Shown: one piece after another, positions 1 through 64,000 of the stretch | How the letters are laid out: every line of letters begins with the position of its first letter | Position numbering within the stretch: the first letter of the stretch is position 1 | Source of the DNA: Cutibacterium porci | GTDB taxonomy: Bacteria; Actinomycetota; Actinomycetes; Propionibacteriales; Propionibacteriaceae | DNA: 64,000 nt | Assembly: GCF_009696315.1 (NCBI RefSeq) | Contig: NZ_VUMG01000002.1 | Span: 62,001 to 126,000, forward strand | Direction: 5' to 3' | The notes under the pieces: generated by a model | The model's input: the letters and a program-made list of their open reading frames with translations, nothing else | Told to the model about the DNA's origin: nothing | Database searches by the model: none | Made by a program: the position numbers and the translations under genes

Positions 1-1
1 C

Positions 2-241
2 GACATCGCCGCACGGTGGCTGCGCGACGGGGACCCGGACGATGTCCTGCACCGCTGGCACGAGGGTCTCACCGACCTCGACCACGCCATGACCGGAGCC
101 CTCATCGGAGCACAGGCGCGCTGGCCCCTCTCGGACGACGATCTGGAGGACGTATCCGGCATCGGCGAGGCGACCGCCATCCTCCTGTGCTACCGGAGGC
201 CCGGCGGCGAGTCGCTGGCCAGCGGGATCATCAGGGCCTGA
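2..241 (+). CDS. Hypothetical protein, 3' part only
   Basis: An open frame runs from the window edge to TGA at 239-241 (79 codons visible). The start lies left of base 1. The visible protein is acidic and helical, with many Asp, Arg and Trp residues (for example DIAARWLRDGDPDDV at the edge). I do not recognise a family. It is codirectional with the next two small genes and is followed by a GC hairpin. It probably belongs to the left, non-structural end of the prophage, but function cannot be inferred. Confidence 0.5.
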   Translation, partial: DIAARWLRDGDPDDVLHRWHEGLTDLDHAMTGALIGAQARWPLSDDDLEDVSGIGEATAILLCYRRPGGESLASGIIRA

Positions 242-257
242 GCGCAGACACACAACA

Positions 258-286
258 GCCGCCCCGGAGTCGCTCTCTGGGGCGGC
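258..286 (+). terminator. GC-rich hairpin after the partial gene
   Basis: GCCGCCCC (258-265) and GGGGCGGC (279-286) form an 8-bp perfect stem with a 13-base loop, 16 bases after the preceding stop. No T-run follows, so it may be a weak terminator or an mRNA-stabilising hairpin. Confidence 0.4.
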
Positions 287-327
287 GCATGAGGACTGAC
301 AGCCGCAGCATGAGACAGGAGACAGAC

Positions 328-696
328 ATGATGCAGGACTACGAGCTCGACGCATGGCTTGGGTCAGCGCTGGAGGACACTACCGACGAGCAGCGCGAGC
401 AGCTGCACCGCCTCGACGAGGCCATCACAGACATGGGGCTCGACCCCGACGAGGACCCAGATCAGGAGCGATTCACAGGGGGAGCTACGGTCATCCTTGG
501 CGATGACACTCTCGAGCACGCTGTCGACCAGTGGCGCGACGCACGCTTGGCCGCTAGCCACGCCCGCATCGCCATGTCGGGGGCCATCCTTGCAGCCTAC
601 ATCCGCGACGACGCCACCGAGGCCGAGCTCATGGAGCGCACCGGCCTGTCACGCCGAGTCATCCGCGAGGCACTAGGTAGGAGCGATTCCAGGTGA
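328..696 (+). CDS. Small acidic protein with C-terminal HTH-like segment
   Basis: 122 aa. I place the start at ATG 328 (a second ATG follows at 331) because AGGAG lies at 317-321. The in-frame extension back to base 16 is Arg/Pro-rich and looks like a shadow of the partial gene. The N-terminal half is acidic and helical. The last 40 residues (EAELMERTGLSRRVIREALG) look like a short helix-turn-helix. The stop overlaps the next GTG start (GTGA at 693-696), so the two are translationally coupled. Function unknown; a small phage or plasmid DNA-binding protein is possible. Confidence 0.55.
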   Translation: MMQDYELDAWLGSALEDTTDEQREQLHRLDEAITDMGLDPDEDPDQERFTGGATVILGDDTLEHAVDQWRDARLAASHARIAMSGAILAAYIRDDATEAELMERTGLSRRVIREALGRSDSR

Positions 697-1541
697 CACG
701 CCAGGTGACGGGCCCCCGCGACCTGCCATGGCTGCGGCACGAGCTGCTGGGGCTCATCGGTCAGAGGGTCGCCCTATATGCGGACGGACCTCGCAGCGCT
801 GACGCGGCCACGATGAGACGGTCCGCCAAGTCCATCGCGGCTGGCAGTCTATGGTGGGTGTCGGCGGACATGACGAGAGTCGCCCTTGACGCCTCCCAGG
901 ACATGCCGGCATGGTCCATCGCGGCGGCCATGCCGGACACCTCAGGCCTGCTGTGGTGGGCTGGCAGGCTCCCAGCAGTGCGCTACTGGGACGAGGATGA
1001 GCTCGCCATGCACGCCGGCCAGATGACGGCGATTATGTGGTGCCTGCATGATGGCGCGATGAGCATGGTGCCGATTATCAGGCTGGGCGAGGCTGGATGG
1101 ATCATGCCCACCTCGGCTTCCATTAGCACTGCTGCGACGAGCGAGGATATGCCACGGCTGGGCACGGCTCGCTGGCCGGATGCCGCCGGTGTGCTGTCCC
1201 TGCTTGGTGCAACCTGGACGCTCATGGTGGAGCCCCAGGTGGCCGAGCGGCGTCACCGGGATCAGCCGCGCCGGGATGTGGCCCGGGCTGCCAGGGCGCG
1301 CGAGTCGACCTCGCCTATCACTATCGTCGACCTGCGCCCAATGCGCACTGTGCCAGAACCGGGCGCGGGTGGCGAGTCGGGGCGGCGCCTGCACGTGCGC
1401 CACGTTGTGCGCGGCCACTGGCGTCAGCAGTGGTACCCGTCCTCGGGAGAGCACCGTCCCAGGTGGATTCACTCGTATCTCAAAGGCCCCGATGGGGCTC
1501 CGGTCAAGGCGTCGACGCCAGTCATGGTATGGCGGCGCTAG
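693..1541 (+). CDS. Hypothetical actinophage-type protein
   Basis: 282 aa, GTG start overlapping the previous stop by four bases. The N-terminal two thirds are Trp- and Met-rich without a family I can name. The C-terminal 50 residues contain VRGHWRQQWYPSSGEHRP followed by a Trp-Ile-His segment and a basic end. I recall this kind of tail on hypothetical proteins of actinobacterial phages and mobile elements, where its role is unknown. With its partner at 328-696 it forms a two-gene unit just upstream of the regulated operon at 1559-2512. Confidence 0.55.
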   Translation: MTRQVTGPRDLPWLRHELLGLIGQRVALYADGPRSADAATMRRSAKSIAAGSLWWVSADMTRVALDASQDMPAWSIAAAMPDTSGLLWWAGRLPAVRYWDEDELAMHAGQMTAIMWCLHDGAMSMVPIIRLGEAGWIMPTSASISTAATSEDMPRLGTARWPDAAGVLSLLGATWTLMVEPQVAERRHRDQPRRDVARAARARESTSPITIVDLRPMRTVPEPGAGGESGRRLHVRHVVRGHWRQQWYPSSGEHRPRWIHSYLKGPDGAPVKASTPVMVWRR

Positions 1542-1558
1542 AGACAATGCACCCGCTC

Positions 1559-1586
1559 TTGACAATGCCATAATTTATGGCATGAT
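1559..1586 (+). promoter_or_regulatory. Promoter with inverted-repeat operator in the spacer
   Basis: TTGACA (1559-1564) matches the -35 consensus exactly. CATGAT (1581-1586) is a 4/6 match to the -10 at a 16-base spacing. Between and into the -10 lies an inverted repeat, ATGCCATA-ATT-TATGGCAT (1565-1583). A protein bound there would block RNA polymerase. The HTH protein at 2120-2512, last gene of the operon, is the obvious candidate repressor. Confidence 0.7.
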
Positions 1587-1634
1587 AGAGCTATCAAGAC
1601 GGCACCGGCCGCACCAACGATAGGAGATCGACCC

Positions 1635-2123
1635 ATGACCTACACTCGCGACATTATCCGCAAGACGCACACCGATAACGGCGACGACGAATGGGAAACC
1701 CGGACTGTCCCAGTAGCAACATTCACCCAGATCGACAATGCCCTCGCTCGCACCCTCCTCGCGTTCGTTGACAGGCGCAACATCGGAAAAGCTATCACTA
1801 TTGATGAAACAAACTACGTCCTCGACTACATCTCGCAGTCAACCAACGCGTCGCGACACTCACGCGGCCTCTCCGTTTACTTCACGGTCCGCCGATCAGT
1901 CATTCGTATCTCCGATCATTGGTCAGAAAGCCACGGATACCCGGCATCCCGAAAGCTCAATTGCGGGGCCATCGACACTGCATACTGGGTGATCAACAAT
2001 GATCCAGCCCACGGAACTATCTCAAGCACCTATCACGCGGGAAAACATCCGCACCGGCTTCTAGCGGGCATTTGCGGCAAAACTGTACTCAACACGACCG
2101 TCAATCATTGGAGGGCGTCATGA
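1635..2123 (+). CDS. Unknown 162-aa protein; anti-CRISPR candidate by context
   Basis: 162 aa from ATG 1635, with AGGAG at 1623-1627. It is the first gene behind a strong promoter that carries an inverted-repeat operator, and it overlaps (ATGA) a helix-turn-helix gene. The protein is soluble and mixed in composition; I recognise no domain. Known anti-CRISPR (acr) genes are small, diverse phage proteins upstream of an HTH gene (aca) that represses the operon through an inverted repeat at the promoter. This locus reproduces that layout and lies at a prophage end beyond the tail-fibre genes, a common acr position. The assignment is inference by association. A toxin-antitoxin pair is the main alternative. 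Confidence 0.45.
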   Translation: MTYTRDIIRKTHTDNGDDEWETRTVPVATFTQIDNALARTLLAFVDRRNIGKAITIDETNYVLDYISQSTNASRHSRGLSVYFTVRRSVIRISDHWSESHGYPASRKLNCGAIDTAYWVINNDPAHGTISSTYHAGKHPHRLLAGICGKTVLNTTVNHWRAS

Positions 2124-2512
2124 ATTCAGCCACCGCGCGGACGATCAGGGAAACGTGCGGTCTAACGTACCGCGATATCGCCGACGCCTTAGACGTGAAT
2201 ATCCGCACTGTGCAGAGATGGGAGGGCGTCGCTTACGGTGCTGACATTCCCGACGATGCCGCAGCCTACTATGTCGGCTGCCTGACCTGGCTCACCAGGA
2301 CTGTCTCCGACGCGGTTGGGTACGCGCTTGCGATGGCTGACACGTATGGCGAGCCGGAGACCGTCGACCTGTCACGCTACGTCACCCAGGATAGTGCCGA
2401 ACGCGACGGATTCCCTTACCCGATAGGGCTTCACGCTGCTGCTCAAGGCCACATTCTCGAGCACCTGGCAGAACAGGGCATGACCTGCAATGTGACATAC
2501 ACCCAACCATAG
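2120..2512 (+). CDS. HTH regulator, Aca-like
   Basis: 130 aa from ATG 2120, preceded by GGAGGG and overlapping the upstream stop. The in-frame extension to 2072 lies inside the upstream gene and is rejected. Residues 5-35 (RTIRETCGLTYRDIADAL, then RTVQRWEG) form an XRE-type helix-turn-helix. The following 90 residues are helical and acidic. The arrangement of an N-terminal HTH with a longer conserved tail resembles DUF1870/Aca2-type regulators. It probably binds the ATGCCATA/TATGGCAT operator at 1565-1583 and represses its own operon. An antitoxin role cannot be excluded. Confidence 0.6.
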   Translation: MNSATARTIRETCGLTYRDIADALDVNIRTVQRWEGVAYGADIPDDAAAYYVGCLTWLTRTVSDAVGYALAMADTYGEPETVDLSRYVTQDSAERDGFPYPIGLHAAAQGHILEHLAEQGMTCNVTYTQP

Positions 2513-2529
2513 CGGTGATACAGCAAAAT

Positions 2530-2558
2530 ATGCCCCCGACCATGATGATCGGGGGCAT
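2530..2558. terminator. Bidirectional terminator between converging operons
   Basis: ATGCCCCCGA (2530-2539) and TCGGGGGCAT (2549-2558) form a perfect 10-bp stem. It lies between the plus-strand HTH gene and the end of the minus-strand late operon. Read on the minus strand, the stem is followed by ATATTTTG, a good T-rich tail. The plus-strand tail (ACGATTTG) is weaker. Confidence 0.8.
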
Positions 2559-2576
2559 ACGATTTGCGATGAGAGT

Positions 2577-3080
2577 CTACTTTACTTGCGTCCAGCCTGG
2601 CGGATAGATGGCCGGGTCCCACACGTTGCCGTCGACCAGGGATTCCCAAATATGGCCGTCAAATGTGACACGATCGCCCTTATGGTAGGCGTCGGTAGCC
2701 CCGGTCGGCTGCCGATACTCTGGCACCGTATCCCCTTGGCGCTCGCGCCAGTTGGCTACACCCGGCTCCCACACGTTCGAGTCGACGGTGGATTCCCACG
2801 TTTTTCCGCCGTGGGTGACGAGATCACCCAGCCTGTAGGCGTCGAGGGCCCCGGTCGGCTGGGCCCACTGTGCGTATCCGCCGTCGACTGGCCGACGCTT
2901 GGCTGTGATGCCGGTGGCGTCTTGGTAGTGGTCGATAGCGTCGGCGACCTGCTGAGGGATTTCGGCGACGACTCGGCGACGATTCGACTCACTATAGAGC
3001 GCGTTGATAGTGTCGTTCAGATCAGCGTCGGAAATGTTTTTCACATCATCGATGAGTGACGTCATTTCGTGTTTTCCCAT
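2577..3080 (-). CDS. Carbohydrate-binding protein with two CBM5/12-like repeats
   Basis: 167 aa, the last gene of the late operon. Its ATG directly abuts the TAG of the tail-fibre gene; ATG 3065 is an alternative start. The N-terminal 55 residues are helical. Two copies of a 45-residue Trp-rich module follow, each with the pattern QPTGAxDAYxxGDxV, then a WES motif, then NVWxPxxxxxW. This matches the chitin-binding fold of CBM5/12 (ChiA/ChiC-type) domains, often found on phage tail or lysis proteins. It may help the virion or endolysin bind cell-wall polysaccharide. The sugar specificity is unknown. Confidence 0.7.
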   Translation of the reverse strand: MGKHEMTSLIDDVKNISDADLNDTINALYSESNRRRVVAEIPQQVADAIDHYQDATGITAKRRPVDGGYAQWAQPTGALDAYRLGDLVTHGGKTWESTVDSNVWEPGVANWRERQGDTVPEYRQPTGATDAYHKGDRVTFDGHIWESLVDGNVWDPAIYPPGWTQVK

Positions 3081-4193
3081 CTAGAGTGTTGCTGGCCATC
3101 TTTCATCAGTAATCCATTCAGCGTGCAATCTGACACCAGATGCGACTGGGCCAGAAAAATTGCTATTAGAAGACGACGCGTTGAAAAACATGTTGCATAT
3201 ATTAATTGACGTGTTTGTGCATAGTTGATTAAATGCGAAACGTACCCTAAACCCTGACGGAAGCGGTTTATCTAGTATGGAGACGCCAGTTTTTGTGTGA
3301 TCGACAGAGGCATCGAAGCAAACGATGTTTCCGTATCTCCGTATCGTGACGGGAATATTGTTTGTCGGGGTGAGGCTACCGTCTGCCGCTGTAATAAAAT
3401 TAGTGTACTCTTGTCTCTTTGTGACATCCATGATCCCGGTGTCGCCGTAAACGACAGTCCAGCCGGTGGCGAGTTTCTGCCACAGGAATGTTTTCTGTGG
3501 GGCGTCCGTTGGAATCCACAACGCCCCGATCGGGGCACTAGCAGTCCACGTCCTACCCGCCTGATCCAATGTGGCTGGCATGTCGGGGCGTCCCACACCG
3601 GTGCCGGTGAGCGTCGACGGCTGACCTGCCGGGCCCGGCGGACCCTGCACTCCGCGAGGCCCCGCAGGACCAGTAAACGCTGACTGTGGGACACCAGACA
3701 CCTCATTTCCGGCGCGGATGAGCACGTCTCCGTCGTGCACCGTGGCTGGCACGAGCAGGGTCACGGTCGGGGCGGAGGCGTCGGGAGGCTGCCAGCCTGC
3801 AGCCGTCCACAGGTCGAGCGGGTGTGCTGTCGTGTGATCTGTGGTGACCGTGATCTGGTATGGCGTCCAGCCCAATGCGGCGGCGAATGATACCTGCCAT
3901 GTGCCGGTGTACAGCCACAATCCGCGCTGGCCGTTGAGACTTAGGTAGCCGTTGGCGTCGAAATCGGCGACAATATCCTCATGCTGGGCCCTGATGGACG
4001 GCTCGGGGGAGGCTCCGGGAATGATCCTCCCAGTCTCAAGCGGCCTGAATGTGACCGCCTTGTCCATGGCGACGGGCGGACCATCAGGGTAGGGGTCGTC
4101 GGCGCTCGTAGAGTCGGCGACAGCGCGGATAGCGCGGGCGGTCACAAAGCCGTACGCGTAGGCGGAGGGCAGTACAGGCTCAGCCATGCTCAC
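3081..4193 (-). CDS. Tail fibre / receptor-binding protein
   Basis: 370 aa. The GTG start overlaps the holin stop (4190-4193); ATG 4187 is an alternative. The N-terminal part matches phage upper-baseplate or fibre proteins. A short collagen-like stretch (GPAGPRGVQGPPGPAG) sits about mid-protein, followed by a tip domain. The last 120 codons (roughly 3084-3440) are clearly AT-richer than the rest and rich in Asn, Ser and Phe, which suggests the receptor-binding tip came from another source. Its position after the lysis genes and next to a carbohydrate-binding protein fits a host-recognition module. Confidence 0.65.
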   Translation of the reverse strand: MSMAEPVLPSAYAYGFVTARAIRAVADSTSADDPYPDGPPVAMDKAVTFRPLETGRIIPGASPEPSIRAQHEDIVADFDANGYLSLNGQRGLWLYTGTWQVSFAAALGWTPYQITVTTDHTTAHPLDLWTAAGWQPPDASAPTVTLLVPATVHDGDVLIRAGNEVSGVPQSAFTGPAGPRGVQGPPGPAGQPSTLTGTGVGRPDMPATLDQAGRTWTASAPIGALWIPTDAPQKTFLWQKLATGWTVVYGDTGIMDVTKRQEYTNFITAADGSLTPTNNIPVTIRRYGNIVCFDASVDHTKTGVSILDKPLPSGFRVRFAFNQLCTNTSINICNMFFNASSSNSNFSGPVASGVRLHAEWITDERWPATL

Positions 4194-4588
4194 TCCTCGG
4201 CGTGGCGTGCCACGAAAACCGAGCCAGGCTCACCGGCAGTCGCGCTCGGAGTCTCGTCGAGAGGCTCTATCATCCCGGCGTCATCAGCCGACAGTGTCAC
4301 GGTGTGATCCTCTGGAGGCTCCAGCAGGCCGCCGCCAGCCGACAGCACAGCGTGGGCGTCCGGGGACTGATTTCCGGCCACGAATTCGGGCGAGCCTAGC
4401 GACGTGGCCACCGACAGTATCGCAGCTACTAGCGCTGTGAGGAGGGCTGACAGCCACGGCAGTCCCCGGAGACTGTCAGTCGTGTAGGTGACGCCAGCGG
4501 AAACGCCGAGAGTGGCGATGAACGTTTGGATAAAAGTTTTCAGGGAGCGCTCGAAGCAGCCGAGCCAAAATTGTTTACCCACAGTCAC
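4190..4588 (-). CDS. Holin, r1t-type
   Basis: 132 aa, GTG start overlapping the endolysin stop. The N-terminal 65 residues (GKQFWLGCFERSLKTFIQTF, then TLRGLPW-like linker and a hydrophobic span around residues 45-65) follow the phage r1t holin pattern: an amphipathic or hydrophobic helix, a short turn and a second membrane helix. The C-terminal half is an acidic cytoplasmic tail. Holins open the membrane so the endolysin next door can reach the wall. Confidence 0.8.
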   Translation of the reverse strand: MTVGKQFWLGCFERSLKTFIQTFIATLGVSAGVTYTTDSLRGLPWLSALLTALVAAILSVATSLGSPEFVAGNQSPDAHAVLSAGGGLLEPPEDHTVTLSADDAGMIEPLDETPSATAGEPGSVFVARHAEE

Positions 4589-5424
4589 TTCACTTTCCGT
4601 TCCAGATCGCTCAGACGATTCTCGATTTTTTGTAGCCGTGTACGTACCTCAAGTATGTAATACCAGATACTCCACAGGGCATCCTTGGTGCGCCAGAGTT
4701 TACCGGTGACCGGGTTTTTCACCCAGGACAGGTTTTCAATCTGCTTTTTGAGCATCCCGTTTTGGTTTTGGACGACACCAACGTCGTGGTGCAGTTGCTG
4801 CTGGGCGGAGACAATGCTCGCTTTCAATTCCTTGACATCGGCCATAGTGAGCTCCTCTGGGTGCGTGTTGGTGATGGCGGCCATAAAACGGTCCCAAGGA
4901 AAGTAGGGGCCTGGGTCGTCATGGTCGGATTGGTGGAAAGCGTCAGAAACGTTATCGTGCCCGCAAATACCAGACATTCCCGATTTTACTTGGGCGGTGG
5001 AAAGCTTGCGGACCGGAATGTGGTGTCGGTGGCAAATGTCGCGGGCAAGAATGGCTGCCCGCTCTACGGCAGGCCACACTTGCGGGGATAGCCACTGCTC
5101 ACGCGTATAGGAATGCGATGGATTATCGAATGAAGATTTCGACCCGCCGTCGGCGCAAATCTCGATACCGATCGAGTGCGCATTGGGCGGGGCGTGATAC
5201 CCGATGGTCTCCTCCGACAGGCATTGCACTGTGGCAGTGACGTCGCAAACGTAGTGGGCTGAGGTAGGACGGGATGTCGACTGGAAGTATCGTGCGGTCG
5301 AGGCGGCCCTGCCCGCCCGGGATGCCGACGGATACCCAGTATCTGGGCACGTGGCGTGAATGACCAGCCTTGTCACTGGCGTATTCTCATTTCCACCGTG
5401 ATGCTTGGCCTGAATGAATTGCAT
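4585..5424 (-). CDS. Endolysin, N-acetylmuramoyl-L-alanine amidase
   Basis: 279 aa. Residues 1-170 form an Amidase_2/PGRP-like fold with the zinc-site pattern: LVIHAT near residue 20, AHYVCD near 57, and GHDNVSDAFHQSDHDDPG near 150. This cleaves the amide bond between muramic acid and the stem peptide. Residues 195-279 form a long coiled coil with a Trp-rich patch (WVKNPVTGKLWRTKDALWS), probably for oligomerisation or wall attachment. It has no signal peptide, so release depends on the adjacent holin. Confidence 0.9.
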   Translation of the reverse strand: MQFIQAKHHGGNENTPVTRLVIHATCPDTGYPSASRAGRAASTARYFQSTSRPTSAHYVCDVTATVQCLSEETIGYHAPPNAHSIGIEICADGGSKSSFDNPSHSYTREQWLSPQVWPAVERAAILARDICHRHHIPVRKLSTAQVKSGMSGICGHDNVSDAFHQSDHDDPGPYFPWDRFMAAITNTHPEELTMADVKELKASIVSAQQQLHHDVGVVQNQNGMLKKQIENLSWVKNPVTGKLWRTKDALWSIWYYILEVRTRLQKIENRLSDLERKVK

Positions 5425-5433
5425 GGTGTCCTC

Positions 5434-6216
5434 TCAGGGGGTGAGCGAGCCAGTCGGGGAAGGTGATGGTTTTTCGGCCGGAGCACATGCGGTTGCCCCG
5501 GCGACAGTCGATGTGGTGCCGTCAGTGAACGCGACGACCAGCTCGCCGCTGTCGCAGGTTAGGGAGGCTATGCCGCGCCCGTCTTTGCCTGGCGCGCCGT
5601 CTCTACCGTCCTTGCCGTCGGCCCCCGCCGGTCCGGCAGGCCCGGCTTGCCCTGCAGCGCCCGGCTGGCCGTCGACGCCAGGAAGGCCGTCATGGCCAGG
5701 ATTTCCCTGCGCGCCAGGAGCCCCCGTAGCGTCCTTGCCGGGTGCCCCTGTCGCGTCGCGGCCTGGGGTTCCGGTGGCGTCACGGCCAGGCCGACCGTCG
5801 CGGCCCGGAGACCCGGTAGCATCCCTGCCCGGCGCCCCAGGCCTGCCCGCCGGACCCATAGGGCCAGCTGGCCCCGGCGCGCCAGCGGCGGGGGCGGGGG
5901 CAGGGGCATCCTTGACACGCGACTCGACGCGGCTCGCCTCGTCGCACAGGCCAGCCTGCCGTAGTGAACGGCCCTCATCTGTTCCGGTGGCACATGCGGC
6001 CTTCACCCGCTGAGCTAGTGATTTCGCCTCGGCGGCGTTGGCTGCGGCCTGCGACCCGGCGGCGTCGCGCTCGCCCTGGATGTGTCCGGCCCAGCCGGTC
6101 AGGCCAGCAACGGCGGCCACCAGGATTGCGAGCATCAGAGCTTGCCACACATTCAGCCGCTCCGACGATCGGCGTTGTCGGCGTTCTGTTTCGAGCTCAT
6201 TCGTCGTGTGCGGCAT
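5434..6216 (-). CDS. Membrane-anchored collagen-like protein
   Basis: 260 aa from ATG 6216. Residues 1-22 are charged, and a single membrane helix (about 24-46, [19 protein letters not shown]) follows. A coiled-coil linker leads into about 35 Gly-X-Y triplets (residues 117-220), then a small C-terminal domain with [14 protein letters not shown]. The collagen stretch is dominated by [16 protein letters not shown] and GPAG units and should form a trimeric rod. Such proteins are common in phage tail modules, but the N-terminal membrane helix suggests display on the lysogen or insertion during assembly. It sits between tail and lysis genes and overlaps the next gene upstream. Confidence 0.75.
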
Positions 6217-6454
6217 CAATCATCCAATCGGGTAAATCGGGCAAGGAAATTACCGGGACGCTATCGGGGAGAGATAAATTGTGGCGACGTATTTCGGCGC
6301 GGGTCGCGTACACCCATTCCTCTAGCTGGTCGATTTGGGCGGCCTGGCGGCGTTGAATTTTGCGGGAGCGGTGCGTCAGGGCCGGTAGCGCGGTGAGTAG
6401 GGCTGCCACCACTGTGGCTATACCGGTGACGAGTGTCGAGGCCATCTGGCCCAT
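6197..6454 (-). CDS. Small membrane protein, lysis/tail region
   Basis: 85 aa from ATG 6454. The N-terminal 28 residues form a hydrophobic helix ([21 protein letters not shown]), then a basic stretch and a helical acidic tail. It overlaps the collagen-like gene by 20 bases. Size, topology and position near the holin-endolysin pair fit a second holin or spanin-like accessory, but I see no family signature. Confidence 0.55.
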
Positions 6455-6465
6455 AGGGCGGCCTC

Positions 6466-6891
6466 CTAGTCTGTGTCGTGCTCGCTCCACGCGGCGGCAG
6501 TCAGCACAGCCAGCGGGGTGCACACGAGCAGGCCGAGCATCGGGGCGACCAGCGATGCGGGTGGTCTGGTGTCCATCGACCACGCCAAATCAAGCGCCGA
6601 CCACACACCCCAGGCGGCGGTGCTCATGCTCGCTCCGACGATCCCCCACAGGTGCGACGGTCGGATAGCGGCACCGACGAGCACGACCATTGCGGCGCCG
6701 TGCACGCCAATCCACCACCAGTCGTCGACGATGGCTACCGGCTGCACCAGCCCGTGCACGGGCAGGATCGCGGGGGTCGTCCGCCCTGCCAAGTGCAGGG
6801 CCAGCATGAGCACATGCGTCCAGGCGAGCAGCACTGTGATGCGCACGACCAGGCGGGGGCGGTGCAAAATCCGGTGCAGGTCGGCGAGCAT
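6466..6891 (-). CDS. Four-helix membrane protein, unknown
   Basis: 141 aa from ATG 6891, one base after the upstream stop. It contains about four hydrophobic segments (around residues 15-37, 50-80, 83-102, 113-135) and several Trp residues. It belongs to the block of small membrane proteins between the tail tip and the lysis genes. A holin-like or superinfection-exclusion role is possible. No family recognised. Confidence 0.55.
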   Translation of the reverse strand: MLADLHRILHRPRLVVRITVLLAWTHVLMLALHLAGRTTPAILPVHGLVQPVAIVDDWWWIGVHGAAMVVLVGAAIRPSHLWGIVGASMSTAAWGVWSALDLAWSMDTRPPASLVAPMLGLLVCTPLAVLTAAAWSEHDTD

Positions 6892-6892
6892 G

Positions 6893-7324
6893 TCAGCTTC
6901 CCATCACCTGCCATGCGGCAGTAATCGGTGCCGACGGTGGCAGCTTTGATCCGTCGACGGTGTATACGACGAGCTGGAAGCCAGTCGTCGTGATTTTTGC
7001 TGCCGCGAACGCCCACGCCGCCGAGCCCCCAGGCAGAGGGTCGGCACGAGAAACTATCACACTCGGCGGCGACGAGTAGGTGTGACGGAAGGATATCTGG
7101 TACGTATACGCGCTTGATCCACTCGGGGAAATATTCATCGACCCCGACTCGAAGTAGGCAAACCCCAAGGCTCCGGTTGCGGCCTTGGCGGAGTCAGCGG
7201 TCTGCTTGATAGAGGCCACATCGGCGTCTATAGCGGTAGCCAGCTTTTTGACATCGCCGGGGATATCAACCGGGTCTCCAGTCATAGGGAACGGGTAGCT
7301 GCGACTGGGTGTCGATCCTGCCAT
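6893..7324 (-). CDS. Tail-tip protein, fibre-like
   Basis: 143 aa, ATG overlapping the upstream stop. The N-terminal 55 residues are helical (trimerisation-type). The rest is beta-rich with Ser/Thr/Tyr, including SVIVSRADPLPGGSAAWAFA. This is a common plan for short tail fibres or receptor-binding tips of actinophages. It directly follows two baseplate-type genes, which supports a structural role. Confidence 0.55.
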   Translation of the reverse strand: MAGSTPSRSYPFPMTGDPVDIPGDVKKLATAIDADVASIKQTADSAKAATGALGFAYFESGSMNISPSGSSAYTYQISFRHTYSSPPSVIVSRADPLPGGSAAWAFAAAKITTTGFQLVVYTVDGSKLPPSAPITAAWQVMGS

Positions 7325-8319
7325 TATGATCTCCTTGTCATGGTGATTTGCCCCGATGTCACGTCGGTGCCGACGCCGACGAGGGAGGTGATATCGGCGG
7401 CCCCTGTGGCGGTGACTCCGACGCCCTGCGCGGCCCCGCTGAGGAGCTGCTGTGTGATGGCGTCGGGTAGGGTGATAGTGCGCTTTTCGCCTGGCATCCA
7501 GGATCCGACATCGACCGGACCGCCGACGGGCGTGGGCGTGTCGGCTCGCGTGGACGCCGTGTGGGCGACGAGGTGTATGGCGGCGGGGGACTCCCCCTCA
7601 CCGGCGCGAATGATAGTGATCTTGGCGGAGGCGGACCCCCAGCCCGCAACAGCATCAATGTGTGCGCTGTACAGCCAGCACGCTAGTGTCGCCTCCGTGC
7701 CGGTCATGGATCCATTGATGAGCGAGTCCGAGGCGGACCATCCGCCATCCCATGTGCCCGACTCGGCGGCCAGAAGCGTGACAGTGGCGGGATCATCTGG
7801 CGGGGTCAGCACGTCTGGTAGAGCCGTGATGGCCTGCATGGGATCGCTCGGCGGAGTCTGCCAGGATATGTCGGGCGGAAGTTTTCTAGTCCACCCCCTC
7901 GTGCCGTTGGCTACGGCACCGTCGATGGTCCACTCGACAGACACGGCGCTGCCCATCGACAGGTACCCCGATCCTGGCAGGGCGGTGAAAGTGCAGGACC
8001 CTAGAGTGGGGTGGTTGGCTGTGACAGTGACATCCTGGATGGTGTTTGCGTCGGCCATGTTGAGGCTCGCGACTGTGCCGAATGTGGGCCGGTAGGCCAG
8101 TGACCTGACGACACGGATAGGGCCGACAGGCGACGACTCGACAATGACAACGTCACCGTCTTGGTGCCACCAGCCCACCATTTCGTTGACGGCATCGAGC
8201 GTCGACCCGTTGGCGACGACCGACATGATGCCGGGGCCAGCGTGATTTCCTGACACGATGCCGGTGCGCGGCATCTCGTCGGTGCGCACGGCCACAATGT
8301 CGGCGAAAATGTCAGCCAT
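7324..8319 (-). CDS. Minor tail protein
   Basis: 331 aa from ATG 8319, overlapping the upstream gene by eight bases. The N-terminal 100 residues (IVSGNHAGPGIMSVVANGST, then a WWHQDGDVVIVES segment) look like a small beta-barrel, as in baseplate hub accessories. The remainder is beta-rich. Placement is between the Tal-like protein and a fibre-like protein. Assignment rests mainly on gene order. Confidence 0.6.
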   Translation of the reverse strand: MADIFADIVAVRTDEMPRTGIVSGNHAGPGIMSVVANGSTLDAVNEMVGWWHQDGDVVIVESSPVGPIRVVRSLAYRPTFGTVASLNMADANTIQDVTVTANHPTLGSCTFTALPGSGYLSMGSAVSVEWTIDGAVANGTRGWTRKLPPDISWQTPPSDPMQAITALPDVLTPPDDPATVTLLAAESGTWDGGWSASDSLINGSMTGTEATLACWLYSAHIDAVAGWGSASAKITIIRAGEGESPAAIHLVAHTASTRADTPTPVGGPVDVGSWMPGEKRTITLPDAITQQLLSGAAQGVGVTATGAADITSLVGVGTDVTSGQITMTRRS

Positions 8320-9442
8320 GCCACACCTTCTGCCACGGGATTTGCACAGTGAGCTTCATTTGGTCGCTATCCATTTCTGCCTTGGTGATGAGGCCGGACA
8401 TGGAGTCACCGCCGGGCAGTGTGATTGCCGCCGTGTCGAGAACGTCTACGGCTGGATTGGCTGGTGCTTTGATGGCAATGTTTGCCATCCTGGATCCGCG
8501 CAGTGCGTCAAGTTTTTTCACAGCGGCCTGGGTGGCGAATGGGGTGGAGTGCACCATTTTGGAGGTTGAAATGTCTGGGATGCGCCCGAATGGGCCTCCC
8601 CACGCCAGCGGCCCGGAGCTGTCGTAGGCGGCCCCCCATATTTCGTACCGGTTTCCGGTATCGGTTTCAGCCTTGACGGCGGCCCCATTGACAAGCCCAG
8701 TGCGGGAGGCCTCGGGTGCCCAAGAGACAGCAACATCAGCGCCGACCTGATAGGTCCAGGTGATGCCCGTTCCAGCCGTGGATGAGACGAGCTGGAGAAG
8801 CCCGGCACGGTCGCACCAGATCGTGCGACCGTCGATGGCCACCAGCTGCAGGGCGGCATCGAGTTTTGTTGAGCCCCACTCCATATCCGAGGGTACCGGG
8901 GCGGTAGCCGACCAGCGGCCCAAGCGGATGTCGACCCCTTTGACGATGCGCGCCCACGCGTCCCGCACGGTCTGGGCGTGAGGTTGAACCCAGTTGGTCC
9001 ACTTCTCGTCGGCGAGCTGCTGCAGCATGTCGCGGGCTGTAGGCTGGAGTGTTTGCCCGCCGGTCCACCACTGGCCGTTAGATTGCAGGATCATGACTGC
9101 CGACTCGTCGGGTCCGGCATCCTCGATACGGAAGATTCCTATAGGGATTATTTGCTGCCATGCGTCGCCGACGGACAGCATCGCCTTGATGATGAGCTGC
9201 TGTCCCCACGGTGCTAGCGGGGACAGCGGGTCTGGGCCGAAAAGCGTCGAGTCCGGGTCGGAGACGGTGGCCTTGACTTCGCGAGTGACCTGCTGGCCGT
9301 CCCATGACGCCGAGAGCGTCAGCGAGTCGACCTGGATGTGTGAGGCGAGGACGCTGCCGCCGCGCACGGAGGTGGCCAGCCAGATGAGCTGGTGGGGGGA
9401 TGATAGGGCGTCATTCCATAGTGGTGATACCGGGTATCCCAT
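8312..9442 (-). CDS. Tail-tip (Tal-like) protein
   Basis: 376 aa. ATG 9442 shares one base with the Dit-like stop; the in-frame extension to 9481 is rejected because it runs into that gene. Features include LTLSASWDGQQVTREVKATV near residue 50, IPIGIFRIEDAGPDES near 110, and a long baseplate-hub fold. Siphovirus gene order (tape measure, Dit, Tal) predicts the tail-associated hub here. It caps the tail and carries the distal fibres. Confidence 0.7.
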   Translation of the reverse strand: MGYPVSPLWNDALSSPHQLIWLATSVRGGSVLASHIQVDSLTLSASWDGQQVTREVKATVSDPDSTLFGPDPLSPLAPWGQQLIIKAMLSVGDAWQQIIPIGIFRIEDAGPDESAVMILQSNGQWWTGGQTLQPTARDMLQQLADEKWTNWVQPHAQTVRDAWARIVKGVDIRLGRWSATAPVPSDMEWGSTKLDAALQLVAIDGRTIWCDRAGLLQLVSSTAGTGITWTYQVGADVAVSWAPEASRTGLVNGAAVKAETDTGNRYEIWGAAYDSSGPLAWGGPFGRIPDISTSKMVHSTPFATQAAVKKLDALRGSRMANIAIKAPANPAVDVLDTAAITLPGGDSMSGLITKAEMDSDQMKLTVQIPWQKVWHG

Positions 9443-10266
9443 CAGAAGATCCCCCGCTGCGCATCTAGATAGGTTGTCCACAGTGACGGCAGTCCGTCAT
9501 ATGTGGTGACGGACTGGGCTCTCGCATAGTCGGCGAGGTTTTGGTAGGTCCAGGGTGAGACGATGACCGGAAGCGTGCCCGGGTCAACCTCGTCTCCGGT
9601 GATCGTCCATGTCGTCTCCGTGTGGGCAGGATTATCGGCGTAGTCGCGCTCACGGTGCTCGCTCACACTCTGGGCTGTCATGTACAGCAGGCCGGTGCGG
9701 TGGCGGATGGCTGGGGCCCGGACGAGAATAGTGATGGATCGGCGCAGCAGGTCTTCGAATTGTTGCGCCGTGTCAAGGCCGGTGAGGCGAATGATAAGGG
9801 TGCGCTTCCCGCCAAGCTGGCGAACGCCGACGATCGCCGAGGGAAGGTTGGTGGACCAGCCAGGAGAGGACAGGGTGACAGTTTGATCGTGGCTCGTGTC
9901 GTCGTCTGTGCCTGCCATGAGGTCGACGTGAAGGGCCGAGGCGGGGTCGAGAGGATTTGACACCCAGCAGGTGTCGCAGTCGATGGTGCCGGTGTGGAAG
10001 GATGCCACCATGTTTTCAAGGTGTCCGCCGTTGGCGTTGAGGGAGAGGACCCGGTAGGTGACGTTGGTGTCAAGGGGGGCGTCCCAGTCGGTCACAAGGC
10101 CCTGGTTTCCTGCGATGATGACGTTTTCTGCGCCTCGCACAGGGGCCTCGCTGGAGCCGATAATCCGGCTGACGCGAATGTACGCGGTGCCGGAGGGGAG
10201 GTTTTTGGCCGTGATGGCCATATGTGGGGGAGTGTCGCCCCAGACGGCAGTGATGATCGTGCTCAT
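9442..10266 (-). CDS. Distal tail protein (Dit-like)
   Basis: 274 aa, GTG or ATG start overlapping the tape-measure stop. It lies immediately downstream of the tape measure, the invariant Dit position in siphophages. The protein is beta-rich (NLPSGTAYIRVSRIIGSSEA near the N-terminus) and has a C-terminal half with WTITGDEVDPGTLPVIVSPW. It would form the ring joining tail tube and tip. Confidence 0.7.
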   Translation of the reverse strand: MSTIITAVWGDTPPHMAITAKNLPSGTAYIRVSRIIGSSEAPVRGAENVIIAGNQGLVTDWDAPLDTNVTYRVLSLNANGGHLENMVASFHTGTIDCDTCWVSNPLDPASALHVDLMAGTDDDTSHDQTVTLSSPGWSTNLPSAIVGVRQLGGKRTLIIRLTGLDTAQQFEDLLRRSITILVRAPAIRHRTGLLYMTAQSVSEHRERDYADNPAHTETTWTITGDEVDPGTLPVIVSPWTYQNLADYARAQSVTTYDGLPSLWTTYLDAQRGIF

Positions 10267-13200
10267 CGGGCACTCCTTGCGAGATTGCGCGCTGTGGAGC
10301 GCTGCACAGATATGACTTTGGCTTCGACGGCTGGGCCTAGCCCGGGGACTTCGAGGACGACGCGACCGAGATTAATGTCCGGGGTGCGGGATGCGTGCGG
10401 CGAGATAGACCCTCCCGCGTATCCGGCGACGCCGAGGCGACGGCCAGTCTCCCACCAAATGTCCACTGACCGCTCACGCTTCGACGCCGCCAAAGGGATG
10501 TAGGCCTCCCCGCCGGTTTCTGGCTCAGCCCACAGTCTCGGCCCGTAGGCGATTTGGGCGGTGTGACCGCCATCGGCGTAGGCCGTGATCGTTGTCAGGC
10601 CCAGCTTTTTAGCGATGGCGTCGAGGGCCGCCGAGTTCCGGTTGAGCGCGTTGATAGCGTTACGGCCCCCAGCGAGCACGTTGCGGGCCATCTCGGTTCC
10701 GCCAGCCACCCCCATCGCAGTGAGGGTGTCGATGTTTTGCTGAGACAGTCCCATGGAGCGCAGCCGCATAATGTCAGAGCGGAATGCTGACAGTTCCTTG
10801 ACGCCCTGCCCCATGGAGGCCGACCAGTCCTGCCATGATCCTCCGGCGCGATATGCGGAGGCCATCGATCGTCCCGCGCTGGCAGCGTTCTGGCCTAGGG
10901 TTTTTATGACGTCAGAGACGGCCTTGGTGGCGTCGGCCTCCTTCTGTTTCGCGTCGTTAAGACGGTCCCCTAAATCCTTGGTGTTCTTAGCGTGGCGACG
11001 CCGCGCCTCCCACCATGCCCGTGAGGCGCGTTGCCGGTCACGGGTGGCTTTGGTGGCGGCCCTCACCGCAGCATTCAATTCTGCGATGTCTCCGGTGGGG
11101 GCGTTGAGGGTGAGGTTTACGCTGGCAAGCTGGGCTCCAGTTATTCCACCGTTGGCAAACCACTGCACGGCCCCGCCGAGGCGCTGCACCGCCTGGGCGG
11201 CGATGGCGCGGGATCGGCCACGCTTTGACCTAGCGAAAGGAATGTAAGCCTCACCTTCCGTCTCAGGCTCGGCCCAGACACGGTATGTCCCCGCCTTGGC
11301 TATTTGGGCATCATGGCGCTCATAGATCCCGCCGTTAGCGTGGGCGAGAAGGCCCGCGACCGCGCCGGAGACGCCACCTACTGCGGCCCGGATCACTACC
11401 GAGCGCGTCCTAGTGAGGCGGGAAAGGGCTGATTCAGCAGCGCTTGTGTCGGCGCTAGCAGACACGGTGACATGCTTGCCATTAGTGGCGTCGGCCTGCG
11501 ATTTCAGTGAGCTGATTTGCCCGGTGGCATTCGTCGCGCCAGGGGCCGACGACGGCACAAAGACCCGTTTGCCGTTGATGTTTTTCCACGCCCCATAAAC
11601 GCCGTCGATCTGGGCTTTAGCCCCCACCGCTCCAGGAGCCGATGTGGGAACAAAGATTCGTTTCCCGTTGATGTTTTGCCACGCCCCGCGAACACTGGTG
11701 ATTTGCGACTTCGCCGCTGCCGCACCAGGGGCTGATGTTGCAATCATGATGTGCTTACCGTCGATAGACTTTCGACGATTCTCAATCTGGTTCATTTGCC
11801 CCATGACACTGCCAGCATTGAGTAGCGCAATCGGGTGTTTGATGGGCTTCCCGTTGTCTTTCATAGCGGCGGTTTTGAATTTGTTGACCTGGTCTATGGC
11901 GGGAAGGAAGCCTTTGGTCTCGGCGATCGTGCGAACCTTGATTTGCTGATCCTTGGGGAGCCCTTTTATTTGCTGGTTGAGCTTGTCGACTTCTTTTTGG
12001 CCTCCCCCTTTCACTGTCACGATGATTCCGACTGTCTTGCCGTTGTTGGCTTTCAGGTCGTTGACGTACGTGAGCGCCTCGCTGATCCCCTTCTGCTTAG
12101 CGATAGCGAGTATTTGCACCTGCTGCGATCGTGGGAGGGTCGCTATCTTCGATCGTAGCTCGTCTATTTGCTGCGGTGTTGCCCCTTTAATGTTGAAGTC
12201 GAGGACAGCGTTTTTGACGTCAGGGATGAGGCCCAGGGAGGCGGCGAGCTGCTGCGCAGCCGGTGCCGACATTCCCATGGATTGGGCGAGCTCGATGAAT
12301 TTTTGGCTCGCCGCCGCAGTTTTTGCTGCCGCCTGATCTGCTCCCATGCCCTGGTCTTCCAGATTTTTTCGGTAGGCGAGGATGCTTGAGGCGAGATCGT
12401 TGAGAGCCTTCTGGTTGTTTCGGCCTTTCTCGGTATTAAGGTCGAGGTTTCGCCCATTCTCTTTCAAGGCTTTGGTGGCGTCTGCCATGCCCTGATACAT
12501 GCCGATTTGGGATCCGGAGAGTTTCAGCTGGGCGGACGCGTAATCGCTGAGAGACTTGGTAACATTCTCGTACGCTTGGGCGAGCTGCCCGGCAACATCG
12601 ACTTGGGCTTTCATCGAGTTGGCGGCCTGTTGGCCAGCCTTCCCAGATTTTCCTTGCGCAGCTTCGGCCCTAGTGATGGCTGCAGGAACTTTCCCGCCAA
12701 CCCAGTCCGCATAGTCTTTCGCGGATAGTGAGGTGACGCCGAGACTGCGGGCCTGCTCTTCGAGCATGGCGTGAAGCCGTGGCATGTGCTCGATCATTTC
12801 CGAGGTTCCGGTGCCGTTGCGGCGCAGTTCGGCGTCGAGCTGGTGCCACGCGGCCGCCCGCTGGTCGGGCCTCATTTTCGCCAGCTGCTCATCGAGGGCA
12901 CCGAAACGCTCATTCAACGTTTCGGCATTGCTCTTAGTGCCCATTATTCCGTTGGATATCTGGTTAAATCCATCGCTGATACGGTGCCAAGTGGAGCCGT
13001 CGTTGAGATATTTCAGGCCAGAGGAAAGATCATTGACGCCATCGGCGGACCACTTAAACGAGTGATTAATTTGGTCCATGGACGATGCGACTTTTTGGGC
13101 CGACCCAGATGCTAGGCCATTGAGGGCTGCGCTAGCCTGAGACGCCGACAAGGCGAATGAATCAACGATCTGCTGTGCGCCCTGCATTGCCGCACCGAGC

Positions 13201-14606
13201 GCGACGACGCCGCCCGTGGCCAATGCGGCTGCACCCTTGATGCCGCCCACCTTAGACAGCGCTCTTCCGGTGCGGGTTCCGGACTGCTCGGCTGCGGATG
13301 CGAGCGCCGAGAAGCTCTGCGACGCGGTAACGACAGCAGACTTGACTGCCGAGAATGCCGTTTTTGCGGCCCGGATAGCTGAAACAACTTTCGCTATCCC
13401 GACGGCTGCCGCCCCTAGCCCGATCAGGGCTGCCGCGACACCGGCGATACCCTGCGCCGCGCCAGCGTTGCGCTGGACGACACCGGCCAGCGCGGCCAGC
13501 TTGTCGACGATACTTTTGAGCGGCCCCTGCGAGCTCTCGCCGAGCGTAATGAACGCGTTTGTCCATGATGCCTTCAGCTTGGCGAGGGATCCGGCGAGAT
13601 TGTCTTGCATAGCGGTGGCGGTTTGCATCGCGGCACCAGACTTGCCGACGTTTTTCGCCCAGTCGGCGGCCGTGTTGGCACCATCCTTGTAGAGGATGGA
13701 GGCGGCGCGCACCGCGTCGGAGCCGAAGATCGTCGCCAGTGCGGCGTTGCGCTGGGACTCGGACAGGTGCGACATGGATTGGCGCAGCTGTCCTGCGATG
13801 CCGTCGAGGCCCACGAAATGACCCTGCGCGTCGTAGACGTGAATGCCCAGCTGCGACATCACCTGGGAGGCCTGAGTGGACGGGGCCGCAAGCTTTTGCA
13901 GCATCGTTTTCAGGGAGGTGCCAGCGTCGGAGCCCATGAGCCCAGCGTTGGCGAACTCGGCCAGCGCGCCCACTGTCTGATCTAGGCTCATTCCCATTTG
14001 CGAGGCGACCATGCCGCCCTGCGACAGGGCCATGGCTAAATCCTTGACGTCGCCTTGGGCCATGTTTGCACCGTTGGATAGCACGTCGGCGACGTGGCCC
14101 ACATCCTTGCCGGATAGCCCGAACTGTGTCATCGCCGACGATGCTGTTTCCGCAGCCTGCCCCACATCCATTTCGCCTGCGGCGGCCAGGGATAGGGCCC
14201 CCTGCAGACCTCCTCCGAGAATGTCTGAGGCTGATACGCCAGCCTTGGCGAGCGCCTCGACTGCCCCCATGGCCTGCGTGCCTGACACGCCGAATGTTCC
14301 GGCCATGGACATGGCTTGCGTTTTGAGCTGCTCTAGCTGGGCCCCGGTGACAGCGCCGGTCGATTTGACGCGTGAGACCGCCTGATCAAAATCTGCTGCC
14401 GCTTTGACGGGTGCAGAGAACGCGGCGGCCAGCCCGACAGCGCCGACCGCCCCCGTCGCCATTTGCCCGACGAGGCCGCTCACATGGGGGGTGGCACCCT
14501 GGAGCTTAGCGCCGAAGGCTTCTGTTGCTGTCGCGGCGCGCGTCAGGCCCGTCATGAACCCCTGCACGTCGGCTTTGAGTCTGACGGCTACCGTGCGGTC
14601 ACCCAT
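10263..14606 (-). CDS. Tail tape measure protein
   Basis: 1447 aa, by far the longest gene. The N-terminal 350 residues follow the TP901-type tape-measure core (ADFDQAVSRVKSTG, MGMSLDQTVGALAEFANAGL). A hydrophobic segment and Ala-rich coiled coils follow. Three tandem 35-residue repeats (about 11470-11790), each with GAWxNINGKRxFVPxSAPGA or a variant, lie in the second half. Two later modules share RxWAEPETxGEAYIPxAxSKR (near 11220 and 10490), an internal duplication. Tape-measure length sets tail length, so a tail of roughly 200 nm is expected from about 0.15 nm per residue. Confidence 0.9.
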   Translation of the reverse strand: MGDRTVAVRLKADVQGFMTGLTRAATATEAFGAKLQGATPHVSGLVGQMATGAVGAVGLAAAFSAPVKAAADFDQAVSRVKSTGAVTGAQLEQLKTQAMSMAGTFGVSGTQAMGAVEALAKAGVSASDILGGGLQGALSLAAAGEMDVGQAAETASSAMTQFGLSGKDVGHVADVLSNGANMAQGDVKDLAMALSQGGMVASQMGMSLDQTVGALAEFANAGLMGSDAGTSLKTMLQKLAAPSTQASQVMSQLGIHVYDAQGHFVGLDGIAGQLRQSMSHLSESQRNAALATIFGSDAVRAASILYKDGANTAADWAKNVGKSGAAMQTATAMQDNLAGSLAKLKASWTNAFITLGESSQGPLKSIVDKLAALAGVVQRNAGAAQGIAGVAAALIGLGAAAVGIAKVVSAIRAAKTAFSAVKSAVVTASQSFSALASAAEQSGTRTGRALSKVGGIKGAAALATGGVVALGAAMQGAQQIVDSFALSASQASAALNGLASGSAQKVASSMDQINHSFKWSADGVNDLSSGLKYLNDGSTWHRISDGFNQISNGIMGTKSNAETLNERFGALDEQLAKMRPDQRAAAWHQLDAELRRNGTGTSEMIEHMPRLHAMLEEQARSLGVTSLSAKDYADWVGGKVPAAITRAEAAQGKSGKAGQQAANSMKAQVDVAGQLAQAYENVTKSLSDYASAQLKLSGSQIGMYQGMADATKALKENGRNLDLNTEKGRNNQKALNDLASSILAYRKNLEDQGMGADQAAAKTAAASQKFIELAQSMGMSAPAAQQLAASLGLIPDVKNAVLDFNIKGATPQQIDELRSKIATLPRSQQVQILAIAKQKGISEALTYVNDLKANNGKTVGIIVTVKGGGQKEVDKLNQQIKGLPKDQQIKVRTIAETKGFLPAIDQVNKFKTAAMKDNGKPIKHPIALLNAGSVMGQMNQIENRRKSIDGKHIMIATSAPGAAAAKSQITSVRGAWQNINGKRIFVPTSAPGAVGAKAQIDGVYGAWKNINGKRVFVPSSAPGATNATGQISSLKSQADATNGKHVTVSASADTSAAESALSRLTRTRSVVIRAAVGGVSGAVAGLLAHANGGIYERHDAQIAKAGTYRVWAEPETEGEAYIPFARSKRGRSRAIAAQAVQRLGGAVQWFANGGITGAQLASVNLTLNAPTGDIAELNAAVRAATKATRDRQRASRAWWEARRRHAKNTKDLGDRLNDAKQKEADATKAVSDVIKTLGQNAASAGRSMASAYRAGGSWQDWSASMGQGVKELSAFRSDIMRLRSMGLSQQNIDTLTAMGVAGGTEMARNVLAGGRNAINALNRNSAALDAIAKKLGLTTITAYADGGHTAQIAYGPRLWAEPETGGEAYIPLAASKRERSVDIWWETGRRLGVAGYAGGSISPHASRTPDINLGRVVLEVPGLGPAVEAKVISVQRSTARNLARSAR

Positions 14607-15008
14607 GCGTACCTCCTTGTGCGGCGTCGTTGAGCATTTGTGCGAGTTCTGTCATCTCTGATCGTGTGCCGTGAACCCATCGTCTCGACCGTTCCGGGTT
14701 GGCGGTGGCGTCACGGTTGCCGTCACGGCGCGCCTGCTCTGCCTGGTCGCGGTCGAGGGCCTCCAGGGACGGGCACGTGATGGCCACGCCTGTGTAGTCG
14801 GCTGCCGTTGTCCCCTCATGCTCGGAGAGGGGTCGCCCGCATCCTGGGCAGCACGTGGCCTCGTAGGCGTCGAGGGCGTCGATGATGGCGCGATCCTCGG
14901 GGGTCCATCCTGGCGTCTCGCCCCCCCAGTACTGGCTCGGCGTGACCCCCCACTCGCGGGCGTGAGTGATGTCGCGACGCACCTGAGGGTCGGCGACAGC
15001 CCTCCTCA
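14599..15008 (-). CDS. Tail assembly chaperone, -1 frame extension (gpT-like)
   Basis: This open frame continues in the -1 frame directly from the slippery site at 15009-15015, reading PFLRRAVADPQVRRDITHAR and onward to a stop at 14599. It contains a CPGCGRPLSEHEG zinc-type motif in the middle. In long-tailed phages this second frame is translated only as a fusion to the upstream chaperone (gpG and gpGT). An independent GTG start at 14982 is possible but has no convincing ribosome site. It overlaps the tape-measure start, as expected for this pair. Confidence 0.75.
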
Positions 15009-15575
15009 GAAAGGGATGTTTTGGCCTGCCGTGCAGGCTTCGATGGCGGCACCGTAGATGGGCGACAGGAGGCCTATGGGTAGCGCTTTGAGGAGGCTCT
15101 CGGCGGCGTTCTTGTCGATGTCGGTGGGGTCGCCGTCGACGGTTGTCACCGCTGACAGGCAGCGCAGCGGAAGATTAATGTTTTGCCACTGCTGGCGTTG
15201 GTCTTTGGGGCGGGCATCGGATTCTGCGATGATCTTGGAGAATTCGCTGGATGATAGCCCCGACAGCACGAATCGGATGGTTTTGTCTCGGGCCTGGCTG
15301 GTGAGCGTGTCGAGACGCTTCTGTGCGGCCTTGAGGTCGCGTCGTGCCGAGGCTAGCGGCGTTGCTTTCCCGATGCGGCCAGAGTCGTTGTCGCCGTCAG
15401 TGTTTTCGGCGTCGTCGACGGCTGATTGTGCGAGTGCTACGGCGGTTTGCGCCTCGTCGATGGCTGCCGCGAGTTCGGGGTCTAGACATAGGTCTGCGTG
15501 CCTGGTGACGCGGTGCTCTCCGGCCACGTATTCGGCGATTTGGCGGCGCCAGTCGATTTTCTGGGTGTCTGTCAC
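15006..15575 (-). CDS. Tail assembly chaperone (gpG-like)
   Basis: 189 aa. The GTG start at 15575 (VTDTQKIDWRRQIAEYV) is chosen because GAGGAG lies just upstream; the longer frame to 15641 has no such site. The protein is helical and charged. It sits between the major tail protein and the tape measure, as tail chaperones do, and ends exactly at a CCCTTTC slippery sequence, allowing a proportion of ribosomes to make the longer fusion. Confidence 0.8.
   Translation of the reverse strand: MTDTQKIDWRRQIAEYVAGEHRVTRHADLCLDPELAAAIDEAQTAVALAQSAVDDAENTDGDNDSGRIGKATPLASARRDLKAAQKRLDTLTSQARDKTIRFVLSGLSSSEFSKIIAESDARPKDQRQQWQNINLPLRCLSAVTTVDGDPTDIDKNAAESLLKALPIGLLSPIYGAAIEACTAGQNIPF
15009..15015 (-). 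promoter_or_regulatory. Programmed -1 frameshift site CCCTTTC
   Basis: On the minus strand the last codons of the gpG-like gene are ATC CCT TTC TGA. The heptamer C_CCT_TTC fits the X_XXY_YYZ slippery pattern and lies immediately before the stop. Slipping back one base opens the frame to 14599. Conserved frameshifting in tail chaperone genes is well established for siphophages. Confidence 0.75.
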
Positions 15576-15671
15576 TGCGTGCTCCTCAATGTGTATGCCA
15601 GTCCTGCAATGGGTGGGGTGGGCGACGGAGAGGACCGGCACACACGGAGCCGCCGCCCACCGGATCAGGGG

Positions 15672-16178
15672 TTAGGAGCCCGCTACGACGCCCTTGAGGG
15701 TGCGATCTTGGACAGACCATCCGACGTTCATGACGAACAGTTCGCCGTCTGAGGTCGTAATGTCGCCGGGCTCCTTCTTTTTGACCGTCACCTGCCAGGC
15801 GTAGTAGCGCTGGCCGGAGGCGATATCGGTGTCAGGGGACAGGTGCGGGAATTCGACAATGTACCCGTGCACGCCAGGCTCTAGACTGTCGATGAAAGCG
15901 TCAGGCTTCTGCGGGTCATCAATGATGATGTCAAGATCGTCGATCGCGTATGTGATCGGCCCGGGGCGTTTCTTTGCGTTGCGGGAGCAGATGCGCTTAT
16001 CCTCTGATTCGGATGCGTCGGATTTGTTTGAGAACTTGGTGAGGGCGCACGTGAACGCTGTTCCCGCGTTGAGTTCAGCCACGGTGGCGGCTTCGATCTT
16101 GGCGAGCGAGGGGACCCACACGAATTTCGAGTCCTGAATGGTCTCAATTCCGGCGGGATTATAAACGGTGATGGACAT
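15672..16178 (-). CDS. Major tail protein
   Basis: 168 aa from ATG 16178. It has the usual small size and beta-rich composition of tail-tube proteins, with MSITVYNPAGIETIQDSKFV at the start and YYAWQVTVKKKEPGDIT near the C-terminus. It lies between the head-tail joining genes and the tail chaperones. It would polymerise into the tail tube around the tape measure. Confidence 0.75.
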   Translation of the reverse strand: MSITVYNPAGIETIQDSKFVWVPSLAKIEAATVAELNAGTAFTCALTKFSNKSDASESEDKRICSRNAKKRPGPITYAIDDLDIIIDDPQKPDAFIDSLEPGVHGYIVEFPHLSPDTDIASGQRYYAWQVTVKKKEPGDITTSDGELFVMNVGWSVQDRTLKGVVAGS

Positions 16179-16180
16179 GA

Positions 16181-16369
16181 TTATTTCTCCTCTGTGTTGG
16201 CAGGTTTGGCGGGCTGTGTGCCACCGAGCGGCTTCCTCGGCACGGTTGGGAGTGGCCGCCCTTGTCGGTCTACGGCCTCCGCGTCGATGATTTTCGCCCC
16301 CTTGGGGATGGTGTCGGCGGGTACGGTGCGCACACAGAGCGGCTCGGATATGCGAACCCAGTCGGTCAT
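16181..16369 (-). CDS. Small protein in the head-tail joining block
   Basis: 62 aa from ATG 16369, overlapping the upstream stop (ATGA) and ending two bases before the major tail start. The N-terminal half (TDWVRISEPLCVRTVPADTI) is compact and the C-terminal half is Pro/Lys-rich. Position suggests a minor structural or assembly role. No family recognised. Confidence 0.55.
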   Translation of the reverse strand: MTDWVRISEPLCVRTVPADTIPKGAKIIDAEAVDRQGRPLPTVPRKPLGGTQPAKPANTEEK

Positions 16370-16737
16370 GGTGTTCTCCTTGCGGTGAGGGTGAATGTTT
16401 GCGTGCAAGACCAGCGGTAGTTGGATGGGTCGTTGCGGTCCTCGAGGACTGGTCCGGTGTCGCGGTGCGTCAGGCGGTATCCGTCGATGCGTAGCCCGTC
16501 GAGGATGTCGCGGGCCTTGGTGGCGAGGAGTCTGCACCCGGCTGGATTGTTGTTGACGGTCATGATGCGCACTGGGATGGTGGCGAGTGGGCGGGACCCC
16601 AGCGTGGTGGACAGCGTGCCAGGGTCGGCGTCGACGAGCAGCCATGGTTCTTGAGGGGCGTCGGAGACGCGTGAGTCGAGGACGGTTGGGCACACTGTCT
16701 CGAGGGCGTCCATGATGGGGGCGGTCGGGTCACTCAT
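16366..16737 (-). CDS. Tail terminator / completion protein
   Basis: 123 aa from ATG 16737 (a start at 16746 adds three residues). Features such as PWLLVDADPGTLSTTLGSRP, VRIMTVNNNPAGCRLLATKA and a final basic strand fit the lambda gpU / DUF3168-like tail terminator plan. It follows the HK97 gp10-like gene, as is usual. Confidence 0.65.
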   Translation of the reverse strand: MSDPTAPIMDALETVCPTVLDSRVSDAPQEPWLLVDADPGTLSTTLGSRPLATIPVRIMTVNNNPAGCRLLATKARDILDGLRIDGYRLTHRDTGPVLEDRNDPSNYRWSCTQTFTLTARRTP

Positions 16738-17089
16738 CGAGCACACCTGCCGCTATCTGCTCCATGGCGGCGACGAATCCCGGCTCTGCGGCGTCGACTG
16801 CCGGTCCCATGAATGGGTGAGCCTCCATGCGTGATGTGCCCCACTCCTGGTAGGGGGCGTAGGCGACGGTGGGGCCGATGACGGCTGACATGCCCCCACC
16901 GGTGATTGTTGAGCCGATGCTGGCGCGCAGTGCGCCGGTGTCGACGGGGGCGAACTGCTTAGCCTTGGACTCGATGTCGAAGGCCGTTTTCCTGATGGCC
17001 TGCTGGGCTTTGCGGGTGCCTCTGATCCCGGCCTTGCCGAGGTTGGCGGCGAGGCGATTCAGCTGTGAGGTGTCGACGGTGAATGCCAT
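16730..17089 (-). CDS. HK97 gp10-like head-tail joining protein
   Basis: 119 aa from ATG 17089. The N-terminal frame to 17530 is an Arg/Pro/His-rich shadow and is rejected. The diagnostic stretch is KQFAPVDTGALRASI (residues 40-55) followed by GPTVAYAPYQEWGTSRMEAH, the classic HK97 gp10 signature. It helps connect the capsid to the tail. Confidence 0.85.
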   Translation of the reverse strand: MAFTVDTSQLNRLAANLGKAGIRGTRKAQQAIRKTAFDIESKAKQFAPVDTGALRASIGSTITGGGMSAVIGPTVAYAPYQEWGTSRMEAHPFMGPAVDAAEPGFVAAMEQIAAGVLDE

Positions 17090-17469
17090 GTGCGTGTCAC
17101 GTGGGCCCTTCTGGTGATAGCCCAGCCTTGACGTTCCACGTCGCCGACGTACCAGGTGCCCGTGTTGCGCGGGTCGAGGCTGGAGGTGACGGTGACGCGG
17201 TCGCCTTCGCGGATGTCGGCGTCGAGGCTGGTCTTGAGGATGTGGTCGACGACGCGGATGGGCTCGTCTGCTGATGCGGTGTCGCGGGCCTGCAGGGTTG
17301 ATTGCTGTTGTAGCAGGGCGGGGATGGCGGCGGCGACTGTGTCCCATTCTTGGTGCTCGTCGCCAAGGTCGCCTACGGTGACTGGCCCTGGGCGCTCTAC
17401 GGTGATGGTGTCGGTGAGGGTTTGCGCGTGGAGGGCGCGGGCGGTGTCGATGGCTTGTGTCAGGTCCAT
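17059..17469 (-). CDS. Head completion protein
   Basis: 136 aa from ATG 17469. It is beta-rich, with LTDTITVERPGPVTVGDLGD near residue 18 and a central RVVDHILKTSLDADIREGDR, a pattern of SPP1 gp16 / HK97 gp7-like stoppers. It overlaps the gp10-like gene by 31 bases. Assignment combines these features with strict gene order. Confidence 0.65.
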   Translation of the reverse strand: MDLTQAIDTARALHAQTLTDTITVERPGPVTVGDLGDEHQEWDTVAAAIPALLQQQSTLQARDTASADEPIRVVDHILKTSLDADIREGDRVTVTSSLDPRNTGTWYVGDVERQGWAITRRAHVTRTWHSPSTPHS

Positions 17470-17870
17470 GATGCGTCACCCCAGTCGCGGTACAGGTCGG
17501 TTGTGGGCCGGTAGGTGCGTGGCTGACCAACCTCGATGAGAGTAAAACCTCCCTGGTGGGTGTCGGCCCAGATGCGGGAGCGTCGACGCCAGGTGTTGGC
17601 GGTGGAGGCCCAGTCTTTGGGGGCGATGACCATGGTGGTGCCCTCGGAGGTGACGTGGGTGAGTTGGTCGCCTGCCAGGGACGCCGCCAGCATTGCCGCC
17701 TCGGCGGCAGCCCACCACTGGTCGTAGGTGGGCTGCCAGTCGGGGTCGCCGGGCAGGCGTCCGTGATCGTCGGGGATGGCTGACCCGTCGACGCACTCGG
17801 AGATCTGGTCTTGGCTAATGGCGTTGCCGAGGAGCCCGGTCACGTGCAGTATTGCGAGGTTTTTGTCCAC
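17460..17870 (-). CDS. Head-tail connector (adaptor) protein
   Basis: 136 aa from ATG 17870. It is mostly helical with Trp-rich segments (DPDWQPTYDQWWAAAEAAML), then a short beta tail ending YRPTTDLYRDWGDASW. This fits the gp6/gp15-type adaptor that docks beneath the portal. It overlaps the next gene by ten bases. Confidence 0.65.
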   Translation of the reverse strand: MDKNLAILHVTGLLGNAISQDQISECVDGSAIPDDHGRLPGDPDWQPTYDQWWAAAEAAMLAASLAGDQLTHVTSEGTTMVIAPKDWASTANTWRRRSRIWADTHQGGFTLIEVGQPRTYRPTTDLYRDWGDASWT

Positions 17871-17973
17871 TGTCGGGCTCCTTTCGCGTCCATCCGAGTT
17901 TGGCTGCCAGATCTGGGGGGCAGGTGACCTTCGTTCCGCCTGGCGTTACGAAGGTCACCTTTGCTTCACTCAT
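17815..17973 (-). CDS. Small capsid-associated protein
   Basis: 52 aa, ATG overlapping the major capsid stop. The start, MSEAKVTFVTPGGTKVTCP then LAAKLGWTRK, resembles short proteins encoded after the capsid gene in many actinophages (DUF7302-like). The C-terminal basic tail overlaps the connector gene by 56 bases, so the true end may be shorter than shown. Function unknown. Confidence 0.5.
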   Translation of the reverse strand: MSEAKVTFVTPGGTKVTCPPDLAAKLGWTRKEPDSGQKPRNTARDRAPRQRH

Positions 17974-18869
17974 GCGGCGTTGGTGAGCTTGACGAACTGC
18001 TCGGGGTCGGTGATGAGGCAGCCGTATTCGGCTTCGGCGAGGATGCCGACGAGGTTGTTTTGCCACAGGGGGATGATTTCCCCGTTGAGCTTGACGGTGG
18101 CCTCGGTTGATACCGAGTAGGTGATTCCGCCGACCTGGCCCCAGACAATCTTGGACCAGTCCCCGCCGTAGCCGACTACGCTCTTACGATCGGAGGTGGC
18201 GACACCATCGCCGACGAACGCTGGACGGCCCAGCAGGCGGGCGGAGGCGAGGGCGTTATCGCTGTAGACAGGCTCAGCGAGGAGCGGGCGTCCGGTGGTG
18301 TCGTAGGAACCGTTAAGCAGCGGTTCTGCAGTGGAGTCGAATGCCCAACCGGTGAGCTTCTTGCCCTCGGCGACCATGAGCTGAATGGCAGTATTTGCGT
18401 CACCGTAGATGCCACCGTGGGCGGCGTCGGCGGTGCCAAGCTCGACGGCCTTCTTGGTCTCGTCGAGGTTGTGGGCGAACGGCGAGCTGGTGCCGTGCAG
18501 GACGGCGGCATCGAAGGCTACAGCGAAAGCCTCGGCGATGTCAGTCTTAAACATGTTGACATAGTTGGCAGGGTTGGCGCGCACAACCTCAGCAGAGACG
18601 ACGGCGATAGCGGCAATCTTCTTGGGCTCCATCTTCAGCAGCCCGACCTCGCCCTTAGTGACGGGTTTCTCGCCCGCCTCGGCGACCCACCCGGCGGTGG
18701 GCTTGGAGGTGACAATCGGGACGGTCTCTCCGGAGATACCCAGCGGAACCTTACGGGCGAGCTGCTGGACAACGGAACGCTTGGCGGCCTCGTCGAAGAA
18801 CGCTTGGGCCATGTGCGGCTGGAGATAGCCGGAAAAATCGGTTGTTTTGGTGGGTGCGGTGACAGTCAC
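17970..18869 (-). CDS. Major capsid protein, HK97 fold
   Basis: 299 aa from GTG/ATG 18869. It has the capsid hallmarks: PLGISGETVPIVTSKPTAGWVAEAG (E-loop region, near 43-68), KKIAAIAVVSAEVVRANPAN, and DIAEAFAVAFDAAVLHG. The length is typical for a scaffold-assisted HK97-fold capsid without a delta domain. It follows a scaffold gene and precedes connector genes. Confidence 0.9.
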   Translation of the reverse strand: MTVTAPTKTTDFSGYLQPHMAQAFFDEAAKRSVVQQLARKVPLGISGETVPIVTSKPTAGWVAEAGEKPVTKGEVGLLKMEPKKIAAIAVVSAEVVRANPANYVNMFKTDIAEAFAVAFDAAVLHGTSSPFAHNLDETKKAVELGTADAAHGGIYGDANTAIQLMVAEGKKLTGWAFDSTAEPLLNGSYDTTGRPLLAEPVYSDNALASARLLGRPAFVGDGVATSDRKSVVGYGGDWSKIVWGQVGGITYSVSTEATVKLNGEIIPLWQNNLVGILAEAEYGCLITDPEQFVKLTNAA

Positions 18870-18881
18870 GGGGGCTCCTTA

Positions 18882-19454
18882 TTAGGCGTGGCGTCGCCCG
18901 ACGGCCGCCGTGAGGGCGGCTGCAATCGGGTCGAGGGGGGCTGACGGTGTTGCTGGGGTGTTGAGGTCGCGTACGCCTGCACCTGCTGGCTTCGTCTTGA
19001 AGCGGGGGTGGTCTTCGACGAACTGGTTAATGGTGGCGGCGATGTTATCCGGCGTCGCGTCGGAGACGGCCTTACGGAAAGAGGTGGAGTCGAGGAGGGC
19101 TTCCCGGTCGACTCCGTCAGGCATGGACTGCCAGACGGCAAGCTGTAGCTGTGCCGCCTTGGTTTCCGCCTGGGCTTGGGCGAGCTGCTCGGTGAGCTGC
19201 TCAGGGGTGGGCGTCTCGCCCTGGTCGATTCCGAGGGCGGCGGCGAGGCCGTCGCGCAACTGGAAGAATTGAGCTTCGAGCTCCTGGCGCTTGTCGCGTT
19301 CGCGGGCCAGGTCTTCTAGGACTGCTTTCTTGGAGCCACGGCCTTCTGTCTGCGGCGTCTCGCCTGCGTCGACAGTGGTGCCCTGGCTGTCACCAATCTT
19401 AGCAGAATCGTTGGCATCCTCGTCGGTGCCGGAGTTTTCGGCGGTGTCATCCAT
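18882..19454 (-). CDS. Scaffolding protein
   Basis: 190 aa from ATG 19454; the longer frame upstream is a basic shadow of the MuF-like gene. It is acidic at the N-terminus, has a long central coiled coil (VLEDLARERDKRQELEAQFF) and a basic, Ala-rich C-terminus, which is the standard scaffold plan. It lies directly before the capsid gene with a 12-base gap, and would template capsid assembly before removal. Confidence 0.8.
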   Translation of the reverse strand: MDDTAENSGTDEDANDSAKIGDSQGTTVDAGETPQTEGRGSKKAVLEDLARERDKRQELEAQFFQLRDGLAAALGIDQGETPTPEQLTEQLAQAQAETKAAQLQLAVWQSMPDGVDREALLDSTSFRKAVSDATPDNIAATINQFVEDHPRFKTKPAGAGVRDLNTPATPSAPLDPIAAALTAAVGRRHA

Positions 19455-19471
19455 CTCGGATGTCCTTTCTT

Positions 19472-20533
19472 CTAGTCGTTTTGGATTGGGCCGACATGCC
19501 AGGAGTCGCGCCAGTCTTGGCGTAGGCGTCCGTGCTCGTCGCGTGACCAGTGTGTTTTGCGCACCGTCCAGTCCTGGGGCGGGTAGTTGCCCGCCTTCCA
19601 TGCGGCTAGCCGTTTCGGCCCCATCACGCGCTCTTGCACATCTTCGGGCTGCTTTTTGAGCCATTTGACGCCGTCGCCTGGCCTGATAGCGGTTCCCGGT
19701 TCTGGGATGTCGTTGACCCCTAGCTGGGCCCATGGTTTGGTGACCGGGATGCCGGTGCAGCGGCCTTGGTGGTGGTCGAGGGGGCCGGGCTCGTCGAGGG
19801 GGTGGATGCTGCCGTGTTGGGCGAGACATGACGGGCAGGTTCGTCCAGTGAGTGTGGCGCACCACATCCAGCCCGAGAGCACGTCACGGTTGGCGGTGTA
19901 GGTCTGGTGTGCGGCGGCCCGGTAGGCGTCGAGCTGCTCGGTGCGGGCGATGACGAGAGCGCGGGCGAGTCCCCCCTCGAAGTTGCCTTGAACTGCGCGC
20001 ACCATATGTGCGGCGACTTGGCGTGGGTTGCGGCCTAGGGTGACGCCGACGGCGATGGCGTGCTTCATAGCGTCGGTGGCGGAGGCGTTGAGGTACCAGT
20101 GACGCACAGTGATCTGCTGGAGTGTGCGCCGGATGATTGCGTCGATTTGGCTGGCGTCAACGGAGACGAGGTTGACGGTGTAGCCGGGGGGTAGCTGCGT
20201 GGCGATGAGCGCCGTCTGGTCGGATGCGGCCTGCCCTATGAGGCGGCGGGAGATTTCTGCTGCCGTGCGATTTGATTCTGCGAGGCAGTCGGTGAGCCCG
20301 TCGGATGCGATGGCGAGGGCGTCTCTGGCCTTGATGCTGCGGATCGCGGCGGTGACTTTCTCGTCGTCGTCGAGTTGGGCCAGAGCGAGGGTGGCGGTCC
20401 GCAGCTCGGATTCGATGGCATCCCAAGTGGCAGCCCAGCGGGATGCGAGACGACGGGTTTGCTCATCCTGGATGCGGTCGATCAGGCGACGCTGGCGCAG
20501 CAGCTCGGCGAGGGTGCGCTGGTTAGCTGTCAT
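19472..20533 (-). CDS. Minor head protein, MuF-like
   Basis: 353 aa from ATG 20533 (a GTG at 20545 is an alternative). The C-terminal half has the MuF / SPP1 gp7 pattern: VARTEQLDAYRAAAHQTYTA-like helix, then SGWMWCATLTGRTCPSCLA, then HPLDEPGPLDHHQGRCTG. The Cys/His cluster suggests a bound metal. It is encoded directly after the portal, overlapping it by 11 bases. MuF proteins sit inside the head and influence DNA ejection. Confidence 0.8.
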   Translation of the reverse strand: MTANQRTLAELLRQRRLIDRIQDEQTRRLASRWAATWDAIESELRTATLALAQLDDDEKVTAAIRSIKARDALAIASDGLTDCLAESNRTAAEISRRLIGQAASDQTALIATQLPPGYTVNLVSVDASQIDAIIRRTLQQITVRHWYLNASATDAMKHAIAVGVTLGRNPRQVAAHMVRAVQGNFEGGLARALVIARTEQLDAYRAAAHQTYTANRDVLSGWMWCATLTGRTCPSCLAQHGSIHPLDEPGPLDHHQGRCTGIPVTKPWAQLGVNDIPEPGTAIRPGDGVKWLKKQPEDVQERVMGPKRLAAWKAGNYPPQDWTVRKTHWSRDEHGRLRQDWRDSWHVGPIQND

Positions 20534-21860
20534 AGCCGATGGCACCGGTCATGAGGGCGCGCCCGGCGGCCTGCGCCGACTGTGCTGCAGTGTCGCTGGC
20601 CCGCTGGACGACACCGTCAGGGTCTGGCTCGTCGAGGTCGTGGACAATGTCGACGAGAGCGTATCCGAGCTGCTGCTTAGCCTGGGCGACCTGGAGTTGC
20701 TCGATGGGGTCGAGGGGCATGGGTTCGGCCCACTGGATGCCAGGTTCGACGCCGAGGAGCTGCAGGAGCCCGTTCCATACGGGTTCGGCGTCGCGCTGCC
20801 AGGCTTTGATGGTTGCGGTTCGCCTGGCGGAGAGGATGCGCAGGGCCTCCCCAGATGGTACGTCGCCGGTGGATTGGGACAGGTAGTGGTAGGGGATGCC
20901 GACAACGCGGGCGATTTTCGCGGCGAAGGCGTCTTGCACTTTGAGGAGCGGGGTGAGGTCTGGCGGGTCGAATCGTAGCAGCGGGCCGGGGCCGTTGGTG
21001 GCCCAGAACTGCTGCTTGTCTGGGTCAATGCGCCGTTCCTGCTGGGGTTGGGCGGGGGCGTAGGGGTTGCGAATGTCGCTCACATCATGGTTGAGAAGAG
21101 CATAGAAGGGGCGTGCGTAGGTTTCGGTGGTGATGATCAGATCGGCCAGAGTTTTGTTGAGAGCATCCTGGAGGGGGATGACGTCAGTGAGGACGGAGTT
21201 CCCGTGGCTCATGTGATCGTCTGGGTCGCGTTTCCACCAGCAGACGGGGACGGTGCCAAACTGGTGGGCGATAATGGGTCCGTCGTTGTCGGTGCAGCCG
21301 GTCCATGCATCGCCGTTGGCTGGCATTTCTCCGGCGAGACGCTGCTTGGTGATCCAGCGTTCCAGCCGGTCGGGGTAGTACAGGTTGACCCGGCCGTATT
21401 CGTTGTCGGCCCAGATGCGGGCCGCCCATGCCAGCTGTGATGTGTCGTCGGGGTCGGGTTGAGCGGCCATGGTGGTTGGGTCGCAGAAAGTTGGTGTGAG
21501 CCCGTTGGGGCCGGGCCAGACGATGGCGTAGGCGTCGCCGTAGATAAATCCTGCCCTGTCGATGAATCCTTCGAGGCGGGATAGTCCGTGGGTTTTCGCG
21601 GTGCCGTCGTTGTCGTGGCCGTCGCCGGTGGTGGTCCACTGCTGGATGGCGATGCCGTCGGTGAATGCTGTGACGGCGGCGGGGCACAGGTTTTCGCGCA
21701 GCGACATGACCGTGTCGGTGAGGAGTTTTTGTGCCTGCTTGTCCTGGAAGTCGCGCGAGGCGAACTGCAGCTGGTGCCTGCCGCGATAGTAGTCGTGGAG
21801 GAGGCGGTATGCGTCACGGCTGTCGGCCCATTGGGTGATGGCGTCTGTGAGGATGCTCAT
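20523..21860 (-). CDS. Portal protein
   Basis: 445 aa from ATG 21860. SPP1 gp6-type portal features include HDYYRGRHQLQFASRDFQ near residue 25, RIWADNEYGRVNLYYPDRLE, and the clip/wing stretch HDVSDIRNPYAPAQPQQERR. The gene is in the standard place between terminase and MuF-like protein. Twelve copies would form the DNA entry ring of the capsid. Confidence 0.85.
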   Translation of the reverse strand: MSILTDAITQWADSRDAYRLLHDYYRGRHQLQFASRDFQDKQAQKLLTDTVMSLRENLCPAAVTAFTDGIAIQQWTTTGDGHDNDGTAKTHGLSRLEGFIDRAGFIYGDAYAIVWPGPNGLTPTFCDPTTMAAQPDPDDTSQLAWAARIWADNEYGRVNLYYPDRLERWITKQRLAGEMPANGDAWTGCTDNDGPIIAHQFGTVPVCWWKRDPDDHMSHGNSVLTDVIPLQDALNKTLADLIITTETYARPFYALLNHDVSDIRNPYAPAQPQQERRIDPDKQQFWATNGPGPLLRFDPPDLTPLLKVQDAFAAKIARVVGIPYHYLSQSTGDVPSGEALRILSARRTATIKAWQRDAEPVWNGLLQLLGVEPGIQWAEPMPLDPIEQLQVAQAKQQLGYALVDIVHDLDEPDPDGVVQRASDTAAQSAQAAGRALMTGAIGYDS

Positions 21861-21873
21861 GGGCCATGTGCTC

Positions 21874-23313
21874 CTATCCGATGGCGGTGAGGGTTGTCCC
21901 TTGTCGGCGGCGGGTGATGACGGCCCACGTGAGCGCCTGGGTGAGGGCGTCGACCTGGTCGTCGTGGGTGGCGTTAGGGAACGCTGCGAGTTCCTCGATG
22001 AGGTCCCAGGTCCACGGTTCGAAGCCCGGCAGGTGGACGTTTCCGGCCTCTACGAGGGGCTGGACTGCGGCGGCGCGGGCTTCTTTGCCGCCCTGTGGCT
22101 GGACTGGGACGAGTCCTGGCAGGGTGTGAGAGAGGGCGTCGATGACGGCGGGGCCGTTGGCTTTGTCCTCGACGAGATGGGCGGTGGCCTGGGGCCATCG
22201 TGCGGCCATGCGCTGCATGTGCTGGCATGTCTCGGTGAAACTCCAGTGGCCTCGCGCCTGGTCGAGGAGGCGCAGGGTGGCCCCGTCGTGCTGCCATGTT
22301 TGGCCGACGGCCCAGTCGGTGTGTTCGCCGCCCTTGAAGGTGAGGTCCCAGGAGGTGAAGACGGCCCCGTTTGGCACCCAGCGTTGTCCGGTGTTGTCTG
22401 CCTGCCAGGCTGGGCGGTCGTCGATGACCCAGTGGTCGCGGTTGAAGATTGTGCCGCCGGGCGGTGATGGGTGCCCTTGGTAGAGGGAGGCGAATGTGCG
22501 GCTGCCAGCCTGCCTTTTGATGGCTTCCCATTGGGTGTCGGTGCGCCCTCTGGCGGATTGGAGCCACTGGCCTGGCGTGCGCCCTAGCGGGTCGTCGCTA
22601 CTGTCGGCCTGGGCTGGAATGTTGATGACACTCCATCGGTTGGCGTCGTCGGAGGCTAGGAGTCGTCCGGCGAGGTCGTCTTCGTGCCAGCGGGTGAGGA
22701 TGAGCACGACGGGCGCTCCGGGGGCGAGTCGGGTTGATGCTACGTCTGTCCACCAGTCCCAGACGCGCTCGCGATATACTTTAGAGTCGGCCTGTTCGCG
22801 ATCTTTGATGGGGTCGTCGATGATGAGCAGGTCGACGGCGCGTCCGGTGAGGGATCCGCCGACGCCGGTGGCGTAGACGCCGCCGTCATGTCCGGCGAGC
22901 TGCCATTCGTGTTGGGCTGACAGGTCGGGGCGGACGGTGAGTCCGAGGCTGGGGTGGGATGCGATGTCGTCGCGTATGATTCTTCCCCATCGTCTGGCTA
23001 CCGAGTGGGCGTAGGAGGCGATGGCGATGCGGGTGTCTGGGTTGTGGGTGAGCGCCCACAGGGGGAAGCGTCGGCTGCAGCGCTGGGATTTCCCCTCTTG
23101 GGGTGGCATGGACACGATGAGGCGTCCGTCTGTGGTGTCTGCGAGCTGGGCTAGTTGGGTGTCGATGAGTCGCAGGGCTGGTGTTTGGATGGTTGTGGGG
23201 TCGAGCTCCTGGGCCATGTCTCCGGGTGTGTCCCAGCGGTTGGTGGTGTCGGCGAGTATGGTGCGCATGGCTGCTGCGGTGGCGGGGTTGAGGCGCAGGA
23301 TTGGCGCTGACAT
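21874..23313 (-). CDS. Terminase large subunit
   Basis: 479 aa. The ATPase domain has a Walker A-like MPPQEGKSQ (residues 68-76) and Walker B LLIIDDPI near 160. The C-terminal nuclease domain has FTSWDLTFKGG (first acidic residue), HLVEDKANGPAV and a final DDQVDALTQAL. This is a complete headful- or cos-type packaging motor. The TerL gene stands at the start of the late structural operon. Confidence 0.9.
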   Translation of the reverse strand: MSAPILRLNPATAAAMRTILADTTNRWDTPGDMAQELDPTTIQTPALRLIDTQLAQLADTTDGRLIVSMPPQEGKSQRCSRRFPLWALTHNPDTRIAIASYAHSVARRWGRIIRDDIASHPSLGLTVRPDLSAQHEWQLAGHDGGVYATGVGGSLTGRAVDLLIIDDPIKDREQADSKVYRERVWDWWTDVASTRLAPGAPVVLILTRWHEDDLAGRLLASDDANRWSVINIPAQADSSDDPLGRTPGQWLQSARGRTDTQWEAIKRQAGSRTFASLYQGHPSPPGGTIFNRDHWVIDDRPAWQADNTGQRWVPNGAVFTSWDLTFKGGEHTDWAVGQTWQHDGATLRLLDQARGHWSFTETCQHMQRMAARWPQATAHLVEDKANGPAVIDALSHTLPGLVPVQPQGGKEARAAAVQPLVEAGNVHLPGFEPWTWDLIEELAAFPNATHDDQVDALTQALTWAVITRRRQGTTLTAIG

Positions 23314-23371
23314 TGCGCCTCCTTGTCTGTTTTGGGCGCACTAGCCCCGCTGACTGTCACCATACCATACT

Positions 23372-24151
23372 TTACGCGGCTTTGTCTTTGTCTTCGATGG
23401 CTGCGGTGATGTCTGGCCAGAGTTGGGCTATGACATCCCATGGGTAGAACCGTGGCGGCGTGGTGTGTGGGGCTGGTTTGATTTTGCCGCGCCGGTGCCA
23501 TTGGTTGAGGCGTTTGCGTTGGACGGGGAGTTCTGCGGCGAGTTCGGCTGCGGTCATGGGTGGGGCTAGCCGCCATCGTTTTTCGAGGGCGGCGGGGCCG
23601 GGGTACTCGTGGCGTTGGCTTTCGGGTTGCCAGCGGGTTGCGGTGCAGGCGAGGACGGGGCCGTCGATTTCGCAGGGTGCCCCGCATGCGGGGCAGGTGA
23701 TGGCGTTGGGTGGCTTGAGTCCTACGGCGCGGGCTAGGCGGGCATAGGTGACACTAATGGTGTCGTCGACCATGGCCATGTCGGCCTCGTCGAGCCAGGC
23801 CCGCGAGTCGGCCCACACGGCTGCTAGCCAGGCGCATTCGGCGGTCCAGGTTAGGCCGCACGGTTGGGGGTGTGTGGCGCGTGTGTCGTCGTCGATGGCC
23901 TCCCAGATGACCCTGGATGCCTCCTCTGCGAGGGTGCGTAGCAGGGGTGGCTCCCATCCCGGGGATGGCAGGATGTCGAGGCGTGACAGGTCTAGGGGTG
24001 GGCGTGATCCTGGGACGTGGCGGGTGTGTGTGGATTCGCCGTCGGGGTTGCGGGTGGTGCCGAGGTGGTGCAGTTCGGCGACGAGGGCGGGCATGTTTTG
24101 GATGCGGCTGAGCGGGTCGGTGGAGGGTAACCATGCGAGGGGTGCGGTCAC
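23372..24151 (-). CDS. DNA-binding protein upstream of terminase
   Basis: 259 aa from GTG 24151, overlapping the upstream stop (GTGA). The larger frame to 24670 is an Arg/His/Pro-rich shadow. [18 protein letters not shown] zinc-ribbon lies near residue 175. The C-terminal 70 residues ([20 protein letters not shown], then [14 protein letters not shown]) form a MerR-like winged helix. By position and DNA-binding plan it could be the small terminase or a late-gene regulator; I cannot decide. Confidence 0.6.
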
Positions 24152-24729
24152 TGGTCCTCCTGGAGGGCGTCGAGTATGAGTTGGCGTCCGTCGATGGTGT
24201 GGTCTGCGCGGGCGCGGTCGATCATGGCGAGTAGGGCTGTGACGTTGGCTGCTGCGGTGAGTTCTTGGGAGTGGGCGATGCGGTCTTGGATTCCGAGTCT
24301 GCACATGCGGTCGAGGGCGTTGGTAGTGCGGCCGATGGCGCGCTCGTAGACGGTGACGGTGGCCCGCACTTCGTCTGCCCCGGTGACGGGGTTGGTGTGG
24401 GTCCATGTGTCGGTGACTTCGGCGAGTTTGGCGCGGGCAAGGTCGAGGAAGGCTATTTGTTCTCCGACGATGCGGGCGAGTTGTTGGGCTGGGTTGGTGA
24501 CGGGTTGGATGTTGATGCGGGTGAGTTCCCCGCGGACTTTGGCTTCGAGCACGTTTGCTGCGGCTGTGCGGCGTGCCGCCTTGGAGGCTCCGCCGTGCAT
24601 GCGGCAGCGTGTCCCGCCCTTGATGGGGTGTTGTTGGCAGGGTTTGCCGGTGCGGGTTTTGGCGCCGCATATGGTGGCATGGGGTTGCCCGTTTGTGTTG
24701 TTTCGTGTGGGGTTGTGGTGTTTTGTCAT
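24148..24729 (-). CDS. HGG-motif zinc protein, possible terminase small subunit
   Basis: 193 aa from ATG 24729. The N-terminus has [19 protein letters not shown], then RCRMHGGAS, a zinc-binding CxxxxxxxxC...C...H pattern common in phage proteins encoded just before the terminase. Helical segments follow. It could act in DNA recognition for packaging. Translationally coupled to the next gene. Confidence 0.6.
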
Positions 24730-24740
24730 GGCTCCTCCTC

Positions 24741-25166
24741 TCATGCTTGGGGTGACCGTGCGAGTATTGCGCGTATCTGTGCCCGGTATTTTCGCGATTT
24801 CTCTGGTGAAAGTATATCGGTTTTTATGGCTGGCATGGCGTCATTGTTGTCTGGTATTTCGCGGCCTTTGTTGCGTGCCCATGTTAGGTATTTTTTGGGG
24901 TCTTGTGGTGGCGGGGTTTGTGGCTGGGTTCTGGCGTAGGTGTCGGCTTTTGTTTTTCTGACCTGGTTGAGGATTTGTCGGGGGTCGACAAAGAGTGGCC
25001 CGGTGTCGTGGCTGCGAGCGATGGCGGCCAGGGCGGCTGTGGCGTCGGCGTAGGTGGTGTCGGCGAGGATGGGCTGCCAGGCATCTGGTGTGTATTTGTC
25101 GATTTTTTGGGCGGGGCAGATGGCCTGGATGATGCGGACGAGCTGGACGGTCTCGACGTGGTTCAT
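24741..25166 (-). CDS. Replication-associated protein
   Basis: 141 aa from ATG 25166; the upstream extension crosses a likely intergenic stretch. It is helical, with [37 protein letters not shown] and [20 protein letters not shown]. Short proteins like this follow the replication-initiation gene in many actinophages and may help load a helicase. That role is inferred from gene order. Confidence 0.5.
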
Positions 25167-25242
25167 GGCGACCTTTCGTGTCTGTGTGGCGATCTGAGGG
25201 CCTAACACTCGCCGGGGGTACAAATACCTAGCCCCCGACCTG

Positions 25243-26193
25243 TTAGGCGCTCCTAGGCAGCATAGGGAGGCTCTGACGGGCATTGCTGCGGCTTGCGTCG
25301 TCTACTGATGCGGCATCCCGGGCGGCAGCGCGGCTGTAGGCGTCCTGCCATTCGTCGTCGGTGAGGCCGGTGGCAGGTCTCCCCTGAGGGCGCGATGGCG
25401 TCTCAGCGGAGCGCCGGAGCCAGTTACGCCAGGTGGCGTCCCAGTCGCGCTTGCGTCCGCGCTGACCAGCAACGCCAGCCCAGTAGTCGCGGAAGCGGTC
25501 GAGCTGGCCGGTCAGCCATTCGGGGGAGTGCCCGTCCTCGACGGCGAGGTTCGCCGGGGTGCGCGATGGGCCCCAGCCGTCGGGCAGCCGGGTGCCCTTG
25601 GCTGCGGTGTTCGCCGCGACCGTCTCGGGGGCGGTCGGCGCGTCAGCGACGACATCGGGCAGGTGGGGTTCGTCGGAGTCGTCACCCCCCTGTACCCCCG
25701 AACGTAGTGAGGGGGTTATATATAGGTCGGGACGGGACGGGGCTTCGTTTTGCTTCGACGTTTGCTTCGCGTTTGCTTGAAGCAAAATCGAAGCATTTGC
25801 TTCACCGTTTGCTTCGCGTTTGCTTCGTGCTTCGCTTGCCTTATTTCTCCTAGTCACACCGGATTTCATGCCACCTTTACGCCCCGCCTCGGACCGCTTG
25901 GCGCTCGTTTGCTTCCGCCTCTCACGGACTGCTGACGAGGAGGGTTGATACTCGTTCCAATCATGGAATTGGTACCCCCCTTCGACGCGTTCCCACAGAC
26001 CTGCTTGAAGCAAAATCGAAGCATTTGCTTCGTTGCTTCGCAGCATGGGGAGCACTGCCTTTGGAACGTATCCGTCGGTGAGCTGCTGGGCGCACCATGC
26101 GCCTGCCGTGACCCACAAGCCGAGCGCTTCGAGAGGGCAGGCCAGCACCTTCGGATTGAGCGGGAAAGTATCGTCAACTTTGAACCAGCTCAT
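25243..26193 (-). CDS. Phage replication initiation protein
   Basis: 316 aa, ATG overlapping the methylase stop (ATGA). The N-terminal 90 residues are a winged-helix domain (WFKVDDTFPLNPKVLACPLE, then FHDWNEYQPSSSAVRERRKQ), typical of lambda O / DnaD-like phage initiators. A low-complexity Lys/Ala/Ser middle contains two copies of ANASILLQA encoded by identical 30-bp DNA repeats. The C-terminus (RFRDYWAG, DWDATWRNWLRR) matches the end of many phage replication proteins. The initiator probably binds repeats inside its own gene. Confidence 0.75.
   Translation of the reverse strand: MSWFKVDDTFPLNPKVLACPLEALGLWVTAGAWCAQQLTDGYVPKAVLPMLRSNEANASILLQAGLWERVEGGYQFHDWNEYQPSSSAVRERRKQTSAKRSEAGRKGGMKSGVTRRNKASEARSKREANGEANASILLQANAKQTSKQNEAPSRPDLYITPSLRSGVQGGDDSDEPHLPDVVADAPTAPETVAANTAAKGTRLPDGWGPSRTPANLAVEDGHSPEWLTGQLDRFRDYWAGVAGQRGRKRDWDATWRNWLRRSAETPSRPQGRPATGLTDDEWQDAYSRAAARDAASVDDASRSNARQSLPMLPRSA
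25774..25803. repeat. Iteron-like repeat copy A inside the replication gene
   Basis: A 30-bp sequence beginning TGCTTGAAGCAAAATCGAAG is repeated exactly at 26002-26031. Around this copy (25741-25840) the unit TTTGCTTCG or TGCTTCG recurs many times in both orientations. The cluster is AT-richer than its surroundings. The arrangement recalls lambda ori, where iterons lie within the O gene. Confidence 0.65.
26002..26031. repeat. Iteron-like repeat copy B inside the replication gene
   Basis: Exact 30-bp copy of 25774-25803, 228 bp away, followed by two more TTGCTTCG units to 26040. Both copies encode the same peptide, ANASILLQA, in the initiator. Confidence 0.65.
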
Positions 26194-27140
26194 GCCGCCT
26201 CATCTCCGAACAATGAATCCTGGGTTGCTGGTTTGAGGCACGCCGGGGAAAACCAGATGCGCTCGCGGTCGCTCGCTCTGCCAGCCCCGTAGCCAGAACT
26301 GCCAGCCTTTCCGAAGACCTTCGTCCACCCGTGGGCAAGCAGCTCGTCGTGCTCGCTGTCATAGCCGCACAGGGCGATCCTCATGTCTGCTGGTGCTCGC
26401 AGACACCAGTCGCGGGCTGCCGCCGACAGGCCGACACCGTCGCTGCCGTAGATGTCGTAGCCGACCTCGTACGGTGGGTCCAGTAGGACGGCGATAGACC
26501 CGTCTCCGCCGTTTCTGGCGCACAGCGCGGCCGGTGTCACCACCATGTTCCAGCCGCCGCAGGTGATGCGAACGTGCGACAGCCTGTCGGCGAGGGCCGC
26601 CATGCCGGCGGCAACGTCGCGCCCGTTGGCGTACACGCCTCTATCGCTGCCGAGCGCTGGGAAACACCTTTTGACTCCGCTGCTGGCAGGGACTGACACC
26701 AATGATCCGCCGCGTGTGATCCACGGCCCCGGTTCGCTTGGGTGGCCGATCGACCCGGAGGCTACTGTCAGCCACCACGCGGCAGCCTTGGCGTCGTAGT
26801 GCTCCGGGTCGCCTTCCAGCCACGCAACGAACCCGTCGCGGCGCTCGTTCAGCCACGCCATGCGGGCGTGAATGTCCACCTCAGACAGTGGCCCGGCGCA
26901 CTCGGCGGCGACACCAGCAGGGTCAGCCTTGATGGCCCGCCACACATTCGCGACCCAGCCGTCGCGGTCGTTGATGGTCTCCACGCGCCTTCCCTTGAAG
27001 GCTGGGCGGTTTAGCAGGACCGCAGCCGACCCGCAGAAGGGCTCAACATAGCCGCCAGGATCGCCGAAGCGCTCCCAGATGATCTGGGCGGCGAGACGCT
27101 TGCCGCCGAAGTACGGGAACGGCGCTCTCAGCGCGCTCAT
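26190..27140 (-). CDS. D12-class adenine DNA methyltransferase
   Basis: 316 aa from ATG 27140, overlapping the CysH-like stop. Motif X/I is FPYFGGKR with EPFCGSAAVLL (residues 8-45), and motif IV is LLDPPYEVG near residue 215. This is the Dam/DpnM-type alpha class, which methylates adenine in a short site such as GATC. In a phage it would protect DNA from host restriction or regulate replication. No cognate endonuclease is adjacent. Confidence 0.85.
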   Translation of the reverse strand: MSALRAPFPYFGGKRLAAQIIWERFGDPGGYVEPFCGSAAVLLNRPAFKGRRVETINDRDGWVANVWRAIKADPAGVAAECAGPLSEVDIHARMAWLNERRDGFVAWLEGDPEHYDAKAAAWWLTVASGSIGHPSEPGPWITRGGSLVSVPASSGVKRCFPALGSDRGVYANGRDVAAGMAALADRLSHVRITCGGWNMVVTPAALCARNGGDGSIAVLLDPPYEVGYDIYGSDGVGLSAAARDWCLRAPADMRIALCGYDSEHDELLAHGWTKVFGKAGSSGYGAGRASDRERIWFSPACLKPATQDSLFGDEAA

Positions 27141-27871
27141 GGCTCCTCCACAATGTCGGGGTAGTAGGTGCGCTCCCAATCGGCGCGGCCTCGGTGGGCT
27201 TGGGTGATGCCACCGATAGGGGAGACGCGCAGCCAGCGGCGGTCGTAGTGGCCGCCGCAGCTCATGGCGTAGGCGGGATGCACTGGCAGATCATGGCGGC
27301 ACAGATACGCGAACACGTCGACCGCTGTCCATCGCCCGATGGGACGACAGGCACCCGGGCCAGCCTCACCCCACCTGGCTATCACCATGTCGCGCATACG
27401 TGATTCCTCAGCACGTACACCGGTGATATGTCGCGAGCCGAATTCTTTTTCCGGTCCTGTGAATTGCCCGCGAGTGTGCTGGCCTTTACGGTCGCTGAAT
27501 TCAATATTGTCCCACCAGCGGGGCCCGCCATCTACCCAGTATTCGTGGTAGTCGACGCGGTCGCCGTACTCGCCAAGAAAAGCGTCCCGCACGGTGAGGC
27601 AGTCGGGATTTTCCCACCGTCTCATACGCACATACACCAGGGGAAGCCTGACGCCGCTGGTGGCGACGAGATGGGCGACAACAGTGGAGTCTTTACCCCA
27701 TGACGTCGACGCGTAGCATTGCCCCGCCTCGGCGAATTCCCGGATGGTTTTGTGGGCACGGTCCTCACGGGACGTCCACCTGGGGTCGGCTGCCAGGGCG
27801 CGATCGTAGCGCTCCAGGCGGGTCCACGCCTTCCTGTCGGCGTCGGTTAGTCGCGGTGAGTCGATGAGCAT
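27137..27871 (-). CDS. CysH/PAPS reductase-like protein of the type IV-like Cas block
   Basis: 244 aa from ATG 27871; upstream frame is a shadow. The PP-loop ATP-pyrophosphatase motif is YASTSWGKDSTVVAHL (residues 51-66). Then come RPIGRWTAVDVFAYLCRHD and HPAYAMSCGG, typical of phosphoadenosine-phosphosulfate-reductase-family proteins. Phage versions are common (DndC/CysH-like) with unclear substrates. Here it ends a block of csf-like genes. A CysH-like gene beside csf1-cas11-csf2-csf3 is a documented hallmark of type IV-B CRISPR loci, where its role is not known. Overlaps both neighbours. Confidence 0.8.
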   Translation of the reverse strand: MLIDSPRLTDADRKAWTRLERYDRALAADPRWTSREDRAHKTIREFAEAGQCYASTSWGKDSTVVAHLVATSGVRLPLVYVRMRRWENPDCLTVRDAFLGEYGDRVDYHEYWVDGGPRWWDNIEFSDRKGQHTRGQFTGPEKEFGSRHITGVRAEESRMRDMVIARWGEAGPGACRPIGRWTAVDVFAYLCRHDLPVHPAYAMSCGGHYDRRWLRVSPIGGITQAHRGRADWERTYYPDIVEEP

Positions 27872-28077
27872 TCCGCATCTCCTATCGATTTGTAGGGTTG
27901 TCCGCGCCGGGAGTATGCGATGCGGCCTTGGCGTCTGAGAGTGGCGAGTGCTGCCGTCACCTGTGCGGGGGTGAGCCCCAGCTGCGCTGCCGCGATGGAG
28001 GGGGTGACGGTGCGCCGCCGGTCGGGGCGCGGCGGAAGCCACGCCCACACGGCATCAATAATCTGAGGGTCGATCAC
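27847..28077 (-). CDS. Small winged-helix protein
   Basis: 76 aa. GTG 28077 overlaps the csf3-like stop (GTGA); the longer frame is a shadow. Residues 20-60 (VTPSIAAAQLGLTPAQVTAA, LRRQGRIAYSRRGQPY) form a winged helix-turn-helix. It sits between the Cas5-like and CysH-like genes and could be a regulator of the block or a nucleic-acid-binding accessory. No family recognised. Confidence 0.55.
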   Translation of the reverse strand: MIDPQIIDAVWAWLPPRPDRRRTVTPSIAAAQLGLTPAQVTAALATLRRQGRIAYSRRGQPYKSIGDAECSSTHRD

Positions 28078-28658
28078 TGGAGACTCCGGCGCGAGGGGTG
28101 CCAGTAGGGTGCCCGGCAGGCCGCTTGGGGCGGCCACTCCCGGTCGGTCCAGTCGCCGTCGACGTCGTCTAGTGCCCAGTGGGTGACGTGGCCTGCCCCG
28201 GCGTTGTGGCGCGCCCCGAGGTGGGTGACGTGTCTCAGCAGGTCCGCCAGGTCGTCGACGTCGGTGGGCTCGACATCCCACCAGACGGTGGAGGTGACGA
28301 TGGCGGCCCGGATGACGTTGCGGGCCTTCGTCGGGCCGAGCCCGTTGTGATGCTTCGCGTCCGATGTCCACACAGACATGGGGCCAGTGGCGGGCTTGCG
28401 GCGTATCTCCATGGCGGTGTGCACCGGACCATCGATGTGGGCCCTCGAGGTGCGCCAGCCCCACCACCCCTCCCTCTGCCAGCGGGCGAGAGGGAGGGGG
28501 AAGTCCGCCGCCGGTGTTGACGGTGTTGGGGCGGGGGGAATTGTTTCTCCGCGTGCTCGGGCGCGCACCGCCCAGGCCCACGACAGGGGCCCATCGAGGG
28601 GTGTCTGCCATGTGTCGGCGCCGACAATCGGAGAGTCAAGGTGTGCTGTGACTCTCAC
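28074..28658 (-). CDS. csf3: Csf3/Cas5-like RAMP protein
   Basis: 194 aa, GTG start overlapping the Cas7-like stop (GTGA). The start MRVTAHLDSPIVGADTWQTP and the glycine-rich loop HVTHLGARHNAGAGHVTHW (about 143-161) are the RAMP-fold features of Cas5 proteins; type IV Csf3 has this pattern. In type IV complexes Cas5 caps the 5' handle of the crRNA and starts the Cas7 filament. A strongly basic or catalytic site is not obvious, as expected for a structural Cas5. Family call rests on motif and order; no search was run. Confidence 0.7.
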   Translation of the reverse strand: MRVTAHLDSPIVGADTWQTPLDGPLSWAWAVRARARGETIPPAPTPSTPAADFPLPLARWQREGWWGWRTSRAHIDGPVHTAMEIRRKPATGPMSVWTSDAKHHNGLGPTKARNVIRAAIVTSTVWWDVEPTDVDDLADLLRHVTHLGARHNAGAGHVTHWALDDVDGDWTDREWPPQAACRAPYWHPSRRSLQ

Positions 28659-29546
28659 TGTGTCACCTCAATGATGAGGTCGCGGATGGCTTCCGCATTG
28701 TGGCGCAGGCTGAAGTCGAGCCACGCGACGGACTCGTCGATGACAGACTGGGCGATGCTGTCGCGCCAGTCGAGGGTGGCGGCACCGTAGCCGGTGTTTG
28801 TCGAGGCACCCAGGTGGGCGACGCCTTCGGGGGCCCATAGCCCGATGCCCGCCTGTAGGGCCACCTGCTGCTCGTCGGTGGCGGCTGGGGTGAGCCCGAT
28901 GGTTCCCCACAGCTGGGATCCTGGCAGGAGCACTTGGGTGTCGAAGATCATTTGCGTCGACTCGGTCGTGCCGCCGTCGAGGGTGTCTGGGGGCGCGATC
29001 ATGCGGGACGCCTGGGTGGAGGCCGTGTCGTGGCGGGTGCCGAACTCTTCGCCCCGGTAGGCTCCTGCGCGGCGGGGGCGCTGCCCGGCTACCTGCTCGG
29101 GGAGGCGGAATGCGTTCTCGGCGCACACGAGGATGGCGTCGGAGACGCGCGCCGTCCCCTCGTAGATGTCGGAGTGGGCCGCGTAGCCGAGCACGGATAG
29201 GGCCGGGAGAAGGTCGCGGACGCGTCGCTGTAGGTCGAGGTCGACCTGTGCCCCGGTGGATGAGATGGCCCCTCCAGACCACAGCAGGTCGACCTGGGTT
29301 TTCGTCATAGTGCCCGGCTCGAAGCATGTTGACGCGATCCGCCACGCCAGGGCGGAGCGGATGCCGTGGCGGATGGATGCCCCGGACAGGAAGGGCACCT
29401 GCACGGTTGTGTCGCCGTCGGAGATGACCTCGTGGGTGCGCAGGAGGCGCGTGTTCCCCGGAGGATCCTGCGCCGTGGGCGAAGGGTGAGGTGAGAGTGG
29501 CGACGTACTGATATTGGGGGTGCATGGTGGCGATTGTGGTAGTCAT
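28655..29546 (-). pseudogene. csf2: Csf2/Cas7-like backbone protein, frameshifted
   Basis: The start MTTTIATMHPQYQYVATLTS then PFAHGAG (ATG 29546) is in one frame. From about residue 30 the frame needed is one base off and continues as NTRLLRTHEVISDGDTTVQV, PFLSGASIRHGIRSALAWRI to the stop at 28655. A C-run at 29456-29459 (GGGG in the mRNA sense) holds one base too many. The GASIRHGIR element is the Cas7 thumb/palm signature seen in type IV Csf2. If restored, the protein is about 296 aa. It may be a true mutation, an assembly error, or a slip site; both flanking genes are intact. Confidence 0.7.
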
Positions 29547-29938
29547 CAGAAGGGGATCTCCTCGGTCGTAGCAGTGGTTTTCTCAGTGCTTTTCTTTATG
29601 ATTTTGTGCTTGTCGCGCTCCGTCATGGCGAGGGCGACGATGTAGACGATGTGACGGCTCACGTGGGAGGCCCACGCCTGATAGTCGACGTCGATGGCTC
29701 GGCCGATGCGCTTAAGGCCGTCGGCACAATAAATTGACGGTGACTCGATTTGGAGCTTGCGGAATGCGGTCGTGATAGCCTGCCCGGCGTCCTCTGATCC
29801 TGCTGCGGCAGTGGTGATGGCCGTGGTGACACGGCCCGCCCAGAAGTCGAGCAGGCTCACGTCTGTGAGACTGGATCGCAGGGCGAAAATGAGATCGACG
29901 GTGACAGCGTCGAGCTCCTCGGGGGTTGGTGTGGTCAT
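29546..29938 (-). CDS. Small helical protein, Cas11 position
   Basis: 130 aa from ATG 29938, overlapping the csf1-like stop (ATGA), and sharing one base with the Cas7-like start. The upstream extension to 30259 is a shadow. The protein is almost entirely helical (LLDFWAGRVTTAITTAAAGS, AFRKLQIESPSIYCADGLKR) and ends in a charged Lys/Thr tail. In type IV-B loci a small helical Cas11 subunit lies exactly between csf1 and csf2. Sequence similarity among Cas11 proteins is very low, so this is a positional call. Confidence 0.5.
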   Translation of the reverse strand: MTTPTPEELDAVTVDLIFALRSSLTDVSLLDFWAGRVTTAITTAAAGSEDAGQAITTAFRKLQIESPSIYCADGLKRIGRAIDVDYQAWASHVSRHIVYIVALAMTERDKHKIIKKSTEKTTATTEEIPF

Positions 29939-30654
29939 TGCATGGTTCCTTTCGTGACGGTCCACAGGGCCAGGTCGAGTAGTGGTGAGCGGTGCCATCC
30001 GGACAGCTGCCGGTCGAGGCCGCGCCATGCGGCTAGCTGCTCGGATGTCTTGATGAATGCTGGCCTGCCCTCTCGCACAGCTTCGGCGGGCACCCCCATG
30101 CGGCGTAGCCCCATGGCCGCGTCGCGCACTGTCGCCCACTCGTCCGAGGTTGCGGAGACCTGGGTGTCTTCGACGCGCACCACCCATGTGCGCCCGTGGT
30201 TGACGCGGGCGTATGGCAGGACGTGTTTCTGGCCCGAGAGGGCCACCGATGCCACCCAAGGACCCTCAGGCGGGTCGGACAGAATGTCGACGAGGGGTTG
30301 AGGGTTGGCGCGGTTGATAAGCGACAGCCCGGGGGTGTCTTGGAGGAATGCTTTCTCGTGGGTTTGGCACGCCGTTCCCGGCGCGGCGACGATCGTCCAC
30401 ATGCGCAGTGTTGCCGGTGGTTTTCCGGAACAGCACCACAGGCATGCCGGGCATACCCTCGATGTGCCGCCTTCGAGCAGTGACCGGTCGGAGAAGTTCT
30501 TCCCCAAGGCCTTGTCGAAGTCTGCGGTAATGGGCTCATCGTGGCCGCAGATGGCGCACACTCCGGGGTGATCCTGCAGGTGCTTGGCTGTGGATGCGGC
30601 GGTGATGGGCGGGCATCCCGCTAGATCGTAGACGAGCCTAGTGGCCTCACTCAT
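29935..30654 (-). CDS. csf1: Csf1-like zinc-finger protein
   Basis: 239 aa, overlapping the Cas6-like gene by eight bases. The diagnostic feature is a four-cysteine zinc site: GVCAICGHDEP (Cys33, Cys36) and VCPACLWCC (Cys68, Cys71), separated by a loop with NFSDRSLLEGG. This spacing and setting match Csf1, the type IV large-subunit (Cas8-like) protein. The rest is mixed alpha/beta, with SVALSGQKHVLPYARVN-type strands. In type IV complexes it sits at the crRNA 5' end. Gene order with Cas11-, Cas7- and Cas5-like genes strengthens the call. Confidence 0.7.
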   Translation of the reverse strand: MSEATRLVYDLAGCPPITAASTAKHLQDHPGVCAICGHDEPITADFDKALGKNFSDRSLLEGGTSRVCPACLWCCSGKPPATLRMWTIVAAPGTACQTHEKAFLQDTPGLSLINRANPQPLVDILSDPPEGPWVASVALSGQKHVLPYARVNHGRTWVVRVEDTQVSATSDEWATVRDAAMGLRRMGVPAEAVREGRPAFIKTSEQLAAWRGLDRQLSGWHRSPLLDLALWTVTKGTMQ

Positions 30655-31210
30655 GGGTGACCATCACCATTCCGCAGCCGTAGGCTTTCCCTGGCCCGAC
30701 GCCGGAGGCGACCATGCGCTCCAGCGCTGCCGCGTCGATGACGCGCCCGGAGACGGTGTAGTCGACGCGCCTAATCGTGACAAGGCCGCTGGACTTGTGC
30801 CCGAACACGGGCCGCAGTGGTGTTGCGTCCACAGCGGCGCAGTCGATTATGTCGCGGAAGCGCTGACGCGCCCACGTGATCTGCCCGTCATGATCCGTGA
30901 TGGGTGTGCGCACTCCGCGAGACCGTCCGGGCGTGCGCACGCTCGCACATGGGCAGGCGACAAGATGTAGCTGAATCGTGTCGCCGTCACTGGGGTGCCC
31001 CTCTGCGATGACGCCAGCCGATGCGATCCATGACATGTCGGCGTTAGGGCGGTAGGCGTCGTGCCTGACCAGGATGTGCATTGGCGTGCGTTGAGCCCAC
31101 AGGATGCGTCCGCCTGAGAACGTGCCGTCGATGCGATGATGCAGCCAGCGCACATTCCTCAACGCCGCAGCGGCGGCGGGGCGAGTAAGGTCAATTGATG
31201 TGAGCATCAC
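30647..31210 (-). CDS. Cas6e-like crRNA-processing protein
   Basis: 187-188 aa; GTG 31210 or ATG 31207 both overlap the RusA-like stop. Near the N-terminus WLHHRIDGTF carries a histidine at the place of the catalytic His of Cas6e. RILWAQRTPMHILVRHDAYR then matches the first RAMP strands. The C-terminal GVGPGKAYGCGMVMV (about 169-183) is the glycine-rich loop that defines Cas6e (Cse3/CasE). Cas6e cuts type I-E repeats to make crRNA. It starts the csf-like block. Cas6 is usually absent from type IV-B, so its presence here is unusual. Confidence 0.7.
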   Translation of the reverse strand: MMLTSIDLTRPAAAAALRNVRWLHHRIDGTFSGGRILWAQRTPMHILVRHDAYRPNADMSWIASAGVIAEGHPSDGDTIQLHLVACPCASVRTPGRSRGVRTPITDHDGQITWARQRFRDIIDCAAVDATPLRPVFGHKSSGLVTIRRVDYTVSGRVIDAAALERMVASGVGPGKAYGCGMVMVTHE

Positions 31211-31572
31211 TGCCCCTCTACTCTGATAGTGACGGTGTGGAAGCCCTTCGGGGAGGGATCGGTAGCCCGGCGCATGTCTGGGCCGATGACATGCTGTGAG
31301 TCGTCATCGGGCCACACTCCGGCGTCGGTCATGCCATCGATTAGGGCCTTGACGGTCGGATAAGCATTGGCGGGGTCGGCCCTCCCAGAGCGGTAGGAAA
31401 TCTCTGCGACAACGCGAACTGGCCCGTCGGCGTGAATGTGGTGGCGGCGACACTGCGCGGCCGCCATGGCCCGCAAGACTCGCGTCCTGCGGGCACGGTC
31501 AGCCCAGTGATAGCGCCCGTTGGCGCTCATCCACACGGCAGCGGGCACCAGCACAGTGAACTGCTGGCTCAT
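31207..31572 (-). CDS. rusA: RusA-family Holliday junction resolvase
   Basis: 121 aa from ATG 31572. The motif GRADPANAYPTVKALIDGMT followed by DAGVWPDDDSQHV carries the conserved Asp residues of RusA dimers. It resolves branched DNA during phage replication and recombination, working with the YqaJ-RecT pair encoded upstream. Overlaps both neighbours by four bases. Confidence 0.85.
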   Translation of the reverse strand: MSQQFTVLVPAAVWMSANGRYHWADRARRTRVLRAMAAAQCRRHHIHADGPVRVVAEISYRSGRADPANAYPTVKALIDGMTDAGVWPDDDSQHVIGPDMRRATDPSPKGFHTVTIRVEGQ

Positions 31573-31952
31573 CGGGCCTGCTCCTCGTGTCTGTCCATGG
31601 CGGAGGCGTACTCGTCGAGGAGCGCCCGTGCGTAGCGCAGGAGCGCAGGAATAGCTGACGCTATCTTGTGACGTTCCTGCGCCTTTGAGGTTGCGTCGTC
31701 TGGGCCGTTGTCGAGGATTTCCTGCAGGGTCAAGGCCGCTTCGACGGCATAGACGACCGTGCTCTCGAGGTCGTCCGTTCTGGGGTCGACGACTTCACGG
31801 GCCGTGGCGTGGGAGCAATCGAAGGCGTACTCGATCGGGAATGCGGCTTCTCCTCTGGCCGAGGATTGATCGATATCGTCGAGGGCGTGATCGATAGCGT
31901 CGCAGAGATTGCTGACCCAGTCGCGCCAGTCAAGATGATAGGTAGCTCTCAT
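31569..31952 (-). CDS. Hypothetical early protein
   Basis: 127 aa from ATG 31952, overlapping both neighbours by four bases. It is acidic and helical, starting MRATYHLDWRDWVSNLCDAI and ending with a charged helix (RYARALLDEYASAMDRHEEQ). No domain recognised. It belongs to the early operon between SSB and RusA. Confidence 0.6.
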   Translation of the reverse strand: MRATYHLDWRDWVSNLCDAIDHALDDIDQSSARGEAAFPIEYAFDCSHATAREVVDPRTDDLESTVVYAVEAALTLQEILDNGPDDATSKAQERHKIASAIPALLRYARALLDEYASAMDRHEEQAR

Positions 31953-32176
31953 GCCACTCTCCTCGCCCTAGAGAACGCTGTGACGATGTGACTGCGACGG
32001 AGCGGCCTGTCTGGGGAATCATCTGGTGTGTCGGTGGCGATCTGGTCTGGGTTGATGAGCATGCCGATCAGGTCGGAGGCTTCGTGGTCGTGCAGGAGCT
32101 GCTCGCATGCCTCAGCCTGGTCGGCGGTGATAGTGGTTGGGCTGTACTCGAAGAGTGGCACTTTGTCTTTCAGCAT
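31949..32176 (-). CDS. Hypothetical early protein
   Basis: 75 aa from ATG 32176, overlapping the next gene by four bases. Acidic N-terminal half and basic C-terminal end (SHIVTAFSRARRVA). No domain recognised. It follows SSB with an eight-base gap. Confidence 0.55.
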   Translation of the reverse strand: MLKDKVPLFEYSPTTITADQAEACEQLLHDHEASDLIGMLINPDQIATDTPDDSPDRPLRRSHIVTAFSRARRVA

Positions 32177-32184
32177 GTCGCTCC

Positions 32185-32649
32185 TCAGAATGGTGCTTCA
32201 TCGGACTGCTGCTGGCCCCACGGGTCAACCGCCCGCTGAGGCTGCTTGGGCCGCCCAGAGTCCTGAGGCTTTGTGCCGCTGGGTGCGTTGAGCTGCGGTT
32301 GGCTCACCCTAGCGAACCTCAGTGATGGGCCAATCTCGTTGACGTCGATCTCGTAGGAGGTGCGGCGGTTGCCGCCGCGGTCCTGCCATGTGCGGGCCTT
32401 GAGATTTCCCTGCACCATGACGCGTGTCCCTTTGTAGAGGGATTCGGCCACGTTTTCGGCGGCCTGACCCCACACGGAGCAGCCCAGGAACATGGTCTCG
32501 CCGTTCACCCATTCGCCACGCTGCTTATCGTATTGGCTTGGCGTGCTAGCCACGGTGAAATTAGCCACCGGTGTGCCGTTGCTAGTGAACCTCATATCCG
32601 GGTCAGACGTGAGGTTTCCAACAATTGTTATTTGTGTATTATTCGCCAT
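32185..32649 (-). CDS. ssb: Single-stranded DNA-binding protein
   Basis: 154 aa from ATG 32649; the upstream frame is a shadow. The OB-fold is clear: [33 protein letters not shown], then [18 protein letters not shown]. The C-terminus ends SDEAPF, the acidic DDxPF-like tip that recruits partner proteins. It protects single strands for the RecT and replication proteins encoded nearby. Confidence 0.95.
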
Positions 32650-32650
32650 A

Positions 32651-33109
32651 TCATTGAATCCTTTCAATATATTCAGCGGCGTCTTTTTTAAGGGGCTCGT
32701 GGATGCGCCGCACATGGGGTATGGCCGCGACATCGGCGGCGCTCCACCCGGTGTCCTTGCTGATGCGTCGCCAGCCCCAGCCGCGACGGCGCAGGTAGGC
32801 GATGCGGTCGAGGTCTGCTGGGGGCCGATCCGCAGCCTTGGGGGCGATGATCTCCAGATGGCTGGGGGCCACACACTGCGGCCTGCCGCAGGTGCGCGTC
32901 AGCTTGCCCGGGGCTGAAGTCCAGTCGTGGGCTGCGGCGTAGGCCACCCGGGGAACGTGAATGTACATGGCGTCACCGTCTATGGTGTGGACCCAGATTT
33001 GACGCCGTGTAGTGGTCGCGCACCCGCCGCGCTCCCACTCGATGGACTCTTCGAGGGCGCGGCTCGCCTGGGCTGGGTCGAGGCGGACCGCCTTTCTGGC
33101 ACCCGTCAT
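32651..33109 (-). CDS. HNH-type zinc nuclease-like protein
   Basis: 152 aa from ATG 33109, overlapping RecT (ATGA). The middle has [20 protein letters not shown], then [16 protein letters not shown], an HNH_3-type Cys-x4-Cys-x4-His pattern found in phage HNH homing-type or accessory nucleases. A C-terminal helix-turn-helix-like segment ([20 protein letters not shown]) follows. It might nick DNA in replication or bind a defined site. Confidence 0.65.
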
Positions 33110-33915
33110 TGCTGCACCTCGCCGGTGGCCTCGTCGACAACCTCGGCGTCGACGAGAGGCTCGTCATTGGCGTCCTCGATGTGGTCCGCGAGGAGGGCTG
33201 AGGCGGTGGCGTCGAGCTCGGCTTGGGTGAGGCCACCCAGGGTGGCCACCTGGCGTCCGAGGATGCGCGAGGCTACGTCGAGGACCTGCTGCTGGGTGGC
33301 CCCGGTGGCCTTCATGGCATTGAGAATGACTCCCCAGTCGGGCCGATCGTCGCGGTGCTCGGAGACGGTGACATTGGCTGGGCGCACCGGCTCGGCGAAG
33401 TCGGCCACCTCGTCTGGGGTGTACCCGACGCCTCCCATGACCTCGTAGCATGCCTCGCGCACACACTCGGAGAGGGCGCGATTGGAGAGCATCAATTGCG
33501 GATTTTTGACCCAATGCCCTTTCCCCCACAGCCCATGCTTTTCCGCCTTCGCACGATCCCATTCGGCGACATGCTCAAACTCTGGGTCGTCGGCTCGGAT
33601 AATGACGCAGCGGGCGACGCCATCCTCGAATGATTCACGCAATAGGTGCCCTGCTTTTCTGACTCTGGTACGCATAAACTTTGCGCTAAAAGAGGGCTTC
33701 CCAGAAATGACCGCCATTTCCTGCATAATCGTCCACGGAGACTCGTCCAGTGTGCGAGCCTCCTCCATGGCAATGAGGACGTTGGCGGGCTGGCGCTGGA
33801 ATGCGGGCGGAAGAATAGTAGAGGCCGCCAAGGCTCTGGCATACTCCATTTGCTCGCCCAGTGAGGCCACCTGCGGTTGTGCGGCGTGCTCGACATGCTC
33901 AATATCTGTGCTCAT
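33106..33915 (-). CDS. recT: RecT-family single-strand annealing protein
   Basis: 269 aa from ATG 33915. RecT features include ILPPAFQRQPANVLIAMEEA near residue 35, then AVISGKPSFSAKFMRTRVRK, and KNPQLMLSNRALSECVREAC. It anneals complementary strands made by the YqaJ exonuclease encoded just upstream. The acidic C-terminal tail is typical. Confidence 0.9.
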   Translation of the reverse strand: MSTDIEHVEHAAQPQVASLGEQMEYARALAASTILPPAFQRQPANVLIAMEEARTLDESPWTIMQEMAVISGKPSFSAKFMRTRVRKAGHLLRESFEDGVARCVIIRADDPEFEHVAEWDRAKAEKHGLWGKGHWVKNPQLMLSNRALSECVREACYEVMGGVGYTPDEVADFAEPVRPANVTVSEHRDDRPDWGVILNAMKATGATQQQVLDVASRILGRQVATLGGLTQAELDATASALLADHIEDANDEPLVDAEVVDEATGEVQQ

Positions 33916-33926
33916 GATTATTCCTG

Positions 33927-34865
33927 TCAGGTGAGGGTGATGTAGGGGGTTCCTGGCTTGCCGTCGCGGCCCTTGCGGGCTCGGCGGGTGGCCAGCGTGG
34001 TGCCGTCCGGGGCTACTGCGGTGCGGTTCTCTCCCATGGCGCGGGCGAGGATCGCCTTAGCGGAGTCCTCGTAGGCTTTGGCTTCGTCGCTGGCATCCTT
34101 GGCGGAGGCATGCAGCTGTGCCGCCTGGCCGATAGTGCGCAGCGCGTCAGGATCGGTGATCGTGACCTGCTCGTCAATGATTTCTGGATGGCGTAGGCGC
34201 TCGACCGCATATAGCTTCGCCGGTAGCTCGTCGTCGTCTGGCGGCTCGATGCCCAGCTCGAGCATGTCGACAAAGATCTCGGCCTCGGCGCGGGCATAGG
34301 CCAGCCATTCGTCATCCCGCTGGACATGGAAGCGCCGGAATCCCCAGGTAGAGAGCACGGCGAAATCGGCCCAGTCGACGCCGAAAACATCCATATACCA
34401 CTGAACCTGTGCCCAATAGTGTGCGGGCGGGAGATCGGTGCCATCGCGGCCCCACTGGCCAGGGGTATTCGGTGTGTATTTGATTTCGAGTATCCCGACC
34501 GGGTTCTTGAGCGAGTGCGGATTGTCGACGATGATCCGGTCGGGATTGGCCAGCTGCCAATCCCGTTCCTGGTGCACCCACGTGCCGGTGTTTCGCAGAT
34601 ACAGGCCGTCAGGTAGATGATTGTCGGCATACCAGTGGGCGGCCGCCAGCTCGACATAGTGGCCTGCCTCCATGAGGGCACTGGAGGGGGTGTCGTCGAT
34701 GGTGCCGCGCTTGCGGTGCCACAATTCCCAGCGTGAGCACCATGGCGATAGGCCCACGATCGCGGCGATATCGGAGCCGCCGATGCGGCTTCGGCGAGCC
34801 TTCAGCCATTCGGGCGACCCGTCCGGCCATGAGCCGAGAGCTACTGCCTGTCCTGCGCGCCTCAT
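33927..34865 (-). CDS. YqaJ-family phage exonuclease
   Basis: 312 aa from ATG 34865 (overlaps the preceding stop); the longer frame is rejected. RIGGSDIAAIVGLSPWCSRW at residue 27, ALMEAGHYVELAAAHWYAD, and the core NPVGILEIKYTPNTPGQW give the D-ExK nuclease centre of lambda exonuclease-like YqaJ proteins. It pairs with RecT for phage recombination. Confidence 0.9.
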   Translation of the reverse strand: MRRAGQAVALGSWPDGSPEWLKARRSRIGGSDIAAIVGLSPWCSRWELWHRKRGTIDDTPSSALMEAGHYVELAAAHWYADNHLPDGLYLRNTGTWVHQERDWQLANPDRIIVDNPHSLKNPVGILEIKYTPNTPGQWGRDGTDLPPAHYWAQVQWYMDVFGVDWADFAVLSTWGFRRFHVQRDDEWLAYARAEAEIFVDMLELGIEPPDDDELPAKLYAVERLRHPEIIDEQVTITDPDALRTIGQAAQLHASAKDASDEAKAYEDSAKAILARAMGENRTAVAPDGTTLATRRARKGRDGKPGTPYITLT

Positions 34866-35053
34866 GATCTGCCCCCGTGGGGGTCCGTGCCGTCCCCGCC
34901 GCAGGTGTGGCACCAGCCGCCCCATTTGCCCTCGCCAGAGCCGTTACACTCAGGGCAAGGCTCATCCGAGCCGCCTGGTCGCCTATTCCATTCGTGCCGG
35001 GCGAGCCATTCACGCTCGGCACGGGCCACACTCCACCGGTCGACGGTGCTCAT
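34862..35053 (-). CDS. Small DnaJ-type zinc-finger protein
   Basis: 63 aa, ATG 35053 overlapping the pentapeptide-repeat stop. It holds CPECNGSGEG and CHTCGGDGTD, a two-half CxxCxGxG zinc finger like the DnaJ Cys-rich domain. Such mini-proteins are common in phage early regions, with unknown roles. Confidence 0.65.
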   Translation of the reverse strand: MSTVDRWSVARAEREWLARHEWNRRPGGSDEPCPECNGSGEGKWGGWCHTCGGDGTDPHGGRS

Positions 35054-35664
35054 GACGCCCACCTGTCGGATAGCGCGTCGATCACGCCCGGATGTGCGGC
35101 GATATGGGCGTCACACATGTCACAGAATGAGGACAGTAGCGGGCGGAGGCGGGTGATCTCGTCGCCGGTAGATTCGGGCCAATCATCGCCAGCGATCAGC
35201 TCGCGCAGATCCCCGACAGTCCCCGACCAGCATCCGATAGTGATGAGCCACCATTCCGGTGTCGGGACGAGGAGGCATCGGTAGCGGTGTAGCCCGTCGA
35301 TGGCTAGGCCACACCAGCTGGCCCAGTACAGGTCAGCATCGCGCAGGTTGGCCCCGTATAGGTCAGCCCCGCGCAGGTTGGCATCGCGCAGGTTGGCACT
35401 GCGCAGGTTGGCGCTGTACAGGTCAGCCCCGTACAGGTCAGCCCCGTACAGGTTGGCCCCGTACAGGTCAGCATCGCGCAGGTTGGCCCCGTATAGGTCA
35501 GCCCCGCGCAGGTTGGCATCGCGCAGGTTGGCGCTGCGCAGGTCAGCCCCGCGCAGGTCAGCCCCGTACAGGTTGGCCCCGTACAGGTCAGCATCGCGAA
35601 GGTCGACTAGGGCATAATCCTTACGCGCCCTGGCAATAACGTCCAATACTTCTTCGCGGTTCAT
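35050..35664 (-). CDS. Pentapeptide-repeat protein
   Basis: 204 aa from ATG 35664. Residues 20-120 contain about 20 consecutive A(D/N)LxG-type pentapeptides (ADLYGANLYGADLRGADLR and variants), which should fold as a right-handed quadrilateral beta-helix. The C-terminal 80 residues are a separate Trp/Cys-rich domain. The DNA is itself a run of near-identical 15-bp units, so copy number may change by recombination. Known pentapeptide proteins mimic DNA (Qnr, MfpA), but most are of unknown role. It lies just after the lysogeny switch. Confidence 0.85.
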   Translation of the reverse strand: MNREEVLDVIARARKDYALVDLRDADLYGANLYGADLRGADLRSANLRDANLRGADLYGANLRDADLYGANLYGADLYGADLYSANLRSANLRDANLRGADLYGANLRDADLYWASWCGLAIDGLHRYRCLLVPTPEWWLITIGCWSGTVGDLRELIAGDDWPESTGDEITRLRPLLSSFCDMCDAHIAAHPGVIDALSDRWAS

Positions 35665-35756
35665 TTCCCCTCCAGTAATGCGGTAATGACGATGACGGCG
35701 GCAATAGCGATGGCGAGGACGAGTCCGCGTCCATCAAAAGCGGAAATAGATGTCAC
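35661..35756 (-). CDS. Very small membrane peptide
   Basis: 31 aa from GTG 35756, preceded by GAGGAG and overlapping the next ATG by four bases. It is almost one hydrophobic helix (GLVLAIAIAAVIVITALLEG). The larger frame to 35957 is a shadow of the HTH gene. A role in exclusion or membrane signalling is possible. Confidence 0.5.
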   Translation of the reverse strand: MTSISAFDGRGLVLAIAIAAVIVITALLEGK

Positions 35757-35766
35757 GGGAGTCTCC

Positions 35767-35976
35767 TCACTTTCGGGGGCTACGTGTCTTGGGTTTGCCG
35801 GTTTCTCCTGATATCCATCGGTCGACGTCGCTGACGCGTAGCCGGACAATGGCCGCACCGGCTGGGCGGCATGCCGGAAGGTCGCCCCGATCGATAGCTG
35901 ACCGGATGGTTCGCTGTGCCACGGCGCAGCGCGCGGCCGCGCTGGCAACGGACTCATATACAGTCTCGGTTTTCAT
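35767..35976 (-). CDS. Excisionase-like HTH protein
   Basis: 69 aa from ATG 35976, overlapping the XRE stop. The MerR/excisionase-type fold is visible in ARCAVAQRTIRSAIDRGDLP, then VSDVDRWISGETGK. It is the second gene leftwards from the switch, a usual place for an excision or Cox-like protein. Direct link to an integrase cannot be made because none is in the window. Confidence 0.65.
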   Translation of the reverse strand: MKTETVYESVASAAARCAVAQRTIRSAIDRGDLPACRPAGAAIVRLRVSDVDRWISGETGKPKTRSPRK

Positions 35977-36212
35977 GCCGCCGCCGCGATGGTCGCCGCA
36001 TGGATGAGGTCGGACGGCCTGATATCGAGGACTCGGGCGATGGAGATGAGCTCTTCGACGCCGAGCGGAGATGAGCCGTTGAGCTTCCGAGCGAGCACTG
36101 TCGGGCTGATTCCGACCCATTGAGCGAGGTCCTGGTAGCTGACCCCGGCTTTGGCGACTGCGGCCCGGACCTCTGCTGCCGCTGCGCCCCGGGGGTTATG
36201 TGTATCGGTCAT
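35973..36212 (-). CDS. XRE-family regulator, Cro-like
   Basis: 79 aa from ATG 36212. Residues 15-70 form an XRE helix-turn-helix (VSYQDLAQWVGISPTVLARK, LGVEELISIARVLDIRPSDL). It is the first leftward gene and faces the repressor gene across a 76-bp gap holding a large palindrome, the layout of Cro opposite CI. Confidence 0.75.
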   Translation of the reverse strand: MTDTHNPRGAAAAEVRAAVAKAGVSYQDLAQWVGISPTVLARKLNGSSPLGVEELISIARVLDIRPSDLIHAATIAAAA

Positions 36213-36221
36213 GCCACCGAT

Positions 36222-36243
36222 CATAGTCGTAATTACGACTATG
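36222..36243. promoter_or_regulatory. Perfect 22-bp palindrome at the lysogeny switch
   Basis: The central 20 bases, ATAGTCGTAATTACGACTAT (36223-36242), are a perfect palindrome, and C/G extend it to 22 bp. It lies between two divergent XRE genes, ten bases from the ATG of the Cro-like gene. A dimeric regulator bound here would control at least the leftward promoter. Confidence 0.75.
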
Positions 36244-36288
36244 TCAATGACTCAGCCCCTTGCGCTTCACAGTCATATATGCGACCCT

Positions 36289-36627
36289 ATGGATATGGGA
36301 CGGCAGAAGCTCACCGGGCCAGTGACGCGCTACGTCGCGTCAGCGCTAGCAGCGGAGCGCTCCCGGCGAGGCGTGACATATGACTCGCTCGTGGAGTCGT
36401 CAGGGCTATCCAAGGGGGCTGTCGTGGGAGCTCTCACTGGCACGCGTTCGATTGCCATAGAGGCATTCGTCGCCATCTGTGAGGCGCTCGACGTCGACTC
36501 CGGTGAGCTTCTCGACGCCGCTGCCGAAGTAGCTCGACCTCCCGAGGTTGACCTGGCTGCCGACAATCCCGGCACCCCGACAGACCGGGAGCGCATGGAA
36601 GCTGAGTGGGGCGATGACCCCGCCTAA
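36289..36627 (+). CDS. XRE-family repressor, CI-like
   Basis: 112 aa from ATG 36289; ATG 36295 also fits, and longer frames would run through the operator. Helix-turn-helix at residues 25-70 (ERSRRGVTYDSLVESSGLSK, then ALTGTRSIAIEAFVAICEAL). No good ribosome site is seen, so the message may be leaderless, as with CI of lambda. It overlaps an ImmA-like metallopeptidase gene by 14 bases, a common repressor-antirepressor pair. Confidence 0.7.
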   Translation: MDMGRQKLTGPVTRYVASALAAERSRRGVTYDSLVESSGLSKGAVVGALTGTRSIAIEAFVAICEALDVDSGELLDAAAEVARPPEVDLAADNPGTPTDRERMEAEWGDDPA

Positions 36628-37015
36628 CCCGTGGGCGTGGCTGCGCTCACACCCCGACATTGACCTCGTGTGGGGCGGACTGCCCACCGGGTGGCGTGGA
36701 GCCACCGACGGTCGCACTATCTGGCTGGCCGAGGGTCTCACTCAGCGGGAGCGTCGCTGCACCCTAGCGCACGAGCTGACACATATACGGCTCGGGCTTC
36801 TCGGAGTCCAGTCGGCGTCAGGCGAGGAGCGAGTGAGGCTGGCCACGGCGAGGTGGCTACTGCCCGACCTCGAGGCAGTCGCCGACGCCCTTGCTGATTC
36901 CACAACACAGGATGCCGCCCTCGACCTGTGGGTCACCGATGACATTCTGCACACACGACTTGCTCACCTGACCGACAGTGAGCGTAACCTCATGAGCCGC
37001 GACACGGCGGCGTAG
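36614..37015 (+). CDS. ImmA/IrrE-type metallopeptidase
   Basis: 133 aa from ATG 36614. The zinc-protease motif is CTLAHELTHIRLG (HExxH). The N-terminal stretch has PDIDLVWGGLPTGWRG. ImmA proteins cleave the adjacent XRE repressor (as in ICEBs1) and trigger induction. Here the repressor gene overlaps it, so the same pairing is likely. Confidence 0.85.
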   Translation: MTPPNPWAWLRSHPDIDLVWGGLPTGWRGATDGRTIWLAEGLTQRERRCTLAHELTHIRLGLLGVQSASGEERVRLATARWLLPDLEAVADALADSTTQDAALDLWVTDDILHTRLAHLTDSERNLMSRDTAA

Positions 37016-37029
37016 GGAAGGGAATACCA

Positions 37030-37440
37030 ATGCCCGACGAGAACTTCGATCCCGCTGCTAGCGGGAAAGATCGGAAGGGGCCAGGCTGCCTAGCGGCCGT
37101 TTCGCTCATCGTCATAATCATTGTCGTTTTCGCTTCATGTGGTGGTGGCGATAAGCATCGCGGCTATGAGCTGAGCGACTTTAATGTCGAGCTCGACTCG
37201 AAATCGGTGTGCGAGGATGCGGTGAGGAATCAGCTTAATGCGCCGTCCACGGCGAAGTTTTCCCACGAGAAGGTGTCCATTAATGCTGAGTCGAAGTCAA
37301 CTGACGTATGGAAGGCGAACGTGACCGGTGTTGTTGAGGCCGAGAACCAGCTTGGTGGCCGCGTGAGTCGGGCGTGGGCGTGTAGCGCCACAGTTGATTC
37401 TCATGGGCAGGCCAAGGGTGACGCGACATTAGTCGAGTGA
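37030..37440 (+). CDS. Membrane-anchored protein, possible immunity protein
   Basis: 136 aa from ATG 37030. A hydrophobic helix at residues 20-37 (CLAAVSLIVIIIVVFASCGG) anchors an outward domain of about 95 residues with SVCEDAVRNQLNAPSTAKFS and a second Cys (AWACSATVD). This domain type is frequent in small secreted or membrane phage proteins near the integration end. It is the last prophage gene before the attachment site; superinfection exclusion is a reasonable guess. Confidence 0.6.
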   Translation: MPDENFDPAASGKDRKGPGCLAAVSLIVIIIVVFASCGGGDKHRGYELSDFNVELDSKSVCEDAVRNQLNAPSTAKFSHEKVSINAESKSTDVWKANVTGVVEAENQLGGRVSRAWACSATVDSHGQAKGDATLVE

Positions 37441-37623
37441 TCTGTGACTGTCATGGATTTGTGGATTAATCGTCGGTGCGGGCGGTGGCGTGCCGTCATG
37501 TCAGGCTGGCCGACTTCGTGTCGGTGATGCGGTGATGGCTAGGTACATGTCTTGACTGAGCTGCGCTGGGGATGCAATCCATAGCCTGACCGATATACCG
37601 CCTAGTAGATGGCATTATGCAGG
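37441..37623. other. Non-coding arm between last prophage gene and att core
   Basis: No convincing gene. Short GC-rich imperfect repeats are present (GTGCGGGCGGTGGCGTGCCG). As the prophage side of the attachment site, it may hold integrase arm sites. Confidence 0.4.
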
Positions 37624-37642
37624 CGATTCCCGCCATCTCCAC
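37624..37642 (+). other. Attachment-site core: 3' end of tmRNA or tRNA-Ala
   Basis: CGATTCCCGCCATCTCCAC reproduces the T-loop 3' half, T-stem and acceptor strand of an alanine-type tRNA-like end. Written 5' to 3', CATCTCC would pair with GGGGATG, giving the G3-U70 wobble that marks tmRNA and tRNA-Ala. No other part of such a gene is present here, and a strong terminator follows four bases on. This is the signature of a prophage end where the 3' end of the target gene is duplicated. The terminal triplet is CTA rather than CCA in the window. Confidence 0.7.
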
Positions 37643-37646
37643 TAAG

Positions 37647-37684
37647 TGCCTGCTGGCGTTGATACACTCACGCGCCAGCAGGCA
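37647..37684 (+). terminator. Strong intrinsic terminator, original target-gene terminator
   Basis: TGCCTGCTGGCG (37647-37658) and CGCCAGCAGGCA (37673-37684) form a perfect 12-bp stem with a 14-base loop, followed by TTTTGT. It lies right after the att core, where the terminator of the ssrA or tRNA gene would be. Confidence 0.85.
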
Positions 37685-37794
37685 TTTTGTCATGTGCTTG
37701 TGCCATTTTGGGCCCCGCGCGTGAGAGTTGCCCTGGTTAGGGCGGCATCGCGTGCTTAGGTGCACATCACGCTGTTGGGGGCGGGTGTTTGTGA

Positions 37795-38511
37795 TCAAAG
37801 ATCGCTGGCGTCAGTGGCCTCGACGGCGACGACCTCGGTCTCGTCAAGCTGCGGCCATGTGGCTGGTGCGGGGCCGAGGATTTTCTCGCCAGCTTTGATG
37901 ACGAACGATCCGAACAACAGGTTGCCTCCGCCGCGGATGGCTGCGCCGATCATGAGGGGGACTTGTTTGCCGAGGACAAGCACTCCTGTCTTGGTGCCCC
38001 ACTTGGTGACGAACCGTGGGCGGAGGATCTTGTTTGCTTGGCGGACTGCCTCCATTGGGATCGCATCGACCAGTTTCTTGCCCCAGTATGGGGCGGTGCG
38101 ACCGATGACCTTGTCCAAGACCTTGGAAGAGGCTGAGCTACCCAGGAGGACGGAAGTGACAAGCAGCCGACGCCGCTCTAAGTCTTCGAGATCGAGGTCG
38201 TGGATCTCGGCGAGGCGCAGGATGTAGTAGACCGAAGCCTCCAAATACGTGATGAGATCAGCGACTGTAACCGAGGCTTGGGCAACGCCGTTGGGTACCA
38301 CGGCGGCTGCGCCAGCTCCTGTGCCAGAGGCAGTGACGGTGCCGAGGTACCACGTGTTGATGTACGCAACGAGCTCAGCAGGCGTCATATCGGGGTGCAC
38401 CCGACGAAGACGGGCTACATTCGCCTGGGCCTTTGGCTGCTACGCTGCGAGTGCCTTGTCGAACCCTGCAGCGATCAACGCCTTCGGGTCTAACTTCGTC
38501 AGACTCTGCAT
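37795..38511 (-). pseudogene. EcsC-like protein gene with an internal TAG
   Basis: From ATG 38511 the frame reads MQSLTKLDPKALIAAGFDKA, then hits TAG at 38440-38442, and continues unbroken as QPKAQANVARLRRVHPDMTP to the stop at 37795. The C-terminal part (TGVLVLGKQVPLMIGAAIRG, then a Gly-rich hydrophobic segment) fits EcsC-family proteins, whose role is poorly known. Translation could restart at GTG 38400, giving 201 aa. It is the first gene beyond the attachment site and probably native host DNA. Confidence 0.6.
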
Positions 38512-38615
38512 GATCAAGATTCTCGCGCGCGGGTCTGACAATTCTCAGAGCCACCTGCGAGTACAGGGTCGGGTTCTTTGAATTAGCGACGGCCTACTTC
38601 CCAGGAGCCCTGCCG

Positions 38616-38766
38616 TCAGCCTTGGTCCGCGATCCGTGTCCCGTCTCTGAACACGACGGTCGTCTGTCGTTCGGGGGCGATCTCGATGTGTTGGCAGAGG
38701 ATGTGGTAGGTGGCGGGGTCAACTCGCCAGCCGACTCCATCTTCGTGAGGGCGCTGCGGTAAGTGG
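38616..38766 (-). pseudogene. Possible C-terminal scrap of a serine recombinase
   Basis: A short minus-strand frame ends WRVDPATYHILCQHIEIAPE then RQTTVVFRDGTRIADQG. The pattern of alternating strands ending in FRDGTxI recalls the extreme C-terminus of some serine recombinases. It is cut off upstream by the tail-protein remnant. Low certainty. Confidence 0.3.
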
Positions 38767-40173
38767 TCAGGTCGGCGTGGAGTCGTTGGCGGCGAGCTTG
38801 TCCGCGGTGATCGTCCCGGCAGTGATCCGTGCAGCCGACAGGTAGTCGGTGGTGATCTTGCCCGCATCCAAGGCAGTGATCTTGGCGTTGGTGATGGCGG
38901 CGTCGGTGGTCACTGCGGTGGAGATGTAGCCGTTGGCGATGGTCAGCTTTCGGAGGTGATCGACCCAGCCATGATGTTGACCGCGGTGATCGTGTTGGCT
39001 ACCAGCCTATCGCCGGTCAGTGACCCGGTCTTGATTTGGGCGGCGGTCAGTGTGCCTGCAGCGATCTGCAGGGCCGTGATGGTGCCGGTTTTGATCCTGA
39101 TCGCATCGACTGCTTCGGCAGTGAGTTTCGCGGTGGTGATGGCCCCGGCGATGATCTTGGTGGTCTTGATAGTGCCGTCGATGATCAACCAATCCCCGGC
39201 AGCCTCCACGACTGTGGGCTCACACAGATCAATGTCTACGCCGGTGGGAACCGTGACGCCGGTGATCGTCAACCATGTCAAACCTTGCTGGGGCTGGGTG
39301 TCGCATGTGGTGGACACGGCCTCCCACAGCGTCCACGTGTTGGCAGGAATCTGCGCGGAGGCGGCTGGGCTGTCGCCGAACATTGACATGGTCAACGCCC
39401 CAGCGGGCAAAGGTTGTGCGCAACGGATCCGCACCGAGAGCCTGTAGCTGCGGCCGCTGGCGGTGGAGATCACCTTTGACGGGTCATTGTCACCGTTGGT
39501 GATGGTGTCGCGACCGGTGCCGGTGATCGTGGCCCACCGGTAGGTGATGTAGGCGTCGCGGTATCCGCCACTGGTGTGGACGGTGCGCGTGCCCTCTGAT
39601 GGGGTACCCCACCCGTCGGCGTTGTGGGCGAAGCGGAGATTCCACACGAGGTTTCCGGGCTCGAGCATCCCCGCACGCAGCGCGGCCGCGACGGCAGCGG
39701 ACTTGGCGTCAGCAGCGGTGCGGGTTGCCGAATCAAGAATGGTGCGGGTCTGGTCGAGCTCGGTGTCTAGCGCTGTCAGGTCGGTACGCAGCCCGGTGAT
39801 GGCGGTGGTGGCGGCCGCGACCTGGTTGGCGGTGCGGGTGAGTTCAGTGTGGGCCTCGGTGAGGGCGGCGGCTGCCTGGTCGGCTGCGGCCTGACCCAGC
39901 TTCAGACTGATGTAGGAGCCGGTGAGCGGGTCGAAGGTGTAACCCATCACCCGGGCGGTGACAGCGGTGGTGTGGTGGCGCACGATGACGGTGTCACCCG
40001 AGGTGACGGTTTCCAACCAGGCAAGGTCGGCGTATTCGCGATTGGAGGATAGGTCGACCATGTTGATCCGGTAGGTGGCTGTGGGCCGGGTCGGTGATGG
40101 CCGGGTCGAGGACCGCCAGCCCGCTGGTGGTGAAGTCAGTGGTGGTGCGGTCGTGAACGCTCAACATGGCGGG
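38767..40173 (-). pseudogene. Phage tail-tip protein remnant
   Basis: The start is MLSVHDRTTTDFTTSGLAVL (ATG near 40166). After about 28 codons the frame changes, and the sequence resumes at TATYRINMVDLSSNREYADL. This implies loss of the long middle of a Tal-type hub. The large surviving piece (372 aa, 38943-40061) ends in AIT/TAxxIKT beta-repeats, then shifts frame again near 38950 and continues as LTIANGYISTAVTTDAAITN. At least two frame breaks and one large deletion are visible. Confidence 0.7.
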
Positions 40174-40195
40174 GTGTCCTTGCGGGTTGAGGCGG

Positions 40196-40928
40196 TTAGG
40201 GATTGCGCCAGCCGGGCGTGATGACCAGTTGGCCTATCCCGGAGCCGGGGATGATCCGGTTCGCTCTGGGCACCAGGGTCGGGAAGTCGCTGATCAGTGC
40301 GCCGGTTTGGGCTTTGCCTGCGACGTGGCACAGCATGCGGGCCGCGTCGACGGTGAGGGTTCCGGCGGGGGAGTTCACCGTGAATGGGACAATGCCGACG
40401 GGCCCGGTGCCGCCCTCGGTGACGTCGGCCTTCCACGGGTGCTTGCCTGCCGTGTCGGTCTTGTTGCGGCGCAAGATCGTGCCCTCGATCTCAGGAGTGG
40501 CGAACTTGATCCTGTCGGCCTTGGTTGACAGAGACGTCTTGGGGACAGCGACCTTGACCCGATACAGCCAGAAGTACTGGTACTTCCCGCTCGAGCGGGC
40601 GGCACGGAACCCGATCGCGACCGGGGCACCGCCATCCGCAGAGGCGGACACCAGCACCCCGTTGCTGTCGACCCGGGCACCGACCAGTGCTGCAGCAGCC
40701 GTCGGCCCCAGATCATCGATTCCCAGGGTGAGGGTGCCGGAGGCAAACTCCTTGACCACCTCCGATGCGCCGTCATCGGCATACAAGGTGGCTTCGGCAA
40801 CCTCTACCTCGAGCTCGGCAGAGATCGCCTTGGCCCAGCTGCACCGGCTTGCCGTAGGTTTCGGCCCCAGTGGCGGGGTCCTCAGTGACCGTGGCGTAGT
40901 AGAGCTTGTCCAAACCAATCGTGGCCAT
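40196..40928 (-). pseudogene. Tail-tube gene fused to distal-tail gene, frameshifted
   Basis: From ATG 40928 the frame gives MATIGLDKLYYATVTEDPAT to GKPVQL. One extra base in the C-run at 40834-40836 then shifts it; the correct continuation is AKAISAELEVEVAEATLYAD in the frame that runs to 40196. That body is a major tail (tube) protein up to GGTGPVGIVPFTVN. The last 60 residues (SPAGTLTVDAARMLCHVAGK, then PGSGIGQLVITPGWRN) look like the C-terminus of a Dit protein. The genes normally between them, including the tape measure, are missing, so a deletion of several kilobases joined the two in frame. Confidence 0.7.
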
Positions 40929-41046
40929 AGGTGGTGTCCTTTCAGGGCACGAGGGATAGCGGGTGCGGCCCCACCACGGGGGATGGGACGCGACAAGGGG
41001 GAGAGGTGTTCGACGGGTTGGCAGCGAGTGTCACCGCGAGGCATAC

Positions 41047-41066
41047 TGGTACAAGATTCGGTACCA
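41047..41066. promoter_or_regulatory. Inverted repeat upstream of the YefM-YoeB module
   Basis: TGGTAC (41047-41052) and GTACCA (41061-41066) are inverted copies eight bases apart, 18 bases before the antitoxin ATG and next to its GAGGAGG ribosome site. YefM-type antitoxins repress their operons by binding TGTACA-like palindromes, so this is the likely operator. Confidence 0.6.
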
Positions 41067-41083
41067 TATGGAGGAGGTTGGTC

Positions 41084-41329
41084 ATGGCTGTCACTGCCAC
41101 GGAGGCACGAAAGAACCTGTTCCCGTTGATTCAGCAGGTCAACGAGGATCGCGCGCCAGTCGAGATCACCTCGCGCAATGGTGACGCGGTGCTGCTTTCC
41201 CGGGCGGACTATGACGCGCTGGCTGAGACGGCGCATCTGCTGCGGGTTCCAGCCAATGCTAAGCATCTGCTGGAGAGCTTGGAGCAGGCCCGTGCGGGCA
41301 AGCGCGATGAGCACGATCTAGTGCGATGA
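41084..41329 (+). CDS. yefM: YefM/Phd-family antitoxin
   Basis: 81 aa from ATG 41084, behind GGAGGAGG. The N-terminal fold is MAVTATEARKNLFPLIQQVN, then ITSRNGDAVLLSRADYDALA, the canonical YefM DNA-binding dimer. The C-terminal LESLEQARAGKRDEHDLV is the toxin-wrapping tail. The stop overlaps the YoeB start (ATGA). Confidence 0.9.
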   Translation: MAVTATEARKNLFPLIQQVNEDRAPVEITSRNGDAVLLSRADYDALAETAHLLRVPANAKHLLESLEQARAGKRDEHDLVR

Positions 41330-41583
41330 GACTGGTTTTTACGCCTAACGGCTGGCGCGACTACACCTACTGGCTTGGCGCTGACCGGCAGACCCTCAAG
41401 CGCATCAACCGGTTGATCGACGACGCCCTGCGTGATCCAACCGCAGGCATCGGCAAGCCCGAACCCTTGCGACACATGCTGTCGGGGACATGGTCGCGTC
41501 GCATCAGCGAGGAACACCGGTTGGTGTACCTCGTCGATGGTGACGACCTTGTGGTCTTGCAAGCTCGTTTCCACTACGAGTAG
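41326..41583 (+). CDS. yoeB: YoeB-family toxin, mRNA interferase
   Basis: 85 aa. The sequence RLVFTPNGWRDYTYWLGADR, then GIGKPEPLRHMLSGTWSRRI and a final ARFHYE keep the YoeB active residues (Glu of KPEPL, Arg of SRR, His-Tyr at the C-terminus). YoeB cuts mRNA at the ribosomal A site. The module lies opposite to, and between, the tail-completion and tail-tube remnants, so it was inserted into the phage structural operon. It appears intact. Confidence 0.9.
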   Translation: MRLVFTPNGWRDYTYWLGADRQTLKRINRLIDDALRDPTAGIGKPEPLRHMLSGTWSRRISEEHRLVYLVDGDDLVVLQARFHYE

Positions 41584-41610
41584 GCAACGGCAGACCCCGG
41601 ATAAGCCCGG

Positions 41611-41979
41611 TCAGCGTGCAGGCCACGGCGACACCGAACTGGGCTGAGCTGCCCGTCCGGCGACATCGATGGCGTAGTGGTGGAATCTGGTGTCGGCCTC
41701 GTAGCCGACGTACTGTCGGCCGGTGATAGTCAGCCCGGCCTTTAGCAGGGCGGTGGTGATCCGGTCGCGTAGGGGTAGGTAGTTGCCGCGGGTGAATAGG
41801 GGGATGCGGGCTTGTTCGGTCTGCACGCCGGGGGTGTTGTCTGCGAAGACCTCGAGTGTGTCGACCAGTGGTGTGATCACCAGGTAGGTGTCTGGGGCTG
41901 GTGTCTTTGTGTACAGGGCGACGGCCGAGGGTAGCCCAAGTTGTTGGGTGAGCTGGTTGAGGGTTTCGAGCACGATCAT
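41611..41979 (-). CDS. Tail terminator-like protein of the remnant
   Basis: 122 aa from ATG 41979, overlapping the gp10-like stop. LPSAVALYTKTPAPDTYLVI, then GNYLPLRDRITTALLKAGLT and ADTRFHHYAIDVAGR fit the DUF3168/tail completion plan. The final residues (AAQPSSVSPWPAR) may be altered by the neighbouring insertion. Confidence 0.6.
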   Translation of the reverse strand: MIVLETLNQLTQQLGLPSAVALYTKTPAPDTYLVITPLVDTLEVFADNTPGVQTEQARIPLFTRGNYLPLRDRITTALLKAGLTITGRQYVGYEADTRFHHYAIDVAGRAAQPSSVSPWPAR

Positions 41980-42395
41980 GGCTGTACTTGACTGATTCGC
42001 GCGGCGAGTGCTTGCTTCGTGGCGGGGGCTCGGGTCTGGGATCGGGTGGGTGCCAGGAAGGGGTGGGCTGGCTGATTGGAGCGGCCGTGTTCGAGGACGT
42101 TGGCGATGTGCGCGTTGCTGCGTCCGTCGGTGCGGTTTTCGGCGAACCCGACCTTGATGTTGTGGTCTCCGCCGGAGTTGACCTTGACCGACGTGATGCC
42201 GAGCGTGGACAGCAGTTGTCCGGTGGGTCGCGACGGGTGCTGTCCTTGTCCGATGGCCTGTTGGAGGTTGGAGCGCATCCGGGCTTCGACGATCCTGGCC
42301 CCGGCGTGCAAGACCTCGTCTGCGCACGCCTCAATCGCAGTGCTGACGGTCTGGAGGCTGTCGAGGAACCGGTTGATCTGCATGCGTGCCATCAC
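41976..42395 (-). CDS. HK97 gp10-like protein of the remnant
   Basis: 139 aa from GTG 42395 (ATG 42392 also possible). It is helical, then has NSGGDHNIKVGFAENRTDGR, HIANVLEHGRSNQPAHPFLA, the pattern of gp10-type head-tail joining proteins where the Pro-His-Pro-Phe near the end is typical. It appears intact. Confidence 0.65.
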   Translation of the reverse strand: MMARMQINRFLDSLQTVSTAIEACADEVLHAGARIVEARMRSNLQQAIGQGQHPSRPTGQLLSTLGITSVKVNSGGDHNIKVGFAENRTDGRSNAHIANVLEHGRSNQPAHPFLAPTRSQTRAPATKQALAARISQVQP

Positions 42396-42724
42396 GTGGT
42401 TCCTTCCGGCTCGGTGTGGTGGGCGAGGATCTCTATGTAGCGTCCGCCGATGTTCTCGACGGTGTCGATGATGAAGCGGCCGCGGTCGCAGGAAAGTTCC
42501 ATGGAGGCGTCGACGATAAGTCCGGGGATTGCTCGGATACGGAAGCTGTCGGTGGCTTGGGTGTAGGCGGCCCGGTTGACCCAGACGGCGGTGGCGTGGC
42601 GGGTTTCGATGTCGGCACGGCAGGTGGCGATGATCTCGTCACGGGTGGCTTCGAATCCGGCCGCATCGGTGGTGGTGATGGGTGCGATAAGGCCGACGAG
42701 GGTACGCATTTGGCCTAGTATCAT
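42392..42724 (-). CDS. Head closure-like protein of the remnant
   Basis: 110 aa from ATG 42724. It is beta-rich with VWVNRAAYTQATDSFRIRAI, LIVDASMELSCDRGRFIIDT, which fits gp16-type stoppers. Order relative to gp10-like and tail terminator genes agrees. Confidence 0.6.
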   Translation of the reverse strand: MILGQMRTLVGLIAPITTTDAAGFEATRDEIIATCRADIETRHATAVWVNRAAYTQATDSFRIRAIPGLIVDASMELSCDRGRFIIDTVENIGGRYIEILAHHTEPEGTT

Positions 42725-42738
42725 GGGCGGGTGTCTGT

Positions 42739-43866
42739 CTAGATCTTCCAGTCGCGGTCGAACCGCAGCAGGGTGTTGACAGCGTTCCAGACGGCGTCTG
42801 TGGTGCCGGATTTGTCGACCCAGTATCCGGCGGTGGCGCCGTCGCGGGATTCGTAGAAGTGGGTGGCGAGCATGATGACGGCTTGCTTGGTGGTGGCGAA
42901 CAGCTCGTTGAGGCGCTTAAACGAACGCCCCTGCCGGTCAGTGATCCAGTAGTAGCCCAGGTCGCCGAAGGCGACGCTGCGGGCTCCGGCCTTGACTTCG
43001 GGCACGAACGCCGACGAATGCACCGGCTTACCGAAGATCAGGTCTGGGGATCCGGCGGTGATGTCGGTGGCCTTGGCGGCGGTGACGCCGTCCTGGGCTC
43101 CGGCGGTGGCGTCGAAGATGCCGGTGGGCTTGCCCTTGCCGTCTTCGGCGATGAAGGCTTCCTCTTCGGCGGTGCCGATGCGGCGGGCGAATTCGGCGGT
43201 CAGGTAGGCCTCGATGTCGAAGGCGGCATCGTTGAGAAGTTTCTCGCTGATCTTGAGGAAGGTGCCGAGTTTGTGGGCCGACAGGGACAGCTGGGTGAAC
43301 TTTTCGTCGGACTCGGTGTAGGCGCTGCCTTCGTCGAGCCAGCTCGCGGTGCCGGGGGTGGCGACGACGGGGATCTTGCGGTCCCCGGAGGTGGTCTGGA
43401 TGACCCGTGCCAGTGGGCGGACGATGTTCTGGTCGGCCAGGGACTGCACGAGGGTGTGTTCGAACTCGTCCGGCACGAGGTACCCGCCTTCCGTGTCGAC
43501 GCCCTCGGACAGGGCGTTGCGGACCTCGAGCGGGGAGGCGTTGAGGCGCACCGCGTTCCAGAACGCCTGCTTGTAAGTGTTGGTGGCGCGACGGCTCGAC
43601 GGTGCAGTCTCGGGATCGATGTTAGATCCTTCGGGCATGGACACGAGTGGGGCGGCGGTGGCGCGGGCCATGTCGGCGTCGCGGCGCTGGGCTCGCTCGG
43701 AGTGGGGGATCTCGTTGGCGAGGGCGTCGATGTCGGCTTCCATGTGGGCGTAGGTGGCGTCGTCTTCGGCCGACAAGATGCCGTCGGTGTTGCGGTGGTC
43801 GTCGAGGAAGGCCTTGGCCTTCTCCCAGGTCTCAGCGCGCTTGGTGCGCAGGTCAGAAATCGTCAT
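42739..43866 (-). pseudogene. HK97-type major capsid protein with internal loss
   Basis: The start MTISDLRTKRAETWEKAKAF (ATG 43866; a TTG at 43893 is an alternative) and the long N-terminal delta domain are standard. EGVDTEGGYLVPDEFEHTLV and RKIPVVATPGTASWLDEGSA are canonical. After AAKATDIT the sequence jumps directly to AGSPDLIFGKPVHSSAFVPE. In the family about 50 residues of the core domain (with the helix that follows TFDEL) normally separate these. The C-terminus after LNELFATTK is also unlike the usual GQVGFxAxQRVDGKL end. The frame stays open, so the gene has been internally deleted. Confidence 0.7.
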
Positions 43867-43914
43867 CGTGGACGTGAAAATGCCCTCCCTCAAAGGGTTA
43901 GTAGGCTTGATTGG

Positions 43915-44196
43915 TCAGGGCGGCATACAGGTCAACGACCCACCGACCCATAGGAGCAGTCGCGGTTTGCCGTCGCGCTGCTTAGCAGGCAGATAGTCAT
44001 CTGGCTCTGGCATCGGCTCACCGGGCAGCACCGCGCCATCACCGAAATCGGTGCCATCCAACTCAAACACATCAAACTCGTGCGGGGTGGTGAGTCGGGT
44101 TGCGGGGCGGCCGGTGGCGAATTTCTCATTCAGCGGGTCGAATTTCGCACCTGCACGGACGCGCCGTCCGCCCCGGTTCGTGCCATCTTTTGTCAT
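43915..44196 (-). pseudogene. Terminase small subunit, N-terminal piece
   Basis: From ATG 44196: MTKDGTNRGGRRVRAGAKFD, then PDDYLPAKQRDGKP, the N-terminus of phage small terminases of this class. After residue 80 the sequence becomes LLLWVGGSLTCMPP and stops. The DNA-binding remainder, plus the large terminase, portal and protease genes expected before the capsid, are all missing. Confidence 0.65.
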
Positions 44197-44213
44197 GAAA
44201 TCTCGCCTCTGCA

Positions 44214-44734
44214 TCAGCCACAGTGGTGACCTCGTGCCGGTTCGGGTAGTGGGCGTTGTTCTGCTGGCCTGTGACGGTGGCGGTACGCATGGTCATCGGT
44301 GCCATAGGCCTCCTCAAAACCGGCAGTGAAATAGCGGATAGGTAGCTCGAGGTGGTGTACCCATTCGATCTCGGCGCGCATCCCTGCCGAGACGCGACCG
44401 GTGTAGACCCAGATCGCCTCGCACTTGGAGAGCAGGACGCGGTTGAAAGCATCGCCAACTCTCACGGTTCGGGATCCTGGTCGTTCATGAATTGGGGGTA
44501 GTACACGTGCGGAGCCAACGGAATCTTCTGCCGCTGCACGGCGTGGGCGCAGAACGCACTCGCCACCTCCACATCGCCGGAATACGGTGAGCAGATGTAG
44601 GCCAAGGGCCGGTAGCCGTACTCGGCCCGCTGCACGAGCTTGAGCGCTTTGAATGCTGTGGGGTCTGGGTAGCCCTCGATGTTGTGGGGCGAAAACCCCA
44701 CGTCCAGGCTTGTCAGAATCGCAGTGATGGTCAT
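44214..44734 (-). pseudogene. DUF4406/deoxyribosyltransferase-like protein, frameshifted
   Basis: From ATG 44734: ITAILTSLDVGFSPHNIEGY, then PLAYICSPYSGDVEVASAFC and APHVYYPQFMNDQDPE. The frame stops at 44462, but the family continuation is in another frame: AFNRVLLSKCEAIWVYTGRV, then SAGMRAEIEWVHHLELPIRY to 44214. The fold is that of small phage nucleotide-binding proteins (DUF4406/DUF7768). One frameshift near 44465 disables it. Confidence 0.7.
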
Positions 44735-45485
44735 GCGGCGTCACCGCCGTTCTGCTCAATCACGGACAGCAAGCCGAGCTGGTTTTTCAGCAGATCGTAG
44801 GTGAACAAGCGACCCTTCTGCGTCCAGTACATGTGCGTTTTGATTTTGCCCTCGTTGTACTCGTGAGATTTCGACTGCGTGTAGCCCTGTGGGCGTAGAG
44901 GAACCAGTGGCCAGGCTGCCTGAACTGGACTCCGGCGTCGTGCAGCAGCAAGTTCAGCTTCTTCTCTAACAGCCCATAGTCCTTCGCGATCTCGGTCGTC
45001 GTCAACGGCGAGTCTGACTGCAACACGATGTCGTAGAAGGAGACCTTCGGGGCGGCCTCAAGCAGGGCTTGCTCGGCTGCCAGCCGCTTGGCCCGCTCGG
45101 AGCGAAACTGGATGATGGCGCGCTCAAGGAACTCGTCATCGTCCAAGAGCTCATCGATAGCGTAGACGCCATGGCGGCGGATGGTGGGTAGGACCTCGTC
45201 GACAACCCAGGCTTCGAAATCCTGGGCTGCGGGGAGCTTGAAGGAGGAGATGAGCCGGTACAGGTCACCCTCGCTAATGAAGCTGACGTGCTGGACGCCG
45301 CCAGACGTTTCAAGGGGTAACGAAACGGAACCCCCCTTGCAGTGATCCTGGAGTGCCTTGTTCGGGTTGGTGTAGCCGAGGGTGGTAGCCACATCCTTGC
45401 CGCAGAACAGGATCTGCCCGCCCGAGGTGATGGTTCGGATCGTGCCGAACTTGCGGTTAGTGAACGCTTGTCGCGGGGTAGCCAT
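44731..45485 (-). pseudogene. Phage antirepressor (BRO-N/KilAC), frameshifted
   Basis: BRO-N domain at residues 5-110: NRKFGTIRTITSGGQILFCG, KDVATTLGYTNPNKALQDHC, then EVLPTIRRHGVYAIDELLDD. The KilAC domain begins SERAKRLAAEQALLEAAPKV. Near 44895 the frame shifts after WFLYA. The true continuation in another frame, QGYTQSKSHEYNEGKIKTHM, then RLFTYDLLKNQLGLL, ends at the TGA overlapping the next ATG. One base has been lost. Confidence 0.75.
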
Positions 45486-45739
45486 GACCGGCTCCTTTTC
45501 CGGGAGCCGGGGTAGACAATCGCGGGCGTGGGATGCGCCAGGCTCTCACCTGTCAGGCATGGCAGGCGCCGAAACCGGACACGGCGTGAGGAAGGCTCTC
45601 ACCCATACGCCCCCGAGCACCGACAAATCCGGACGGGTCACTAGGAGAATCGCCGCAGCGGCCCCGACACAATCCGTGCCACTGGAGTCGAGGACGGTGA
45701 AGGCGGTTTGTGGGGCACCCGCATGATAGCATTCATGAC

Positions 45740-46162
45740 ATGTCATTGGTTTCTGATTATTCTGCAACGATCACCGTCGCCGCTTCCCGCGCCGCCATCC
45801 TCAACGTGCTCCTCGACGCCACTCATCTGCCTGACTGGAACCCGGCCTTCACCTCGGTGACACCGGCAAATGATGGCGCCTGGCATGTCCGAGCGTTAGG
45901 CATCTTGTCTGGCACGCTCACTTACAGCACGAGCAGTGACGCCGATCTGGTAATGAGCATTGTGATCCCAGGGTTGTCCGAGCGTTCCACCTGGACGATC
46001 ACGAAGCTCTCCGGCGGGGCTACGGTGACGCATCGGGTTGTTCAGGAAGGTGTTTTGACGCGGGTAATCGGCAGCTCCGAAGCATCGCTCGTGCCTGGCA
46101 AGCGACTGTCCCGACTTGCGGACTATCTGGCACACAAGCCGACGGTTGGCCACCATGCATGA
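45740..46162 (+). CDS. SRPBCC-family protein
   Basis: 140 aa from ATG 45740; earlier ATGs would lie over the likely ribosome site. The fold begins with DYSATITVAASRAAILNVLL, then THLPDWNPAFTSVTPANDGA and ends WTITKLSGGATVTHRVVQEG, a START-like ligand-binding domain. It is followed by an overlapping MarR gene. It may bind or exclude a small hydrophobic compound. Host-type genes, not phage, in the middle of a phage remnant. Confidence 0.7.
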   Translation: MSLVSDYSATITVAASRAAILNVLLDATHLPDWNPAFTSVTPANDGAWHVRALGILSGTLTYSTSSDADLVMSIVIPGLSERSTWTITKLSGGATVTHRVVQEGVLTRVIGSSEASLVPGKRLSRLADYLAHKPTVGHHA

Positions 46163-46637
46163 CACATCACTGGAAGAAGTGGCGAAGCGGCTGCGCTACC
46201 TGATCCTGGCCTTGCAGCGGCAGGGCAACCGTGAGCTTGCGGAGCTGCTGGCCCCGCTGGGGTTGACGACTTCGCAGGCGGAGGCGTTGGAGGTGATTGG
46301 CGATTACGGGCCCTTGACCACCGTGCAGGTTGGAAGTCTGCTGGTGTGCGAGTCCGGGAGTCCTTCGCGTCTGCTGAAAACCCTGGCCGACAAGGGGCTC
46401 ACGATTCGTTCCACCCCGGTCGATAACCGGCGAGCCACGCTCCACGCGCTGACCCCGGCAGGTAAGGACACCTTGCAGAAGGTGCGGGAAGTGACCGGCA
46501 AGTTTCATGCGCTGATCGCTTCACGCCAGCATGCCGAGCTGTCTGCTGACGACATGCACCAAATAACCGCAGTACTCGCACAGTTCCTCACCGACGAACA
46601 ATTACGCGGAGCACTCGACCAACGGTTCCCACACTGA
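46155..46637 (+). CDS. MarR-family transcription regulator
   Basis: 160 aa from ATG 46155, overlapping the SRPBCC stop by eight bases. The winged helix is LAPLGLTTSQAEALEVIGDY, PLTTVQVGSLLVCESGSPSR, TPVDNRRATLHALTPAGKDT. Such regulators usually control their neighbours in response to small aromatic compounds. The pair with the SRPBCC gene looks like an autonomous operon. Confidence 0.8.
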   Translation: MHDTSLEEVAKRLRYLILALQRQGNRELAELLAPLGLTTSQAEALEVIGDYGPLTTVQVGSLLVCESGSPSRLLKTLADKGLTIRSTPVDNRRATLHALTPAGKDTLQKVREVTGKFHALIASRQHAELSADDMHQITAVLAQFLTDEQLRGALDQRFPH

Positions 46638-46646
46638 CCCACCCGG

Positions 46647-47663
46647 TCAGTCCTTGCGGTAGCAGTCACACTCGTAACCGTCGGCATCCAGAGGCAGGCC
46701 GTCCGCCCAATCAGGCGCAGTGGGCATCAGCTCACACCCCTCGCCGACAGAAAGCACCGATGCTTTCACGAGCTCACCGCGCAGCTGGAGGACTTCGCGC
46801 ACCTCACAGTTAGCCGACTCCAGAGCGGCGGCGACTTCGTCTTTCGTCGGTGATTGCAGTGGCGTGTTATGAGAGGCGAGTCAGTCCTTGAGCTGGATCG
46901 GCGAGTTCGGATTCTCCAGTCCGGTGAATTCTTGAGCCCGGGCCAGCGTGGTGGCGCGGTGCTGCCGGTCGCACTGAGCCGCGTGGTCCACGAGCACCCG
47001 GTCGAGTCGGATGCCGGTGTCGTTGATGCGGTGGTCAAGGACGTAGGTGTCCCATTCGGAGTCTGGGAGCGGGAAGTCGGCCAGCCGGTCATGGATGGCG
47101 AGTTCAACCTCGACGTCGCGCCGGTTGTCGGAGATGAACTGCTCCCACCCGTCCGGGTCAGACGCAGGCGGGTTTCGCATCCCGCCCTGGTTGAAGACGC
47201 TGGGTTTGGTCGGGGTGCAAAAACGGGTGATCAGTTTCTTACCCGCACTGTCTTTCCGCACCGGCAGGTCAAGGACGGTGGCGACCTGCTCCAGGCTCAT
47301 CGGCAGGCCGAGGTAGGCAGACCACACCATGGTGCAGCGCCACTGAGCAGGATCCACAAACCTGCGGCCCGTCATGAACTCTGGATGCTGTCTGGCCAGC
47401 CAGGTTGAGAGGCAGATGCGCTCGAACGCGGCATTGAACGCCCGCTTCACTACACGCGGGTCGACCAGCGCGACCAGCACCGTATCGGGGAACTGCTCGC
47501 CGTCCGCGAGGTCGACGACCTCGACCGGGCCACCGTCGATCGAGTAGCCGAACTGGAGGAGCTCGAAGTCGTCGTGGTCGGCGTAGGGGTACACCCCGGA
47601 TTTCGCCAGGTTCACCGGCGAGAAGGTCTCGATGTCAATGAAGAGTTCACGCATGCGCGACAC
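46647..47663 (-). pseudogene. Phage DNA polymerase A lacking its polymerase domain
   Basis: From ATG 47663 (or 47654, MRELFIDIETFS) comes a complete 3'-5' exonuclease domain: FIDIETFSPVNLAKSGVYPY, AFNAAFERICLSTW, and DPDGWEQFISDNRRDVEVEL. At 46881-46883 a TGA replaces a Trp codon; the frame continues LASHNTPLQSPTKDEVAAAL to ELVKASV. It then joins directly to the family C-terminus, DWADGLPLDADGYECDCYRK, ending at 46647. The whole polymerase palm and fingers (about 300 residues) are missing in frame. Double inactivation: nonsense and internal deletion. Confidence 0.75.
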
Positions 47664-47740
47664 CTCCTAAAAACAATGGGTGCTGGGAGGAGACCACACC
47701 GCAGAAGTGGGCGTGGTGTCCTCCCAGCACGGGTGACGGT

Positions 47741-47950
47741 TTAGCGGTCGTGGTCACCGCGGTACTTCTCGAGCTCAGCCTCGGTGTCAGCCATGAGCTT
47801 GTCGATGCGCTTGCGATCGCGGCGGATAGCCCGCCGTTCGGCAATCACAGAGGCGACCTTTATGACGATGAGACCGAGGACAGCGCCAACGAACATTGCC
47901 ACGACTGTGGTGGTGTTTGCCGACAGCGCTGCTGAATAACACTCGTTCAT
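47741..47950 (-). CDS. Small single-helix membrane protein
   Basis: 69 aa from ATG 47950. A membrane helix at residues 14-34 (TVVAMFVGAVLGLIVIKVAS) precedes a charged coiled coil (RRDRKRIDKLMADTEAELEK). It belongs to the phage remnant early operon. No function known. Confidence 0.55.
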   Translation of the reverse strand: MNECYSAALSANTTTVVAMFVGAVLGLIVIKVASVIAERRAIRRDRKRIDKLMADTEAELEKYRGDHDR

Positions 47951-47967
47951 GATGCTTCTCCGCTCTT

Positions 47968-48297
47968 CTAGTTGAGGAAGTCGTTCGACGCGGTGGTGAA
48001 GCCTCCGAAGTCAGCCTCGGCGCTGATCCGGTTGCCGCCGAGCGATTCGCCATCACGCAGCGGGAGCTTCAAGGCGGCCTTGTTCGGTCGCTTGCCACCA
48101 AACTTGCCAATCCCGGCATCGATCGCCGCGTCAATGGCGCGTTCGATCTTGGCCAGGGTCTCGGTGTCGGACTTCGGAATGATCAGCGACACGGAGTACT
48201 TGGGCTTGCCGCCCTGGATGGACTTCGCCTCGAAAATGTTGGCGTAGGACAGGCGGACCTCGCCTGTGACCACACGGGTCGGATTCGTTGCAGACAT
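47968..48297 (-). pseudogene. DUF2815 (phage ssDNA-binding) protein with internal deletion
   Basis: From ATG 48297: TRVVTGEVRLSYANIFEAKS, then PKYSVSLIIPKSDTETLAKI and GKRPNKAALKLPLRDGE. The family usually has about 80 more residues here. Instead the sequence jumps to SLGGNRISAEADFGGFTTAS, the usual C-terminus. At 109 aa it is little more than half the normal size, and the frame is kept. Both sides of the junction carry a DGE-type segment in relatives, so a short-homology deletion is likely. Confidence 0.7.
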
Positions 48298-48320
48298 GTT
48301 TGTCTTACCTTTCTTCGTTG

Positions 48321-48616
48321 TTACTTGATTGCAATGAATTCGTTGGCCGCTGACTGGATCTTCAGTACAGGCCGTGTGTCGGACTCGGGAACAAGGGCGG
48401 GTTTGCCTGCTGGTGGGTGGCTTCGTATTCCTCGGCGTCGTCGTCGAGGGCTGGTTGGGCAAGCTGGGCGGCGGCGATCGGGCGGGTGCCGGGCATGCGC
48501 ACGTGGTCTTCGATGCCTTCCCAGGCCGCTTCTTCGATCGCTTGGGCGAGCATCGTCGCACCCTCTGCAACCCGGTTTAACGCGGTGATGAAACGGTTGG
48601 CCTCGGTGATGCTCAT
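48321..48616 (-). pseudogene. Small early protein joined to a DUF2800 tail
   Basis: From ATG 48616: ITEANRFITALNRVAEGATM, EEAAWEGIEDHVRMPGTR, 84 aa to a stop at 48362. The next frame reads KPALVPESDTRPVLKIQSAA to 48321, which resembles the C-terminus of DUF2800 nuclease-like phage proteins that normally follow this gene. So the DUF2800 gene has been deleted except for its last 28 codons. Confidence 0.5.
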
Positions 48617-48864
48617 GCCCGATCACCACCTTTGCCGGTCACGCCGACCGCGCGGGCGAGCGCCATAAGATCGTCGTCGTCAGCGTTGGCCATACGGACT
48701 TCGATTTCAGTGGTGTAGGAGCCGGGCAAGATGATGGCCAGACGCGGCGTCGCGGTGCCGAAGACCTGACGGATCAGGCGTTTGTTGGCCCGGATTTCCG
48801 TGGTCGAGATCGCTGCCGCTGGGTCGGGCTTCTTGCCGACCCGGAGCTTGAGCTTGGTACTCAT
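48613..48864 (-). CDS. Hypothetical early protein of the remnant
   Basis: 83 aa from ATG 48864, overlapping both neighbours. It is mixed alpha/beta with basic N-terminus (KLKLRVGKKPDPAAAIS). No domain recognised. Confidence 0.5.
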   Translation of the reverse strand: MSTKLKLRVGKKPDPAAAISTTEIRANKRLIRQVFGTATPRLAIILPGSYTTEIEVRMANADDDDLMALARAVGVTGKGGDRA

Positions 48865-49484
48865 CGGTTCTGTCCTTCCTGAGCGCCACGCTGTGCGTCG
48901 CTCAACTGAAGGCCAGAAACCGACGAAGAGTTAACACCTGCCTCACGCAGCTTCTGGACCAGTGTTGTTTTGGCCCGCTTCAATGCCTGCGAAACAGCCG
49001 CCTTGTTCACCCCACGCTCGCCAGCGACCTCGACCGCCGGACGCTGCTCAACCAAGATCGCGATCGCCACCGCGCGCTGCACCTCTGGCAGCCCGTCGAT
49101 CAGTTGCTCAATCAGCACATTTAGCGCATCGCGCGTGCGCTGTTCTTCGACAGCGAAGAATTGGTCTTCCGCTGAGGCCGTGACATAGAGGTCTTGGTTG
49201 CCGTGGGCGTTCCACACCTCCCAGGAACACAACACATCCTTGTCGCGGTCTTGCCGCCACACCGTGTGCCACGTGTTGTACTCATCGCGCCCGAGCTCGG
49301 TGACAATGTCTTGGGCTGTGCGCGGCTTGATGGTTGACGGGTCGTCGGCTGCCTGTTGGCGCTGCGTGAGGTCGGCGGCGATCATCGCCGCTACCTCCTC
49401 AGGCGTGACTTCGAGGTCACGGTCGATACGTGCCTTCGCGCTGGTGTAGTTGCTAATGGGTTCTGACGTGATCGTGAGCTTCAT
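48861..49484 (-). CDS. Sigma factor-like regulator
   Basis: 207 aa from ATG 49484. Residues 130-185 match sigma-70 region 4: IDGLPEVQRAVAIAILVEQR, PAVEVAGERGVNKAAVSQAL, KRAKTTLVQKL. The N-terminal half is acidic and unlike sigma region 2. Such region-4-only proteins start the early operon of this class of phage and may regulate it. It appears intact. Confidence 0.7.
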   Translation of the reverse strand: MKLTITSEPISNYTSAKARIDRDLEVTPEEVAAMIAADLTQRQQAADDPSTIKPRTAQDIVTELGRDEYNTWHTVWRQDRDKDVLCSWEVWNAHGNQDLYVTASAEDQFFAVEEQRTRDALNVLIEQLIDGLPEVQRAVAIAILVEQRPAVEVAGERGVNKAAVSQALKRAKTTLVQKLREAGVNSSSVSGLQLSDAQRGAQEGQNR

Positions 49485-49539
49485 GGCTCCTCCGCATTCG
49501 TTGCGGAAGACCCACAGGTGGTGGCGTTGTTAGCCGTTG

Positions 49540-49618
49540 AGGAAGGTTGGGTGCAGGTATGGCATAAGGCGGACATCCGTGGTGGATGCCCGCCCCGCCG
49601 TTACCTGCAGTTCTTCCT
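49540..49618. other. Nested three-tier hairpin
   Basis: Three inverted-repeat pairs are nested in order: AGGAA/TTCCT (49540-49544, 49614-49618), TGCAGGTA/TACCTGCA (49552-49559, 49602-49609), and GGCGG-CATCC with GGATG-CCCGCC inside (49567-49593). This could be a terminator, a small structured RNA or a recombination site. Confidence 0.5.
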
Positions 49619-49898
49619 AGGGGGCGAACCTGAGCTCAGGAGTTGTTGACACTCGGCGTGATCAAGGTCGAGTCTTCGTCGTTCCCCTGGTGGCGGTTGC
49701 CATCTGGGGCTGCGGGGGATGCTGATGTGTCGACGGCATCGGCCTCTCCCGGGAAGGACTCCGACGCTTGGCGATGCCTGACCAAGAGACACCATCGATA
49801 TGAATCTCTACGAATGCGAAGATCCAGTACGATGGAACTCAGGTCGTATTCGGCTCGACTAACGACTTCGTCCTTCACAGATGACGCTATGAAGCCGG

Positions 49899-49938
49899 TT
49901 GTGACGGGATTTTGTGACGACGTGTGATGGCTTGTGAT
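49899..49938 (+). repeat. Four phased TTGTGAY direct repeats
   Basis: TTGTGAC at 49899 and 49912, GTGTGAT at 49922 and TTGTGAT at 49932 lie about one helical turn apart, ending six bases before the AAGGAGGT ribosome site. They may be an operator for the XRE protein encoded in the operon. Confidence 0.45.
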
Positions 49939-49960
49939 GAGCCGAAGGAGGTCAGATCTA

Positions 49961-51151
49961 TTGGCAACATCACTCTTGGCAGACCCGGCTGTTTTCGGCA
50001 CGGTTGCCGAGCAGGTCGCTACTTTCATCAAGATCTTGAATGAGCACCTTGGTCTGGGAAAGGCGAATGCCAAGGTGGTGCGCTCATTCGTCAAAATGGT
50101 CACGAAGCTTCCCTACGATGCCGATTTTGAAGACACCCGCAAGAACTACCCGGTTGATCGGTGGAGTGATGACTACATGCGCTCAATCATTGAAAAACCC
50201 ACTGGGTTCAGACCGGACTACGCCGATGAGATTCTCTATTACCTTGACACCACTGAGCTCGAGAAGAAGGTGCGCGCGCTCGTCCCGACGGCCAAAGATC
50301 GTCTTTCTCAAGCGTTGAGAGTCTTTGATACCAACATTGGGCGGGCGAATCTGGCGGAATGGGTCGGCGACAAAGCTGCTGAGCTGATCGCTGAATGTAG
50401 TGAAAGGGATTTCGCTCACGAGATCGCGATGGAAAAGGTCAGCCTCGCTCGTCAAGCCCTCGCGCGGACCGAGTATGAGAATTTCTTGATGGGTGAAGCT
50501 CAAGGGCTGTGCTCATTTACGTCCTGTAAGAAGCCTCTGCTTGCCAACTCTTCTGGCAAACCCGTTACCGATGTTGAGATCGTGATCATAGATCCCCACG
50601 GTGATACGGCCTCCCCAACAAACCTCCTTGCTTGCTGCCATGATTGCGCCGTTTCCTACGGGCCGGAACCATCACCGGATGACATTGCTCAGGCCAAGAT
50701 CATCAAGGAAGCGCAGCAGCGCAACCACAAAATCAGTGACATTGTCGCAAAAAGGGACGTAGAAGAAGCCATCGCAAAGGTCATCCGGCAACTACCTGAC
50801 GCAGATCAGGCCGATCTCAACATCGAAATTACCGAACCCCTAAGGGTGCGAACCAAACTCCCAGACCCTCGAACCGTCATGTTGGCGAACAAGATTTTGG
50901 GCTACGTCGCCGTCTATTTTTGCTACATCGACACGGTGTTGAAGAGCAACGAACTGGTACGTCCTGGAGGGTTCGATGCATTCGCCCGTACCGTCGCAGA
51001 TCTGTTTGATGCGATGGATCAGGCTCAAGCACCTGAGCCGGAGATCTTTACTCGGCTCGTTTCATGGCTGAACGACCAAACCCATGGCGGAATAGAGGCA
51101 TGCGAGGCAGTCATCAGCTACTTCGTGCAAAACTGTCAGGTGTTCCGATGA
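49961..51151 (+). CDS. ABC-3C effector with HNH-like zinc site
   Basis: 396 aa. I choose TTG 49961 because AAGGAGGT (49945-49952) lies eight bases upstream; the earlier GTG/ATG at 49934/49937 would place this ribosome site inside the gene. The centre has CSFTSCKKPL (residues 184-193), then VEIVIIDPHGD and TNLLACCHDC (about 208-229), an HNH-like CxxxxC...DPH...N...CxxC arrangement. The N- and C-terminal parts are helical and match ABC-three-component (ABC-3C) effector proteins, whose C-terminal domain couples to the ATPase. The likely job is cutting nucleic acid when triggered. Confidence 0.65.
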   Translation: MATSLLADPAVFGTVAEQVATFIKILNEHLGLGKANAKVVRSFVKMVTKLPYDADFEDTRKNYPVDRWSDDYMRSIIEKPTGFRPDYADEILYYLDTTELEKKVRALVPTAKDRLSQALRVFDTNIGRANLAEWVGDKAAELIAECSERDFAHEIAMEKVSLARQALARTEYENFLMGEAQGLCSFTSCKKPLLANSSGKPVTDVEIVIIDPHGDTASPTNLLACCHDCAVSYGPEPSPDDIAQAKIIKEAQQRNHKISDIVAKRDVEEAIAKVIRQLPDADQADLNIEITEPLRVRTKLPDPRTVMLANKILGYVAVYFCYIDTVLKSNELVRPGGFDAFARTVADLFDAMDQAQAPEPEIFTRLVSWLNDQTHGGIEACEAVISYFVQNCQVFR

Positions 51152-51387
51152 GACTTCCGAATAAGCTGTTTTCCTTCGAAGAATCCACACTCGCAAACCT
51201 GCCAGTAGTCCTCGGACCACTGGAATCCGGCCCCATGGCAGTCCTCGACCTCTTTCGGAGCGTGGAAGCTACCCTTGGCGGCCCGGACGAATTCCTCGAC
51301 ACGATGATGTGTCTCTACGCACTCGGAGCCGTGGAGATCACTGATGAAAGGCAGGTGATCGCTCATGTTGGCCCGACTATGGTCTGA
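51148..51387 (+). CDS. ABC-3C middle component
   Basis: 79 aa from ATG 51148, overlapping the effector stop (ATGA). Short winged-helix-like protein: RLPNKLFSFEESTLANLPVV, then DTMMCLYALGAVEITDERQV. ABC-3C systems encode such a small protein between effector and ATPase, and the location and size agree. It probably bridges the two. It overlaps the ATPase gene by 23 bases. Confidence 0.75.
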   Translation: MRLPNKLFSFEESTLANLPVVLGPLESGPMAVLDLFRSVEATLGGPDEFLDTMMCLYALGAVEITDERQVIAHVGPTMV

Positions 51388-53095
51388 TAAGTTCATCGAC
51401 GCTGGTGAGATACGACCACCCATTGATTTCCATCTCGGCCTCAACACAGTAAGAGGCGGCACACGCGCTGAGAACTCAATCGGCAAATCAACCCTCTTGT
51501 CGATCGTCGCTTTCGCCTTCGGCGTCGACGATTTTCTGAGCTCAACGGCCATCGGAGCGGTAGGGCACCACTCGATCTTCTTCACGTTCCGGTTCAACGG
51601 AGAAGACCGCACCTATTCACGCGCAACCGATGAACCAGGATTCGTCCAGACCTACCAAGACACTGCAGGTCAGCTACGAGCTGAACGTATCAGCATCGAC
51701 GAGTTCCGAAGCGACTTGAAAGAGCACTATGGGCTTCGCGGTATCGACGCCACATTCGAGGACATCGTCGCGCGATTCTTCCGAATCCAAGAACATGCTG
51801 CAGGGCTCGTCACCCAGCCAATGCGAGCCGACCTTGACGAGCCAGCCAGCGCAGGTATCGCTGTCCTAGAGAAGCTCTTCGGTGTTTATGACGAGATCAT
51901 CGCACTGGAGAGGCCCTATCGAGACGCTAGCAAACAACTACGAGCATTGAACGCGGTGCGCGACCACGACCTGATCCAGACCATGGCTCTAAAAACCAAG
52001 ACCGAATACAACGAGGCAAAAGAGCGACTCGCCGAGGTGCAACGTCACCTCGCTGGGCTCAATGGTGAATCCGATCAGCAGCTCCTCGATCTTCAATACA
52101 AGCGAGACGAAGAGGTCGAGGAACTTTTCCAACAGCGTCACGCCTTGCGCACCAAGGCAGGAATCACGCGCAGCCGCATCAAGCGCATAGAAGAACAGCA
52201 AGGCAGCAAGGTCCTGATCAAGCAGGTACAACTTGACCAGCTCCAGCACTTCTTTCCCGAAGTAGATGTGCGACGCATCGAGCAAGTAGAAACCTTCCAC
52301 GAAGAACTCGCCACCATCCTCGACACCGAGTTGCAAGCTCAGAAACAAACCTTCGAGGAGGAACTCGCCAGCCTCGACACGGCTATTGGACACATCGAGT
52401 CAGAACTTCGACGTAAGAACGTGCCCGTGGAGCTTTCGGCAGACAAATACAAAGAGATCGGCGATGTTGCACAACGCGTCGAACTACTTCAGCAGCAAGT
52501 CAATGCGTGGGAAACCAGCGAAGACGTGCGAGTAGCAAAGGAAGAAGCCAAGGAACGACTTGACGCTCAACGCCCAGCACTTCTCAACCAGATGGCCGAC
52601 AAAATCAACACACAACTGGCCATATTCGATGCTTTGCTCTACGACACCCGTCGTATTCCACCAAGCATACGTTTCGACGAGAACAAGAAGTACCGGTACG
52701 GATCACCCGTTGACGATGGGACGGGAGCCTCGGACAAGAACCTGATCCTGTTCGACCTCACAATTCTCGCTCTCACCGATTTGCCTGCCGTCATCCACGA
52801 CTCACCGCTGATCAAGAACATCAGTGACGACCTAGTCGAAAAAATCTTTGACCTGTATCGCACTTTCACGACCAAGCAGATCTTTATCGCATTCGACAAG
52901 GATCAGTCCTACACCGAATGCACCCAAAAACATGTCGAGGAGACAACCGTCATCCAACTCGGAGAGGACGAACACTCCCTCTACGGATTTGCATGGAACA
53001 AAGAGGGAGCCAAGGCCCCAGAAGAAATCCAACAAGAAGCCCAATCCCTCCAAGACCTTGCCGACACGCTAAGGAGTGAACAGTGGCCACTGTAG
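51365..53095 (+). CDS. DUF2326-type ABC ATPase of the ABC-3C system
   Basis: 576 aa from ATG 51365. The N-terminal ATPase lobe has GLNTVRGGTRAENSIGKSTL (Walker A GxxxxGKS near 34-42). A long coiled coil spans about 180-420 (KTKTEYNEAKERLAEVQRHL, ELQAQKQTFEEELASLDTAI). The C-terminal lobe has GASDKNLILFDLTILALTDL and LPAVIHDSPLI (Walker B-like). This head-coil-head plan is that of SMC/Rad50-like DUF2326 ATPases, the engine of ABC-3C conflict systems. It should sense invading nucleic acid and release or activate the effector. Confidence 0.85.
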   Translation: MLARLWSDKFIDAGEIRPPIDFHLGLNTVRGGTRAENSIGKSTLLSIVAFAFGVDDFLSSTAIGAVGHHSIFFTFRFNGEDRTYSRATDEPGFVQTYQDTAGQLRAERISIDEFRSDLKEHYGLRGIDATFEDIVARFFRIQEHAAGLVTQPMRADLDEPASAGIAVLEKLFGVYDEIIALERPYRDASKQLRALNAVRDHDLIQTMALKTKTEYNEAKERLAEVQRHLAGLNGESDQQLLDLQYKRDEEVEELFQQRHALRTKAGITRSRIKRIEEQQGSKVLIKQVQLDQLQHFFPEVDVRRIEQVETFHEELATILDTELQAQKQTFEEELASLDTAIGHIESELRRKNVPVELSADKYKEIGDVAQRVELLQQQVNAWETSEDVRVAKEEAKERLDAQRPALLNQMADKINTQLAIFDALLYDTRRIPPSIRFDENKKYRYGSPVDDGTGASDKNLILFDLTILALTDLPAVIHDSPLIKNISDDLVEKIFDLYRTFTTKQIFIAFDKDQSYTECTQKHVEETTVIQLGEDEHSLYGFAWNKEGAKAPEEIQQEAQSLQDLADTLRSEQWPL

Positions 53096-53337
53096 AAAAC
53101 GCGAGCCTGCAGCTACGGATGAGCTACGAAAAGCTCTGGAATCTCCTCAAAACCCGCAACCTCCGTAAACAGGATCTCCAAAGAGAGACACGTATCAGCT
53201 CAGGCTCCATCGCCAAACTCGGTAAAGGAGCCAACATTCAAACCGACACCCTGCTCAGGATCTGCCAATTCCTCGACTGCGACATAGCCGACATCTGCGA
53301 AGCGATCCCGACAATACCGAAGGGAGAAACTAAGTAG
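53083..53337 (+). CDS. XRE-family regulator within the defence operon
   Basis: 84 aa from GTG 53083, overlapping the ATPase by 13 bases; ATG 53119 (MSYEKLWNLLK) is an alternative. The HTH is LLKTRNLRKQDLQRETRISS, then IQTDTLLRICQFLDCDIADI. Short regulators of this type accompany restriction-modification and toxin systems and time their expression. Its TAG stop abuts the Mod ATG. Confidence 0.75.
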   Translation: MATVENASLQLRMSYEKLWNLLKTRNLRKQDLQRETRISSGSIAKLGKGANIQTDTLLRICQFLDCDIADICEAIPTIPKGETK

Positions 53338-55191
53338 ATGGCAGCGCAACGCCTCCAGCTCACCTGGTACAACAAAGACAAAGCCCTCATCCCCACAGAG
53401 AACGGGAAGTACGGCTACACCTGGGTTGATCCCTCCGACCCACGCTACTGCGAGACCCACACCCTCATCATGGACGACTACGTCCGCGGAACTCAGACCC
53501 CCAAGACCGACGAGTTCGCCTACTCCGAGCGCGCCGACTTGGAGCCGCAGAACGATAACCTGCTCATCTTCGGTGAGTCCGGCGACGTCCTTGAAGCATT
53601 GACTCGCGTACCAGAGTTGGCGGACAAATACCTTGGCAAGATCAAGCTGATCTACATTGATCCGCCCTTCAACACGGCGCAGACTTTTGCCAACTACGAG
53701 GACAACCTCGAACACTCGGTCTGGCTCACCATGATGCGCGACCGACTGCTGCACCTCAAGAAGTTGCTTTCAGAAGACGGTTCAATCTGGGTGCATCTCG
53801 ACGATGTTGAGGTCCACCGCATGCGCGTCCTGCTCGACGAGGTGTTTGGGGCGGATCGGTTTGTAGCGGAGATGCAGTGGCAGAAGACCTATTCGCCGGA
53901 GAACAGGTCGGTGATCTCCCACTCGAACGACACCATCCTCGTCTATTGCCTCAATCAGGAACGCTTCAAGGCAGTCCGCAACTTGCTGCCGCGGTCTGAC
54001 GCTCAAAATCTGGTGTACCAGAATCCTGACGACGATCCTCGTGGTCGTTGGCGTCCTGACAACTTTACCGCGCAGTTCAATCCTGCTGAGAACGAGCGCG
54101 AATCCCAGCGTTACACCTTAACTACCCCCGCCGGTCTGTCTTTCGATCCCCCGTCAGGGCGGTGCTGGCTCTATACCAAGGACCGCTATCTGGAGCTGCT
54201 CGAAGACAATCGGGTGTGGTTCGGCGCGTCGGGTCAGGGCGCTCCGCAGCTGAAGCGTTTCCTCTCCGAAGTGATGCAGGGCAGGGTGCCGACGACGTGG
54301 TGGCCCCATGAGGAGGTTGGCCACAGCCAAGAGGGAAAGAAGGAGATTCTCTTGCTCTTCCCGGGTCAACAGCCGTTCTCCACTCCCAAGCCGGAACGGC
54401 TCCTGGAAAGGGTTATCACCATTGGTTCCAACCCGGGCGACATCGTCTTGGATGTGTTCGCCGGTTCGGGGACGACGGCAGCGGTGGCGCAGAAGATGGG
54501 GCGTCGTTGGGTGACGTGTGAGCTGGTTGCTGACACGTTCGAGCGGTTCACCAAGGCACGTCTGACCAAGGTGATCAATGATCAGGATCCGGGTGGTGTG
54601 ACGCGCACAAAGGGGGAGCGGATCGCCGCGGAGAATGTCGAGTTGCCTGAGGGTGTCTCGCCTGGGGACGCAGCCAAGTTCACGTCGGTGTTGAACAAGT
54701 TGATCGCGGCTGATCCGGTGGCAAAGAAGGATCCTCGGGTCAAGGCGCTCAAGGCTGCTGCGAAGACGGTTCGCACGAAGGATGTTGTGAACTGGCGGGG
54801 TGGCGGCGGGTTCCAGGTGGCGCATCTGTCACCATCGTGTTTCGACTATGACCCAGTGCTGGATCGGGTGGTGTTGACGCCGGAGGCGACAGGGCAGGTG
54901 CTGATCGAGTCGGTGGCGGCGAATCTGGGGTTCAGCCTGTTGCATCCCGATGATGACTACGTTTTCGAGGGGCGGCGCGGGAACACGTTGCTGAAGGTGG
55001 TTGAGGGTGTGGCCACCATCGAGCTGGTGGATGACCTAGTCAAGGAACTCTCGCCGGGTGAAACACTGGTGTTGGTTGCCACGAGTGTGCTGGATGGGGT
55101 GCGGCAGCATCTGCGGAAGGTGTGCAAGGGGTCGCGTGTGGTGGCCGTGCCCGATGATGTCTTCAGTTACCAGAAGGAGGCGCAACTGTGA
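53338..55191 (+). CDS. mod: Type III restriction-modification methylase (Mod)
   Basis: 617 aa, ATG 53338 directly after the previous stop. Motif IV DPPFNTAQTF (residues 108-117) precedes motif I FAGSGTTAAV (374-383), the beta-class order of type III N6-adenine methylases. Target recognition lies between them (about 190-340). The C-terminal 200 residues are the extra domain of Mod proteins that pairs with Res. Mod alone protects the host DNA and also gives Res its specificity. Confidence 0.9.
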   Translation: MAAQRLQLTWYNKDKALIPTENGKYGYTWVDPSDPRYCETHTLIMDDYVRGTQTPKTDEFAYSERADLEPQNDNLLIFGESGDVLEALTRVPELADKYLGKIKLIYIDPPFNTAQTFANYEDNLEHSVWLTMMRDRLLHLKKLLSEDGSIWVHLDDVEVHRMRVLLDEVFGADRFVAEMQWQKTYSPENRSVISHSNDTILVYCLNQERFKAVRNLLPRSDAQNLVYQNPDDDPRGRWRPDNFTAQFNPAENERESQRYTLTTPAGLSFDPPSGRCWLYTKDRYLELLEDNRVWFGASGQGAPQLKRFLSEVMQGRVPTTWWPHEEVGHSQEGKKEILLLFPGQQPFSTPKPERLLERVITIGSNPGDIVLDVFAGSGTTAAVAQKMGRRWVTCELVADTFERFTKARLTKVINDQDPGGVTRTKGERIAAENVELPEGVSPGDAAKFTSVLNKLIAADPVAKKDPRVKALKAAAKTVRTKDVVNWRGGGGFQVAHLSPSCFDYDPVLDRVVLTPEATGQVLIESVAANLGFSLLHPDDDYVFEGRRGNTLLKVVEGVATIELVDDLVKELSPGETLVLVATSVLDGVRQHLRKVCKGSRVVAVPDDVFSYQKEAQL

Positions 55192-57743
55192 GCAGGCTTG
55201 CCATCTCGTTCGACTCGGACCTCTTGGAGCAGATCGCCTCGGATTTCGACCTGCGTGCCCCGAACAAGGAGGCGCTGCGTCAGCTGATCTTTACCCTCGA
55301 TGGTGACTATGACCCGTCGGTAATGCAGGTGTTGAACTTGGCGACGGGCGTGGGCAAGACATACCTGATGGCGGCGTTCATCGAGTACTTGCGCCGCCAA
55401 GGTGTGGGCAATGTGGTGATCGTGACACCGGGCAAGACCGTGCAGGCCAAGACCTTGCAGAACTTCACCCCCGGCTCGCCGCGTTACATCGCTGGTTCGG
55501 TGGTGCCGCCGGAGGTGGTCACCCCGCAGGATTATTCGGCGTGGATCGCACGGCAGAATGGCGCCGAGATGCTCTCGATTGGTCGGGAGAAGCCGGTGCT
55601 GGCGTTCATCTTCAACATCCAGCAGCTGATTGCTCCGAAGTCGGAGGACGGCGAGACCCAGGGTTCCGGGGCGGAGGCGCAGCGTCGCAAGCCACGGCGT
55701 TTCGATGAGAACGCGGGCGTGCTGTTTGACTACCTCAAGGGTCTGGATGACTTGGTTGTCATCGCAGACGAGTCGCACCTGTATGGAGCGTCGGCGGTGG
55801 CGTTTAGTGCGGCGTTGAAGGAGCTGGACCCGGCGGCGACGATCGGGCTCACCGCCTCGGTGGATGCCACGGATCACGTGATCTACACCTATCCGCTGTA
55901 TCGGGCGATCGCCGACCGCTTCGTCAAGGCCCCAGTGTTGGCATTCCGCAAGGCCGGGTATGACGCCACGCCCGCCTCAGAAGAGCAGCAGCTGCGTGAC
56001 GCGCTAGCCCTGCGGGCGATCAAGCAGGCCCACTATGACGACTATGCGCAGGCCAACAATCGTCCGTCGCTGAACGCGGTTGCGTTCGTGGTCTGCTCCG
56101 ATGTGGACCACGCCACTCAGGTGGCTGAGCTGCTGCGGACCCCTGAGTTCCTCGGCAAGGAAGATGCGGTGCTGCAGGTGGACACGAAACATGACGATGA
56201 GGTGACCCAGCGTCGCCTCAATGAGCTGGATGCCCCGCATTCGTCGGTTCTCGCGGTGGTGAGCGTCAACAAGCTCAAGGAAGGTTGGGACGTCAAGAAC
56301 GTCGCTGTGGTGGTGACCTTGCGGGCGATGGCCTCGGAGGTGCTGACCCAGCAGACTATGGGCCGCGGCCTGCGCCTGCCGTTTGGCCGATACACAGGTG
56401 TGGGGCAGATTGACCAGCTCGACATTATCGCCCACCAGTCCTTCACCGAACTGCTCGCAGCCGAGAACGTGCTCCAGCAGTTCGGCTTGGAGGACACCAC
56501 CACAGCCGATCCAGCCGCGGTGCAGTGTGCGATCCGAGACGCCGGACAACCCGAACCTCCCCAGCCCAGCGTTGGGATGACCACCACTAGTCCCGATGCG
56601 TCTGAAGCGGGATCCGCACGACCCACCGACCAGACTCCGGGAGTGGTGCCGGTGGAGAATCCGGGCGAAGGTGACAGTCTGCCCGGGCTGGGGGTGCGGT
56701 CACTGGATTCCGACCTCGAGGACGAGGCAACCGATCCGGTGCAGCTGGTAACCATCGAACGCAATCCGGTATTCGCTGAGGTGGAGTACTGGTTCCCCGT
56801 GACACGGGTAAGCGTGCAACAGCCTCCGATCGATCTGTCCGACATTCACGACGACCAGATCCGTGCGGCCGCCCAACGCGTCACCCACACCGGCGATGTT
56901 CTGCTGCGCAAGGAGATCGTCGCCGCGCTCGGTAAGAGGTTGCGCGTCGAGGACCGTGAATCCGCTGAGGTGGAGTCGATCCCTCTTGAGACATCCGATG
57001 TGGATTTGGCGCTGAATAAGCTTGTCGTCGGTATGGGCATGGTCCCCAAGACCGATGCCACGATCCGCTACGTCGCGCGGTATTTGGTGCCGACGTTCAT
57101 GAAGCACGTCACCTTCACCGAGTGGACGGTCAAGTCGTTGGCCTCTGCCGAGAACGAACTTCGCACGTTGGTGCACGGGTACATCGTGGAGACCCTCCGC
57201 TCGACGCGCGAGGTGCCGTCCATTCATCCGAAGCGCGAGCCTGGAAACGGGTACACGCTCCCGCTGGGAGAACAGGTGCACGACCAGATTCAGGACCGCT
57301 CGCAGTTCGTGCGTGGACGCGTTTACGGTGGCTGGTCGAAGTCCCTGTTTGCTGAAGAGTCCTTCGATTCCTACACCGGTGAGTACCTGTTGGCTCGGTT
57401 GCTCAACACGTCCCCACACATTGTGTGGTGGCACAGGTTGCACCCGCAGGATCAGGCCTTCGTCTACTACACCTCGAAGGACCGCTACTTCCCTGACTTC
57501 GTGGCACTGGACGATCAAGGCGTGTACTGGATCATTGAAGGTAAGGACGAGCGGGGCCGAGACAACGAGAAGGTCCAGGCCAAACGCAAGGCTGCCGAAG
57601 CCCTCGTGCGTCGTCTGGTGGCCGATGATGATTTCGCCGACCAGAACTGGGGCTACCTCATTGCCTACGAGGCAGACACCCAGCGTGCTGACTCTTGGGA
57701 TGATCTCAAGGCCTACTCGGCACCGGTCACGAATGAGGTCTGA
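55188..57743 (+). CDS. res: Type III restriction enzyme (Res)
   Basis: 851 aa, GTG start overlapping the Mod stop (GTGA) behind AGAAGGAGG. SF2 helicase motifs: Walker A ATGVGKTYL (52-60), DESH (about 195-198), GLTASVDATD, and KEGWDVKNV with QTMGRGLRLPFG. The C-terminal nuclease has the PD-ExK pattern RYFPDFVALDD and IIEGKDERG (about 769-788). Complete length for type III Res. It translocates between two head-to-head unmethylated sites and cuts. Confidence 0.9.
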   Translation: MSRLAISFDSDLLEQIASDFDLRAPNKEALRQLIFTLDGDYDPSVMQVLNLATGVGKTYLMAAFIEYLRRQGVGNVVIVTPGKTVQAKTLQNFTPGSPRYIAGSVVPPEVVTPQDYSAWIARQNGAEMLSIGREKPVLAFIFNIQQLIAPKSEDGETQGSGAEAQRRKPRRFDENAGVLFDYLKGLDDLVVIADESHLYGASAVAFSAALKELDPAATIGLTASVDATDHVIYTYPLYRAIADRFVKAPVLAFRKAGYDATPASEEQQLRDALALRAIKQAHYDDYAQANNRPSLNAVAFVVCSDVDHATQVAELLRTPEFLGKEDAVLQVDTKHDDEVTQRRLNELDAPHSSVLAVVSVNKLKEGWDVKNVAVVVTLRAMASEVLTQQTMGRGLRLPFGRYTGVGQIDQLDIIAHQSFTELLAAENVLQQFGLEDTTTADPAAVQCAIRDAGQPEPPQPSVGMTTTSPDASEAGSARPTDQTPGVVPVENPGEGDSLPGLGVRSLDSDLEDEATDPVQLVTIERNPVFAEVEYWFPVTRVSVQQPPIDLSDIHDDQIRAAAQRVTHTGDVLLRKEIVAALGKRLRVEDRESAEVESIPLETSDVDLALNKLVVGMGMVPKTDATIRYVARYLVPTFMKHVTFTEWTVKSLASAENELRTLVHGYIVETLRSTREVPSIHPKREPGNGYTLPLGEQVHDQIQDRSQFVRGRVYGGWSKSLFAEESFDSYTGEYLLARLLNTSPHIVWWHRLHPQDQAFVYYTSKDRYFPDFVALDDQGVYWIIEGKDERGRDNEKVQAKRKAAEALVRRLVADDDFADQNWGYLIAYEADTQRADSWDDLKAYSAPVTNEV

Positions 57744-58164
57744 CCAGCTGGCAGTGTGACTGCCTTGCCATTGGTGAACACGAAACCAGGCTGCCCTCGG
57801 GGAGCACGCACCCTGCAAGAACCAGCGGGCTCGGGGCGTACAGCGGGCGGTGAGGATCTGCGTGGCGAGCCGGAAGTTCTGTCGCAGAGCGGCCGCTGTG
57901 ACCGAATCGTTGACGCAGCCCGGCGTTGGACATGCCAACTGCCCGGGATCGCGCCGGTATGTGTGCCCGCAGACCCCGCAGACCACTGTGGTCGATCCTG
58001 TGGACTTGGTGACCGCGGAGATGGGCTTGTTGCTCGTGCGTCCGTACACGGTCTGACAAGCCGAGATATCAACTTCGCTGCAGACGGTCGACGGAACAAG
58101 AGCCAAGCGGTCGCGATCGACGCAGCTGCAAGGAATTCGCCGATGAAAAAGTAGCCCAACCGGG
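57744..58164 (-). other. Gap with a zinc-ribbon-like scrap
   Basis: No intact gene. On the minus strand a 110-residue stretch (about 57760-58090) contains VVCGVCGHTYRRDPGQLACP and TPGC, a plausible zinc ribbon, then LRQNFRLATQILTARC. It has no good start, and its frame runs antisense into the Res gene. It is probably a remnant. Confidence 0.35.
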
Positions 58165-58491
58165 TTACTGGCCGAAGAAGATCGGGTCCCCGCTGTCGGC
58201 AACGTGATCCAGAAGTTTCTTCACAGTGGGTGTCGGTGCGATGTTGTAGGCGTGGAATTTGAGGTTGCGGTCGCGCCAATACAGGCTCCACATACCGGTG
58301 GTCTTGGTGTAACGGAGCCGGGCGATGGGGAAGCGGATGTGGTCACCGTGGCCGTCCCAAGGTGGGCGGACCTCGTCGATGGTGACGTGACGGGGTTCGA
58401 TGTCGGCTTCGACCTACAGCTGGTCCCACAGGTGTTTGGGGACGCGGGCATCGCACCAGCGGCGGATACGCTTCAGATCGATGTCGGGCAT
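58165..58491 (-). pseudogene. DUF3024-like gene with an internal TAG
   Basis: From ATG 58491: MPDIDLKRIRRWCDARVPKH, LWDQL, then TAG (58414-58416), then VEADIEPRHVTIDEVRPPWD, ARLRYTKTTGMWSLYWRDRN and a final FFGQ. The Trp-rich LYWRD and iron-wood end FFGQ match DUF3024, a small family of unknown function. Apart from the one stop the frame is intact. Confidence 0.65.
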
Positions 58492-58543
58492 GGCCACGCC
58501 TCAACGCTACCGTCCATCGTGCCTGGTTCTCAGGCCTGGCTGT

Positions 58544-58879
58544 TCAGCGGTCTCGGCTGGGTGTCCATCCGCGAATCAGCGGGATGGTGATCGTCTCGCC
58601 GGTCGTGGTCCCCGCGATGATCCGCGTTGTGCTGGCAACCGTCGCACACCCGACCTGCGCGAGTACATCCTCGAGCTGGAACAGTGCTCGGTCTGGTCGC
58701 ACCGCGAGGACCTGCCGGATGGCCTCGGCCGTATCGGGCAGATCTCTGGTGATGAGGGCAGGGACGTCGCTGCTTCGGCAGAGTTTCTGCATGAGTAGGT
58801 TTGCCCGGCTTTTGAGGTGGGCCTGATAGATGTGTGTGGGGTGCTGCAGGTGCCGCGCATGCTGTAGTCCGTCGGGCAT
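58544..58879 (-). CDS. Hypothetical protein
   Basis: 111 aa from ATG 58879. Helical: HIYQAHLKSRANLLMQKLCR, then SDVPALITRDLPDTAEAIRQ and RALFQLEDVLAQVGCATVAS. It looks like a coding frame, but I recognise no family. It may be part of the same degraded block as its neighbours. Confidence 0.4.
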   Translation of the reverse strand: MPDGLQHARHLQHPTHIYQAHLKSRANLLMQKLCRSSDVPALITRDLPDTAEAIRQVLAVRPDRALFQLEDVLAQVGCATVASTTRIIAGTTTGETITIPLIRGWTPSRDR

Positions 58880-58914
58880 TCAAACACCAGTGCTGCGTGC
58901 GGGGTGGCAGTGCG

Positions 58915-59232
58915 CTAGTGCTTGCGGCCGTAGGGTTCTCCGCAGTGTCCGCACCATAGGTAGCCGTGGTGCTGTCGCAGGTAGCTGCCCGGCGCCAGTA
59001 CGTGGGCGCCGTCCAATGCTGGTTCGGTGAGGGCGTGGATCCAGCCCAGTGCCTCGGCTATCTGGAGTCGTACCATTTCAGCCTCGTGAAAGGTGCAGGC
59101 TCCTCGAACGATGAGGTTGCGCAGCAGGCAGCATGCTCGCCGGTAGAGAGCCCAGGTGCGGCTGTCCCACGTGAACGGCTCGAACGTGATCGCTGGGGGA
59201 GTGGCCGTAGCTGGTGCGCAGGCGATGGTCAT
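58915..59232 (-). CDS. Hypothetical protein with C-terminal CxxC
   Basis: 105 aa from ATG 59232, behind GAGGAG. Helical core (WALYRRACCLLRNLIVRGAC, EMVRLQIAEALGWIHALTEP), ending YLWCGHCGEPYGRKH, a half zinc-ribbon. The extension to 59355 lacks a ribosome site. It recalls small phage or plasmid proteins. Unknown function. Confidence 0.5.
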   Translation of the reverse strand: MTIACAPATATPPAITFEPFTWDSRTWALYRRACCLLRNLIVRGACTFHEAEMVRLQIAEALGWIHALTEPALDGAHVLAPGSYLRQHHGYLWCGHCGEPYGRKH

Positions 59233-59276
59233 GGAAGCTCCTCTCGTCGTGGTGGTGACGGGTCCATACGTCACTC

Positions 59277-60191
59277 GTGAGCGCACGGATAGCATGTCGC
59301 TTCCAACGCACCCGGGAGGCGCTCGAGGGCAGACGGGGCGTGAACCAACTCTCACGCGCGGGACTCGCGCTGGCGTCCGCGTCGGTTCAATTCAGCCGAA
59401 TCGACTCGACTATCGAGCCTGACGGTTGCACCAGGCCCAGGCTCCTAGAGGAGAGTTTGCGAGCGATCGAACGCTATAAATACGCAGACCTTCGTGCGTG
59501 GATGCATGAGTTCGCGCGTGATCACCGCCGGTGGGGACACCGGCGCGCCTGGATTAAGGCTCTCGCCGAGGGCTATGGGGTGTGCCGCGAAACCTTCCGG
59601 CGGATCTGGCGTGAAGAAGGCGTACGCGCTCTGCCTGGGAAGAAGCGCAAGCGTCTGGCAGCAGATACTCATCGTGACGTTCCTGCCGGGCAACAATACC
59701 CGCGCGATGTGTGGGCACTTGATTTCCGGCTTGATTCGACCAGGCATGGCAAGGCGATCAAGATCTGCAACACTATCGACGAACGCACTCGCGTGTACGT
59801 CGCCGTCGCGGCCGACAAGAAGATCGACGCGGCTTCGGTGATCGAGCTGCTCGACCTCGCGTGTCTCGAGCATGGTGGGCGCCGGAGGGTGATCCGGATG
59901 GATAACGGACGCGACATCAGCGCCCAAGCCCTCCACACCTCGACTGGAGAGGATGAGACGACCCAAGCGTTCATCCCACCAGGCCAGCCCTGGCATAACG
60001 GGAATGTCCACAACCGGATGAGGGACGAACTGCTCGAAGATAGTGGTATCGAGAACTAGGAGCACGTCCGGATACTCGTGGCCCAGTGGTCACTGTGCTA
60101 CAGTAACGCCTGTCCGCATTCCTCTCTGGACTACGTCAGCCCACGGAAATATGCGGACCAATGGAGCCAAGCAAACACGGTCAACGCTTAA
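59277..60191 (+). pseudogene. IS3-family transposase OrfB remnant
   Basis: The helix-turn-helix part reads RRWGHRRAWIKALAEGYGVC, RETFRRIWREEGVRALPGKK. The DDE integrase core follows: WALDFRLDSTRHGKAIKICN (first Asp), RVIRMDNGRDIS (second Asp), and NRMRDELLEDSG (Glu). TAG at 60057-60059 interrupts the frame, which continues EHVRILVAQWSLCYSNACPH, SSLDYVSPRKYADQW to 60191. OrfA and the left end are missing. No clear terminal inverted repeats are seen. Vestigial. Confidence 0.8.
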
Positions 60192-60352
60192 ACCGACTGG
60201 ACCTAATTCTTAGGCCACTCCATTCGGGAGAACATTTTCGAGTAAAGGTGGGAATTAAGACCCGGAAGGAGCGATCCGTTTCTCATTAGAATAAGGAACT
60301 GACTTGAGACATCTGCACTCTGGATTGAGCTTACGAGTGTCCAGATCGTATA

Positions 60353-61202
60353 GTGCCTGTGACGAGTAAGTGTTGTTTCTCGTGTCCCTTTTATTACGTA
60401 GACGTTGAATCGGCAGCTCAACACAGAGCGGATATGAGTAGGATATTTCCGATTGTTGAGCAGCTTGCACGACGCGAGGAAATAGATGTAGTACTTGGCG
60501 GAGGTGAGCCTACGTTGGTGGAAAATCTCGGAGAGATAATCGCCGGGATGTCATTTGCTGGGGCTCGTGTGTCAATCGCAACCAACGGCTCTCGTCCTGT
60601 TGTAGTCCGAAGCCTAAGTGTGTAAGCAGCGTACAGGTAAGTATTGATGGTTCAAGAGAGCTATTCGCCATGCTTGGGGAGCATTTGATCGTGCGATTGC
60701 AACGATAGGGAATTGTAATGACAATGATATCCCAGTTACAATTCAGACAACATTCTCGACTCTCAATATTGACGCTATTGACGAAAGTCTCGATATGCTG
60801 TGCAATCTTCCTGTTAAGCAAGTTAGACTAATAGCTGTTCGCTCTGGTTTATATGCACTAGGCGCAAATTCGGAACAGCTGCTTTTTCACGCTATGTCTA
60901 GGCGGCTATTTGGACGACCAGAGGCGCCAAGAATCACGTCGAATTTATGTCTAACAGGTATCGCGAGAGAAATTCTTCGTATCGTGCACCCTGACTCGCT
61001 CCCATGGTTTTTTGATCAAGCTGATAATGTGTTCAGGCCTGGAAGTCCAAGCGACAGTGAGTATGAGCTGTCAGCCCGAGAATTTTTGAATGAGAAATCC
61101 TGGTATGGAGTGGCTCAAAGCGCACTCGAGACTCAAATAAGAAAAGCGGATGCCTCAGCGGATACTTTTACCTTTTTCGACGATTTTTCGAACGGATTTT
61201 AG
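60353..61202 (+). pseudogene. Radical SAM maturase, degraded
   Basis: The frame from GTG 60353 gives VTSKCCFSCPFYYVDVESAA, where the CxxxCxxC cluster motif has Tyr for the third Cys (TAT for TGT). VVLGGGEPTLVENL and VSIATNGSRP follow. Frame breaks occur near 60620 and 60675; the correct pieces are SVQVSIDGSRELFA and GAFDRAIATIGNCNDNDIPV, then the tail ends at 61202. It lies just before a small peptide gene and an ABC transporter, as maturases of RiPP clusters do. It cannot be active as is. Confidence 0.7.
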
Positions 61203-61216
61203 GAAGGAGGTGAATG

Positions 61217-61408
61217 ATGTCCACTCTCACAACGCCAGAATCGGACAAGGTGCTGGACAATCTCATTGAAAAGACAATTGGACTTCTCGAAGCTGTCGCG
61301 GACACCGAGGATAGCCCATTTGAAATTGAGGAGATCGATCTGGAGCAATCGATGCTGAAAGTCTATATGGGTACGTGCCATTGCAGCTTGAGCAGTCCAG
61401 GAATTTAG
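61217..61408 (+). CDS. Small peptide, candidate RiPP precursor
   Basis: 63 aa from ATG 61217 (an ATG at 61214 is too close to the ribosome site). AAGGAGGTGA at 61204-61213 is almost perfect, suggesting very strong translation. The first 47 residues are an acidic, helical leader (NLIEKTIGLLEAVADTEDSP, FEIEEIDLEQ). The last 13, MGTCHCSLSSPGI, hold both cysteines and serines, like a modified core. Leader-core layout, location after a radical SAM gene and before a transporter support a RiPP precursor. Confidence 0.6.
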   Translation: MSTLTTPESDKVLDNLIEKTIGLLEAVADTEDSPFEIEEIDLEQSMLKVYMGTCHCSLSSPGI

Positions 61409-61410
61409 TA

Positions 61411-61454
61411 GCGGGTGTTTGCTTGGGGCCATAGTGCCCCAAGCAAACACCCGC
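61411..61454 (+). terminator. 18-bp hairpin between precursor and transporter genes
   Basis: GCGGGTGTTTGCTTGGGG (61411-61428) and its exact complement (61437-61454) enclose an eight-base loop. It begins two bases after the precursor stop. There is no T-run, so it likely acts as a partial terminator or mRNA end that keeps precursor levels above transporter levels. Confidence 0.75.
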
Positions 61455-61482
61455 GAGCCTAACACGTAACACAGGAGCTGAT

Positions 61483-62415
61483 ATGGAGCCGATAATTGAA
61501 ATTAAAAACCTTAGGAAGGAGTTCGGGAGTAGGGTCGCTCTTAAGATTGATGACCTAACAATTATGTCGAGTGAAACTGTCGGGATTATCGGCCCTAACG
61601 GTGCTGGTAAAACCACGTTCTTGCGACTCATCAGTAGTCTTTGGGTCCCGACGAATGCAGAAAAGCTTTATGTCGCAGGCTTGGACTTATTAGGCGATCA
61701 TAATAAGAAGTTGCTGAGTCAATGGCGCTCGAAAATTGGCTTCGCAAGCAACAGCAATCAGCTCTTTGGGATGTTAACTGTGCAGGAGAACCTAGAGTAC
61801 GTCGCCCGACTGTACTCCGTTCCGAAGAAGTTTAAGCGTGACAGGATCAACGAGGTGCTTTCGCTTTGTGGTGTTATCGATCGTGCTGATGAACAGGTTT
61901 GGAAGCTGTCTACTGGCCTCAAGCAACGAGCGAATATTGCGCGGGCGCTCATTTCCAGACCTCAGATTCTTTTTTTGGATGAACCGACAACAGGGTTGGA
62001 CCCTTTGGCTGCCACAGAACTCTATGAGGTGATCCGTCGCCTCTCATTTAATGGCACTAGTGTCATAATTTGCACACACTTGATGAACGAAGTAGATGAT
62101 TTATGTGATCGCGTTTTGTTTATGTCGAACGGCCAGATAGTTGCCGATGGATCTCCTGAGAATCTTCGAAGAATTGCGGGTGAAACGGTATATTCACTCA
62201 CCGTTCCCGCTGATAAAATAGGAAGCGTCCGGTCAAGAGCTGAGGAGAACCCCGGATGGCGACTAGTTATACGAGAATCAAATCCCGCGAACGCGGAAGT
62301 TTTGCTTTTTGGGGTTACTGATATGAGCGATATTGCAGAGCTCGGGTATAGCTATTCATCACGTGCTCCACTCCTGCGCGATACATTCTTCCTTCTGGCC
62401 GGGGGCGGGCAATGA
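61483..62415 (+). CDS. ABC transporter ATP-binding protein
   Basis: 310 aa from ATG 61483. Walker A GPNGAGKT (37-44), signature LSTGLKQR (142-149), Walker B ILFLDEP (162-168), then TTGLDP. The C-terminal 80 residues fit the CcmA/drug-exporter class (DrrA-like). It drives export with the two membrane proteins that follow. The signature is LSTGL rather than LSGGQ, seen in this class. The overlap ATGA with the next gene gives tight coupling. Confidence 0.9.
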   Translation: MEPIIEIKNLRKEFGSRVALKIDDLTIMSSETVGIIGPNGAGKTTFLRLISSLWVPTNAEKLYVAGLDLLGDHNKKLLSQWRSKIGFASNSNQLFGMLTVQENLEYVARLYSVPKKFKRDRINEVLSLCGVIDRADEQVWKLSTGLKQRANIARALISRPQILFLDEPTTGLDPLAATELYEVIRRLSFNGTSVIICTHLMNEVDDLCDRVLFMSNGQIVADGSPENLRRIAGETVYSLTVPADKIGSVRSRAEENPGWRLVIRESNPANAEVLLFGVTDMSDIAELGYSYSSRAPLLRDTFFLLAGGGQ

Positions 62416-63152
62416 ATGTGCTTACTCATGCGCAATATGGTGTCGTTATGAACTCTAGGATGCCAAGTATATGGACTAAGCTCTTGGTCATAACCCCAAT
62501 TATGGAGGTGTTACCTCTGCTTATCCTCGGTGCTACCTATCTAAGCGAGGAGAGTCAGCGTCCATATATTTATACAAACATGATCTGGTCCTTCTTTGCT
62601 GCGGTAGTCATCCAATGTCTTGTCTCGATCCAAGGTATTTCATCAGGTGGGCGATTGGATACTTTCCTCATGTCGGAAGGAACTGTTGTATCGTGGCTAC
62701 TCGGTTACTCGGTGGGCGTTTGTGGTTTTTATCTATTGTCCTCGCTGCTTTCGACTGCAATACTGGGATTGCTCCTAGGCTTTCCAATAGTGATAGTCAG
62801 GATGCTCCTACAGGCCTTGCTTTCCGTACCAGTGACTCTGGGGATAGTTTGTCTTGTATTCGGCTTCGAAATTCGGTTCAGTCGAACGTTTCATTTCATA
62901 AATCTTATTCTTGATATTCTGCAAGTTCTATCTTGTGTGCTCTGGCCATTGGCGGCACTTAGCGGTGTAATTAAAATAGGATCGTTAATCTCACCATTTA
63001 CTTATCTAAATGAATTTGTTCGCACAAACAATGTCGTTCCCCTCTTGGTTTCTCTTCTGGTGAGTGTAGTGTTCGTGATGGCCGGACTGTTTTGGGTGAT
63101 GAGATCGACGAAAAAATACCGAGAAGTAGGAGTAATAGGGGGTGACCGGTGA
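62412..63152 (+). CDS. ABC transporter permease A
   Basis: 246 aa from ATG 62412. Six predicted membrane helices (around residues 20-42, 55-75, 93-120, 125-150, 160-190, 215-238). ABC-2 type plan. It pairs with the next permease and the ATPase as an exporter of the cluster product, or as self-protection against it. The stop overlaps the next GTG. Confidence 0.8.
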   Translation: MNVLTHAQYGVVMNSRMPSIWTKLLVITPIMEVLPLLILGATYLSEESQRPYIYTNMIWSFFAAVVIQCLVSIQGISSGGRLDTFLMSEGTVVSWLLGYSVGVCGFYLLSSLLSTAILGLLLGFPIVIVRMLLQALLSVPVTLGIVCLVFGFEIRFSRTFHFINLILDILQVLSCVLWPLAALSGVIKIGSLISPFTYLNEFVRTNNVVPLLVSLLVSVVFVMAGLFWVMRSTKKYREVGVIGGDR

Positions 63153-63904
63153 ATACTGCCGTAGCGTTCAAGCTCCTCACAACCCTTCGGAGAAATCCAA
63201 TTGATACCTTCTCCATGGCGGTACGCCCACTGCTTTCCGTTGTGCTTTTCGCAGTTTTTGCATCGACATATATCGAAACTGGAACCGGAGTTGCATTCAT
63301 GGTGATTTCAGTTGCGCTCGTAAATGTCATTGTGAACTCCGTACAAGGTTCTAGCTATGAAGCGCGTGATGATATTCGCGGATTGAGATCTGATGTAATT
63401 CTCCTTGCGCCAGGCGGATTCCATAGCTTTTCAGCCGCACAAGCGCTTGTCCAGACTGTATTTGCGTCAATTCAAAGTTTTGTTATTTTAATTGTTTCCG
63501 CACCACTCTTAGAAATTCATCACACGGGTTCCGCTACGAAAATCGCGCTCGCAGGGTTGAGCCTCCTAATTGTTACGAGTTATCTCTTATCGCTAGTACT
63601 GCTAAAAATTTCAATTCTGTATGATAATTTTCTGGCAGTTTCCTTTGCGGTTGTCGTGATGGTTACGCTCGGAGGTGCGTTTTATCCTGTGGAGTCTCTT
63701 TCTGGTTGGGTGTATGTAATATCCCGACTGAATCCAGTCACATACCTAATTGATTTGTGTAGAACACCGTTGATTGGTGAGAGTCCATTCGTAGACTATT
63801 CTACAAGTTTGTTTGTTTGTGTAGGCTTTGTCGCACTATTGGTAGCTATGGATGTCGTATTGAGGAGCAAGACATTCGATCTATCTGATAAGAGTCAGTT
63901 TTAG
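63149..63904 (+). CDS. ABC transporter permease B
   Basis: 251 aa from GTG 63149. Again six membrane helices, with the ABC-2 motif region LNPVTYLIDLCRTPLIGESP near residue 197-216, typical of DrrB/NodJ-like permeases. The codon use is AT-richer than in the prophage. It completes the transporter. Confidence 0.85.
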   Translation: MNTAVAFKLLTTLRRNPIDTFSMAVRPLLSVVLFAVFASTYIETGTGVAFMVISVALVNVIVNSVQGSSYEARDDIRGLRSDVILLAPGGFHSFSAAQALVQTVFASIQSFVILIVSAPLLEIHHTGSATKIALAGLSLLIVTSYLLSLVLLKISILYDNFLAVSFAVVVMVTLGGAFYPVESLSGWVYVISRLNPVTYLIDLCRTPLIGESPFVDYSTSLFVCVGFVALLVAMDVVLRSKTFDLSDKSQF

Positions 63905-64000
63905 ATTCTAAGTGAGAATTAATGGTTTTGGCTTTGTATGGCTTATCTGTGGTGTTTGACGCATGAGAAGTAGAGGTCACAGTTGTTCTCAATTTCTGAA
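63905..64000 (+). other. AT-rich end of window, no gene seen
   Basis: 96 bp after the last permease. An AT-rich stretch with no clear terminator, promoter or start codon in good context. Confidence 0.5.

Follow-up and report, generated by a model that had tools for sequence, protein, structure and literature searches.

A virus-borne relative of type IV-B CRISPR-Cas with its own Cas6e-like gene in a Cutibacterium porci prophage, and its possible capture of host type I-E guides

Background

Reviews, in the parts that treat type IV-B CRISPR-Cas systems, portray them as having neither an array nor a guide maturase, and passages of PMC8175902 and PMC7937560 describe them as without a crRNA-processing enzyme. 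The IV-B operon of Mycobacterium sp. JS623 (PDB 7jhy) consists of a csf1/cas11/csf2/csf3 set without an array; according to passages of PMC7937560 it lacks a Cas6 and is carried on a megaplasmid, and its complex bound mixed RNAs, with no crRNA enrichment when co-expressed with a type I-E Cas6 and array. The IV-B sets of the archaeal Fuxiviridae are virus-borne, include CysH and have a mini-array, and the main text of PMC10848311 does not mention cas6. Mobile elements are also known to borrow or disturb the guides of their hosts, as in the case of Racr RNA anti-CRISPRs, a phage-encoded dead Cas9 that probably acts by crRNA sequestration, and CASTs that take host crRNAs via Cas6 (passages of PMC11656645). 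A Cas6-bearing IV-B system is not described in the literature that was searched (titles and abstract openings, and passages of PMC8175902, PMC7937560, PMC10848311, PMC11656645, PMC12669027, PMC9071438 and PMC10333696), and a mention in further type IV papers is possible.

The locus and its genes

The locus described here lies in a window (the whole stretch of DNA that was analysed) of 64,000 nucleotides from Cutibacterium porci, contig NZ_VUMG01000002.1, positions 62,001 to 126,000. Seven genes on the minus strand, running from 31210 to 27137, make up the block, which is listed here in the direction of reading together with its two neighbours:

31207..31572, minus strand: RusA-like resolvase, upstream of cas6; phrog_34 3.8e-18
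30647..31210, minus strand: cas6e-like gene, 187 aa; histidine 24 at the catalytic position; G-rich loop GVGPGKAYGCG; PF08798 8.3e-14; PADLOC Cas6 6.4e-18
29935..30654, minus strand: csf1 (type IV Cas8-like large subunit), 239 aa; CxxC...CxxC; PADLOC typeIV_Cas8 1.8e-33
29546..29938, minus strand: cas11 (small subunit), 130 aa; PADLOC typeIV_Cas11 1.9e-43 for the frame scanned, 29546-29950
28655..29546, minus strand: csf2 (Cas7-like), frameshifted after ~30 codons; PADLOC 7.4e-68 for 28655-29404
28074..28658, minus strand: csf3 (Cas5-like), 194 aa; PADLOC typeIV_Cas5 1.2e-23
27847..28077, minus strand: small protein, probably winged helix-turn-helix (wHTH); Pfam HTH matches weak (best 0.0017, below cut-off)
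27137..27871, minus strand: CysH-like PP-loop protein; SxSWGKDS; conserved C-terminal Cys lacking (alignment); PF01507 6.9e-10; phrog_2302 6e-26
26190..27179, minus strand: Dam-type DNA adenine methyltransferase, adjoining cysH; PF02086 3.3e-5; phrog_56 3.3e-22

A sequence-only reading of the window had seen in these seven genes, in this order, a prophage-borne IV-B-like set with a Cas6e, lying in an early-gene stretch between RusA and Dam. The profile searches that it had suggested for Csf1, Cas11, Csf2, Csf3, Cas6 and CysH returned the E-values listed, and profile matches bear out the seven genes (the wHTH gene only weakly), their order, place and strand, and the two flanking genes. The four motifs that it had named are present, namely the Csf1 four-Cys site, the Cas7 element GASIRHGIR, the Cas5 loop and the Cas6e loop, and together with the fold predicted below the profiles uphold an IV-B-like set in which the Cas6e-type gene is genuine. 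What that reading missed is the frameshift in csf2 and the conservation of Cas6e across the whole clade. The profile E-values and an identical gene order in 15 complete relatives exclude chance, and the PADLOC matches of the csf genes rule out an ordinary phage CysH that happens to lie among unrelated genes. When the Csf1 of the window is aligned with three relatives, its four cysteines prove invariant; an alignment of five distant Csf2 rows revealed no pattern.

In the window's copy csf2 is divided between two frames, the first ~30 codons (29546 to about 29462) lying in one and the remainder (about 29470 to 28655) in another. The shift falls near 29,46x, where the N-terminal piece aligns in its separate frame, and the abandoned frame stays open a long way past the lesion. 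The remaining six genes of the block are open frames, and intact csf2 is present in relatives. No sign in support of a programmed frameshift was seen, and we regard such an event as doubtful rather than firmly rejected.

Comparison with known CRISPR-Cas types

The block contains csf1, cas11, csf2 (frameshifted in this copy) and csf3 together, as well as a CysH-like accessory protein, and has no CRISPR array, all in keeping with type IV-B. It departs from the described type in its crRNA-processing gene: a Cas6e-like gene occurs in 18 of the 19 loci that we found, and we therefore file the locus as an IV-B-related variant and not as plain IV-B. The DinG helicase and own array of type IV-A are absent, as are the HD-bearing Cas10-like large subunit that replaces Csf1 in type IV-C (the large subunit matches Csf1 models) and, within the locus, the Cse1, Cse2 and Cas3 of type I-E. 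Profile searches of nine proteins (the block and its two neighbours) gave no match to Cse1, Cse2, Cas3 or DinG/helicase.

The block shares with JS623 its gene set and missing array, and a Csf2 profile built from four rows matches the 7jhy Csf2 at 4.3e-16; unlike the JS623 operon, it has a conserved Cas6e and is phage- or prophage-borne. With the Fuxiviridae it shares a viral carrier and CysH, but not the mini-array. A phage also carries the unannotated IV-B set of Skermania phage SPI1 (KR011061, orf40-44), which has relatives of csf1, csf2, csf3 and cysH but is more distant in sequence and has no Cas6 match. In contrast to the Racr RNAs, the dead Cas9 and the CASTs, the block comprises an entire multi-subunit effector set of Class 1 and brings a Cas6 of its own.

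Distribution among relatives

Our scans yielded 19 distinct loci. In 18 of them the first gene upstream of csf1 to match a profile is a cas6, which is intact in 16. Among the 17 cas6-bearing loci other than the window's, 15 have cas6, csf1, cas11, csf2, csf3 and cysH each matched as a single open frame, the exceptions being the degraded modules L055 and L066. All carriers that could be judged are phages or prophages. The gene in the wHTH position of the two G051 copies is 41% and 44% identical to the window's small protein. Genome G309, with only a csf1 fragment containing a stop, was left out of the module and host counts, and a type I-E Cas6e exceeds the cut-off there. In the phage collection the Cas11 query found no match; the Cas6 query found two Salmonella records, one annotated as Cse3 and the other without annotation. 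The csf1 query found no match in the first scan of genome contigs. Weak Cas6-like genes also occur in G005 and G011, where the surrounding 19 kb gave no match to csf genes or to cysH.

The sequence-only reading was correct in finding no array in cis: a repeat search of 23 module stretches (ungapped matches, simple filter) found no I-E-like repeat or array, which disposes of a mini-array or single I-E repeat adjoining the modules in those stretches. Spaced repeat pairs of non-I-E sequence occur at L046, L062, L070, L071 and L090.

The Cas6e-like protein

The PF08798 match of the phage Cas6 lies above the Pfam cut-off and its TIGR01907 match below the cut-off of that model. The protein is predicted to adopt the type I-E Cas6e (CasE/Cse3) fold (AF2 pLDDT 93), and the best Foldseek matches of the model are the Cas6e of E. 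coli and T. thermophilus. It shares with them the G-rich loop and the position of the histidine, which 14 of the 15 phage copies in the alignment have, and the block appears to encode a Cas6e-type endoribonuclease of the type I-E kind. Across 15 loci Cas6 distances track those of csf1, cas11, csf2 and csf3 (Mantel r 0.80, 0.65, 0.73 and 0.78, respectively; p 0.001; n=15), but not those of cysH (r 0.12, p 0.15). Judged by these distances, cysH is the loosest evolutionary partner in the module and Cas6 a tight one, and from its retention the Cas6e-like gene is a conserved part of the whole clade. Its conservation in 18/19 loci, its co-inheritance and its fold rule out a chance neighbour or a mis-call.

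In the tree, nine host Cas6e form a clade of their own (support 100/99) with the phage Cas6 outside it. This disfavours a recent capture of Cas6 from a host I-E operon, although the split between phage and host is weak (74/66) and midpoint rooting places three phage rows, including the window's, on the host side.

Host type I-E systems and self-targeting

The idea that the block might use guides from host I-E arrays gains strength from the hosts themselves: a chromosomal I-E Cas6e exceeds the cut-off in all five of the host genomes examined, as compared to 64/394 in the class and 40/198 in the family. Complete operons, with eight I-E genes matched, are found in G000, G051 and G198, and the Cse1, Cse2 and Cas3 of the window's host belong to a separate I-E operon outside the block.

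A search of the hosts for I-E arrays, also suggested by that reading, found arrays with spacers that match the module region perfectly in the same three genomes (2/28, 13/166 and 12/150 distinct spacers, respectively), and in each the element persists. Two protospacers lie in the window:

30136..30168, minus strand: protospacer in csf1, host I-E array spacer; first 33/33 matched, spacer 41 nt, 38/41 overall; GAA upstream, first base G
18317..18349, plus strand: protospacer within the gene for the major head protein, matched 33/33 by spacer 3 of the host I-E array as counted from its cas side; TAA upstream, first base G

AA lies upstream of the protospacer in 37 of 42 matches with at most two mismatches, and a reversed-spacer control gave 0. 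Among the matches listed in whole-genome spacer searches, all non-array matches lie around the module in G051 (21/21; 41 spacers, with scores for 40 of the 119 candidates) and G198 (5/5; 43 spacers, with scores for 40 of the 75 candidates), and in these two genomes alone. No self-targets were found on the module contig of G199 (0/61), where the module is truncated, or in G371 (0/8), whose array is interrupted by a contig end. In G000 a second prophage-like region, with no module gene by profile, has 10 spacer matches as compared to 2 for the module prophage and is equally tolerated. Self-targeting in three of five module hosts against one of eight control genomes without the module (8/8 spacers) is not a significant difference (about 0.12, by hand). 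What the self-targeting suggests is a prophage protected from its host's own I-E system rather than one aided against rivals, the role that had been proposed earlier.

Possible functions of the module

These observations suggest that the kit steals or blocks host guide RNAs. We give roughly an even chance to a virus-borne variant of IV-B that uses its Cas6e to capture the I-E guides of the host, with counter-defence as the likeliest purpose. The phage Cas6e would bind and cut the hairpin repeats in host I-E transcripts, and a Csf1-Cas11-Csf2-Csf3 complex would assemble on the captured guides, which would thereby be diverted from the host's I-E Cascade, or the complex would occupy targets without recruiting Cas3. 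A resident prophage could then survive although its host's I-E array targets it. More tentatively, and with somewhat less than an even chance, the module would be a multi-subunit anti-CRISPR of a temperate actinobacterial phage family, whose own Cas6e takes over I-E pre-crRNA and loads Csf complexes that drain the guide pool or cover protospacers without Cas3, leaving adaptation to continue and interference silent.

Guide capture is supported by the genes present, the Cas6e fold and active-site His, the co-inheritance of Cas6, the missing cis repeat, the I-E Cas6e in 5/5 hosts, the tolerated self-targeting in 3/5, and the precedents in mobile elements (passages of PMC11656645). It is weakened by the csf2 frameshift, by G199 and G371, by the more heavily matched second region of G000, by the non-significant contrast with controls, by the possibility that tolerance is due to an unlinked anti-CRISPR or to an I-E system that is silent, and by the Mycobacterium result (passages of PMC7937560).

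The Cas6e, the missing array and the I-E hosts would also fit a complex that is guided by host I-E crRNAs to other phages, to plasmids or to the prophage's own genes and that, like type IV-A, binds and silences them without cutting. Host spacers do match prophages, and IV-A represses target transcription and can use host I-E adaptation (passages of PMC11656645); the seven genes and two neighbours, however, include no helicase match, and such a hijack alone leaves the tolerance of perfect self-targets unexplained. We consider it unlikely. The mixed RNAs bound by the JS623 complex bring up a different role, in which the substrate of Cas6e would be a hairpin RNA of another kind, the RNAs bound by the complex would be mixed, and CysH and the neighbouring methyltransferase would modify nucleic acid, tolerance being due to an unrelated anti-CRISPR or a silent I-E system. 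In its favour, cysH is matched in 15/15 complete relatives, a DNA methyltransferase adjoins it in 10 of the 17 cas6 loci scanned, and self-targeting occurs both in one of our eight controls and in ~20% of CRISPR-bearing bacteria (passages of PMC10810201); yet cysH is the loosest partner and Cas6 a tight one, the Cas6 is of I-E type and all five hosts have an I-E Cas6e, and we judge this role improbable as well. Very unlikely is a decaying passenger, non-functional in the window's prophage and uninformative on its host's tolerance of self-targeting, to which the broken csf2, the degraded L055 and L066 and the equally tolerated second region of G000 would point, but against which stand the six other open genes of this copy and the 15/17 other cas6-bearing loci with all six genes in open frames.

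Significance

The Cas6e-bearing branch of type IV-B keeps its Cas6e, has no repeat adjoining its modules, occurs in I-E hosts and, in three of five, is tolerated under perfect self-targeting. It thereby suggests where the guides may come from and a role that can be put to the test. A passage of PMC11656645 calls it an enigma that viruses have recruited CRISPR RNA segments yet apparently no Cas proteins as CRISPR inhibitors, and the Cas6e-bearing branch bears on this question. If true, the multi-subunit anti-CRISPR reading would give one branch of type IV-B a function.

The module in its prophage setting

The genome of Cutibacterium porci (2.6 Mb in 19 contigs) carries, within the window, a block of seven genes whose neighbourhood is laid out as follows.

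17970-18869, major head gene among the main prophage genes
27137-31210, minus strand, the module, head to tail: cas6e-like, csf1, cas11, csf2, csf3, a small probable wHTH gene and cysH
Downstream flank of the module, Dam methyltransferase and replication initiator
31207-31572, RusA, the other flank, with RecT and RecE-like genes further upstream
38943-47663, second phage gene set: major tail protein (40196-41314), major head protein (42739-43893), anti-repressor (44787-45485) and a DNA polymerase piece (46881-47663)

An SSB gene, recognized by eye, also lies upstream beyond RusA. Terminase, portal, head and tail genes come after Dam and the replication initiator. Since genes of these kinds surround the block, the module is part of the prophage early genes, and the profile matches of the block and its flanks uphold what a sequence-only reading had proposed, namely this seven-gene order in a prophage and its placement between RusA and Dam in an early phage operon. 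An IMG/VR viral contig of 62,941 bases is identical across the module block, and none of the PHROG profiles matches its Cas6 or Cas11. The csf2 gene, intact in other module copies, is damaged here, starting at 29546 in one frame and continuing from about 29470 in another. Within csf3, an inverted repeat at 28469-28500 looks by eye like an inserted palindrome. Elsewhere in the window, the second phage gene set lies beside the main prophage genes and is perhaps a prophage remnant, and tandem repeats of 15 and 45 bases (35329-35604) lie within a phrog_7713-family gene (35050-35664); a gene of G051, another module host (6366-7385 of stretch L046), has short repeats that look similar by eye.

Distribution of the Cas6-bearing form

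Viral contigs were scanned with csf1 and csf2 alignments, and genome contigs were scanned also. The Cas11 model found two of 198 genomes of the family, the window's own among them, and the csf1 alignment found four of 394 in the class: the window's own, Phytoactinopolyspora limicola (G198) again, G371 and a fragment in G309. Nineteen distinct loci remain after same-contig repeats and the G309 fragment are dropped. In 18 of them (the window, two places in G051, one each in G198, Pseudonocardia thermophila (G199) and G371, and twelve other viral contigs) the nearest gene with a profile match on the upstream side of csf1 is cas6, at a distance within about 35 bases in 16 loci and of about 0.5 kb in L069 and L126; L072 lacks cas6. 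The gene is in pieces in the viral contig L066, and the G199 module is truncated to 49 cas6 positions, csf1 and part of cas11, with no csf2, csf3 or cysH match on its contig. The G198 copy sits on an IMG/VR contig. Across 4.6 kb the G051 pair shares about 90% identity, and the sequences on either side mostly differ; RusA near one copy, together with the look of the neighbours, suggests that these too may lie in prophages.

Virus-borne and prophage-borne IV-B systems are known, as passages of PMC10848311 and PMC11656645 relate, and IV-B is described in parts of PMC8175902 and PMC7937560 as being without Cas6 and without an array. The distant IV-B sets of Skermania phage SPI1, a Gordonia plasmid and an Actinarchaeum plasmid gave no Cas6 match. 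The SPI1 set (KR011061; L008, 4714-8347), unannotated, with orf40-44 all called "hypothetical", comes from a phage with a named host and offers a comparison for the Cas6-bearing form. Near the Actinarchaeum set lie two genes annotated to the PAPS-reductase family (L010, 7503-8318 and 10552-11643). A Cas6-bearing branch was not described in the literature covered by an incomplete search; the PADLOC type IV Cas6 model does match the window's Cas6 (3e-7), so some related gene has already been catalogued. Judged from sequence, the block would be a variant of IV-B distinct from the described Cas6-less form.

Cas6 and CysH

Searched against the PDB, a Cas6 profile (15 phage and three host sequences) gave eight matches with E no greater than 0.01, the best at 4.5e-23, and those that carry a specific name are I-E Cse3/CasE. 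The AlphaFold2 model of the window's Cas6 (mean pLDDT 93) found E. coli and T. thermophilus Cas6e best in Foldseek (6.1e-12, TM 0.78), which supports the first description of the gene as Cas6e-like. The His aligned with the T. thermophilus Cse3 YEMHRTL stretch, which we take to be the catalytic His26, is kept in 14 of the 15 phage copies whose N-terminus is complete and replaced by Arg in L071; G371 lay outside these alignments, and two G051 rows were shifted by a few columns in one alignment and in register in the other. In the Cas6 tree nine host I-E Cas6e sequences form a firm clade (100/99) with the phage Cas6 outside, the phage/host split being weakly supported (74/66; 72% of the 200 bootstrap trees give a single origin). 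The Cas6e-like genes of L097 (genome G005) and L098 (G011), which score under the model cut-off, form a branch of their own, and no csf1, csf2, csf3, cas11 or cysH match occurs in the 19 kb fetched around them.

In a comparison of 15 loci that retain all six genes, from which L047 (a near-duplicate), L066 (broken) and L055 (truncated) were omitted, Cas6 distances track those of csf1 (r 0.80), cas11 (0.65), csf2 (0.73) and csf3 (0.78; p 0.001 each), whereas those of cysH do not follow (r 0.12, p 0.15). These sequence distances therefore argue that Cas6 is part of the effector and CysH the exchangeable part. The cysH gene evolves apart from the csf genes, and in 10 of 17 cas6 loci scanned (L052, L054, L057, L062, L063, L064, L065, L068, L070 and the window) it adjoins a Dam-type or N4-type DNA methyltransferase; cysH and the methyltransferase may form an independent unit.

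Host I-E systems and self-targeting

No array-like pair of I-E-like repeats was found in 23 module stretches, where the closest ungapped matches to five I-E repeats had 6 to 12 mismatches, in agreement with the reported lack of an array in the block. The proposed search of the host genome for I-E arrays did return one, adjoining a complete I-E operon and split between contigs C13 and C1, a break recognized from the spacers that both share. A chromosomal I-E Cas6e exceeds the cut-off in each of the five module-host genomes examined, against a background of 40/198 in the family and 64/394 in the class; that the class-sample module hosts (the window's own, G198 as G382, and G371) all fall among the 64 has a probability, calculated by hand, of about 0.004 (0.025 when the window's own genome is left out). 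By contrast, a passage of PMC7937560 cites IV-B as co-occurring negatively with other CRISPR systems. The I-E operons of C. porci, G051 and G198 have eight open genes matched over cut-off, with Cas3 passing for its helicase and HD domain models and falling below for the full-length model.

Each distinct spacer was compared exhaustively, over its first 33 bases, with the module regions; reversed spacers served as a control and gave no match in any genome. Perfect matches were made by 2 of 28 C. porci spacers, by 12 of 166 in G051 against its C1 region (four more with 1-2 mismatches) and one against its C3 region (seven more near), and by 12 of 150 in G198 (four near); G199 (0/61) and G371 (0/8) had none. 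The I-E rule is AAG, and AA stands upstream of 2/2, 15/16, 6/8 and 14/16 matches, respectively, in line with it. One C. porci spacer of 41 nt matches csf1 itself (38/41 over all, 33/33 in its first part), and the spacers behind the perfect G051 C1 matches sit at the cas end of the array, which is assumed to hold the most recent acquisitions. Against whole genomes, all 21 matches listed outside the array for about 41 G051 spacers (40 of 119 candidates scored) lie in module regions (16 in C1:2082305-2129736, five in C3:189972-224331), as all five listed outside arrays for 43 G198 spacers (40 of 75 scored) lie beside the module in C1:63410-84558. For 21 C. porci spacers, one match is in the window, nine are in C13:9783-21683 and two weak ones elsewhere. 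The C13 region (L102, L103) reads by eye as phage head genes, and 10 host I-E spacers match it perfectly, nine of these matches being preceded by AA, a larger number than match the module prophage; no module gene match occurs in the first 40 kb of C13.

Eight family I-E genomes without a Cas11 match served as controls, each represented by the eight spacers closest to its cas genes. Seven had no self-target; in G054 all eight tested match its own genome at places scattered over C1 between 453 kb and 1.37 Mb, and this self-targeting is tolerated. The contrast (3/5 module hosts against 1/8 controls, about 0.12 one-sided by hand) is not proof alone, given that value and the fewer control spacers looked at.

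A possible source of guides

Complete I-E genes coexist with perfect, AA-preceded targets in a resident element, so in these hosts either something must block I-E interference or the system must be silent; the self-targeting spacers may predate or postdate lysogeny. Given the csf2 lesion, a Csf complex may not form in the window's strain, where tolerance may come from Cas6e alone, from an unlinked anti-CRISPR or from a silent I-E system. There are precedents in parts of PMC11656645 for the taking of guides: CASTs obtain host crRNAs by way of Cas6, and a dead Cas9 carried by a phage probably sequesters crRNA. In G051 and G198 alike, the targeted regions hold a module with its own I-E-kind Cas6 and no repeat found beside it, and for this reason the reading that we favour as most likely, by analogy and from sequence, is that a putative phage Csf complex would capture the I-E guides of its host.
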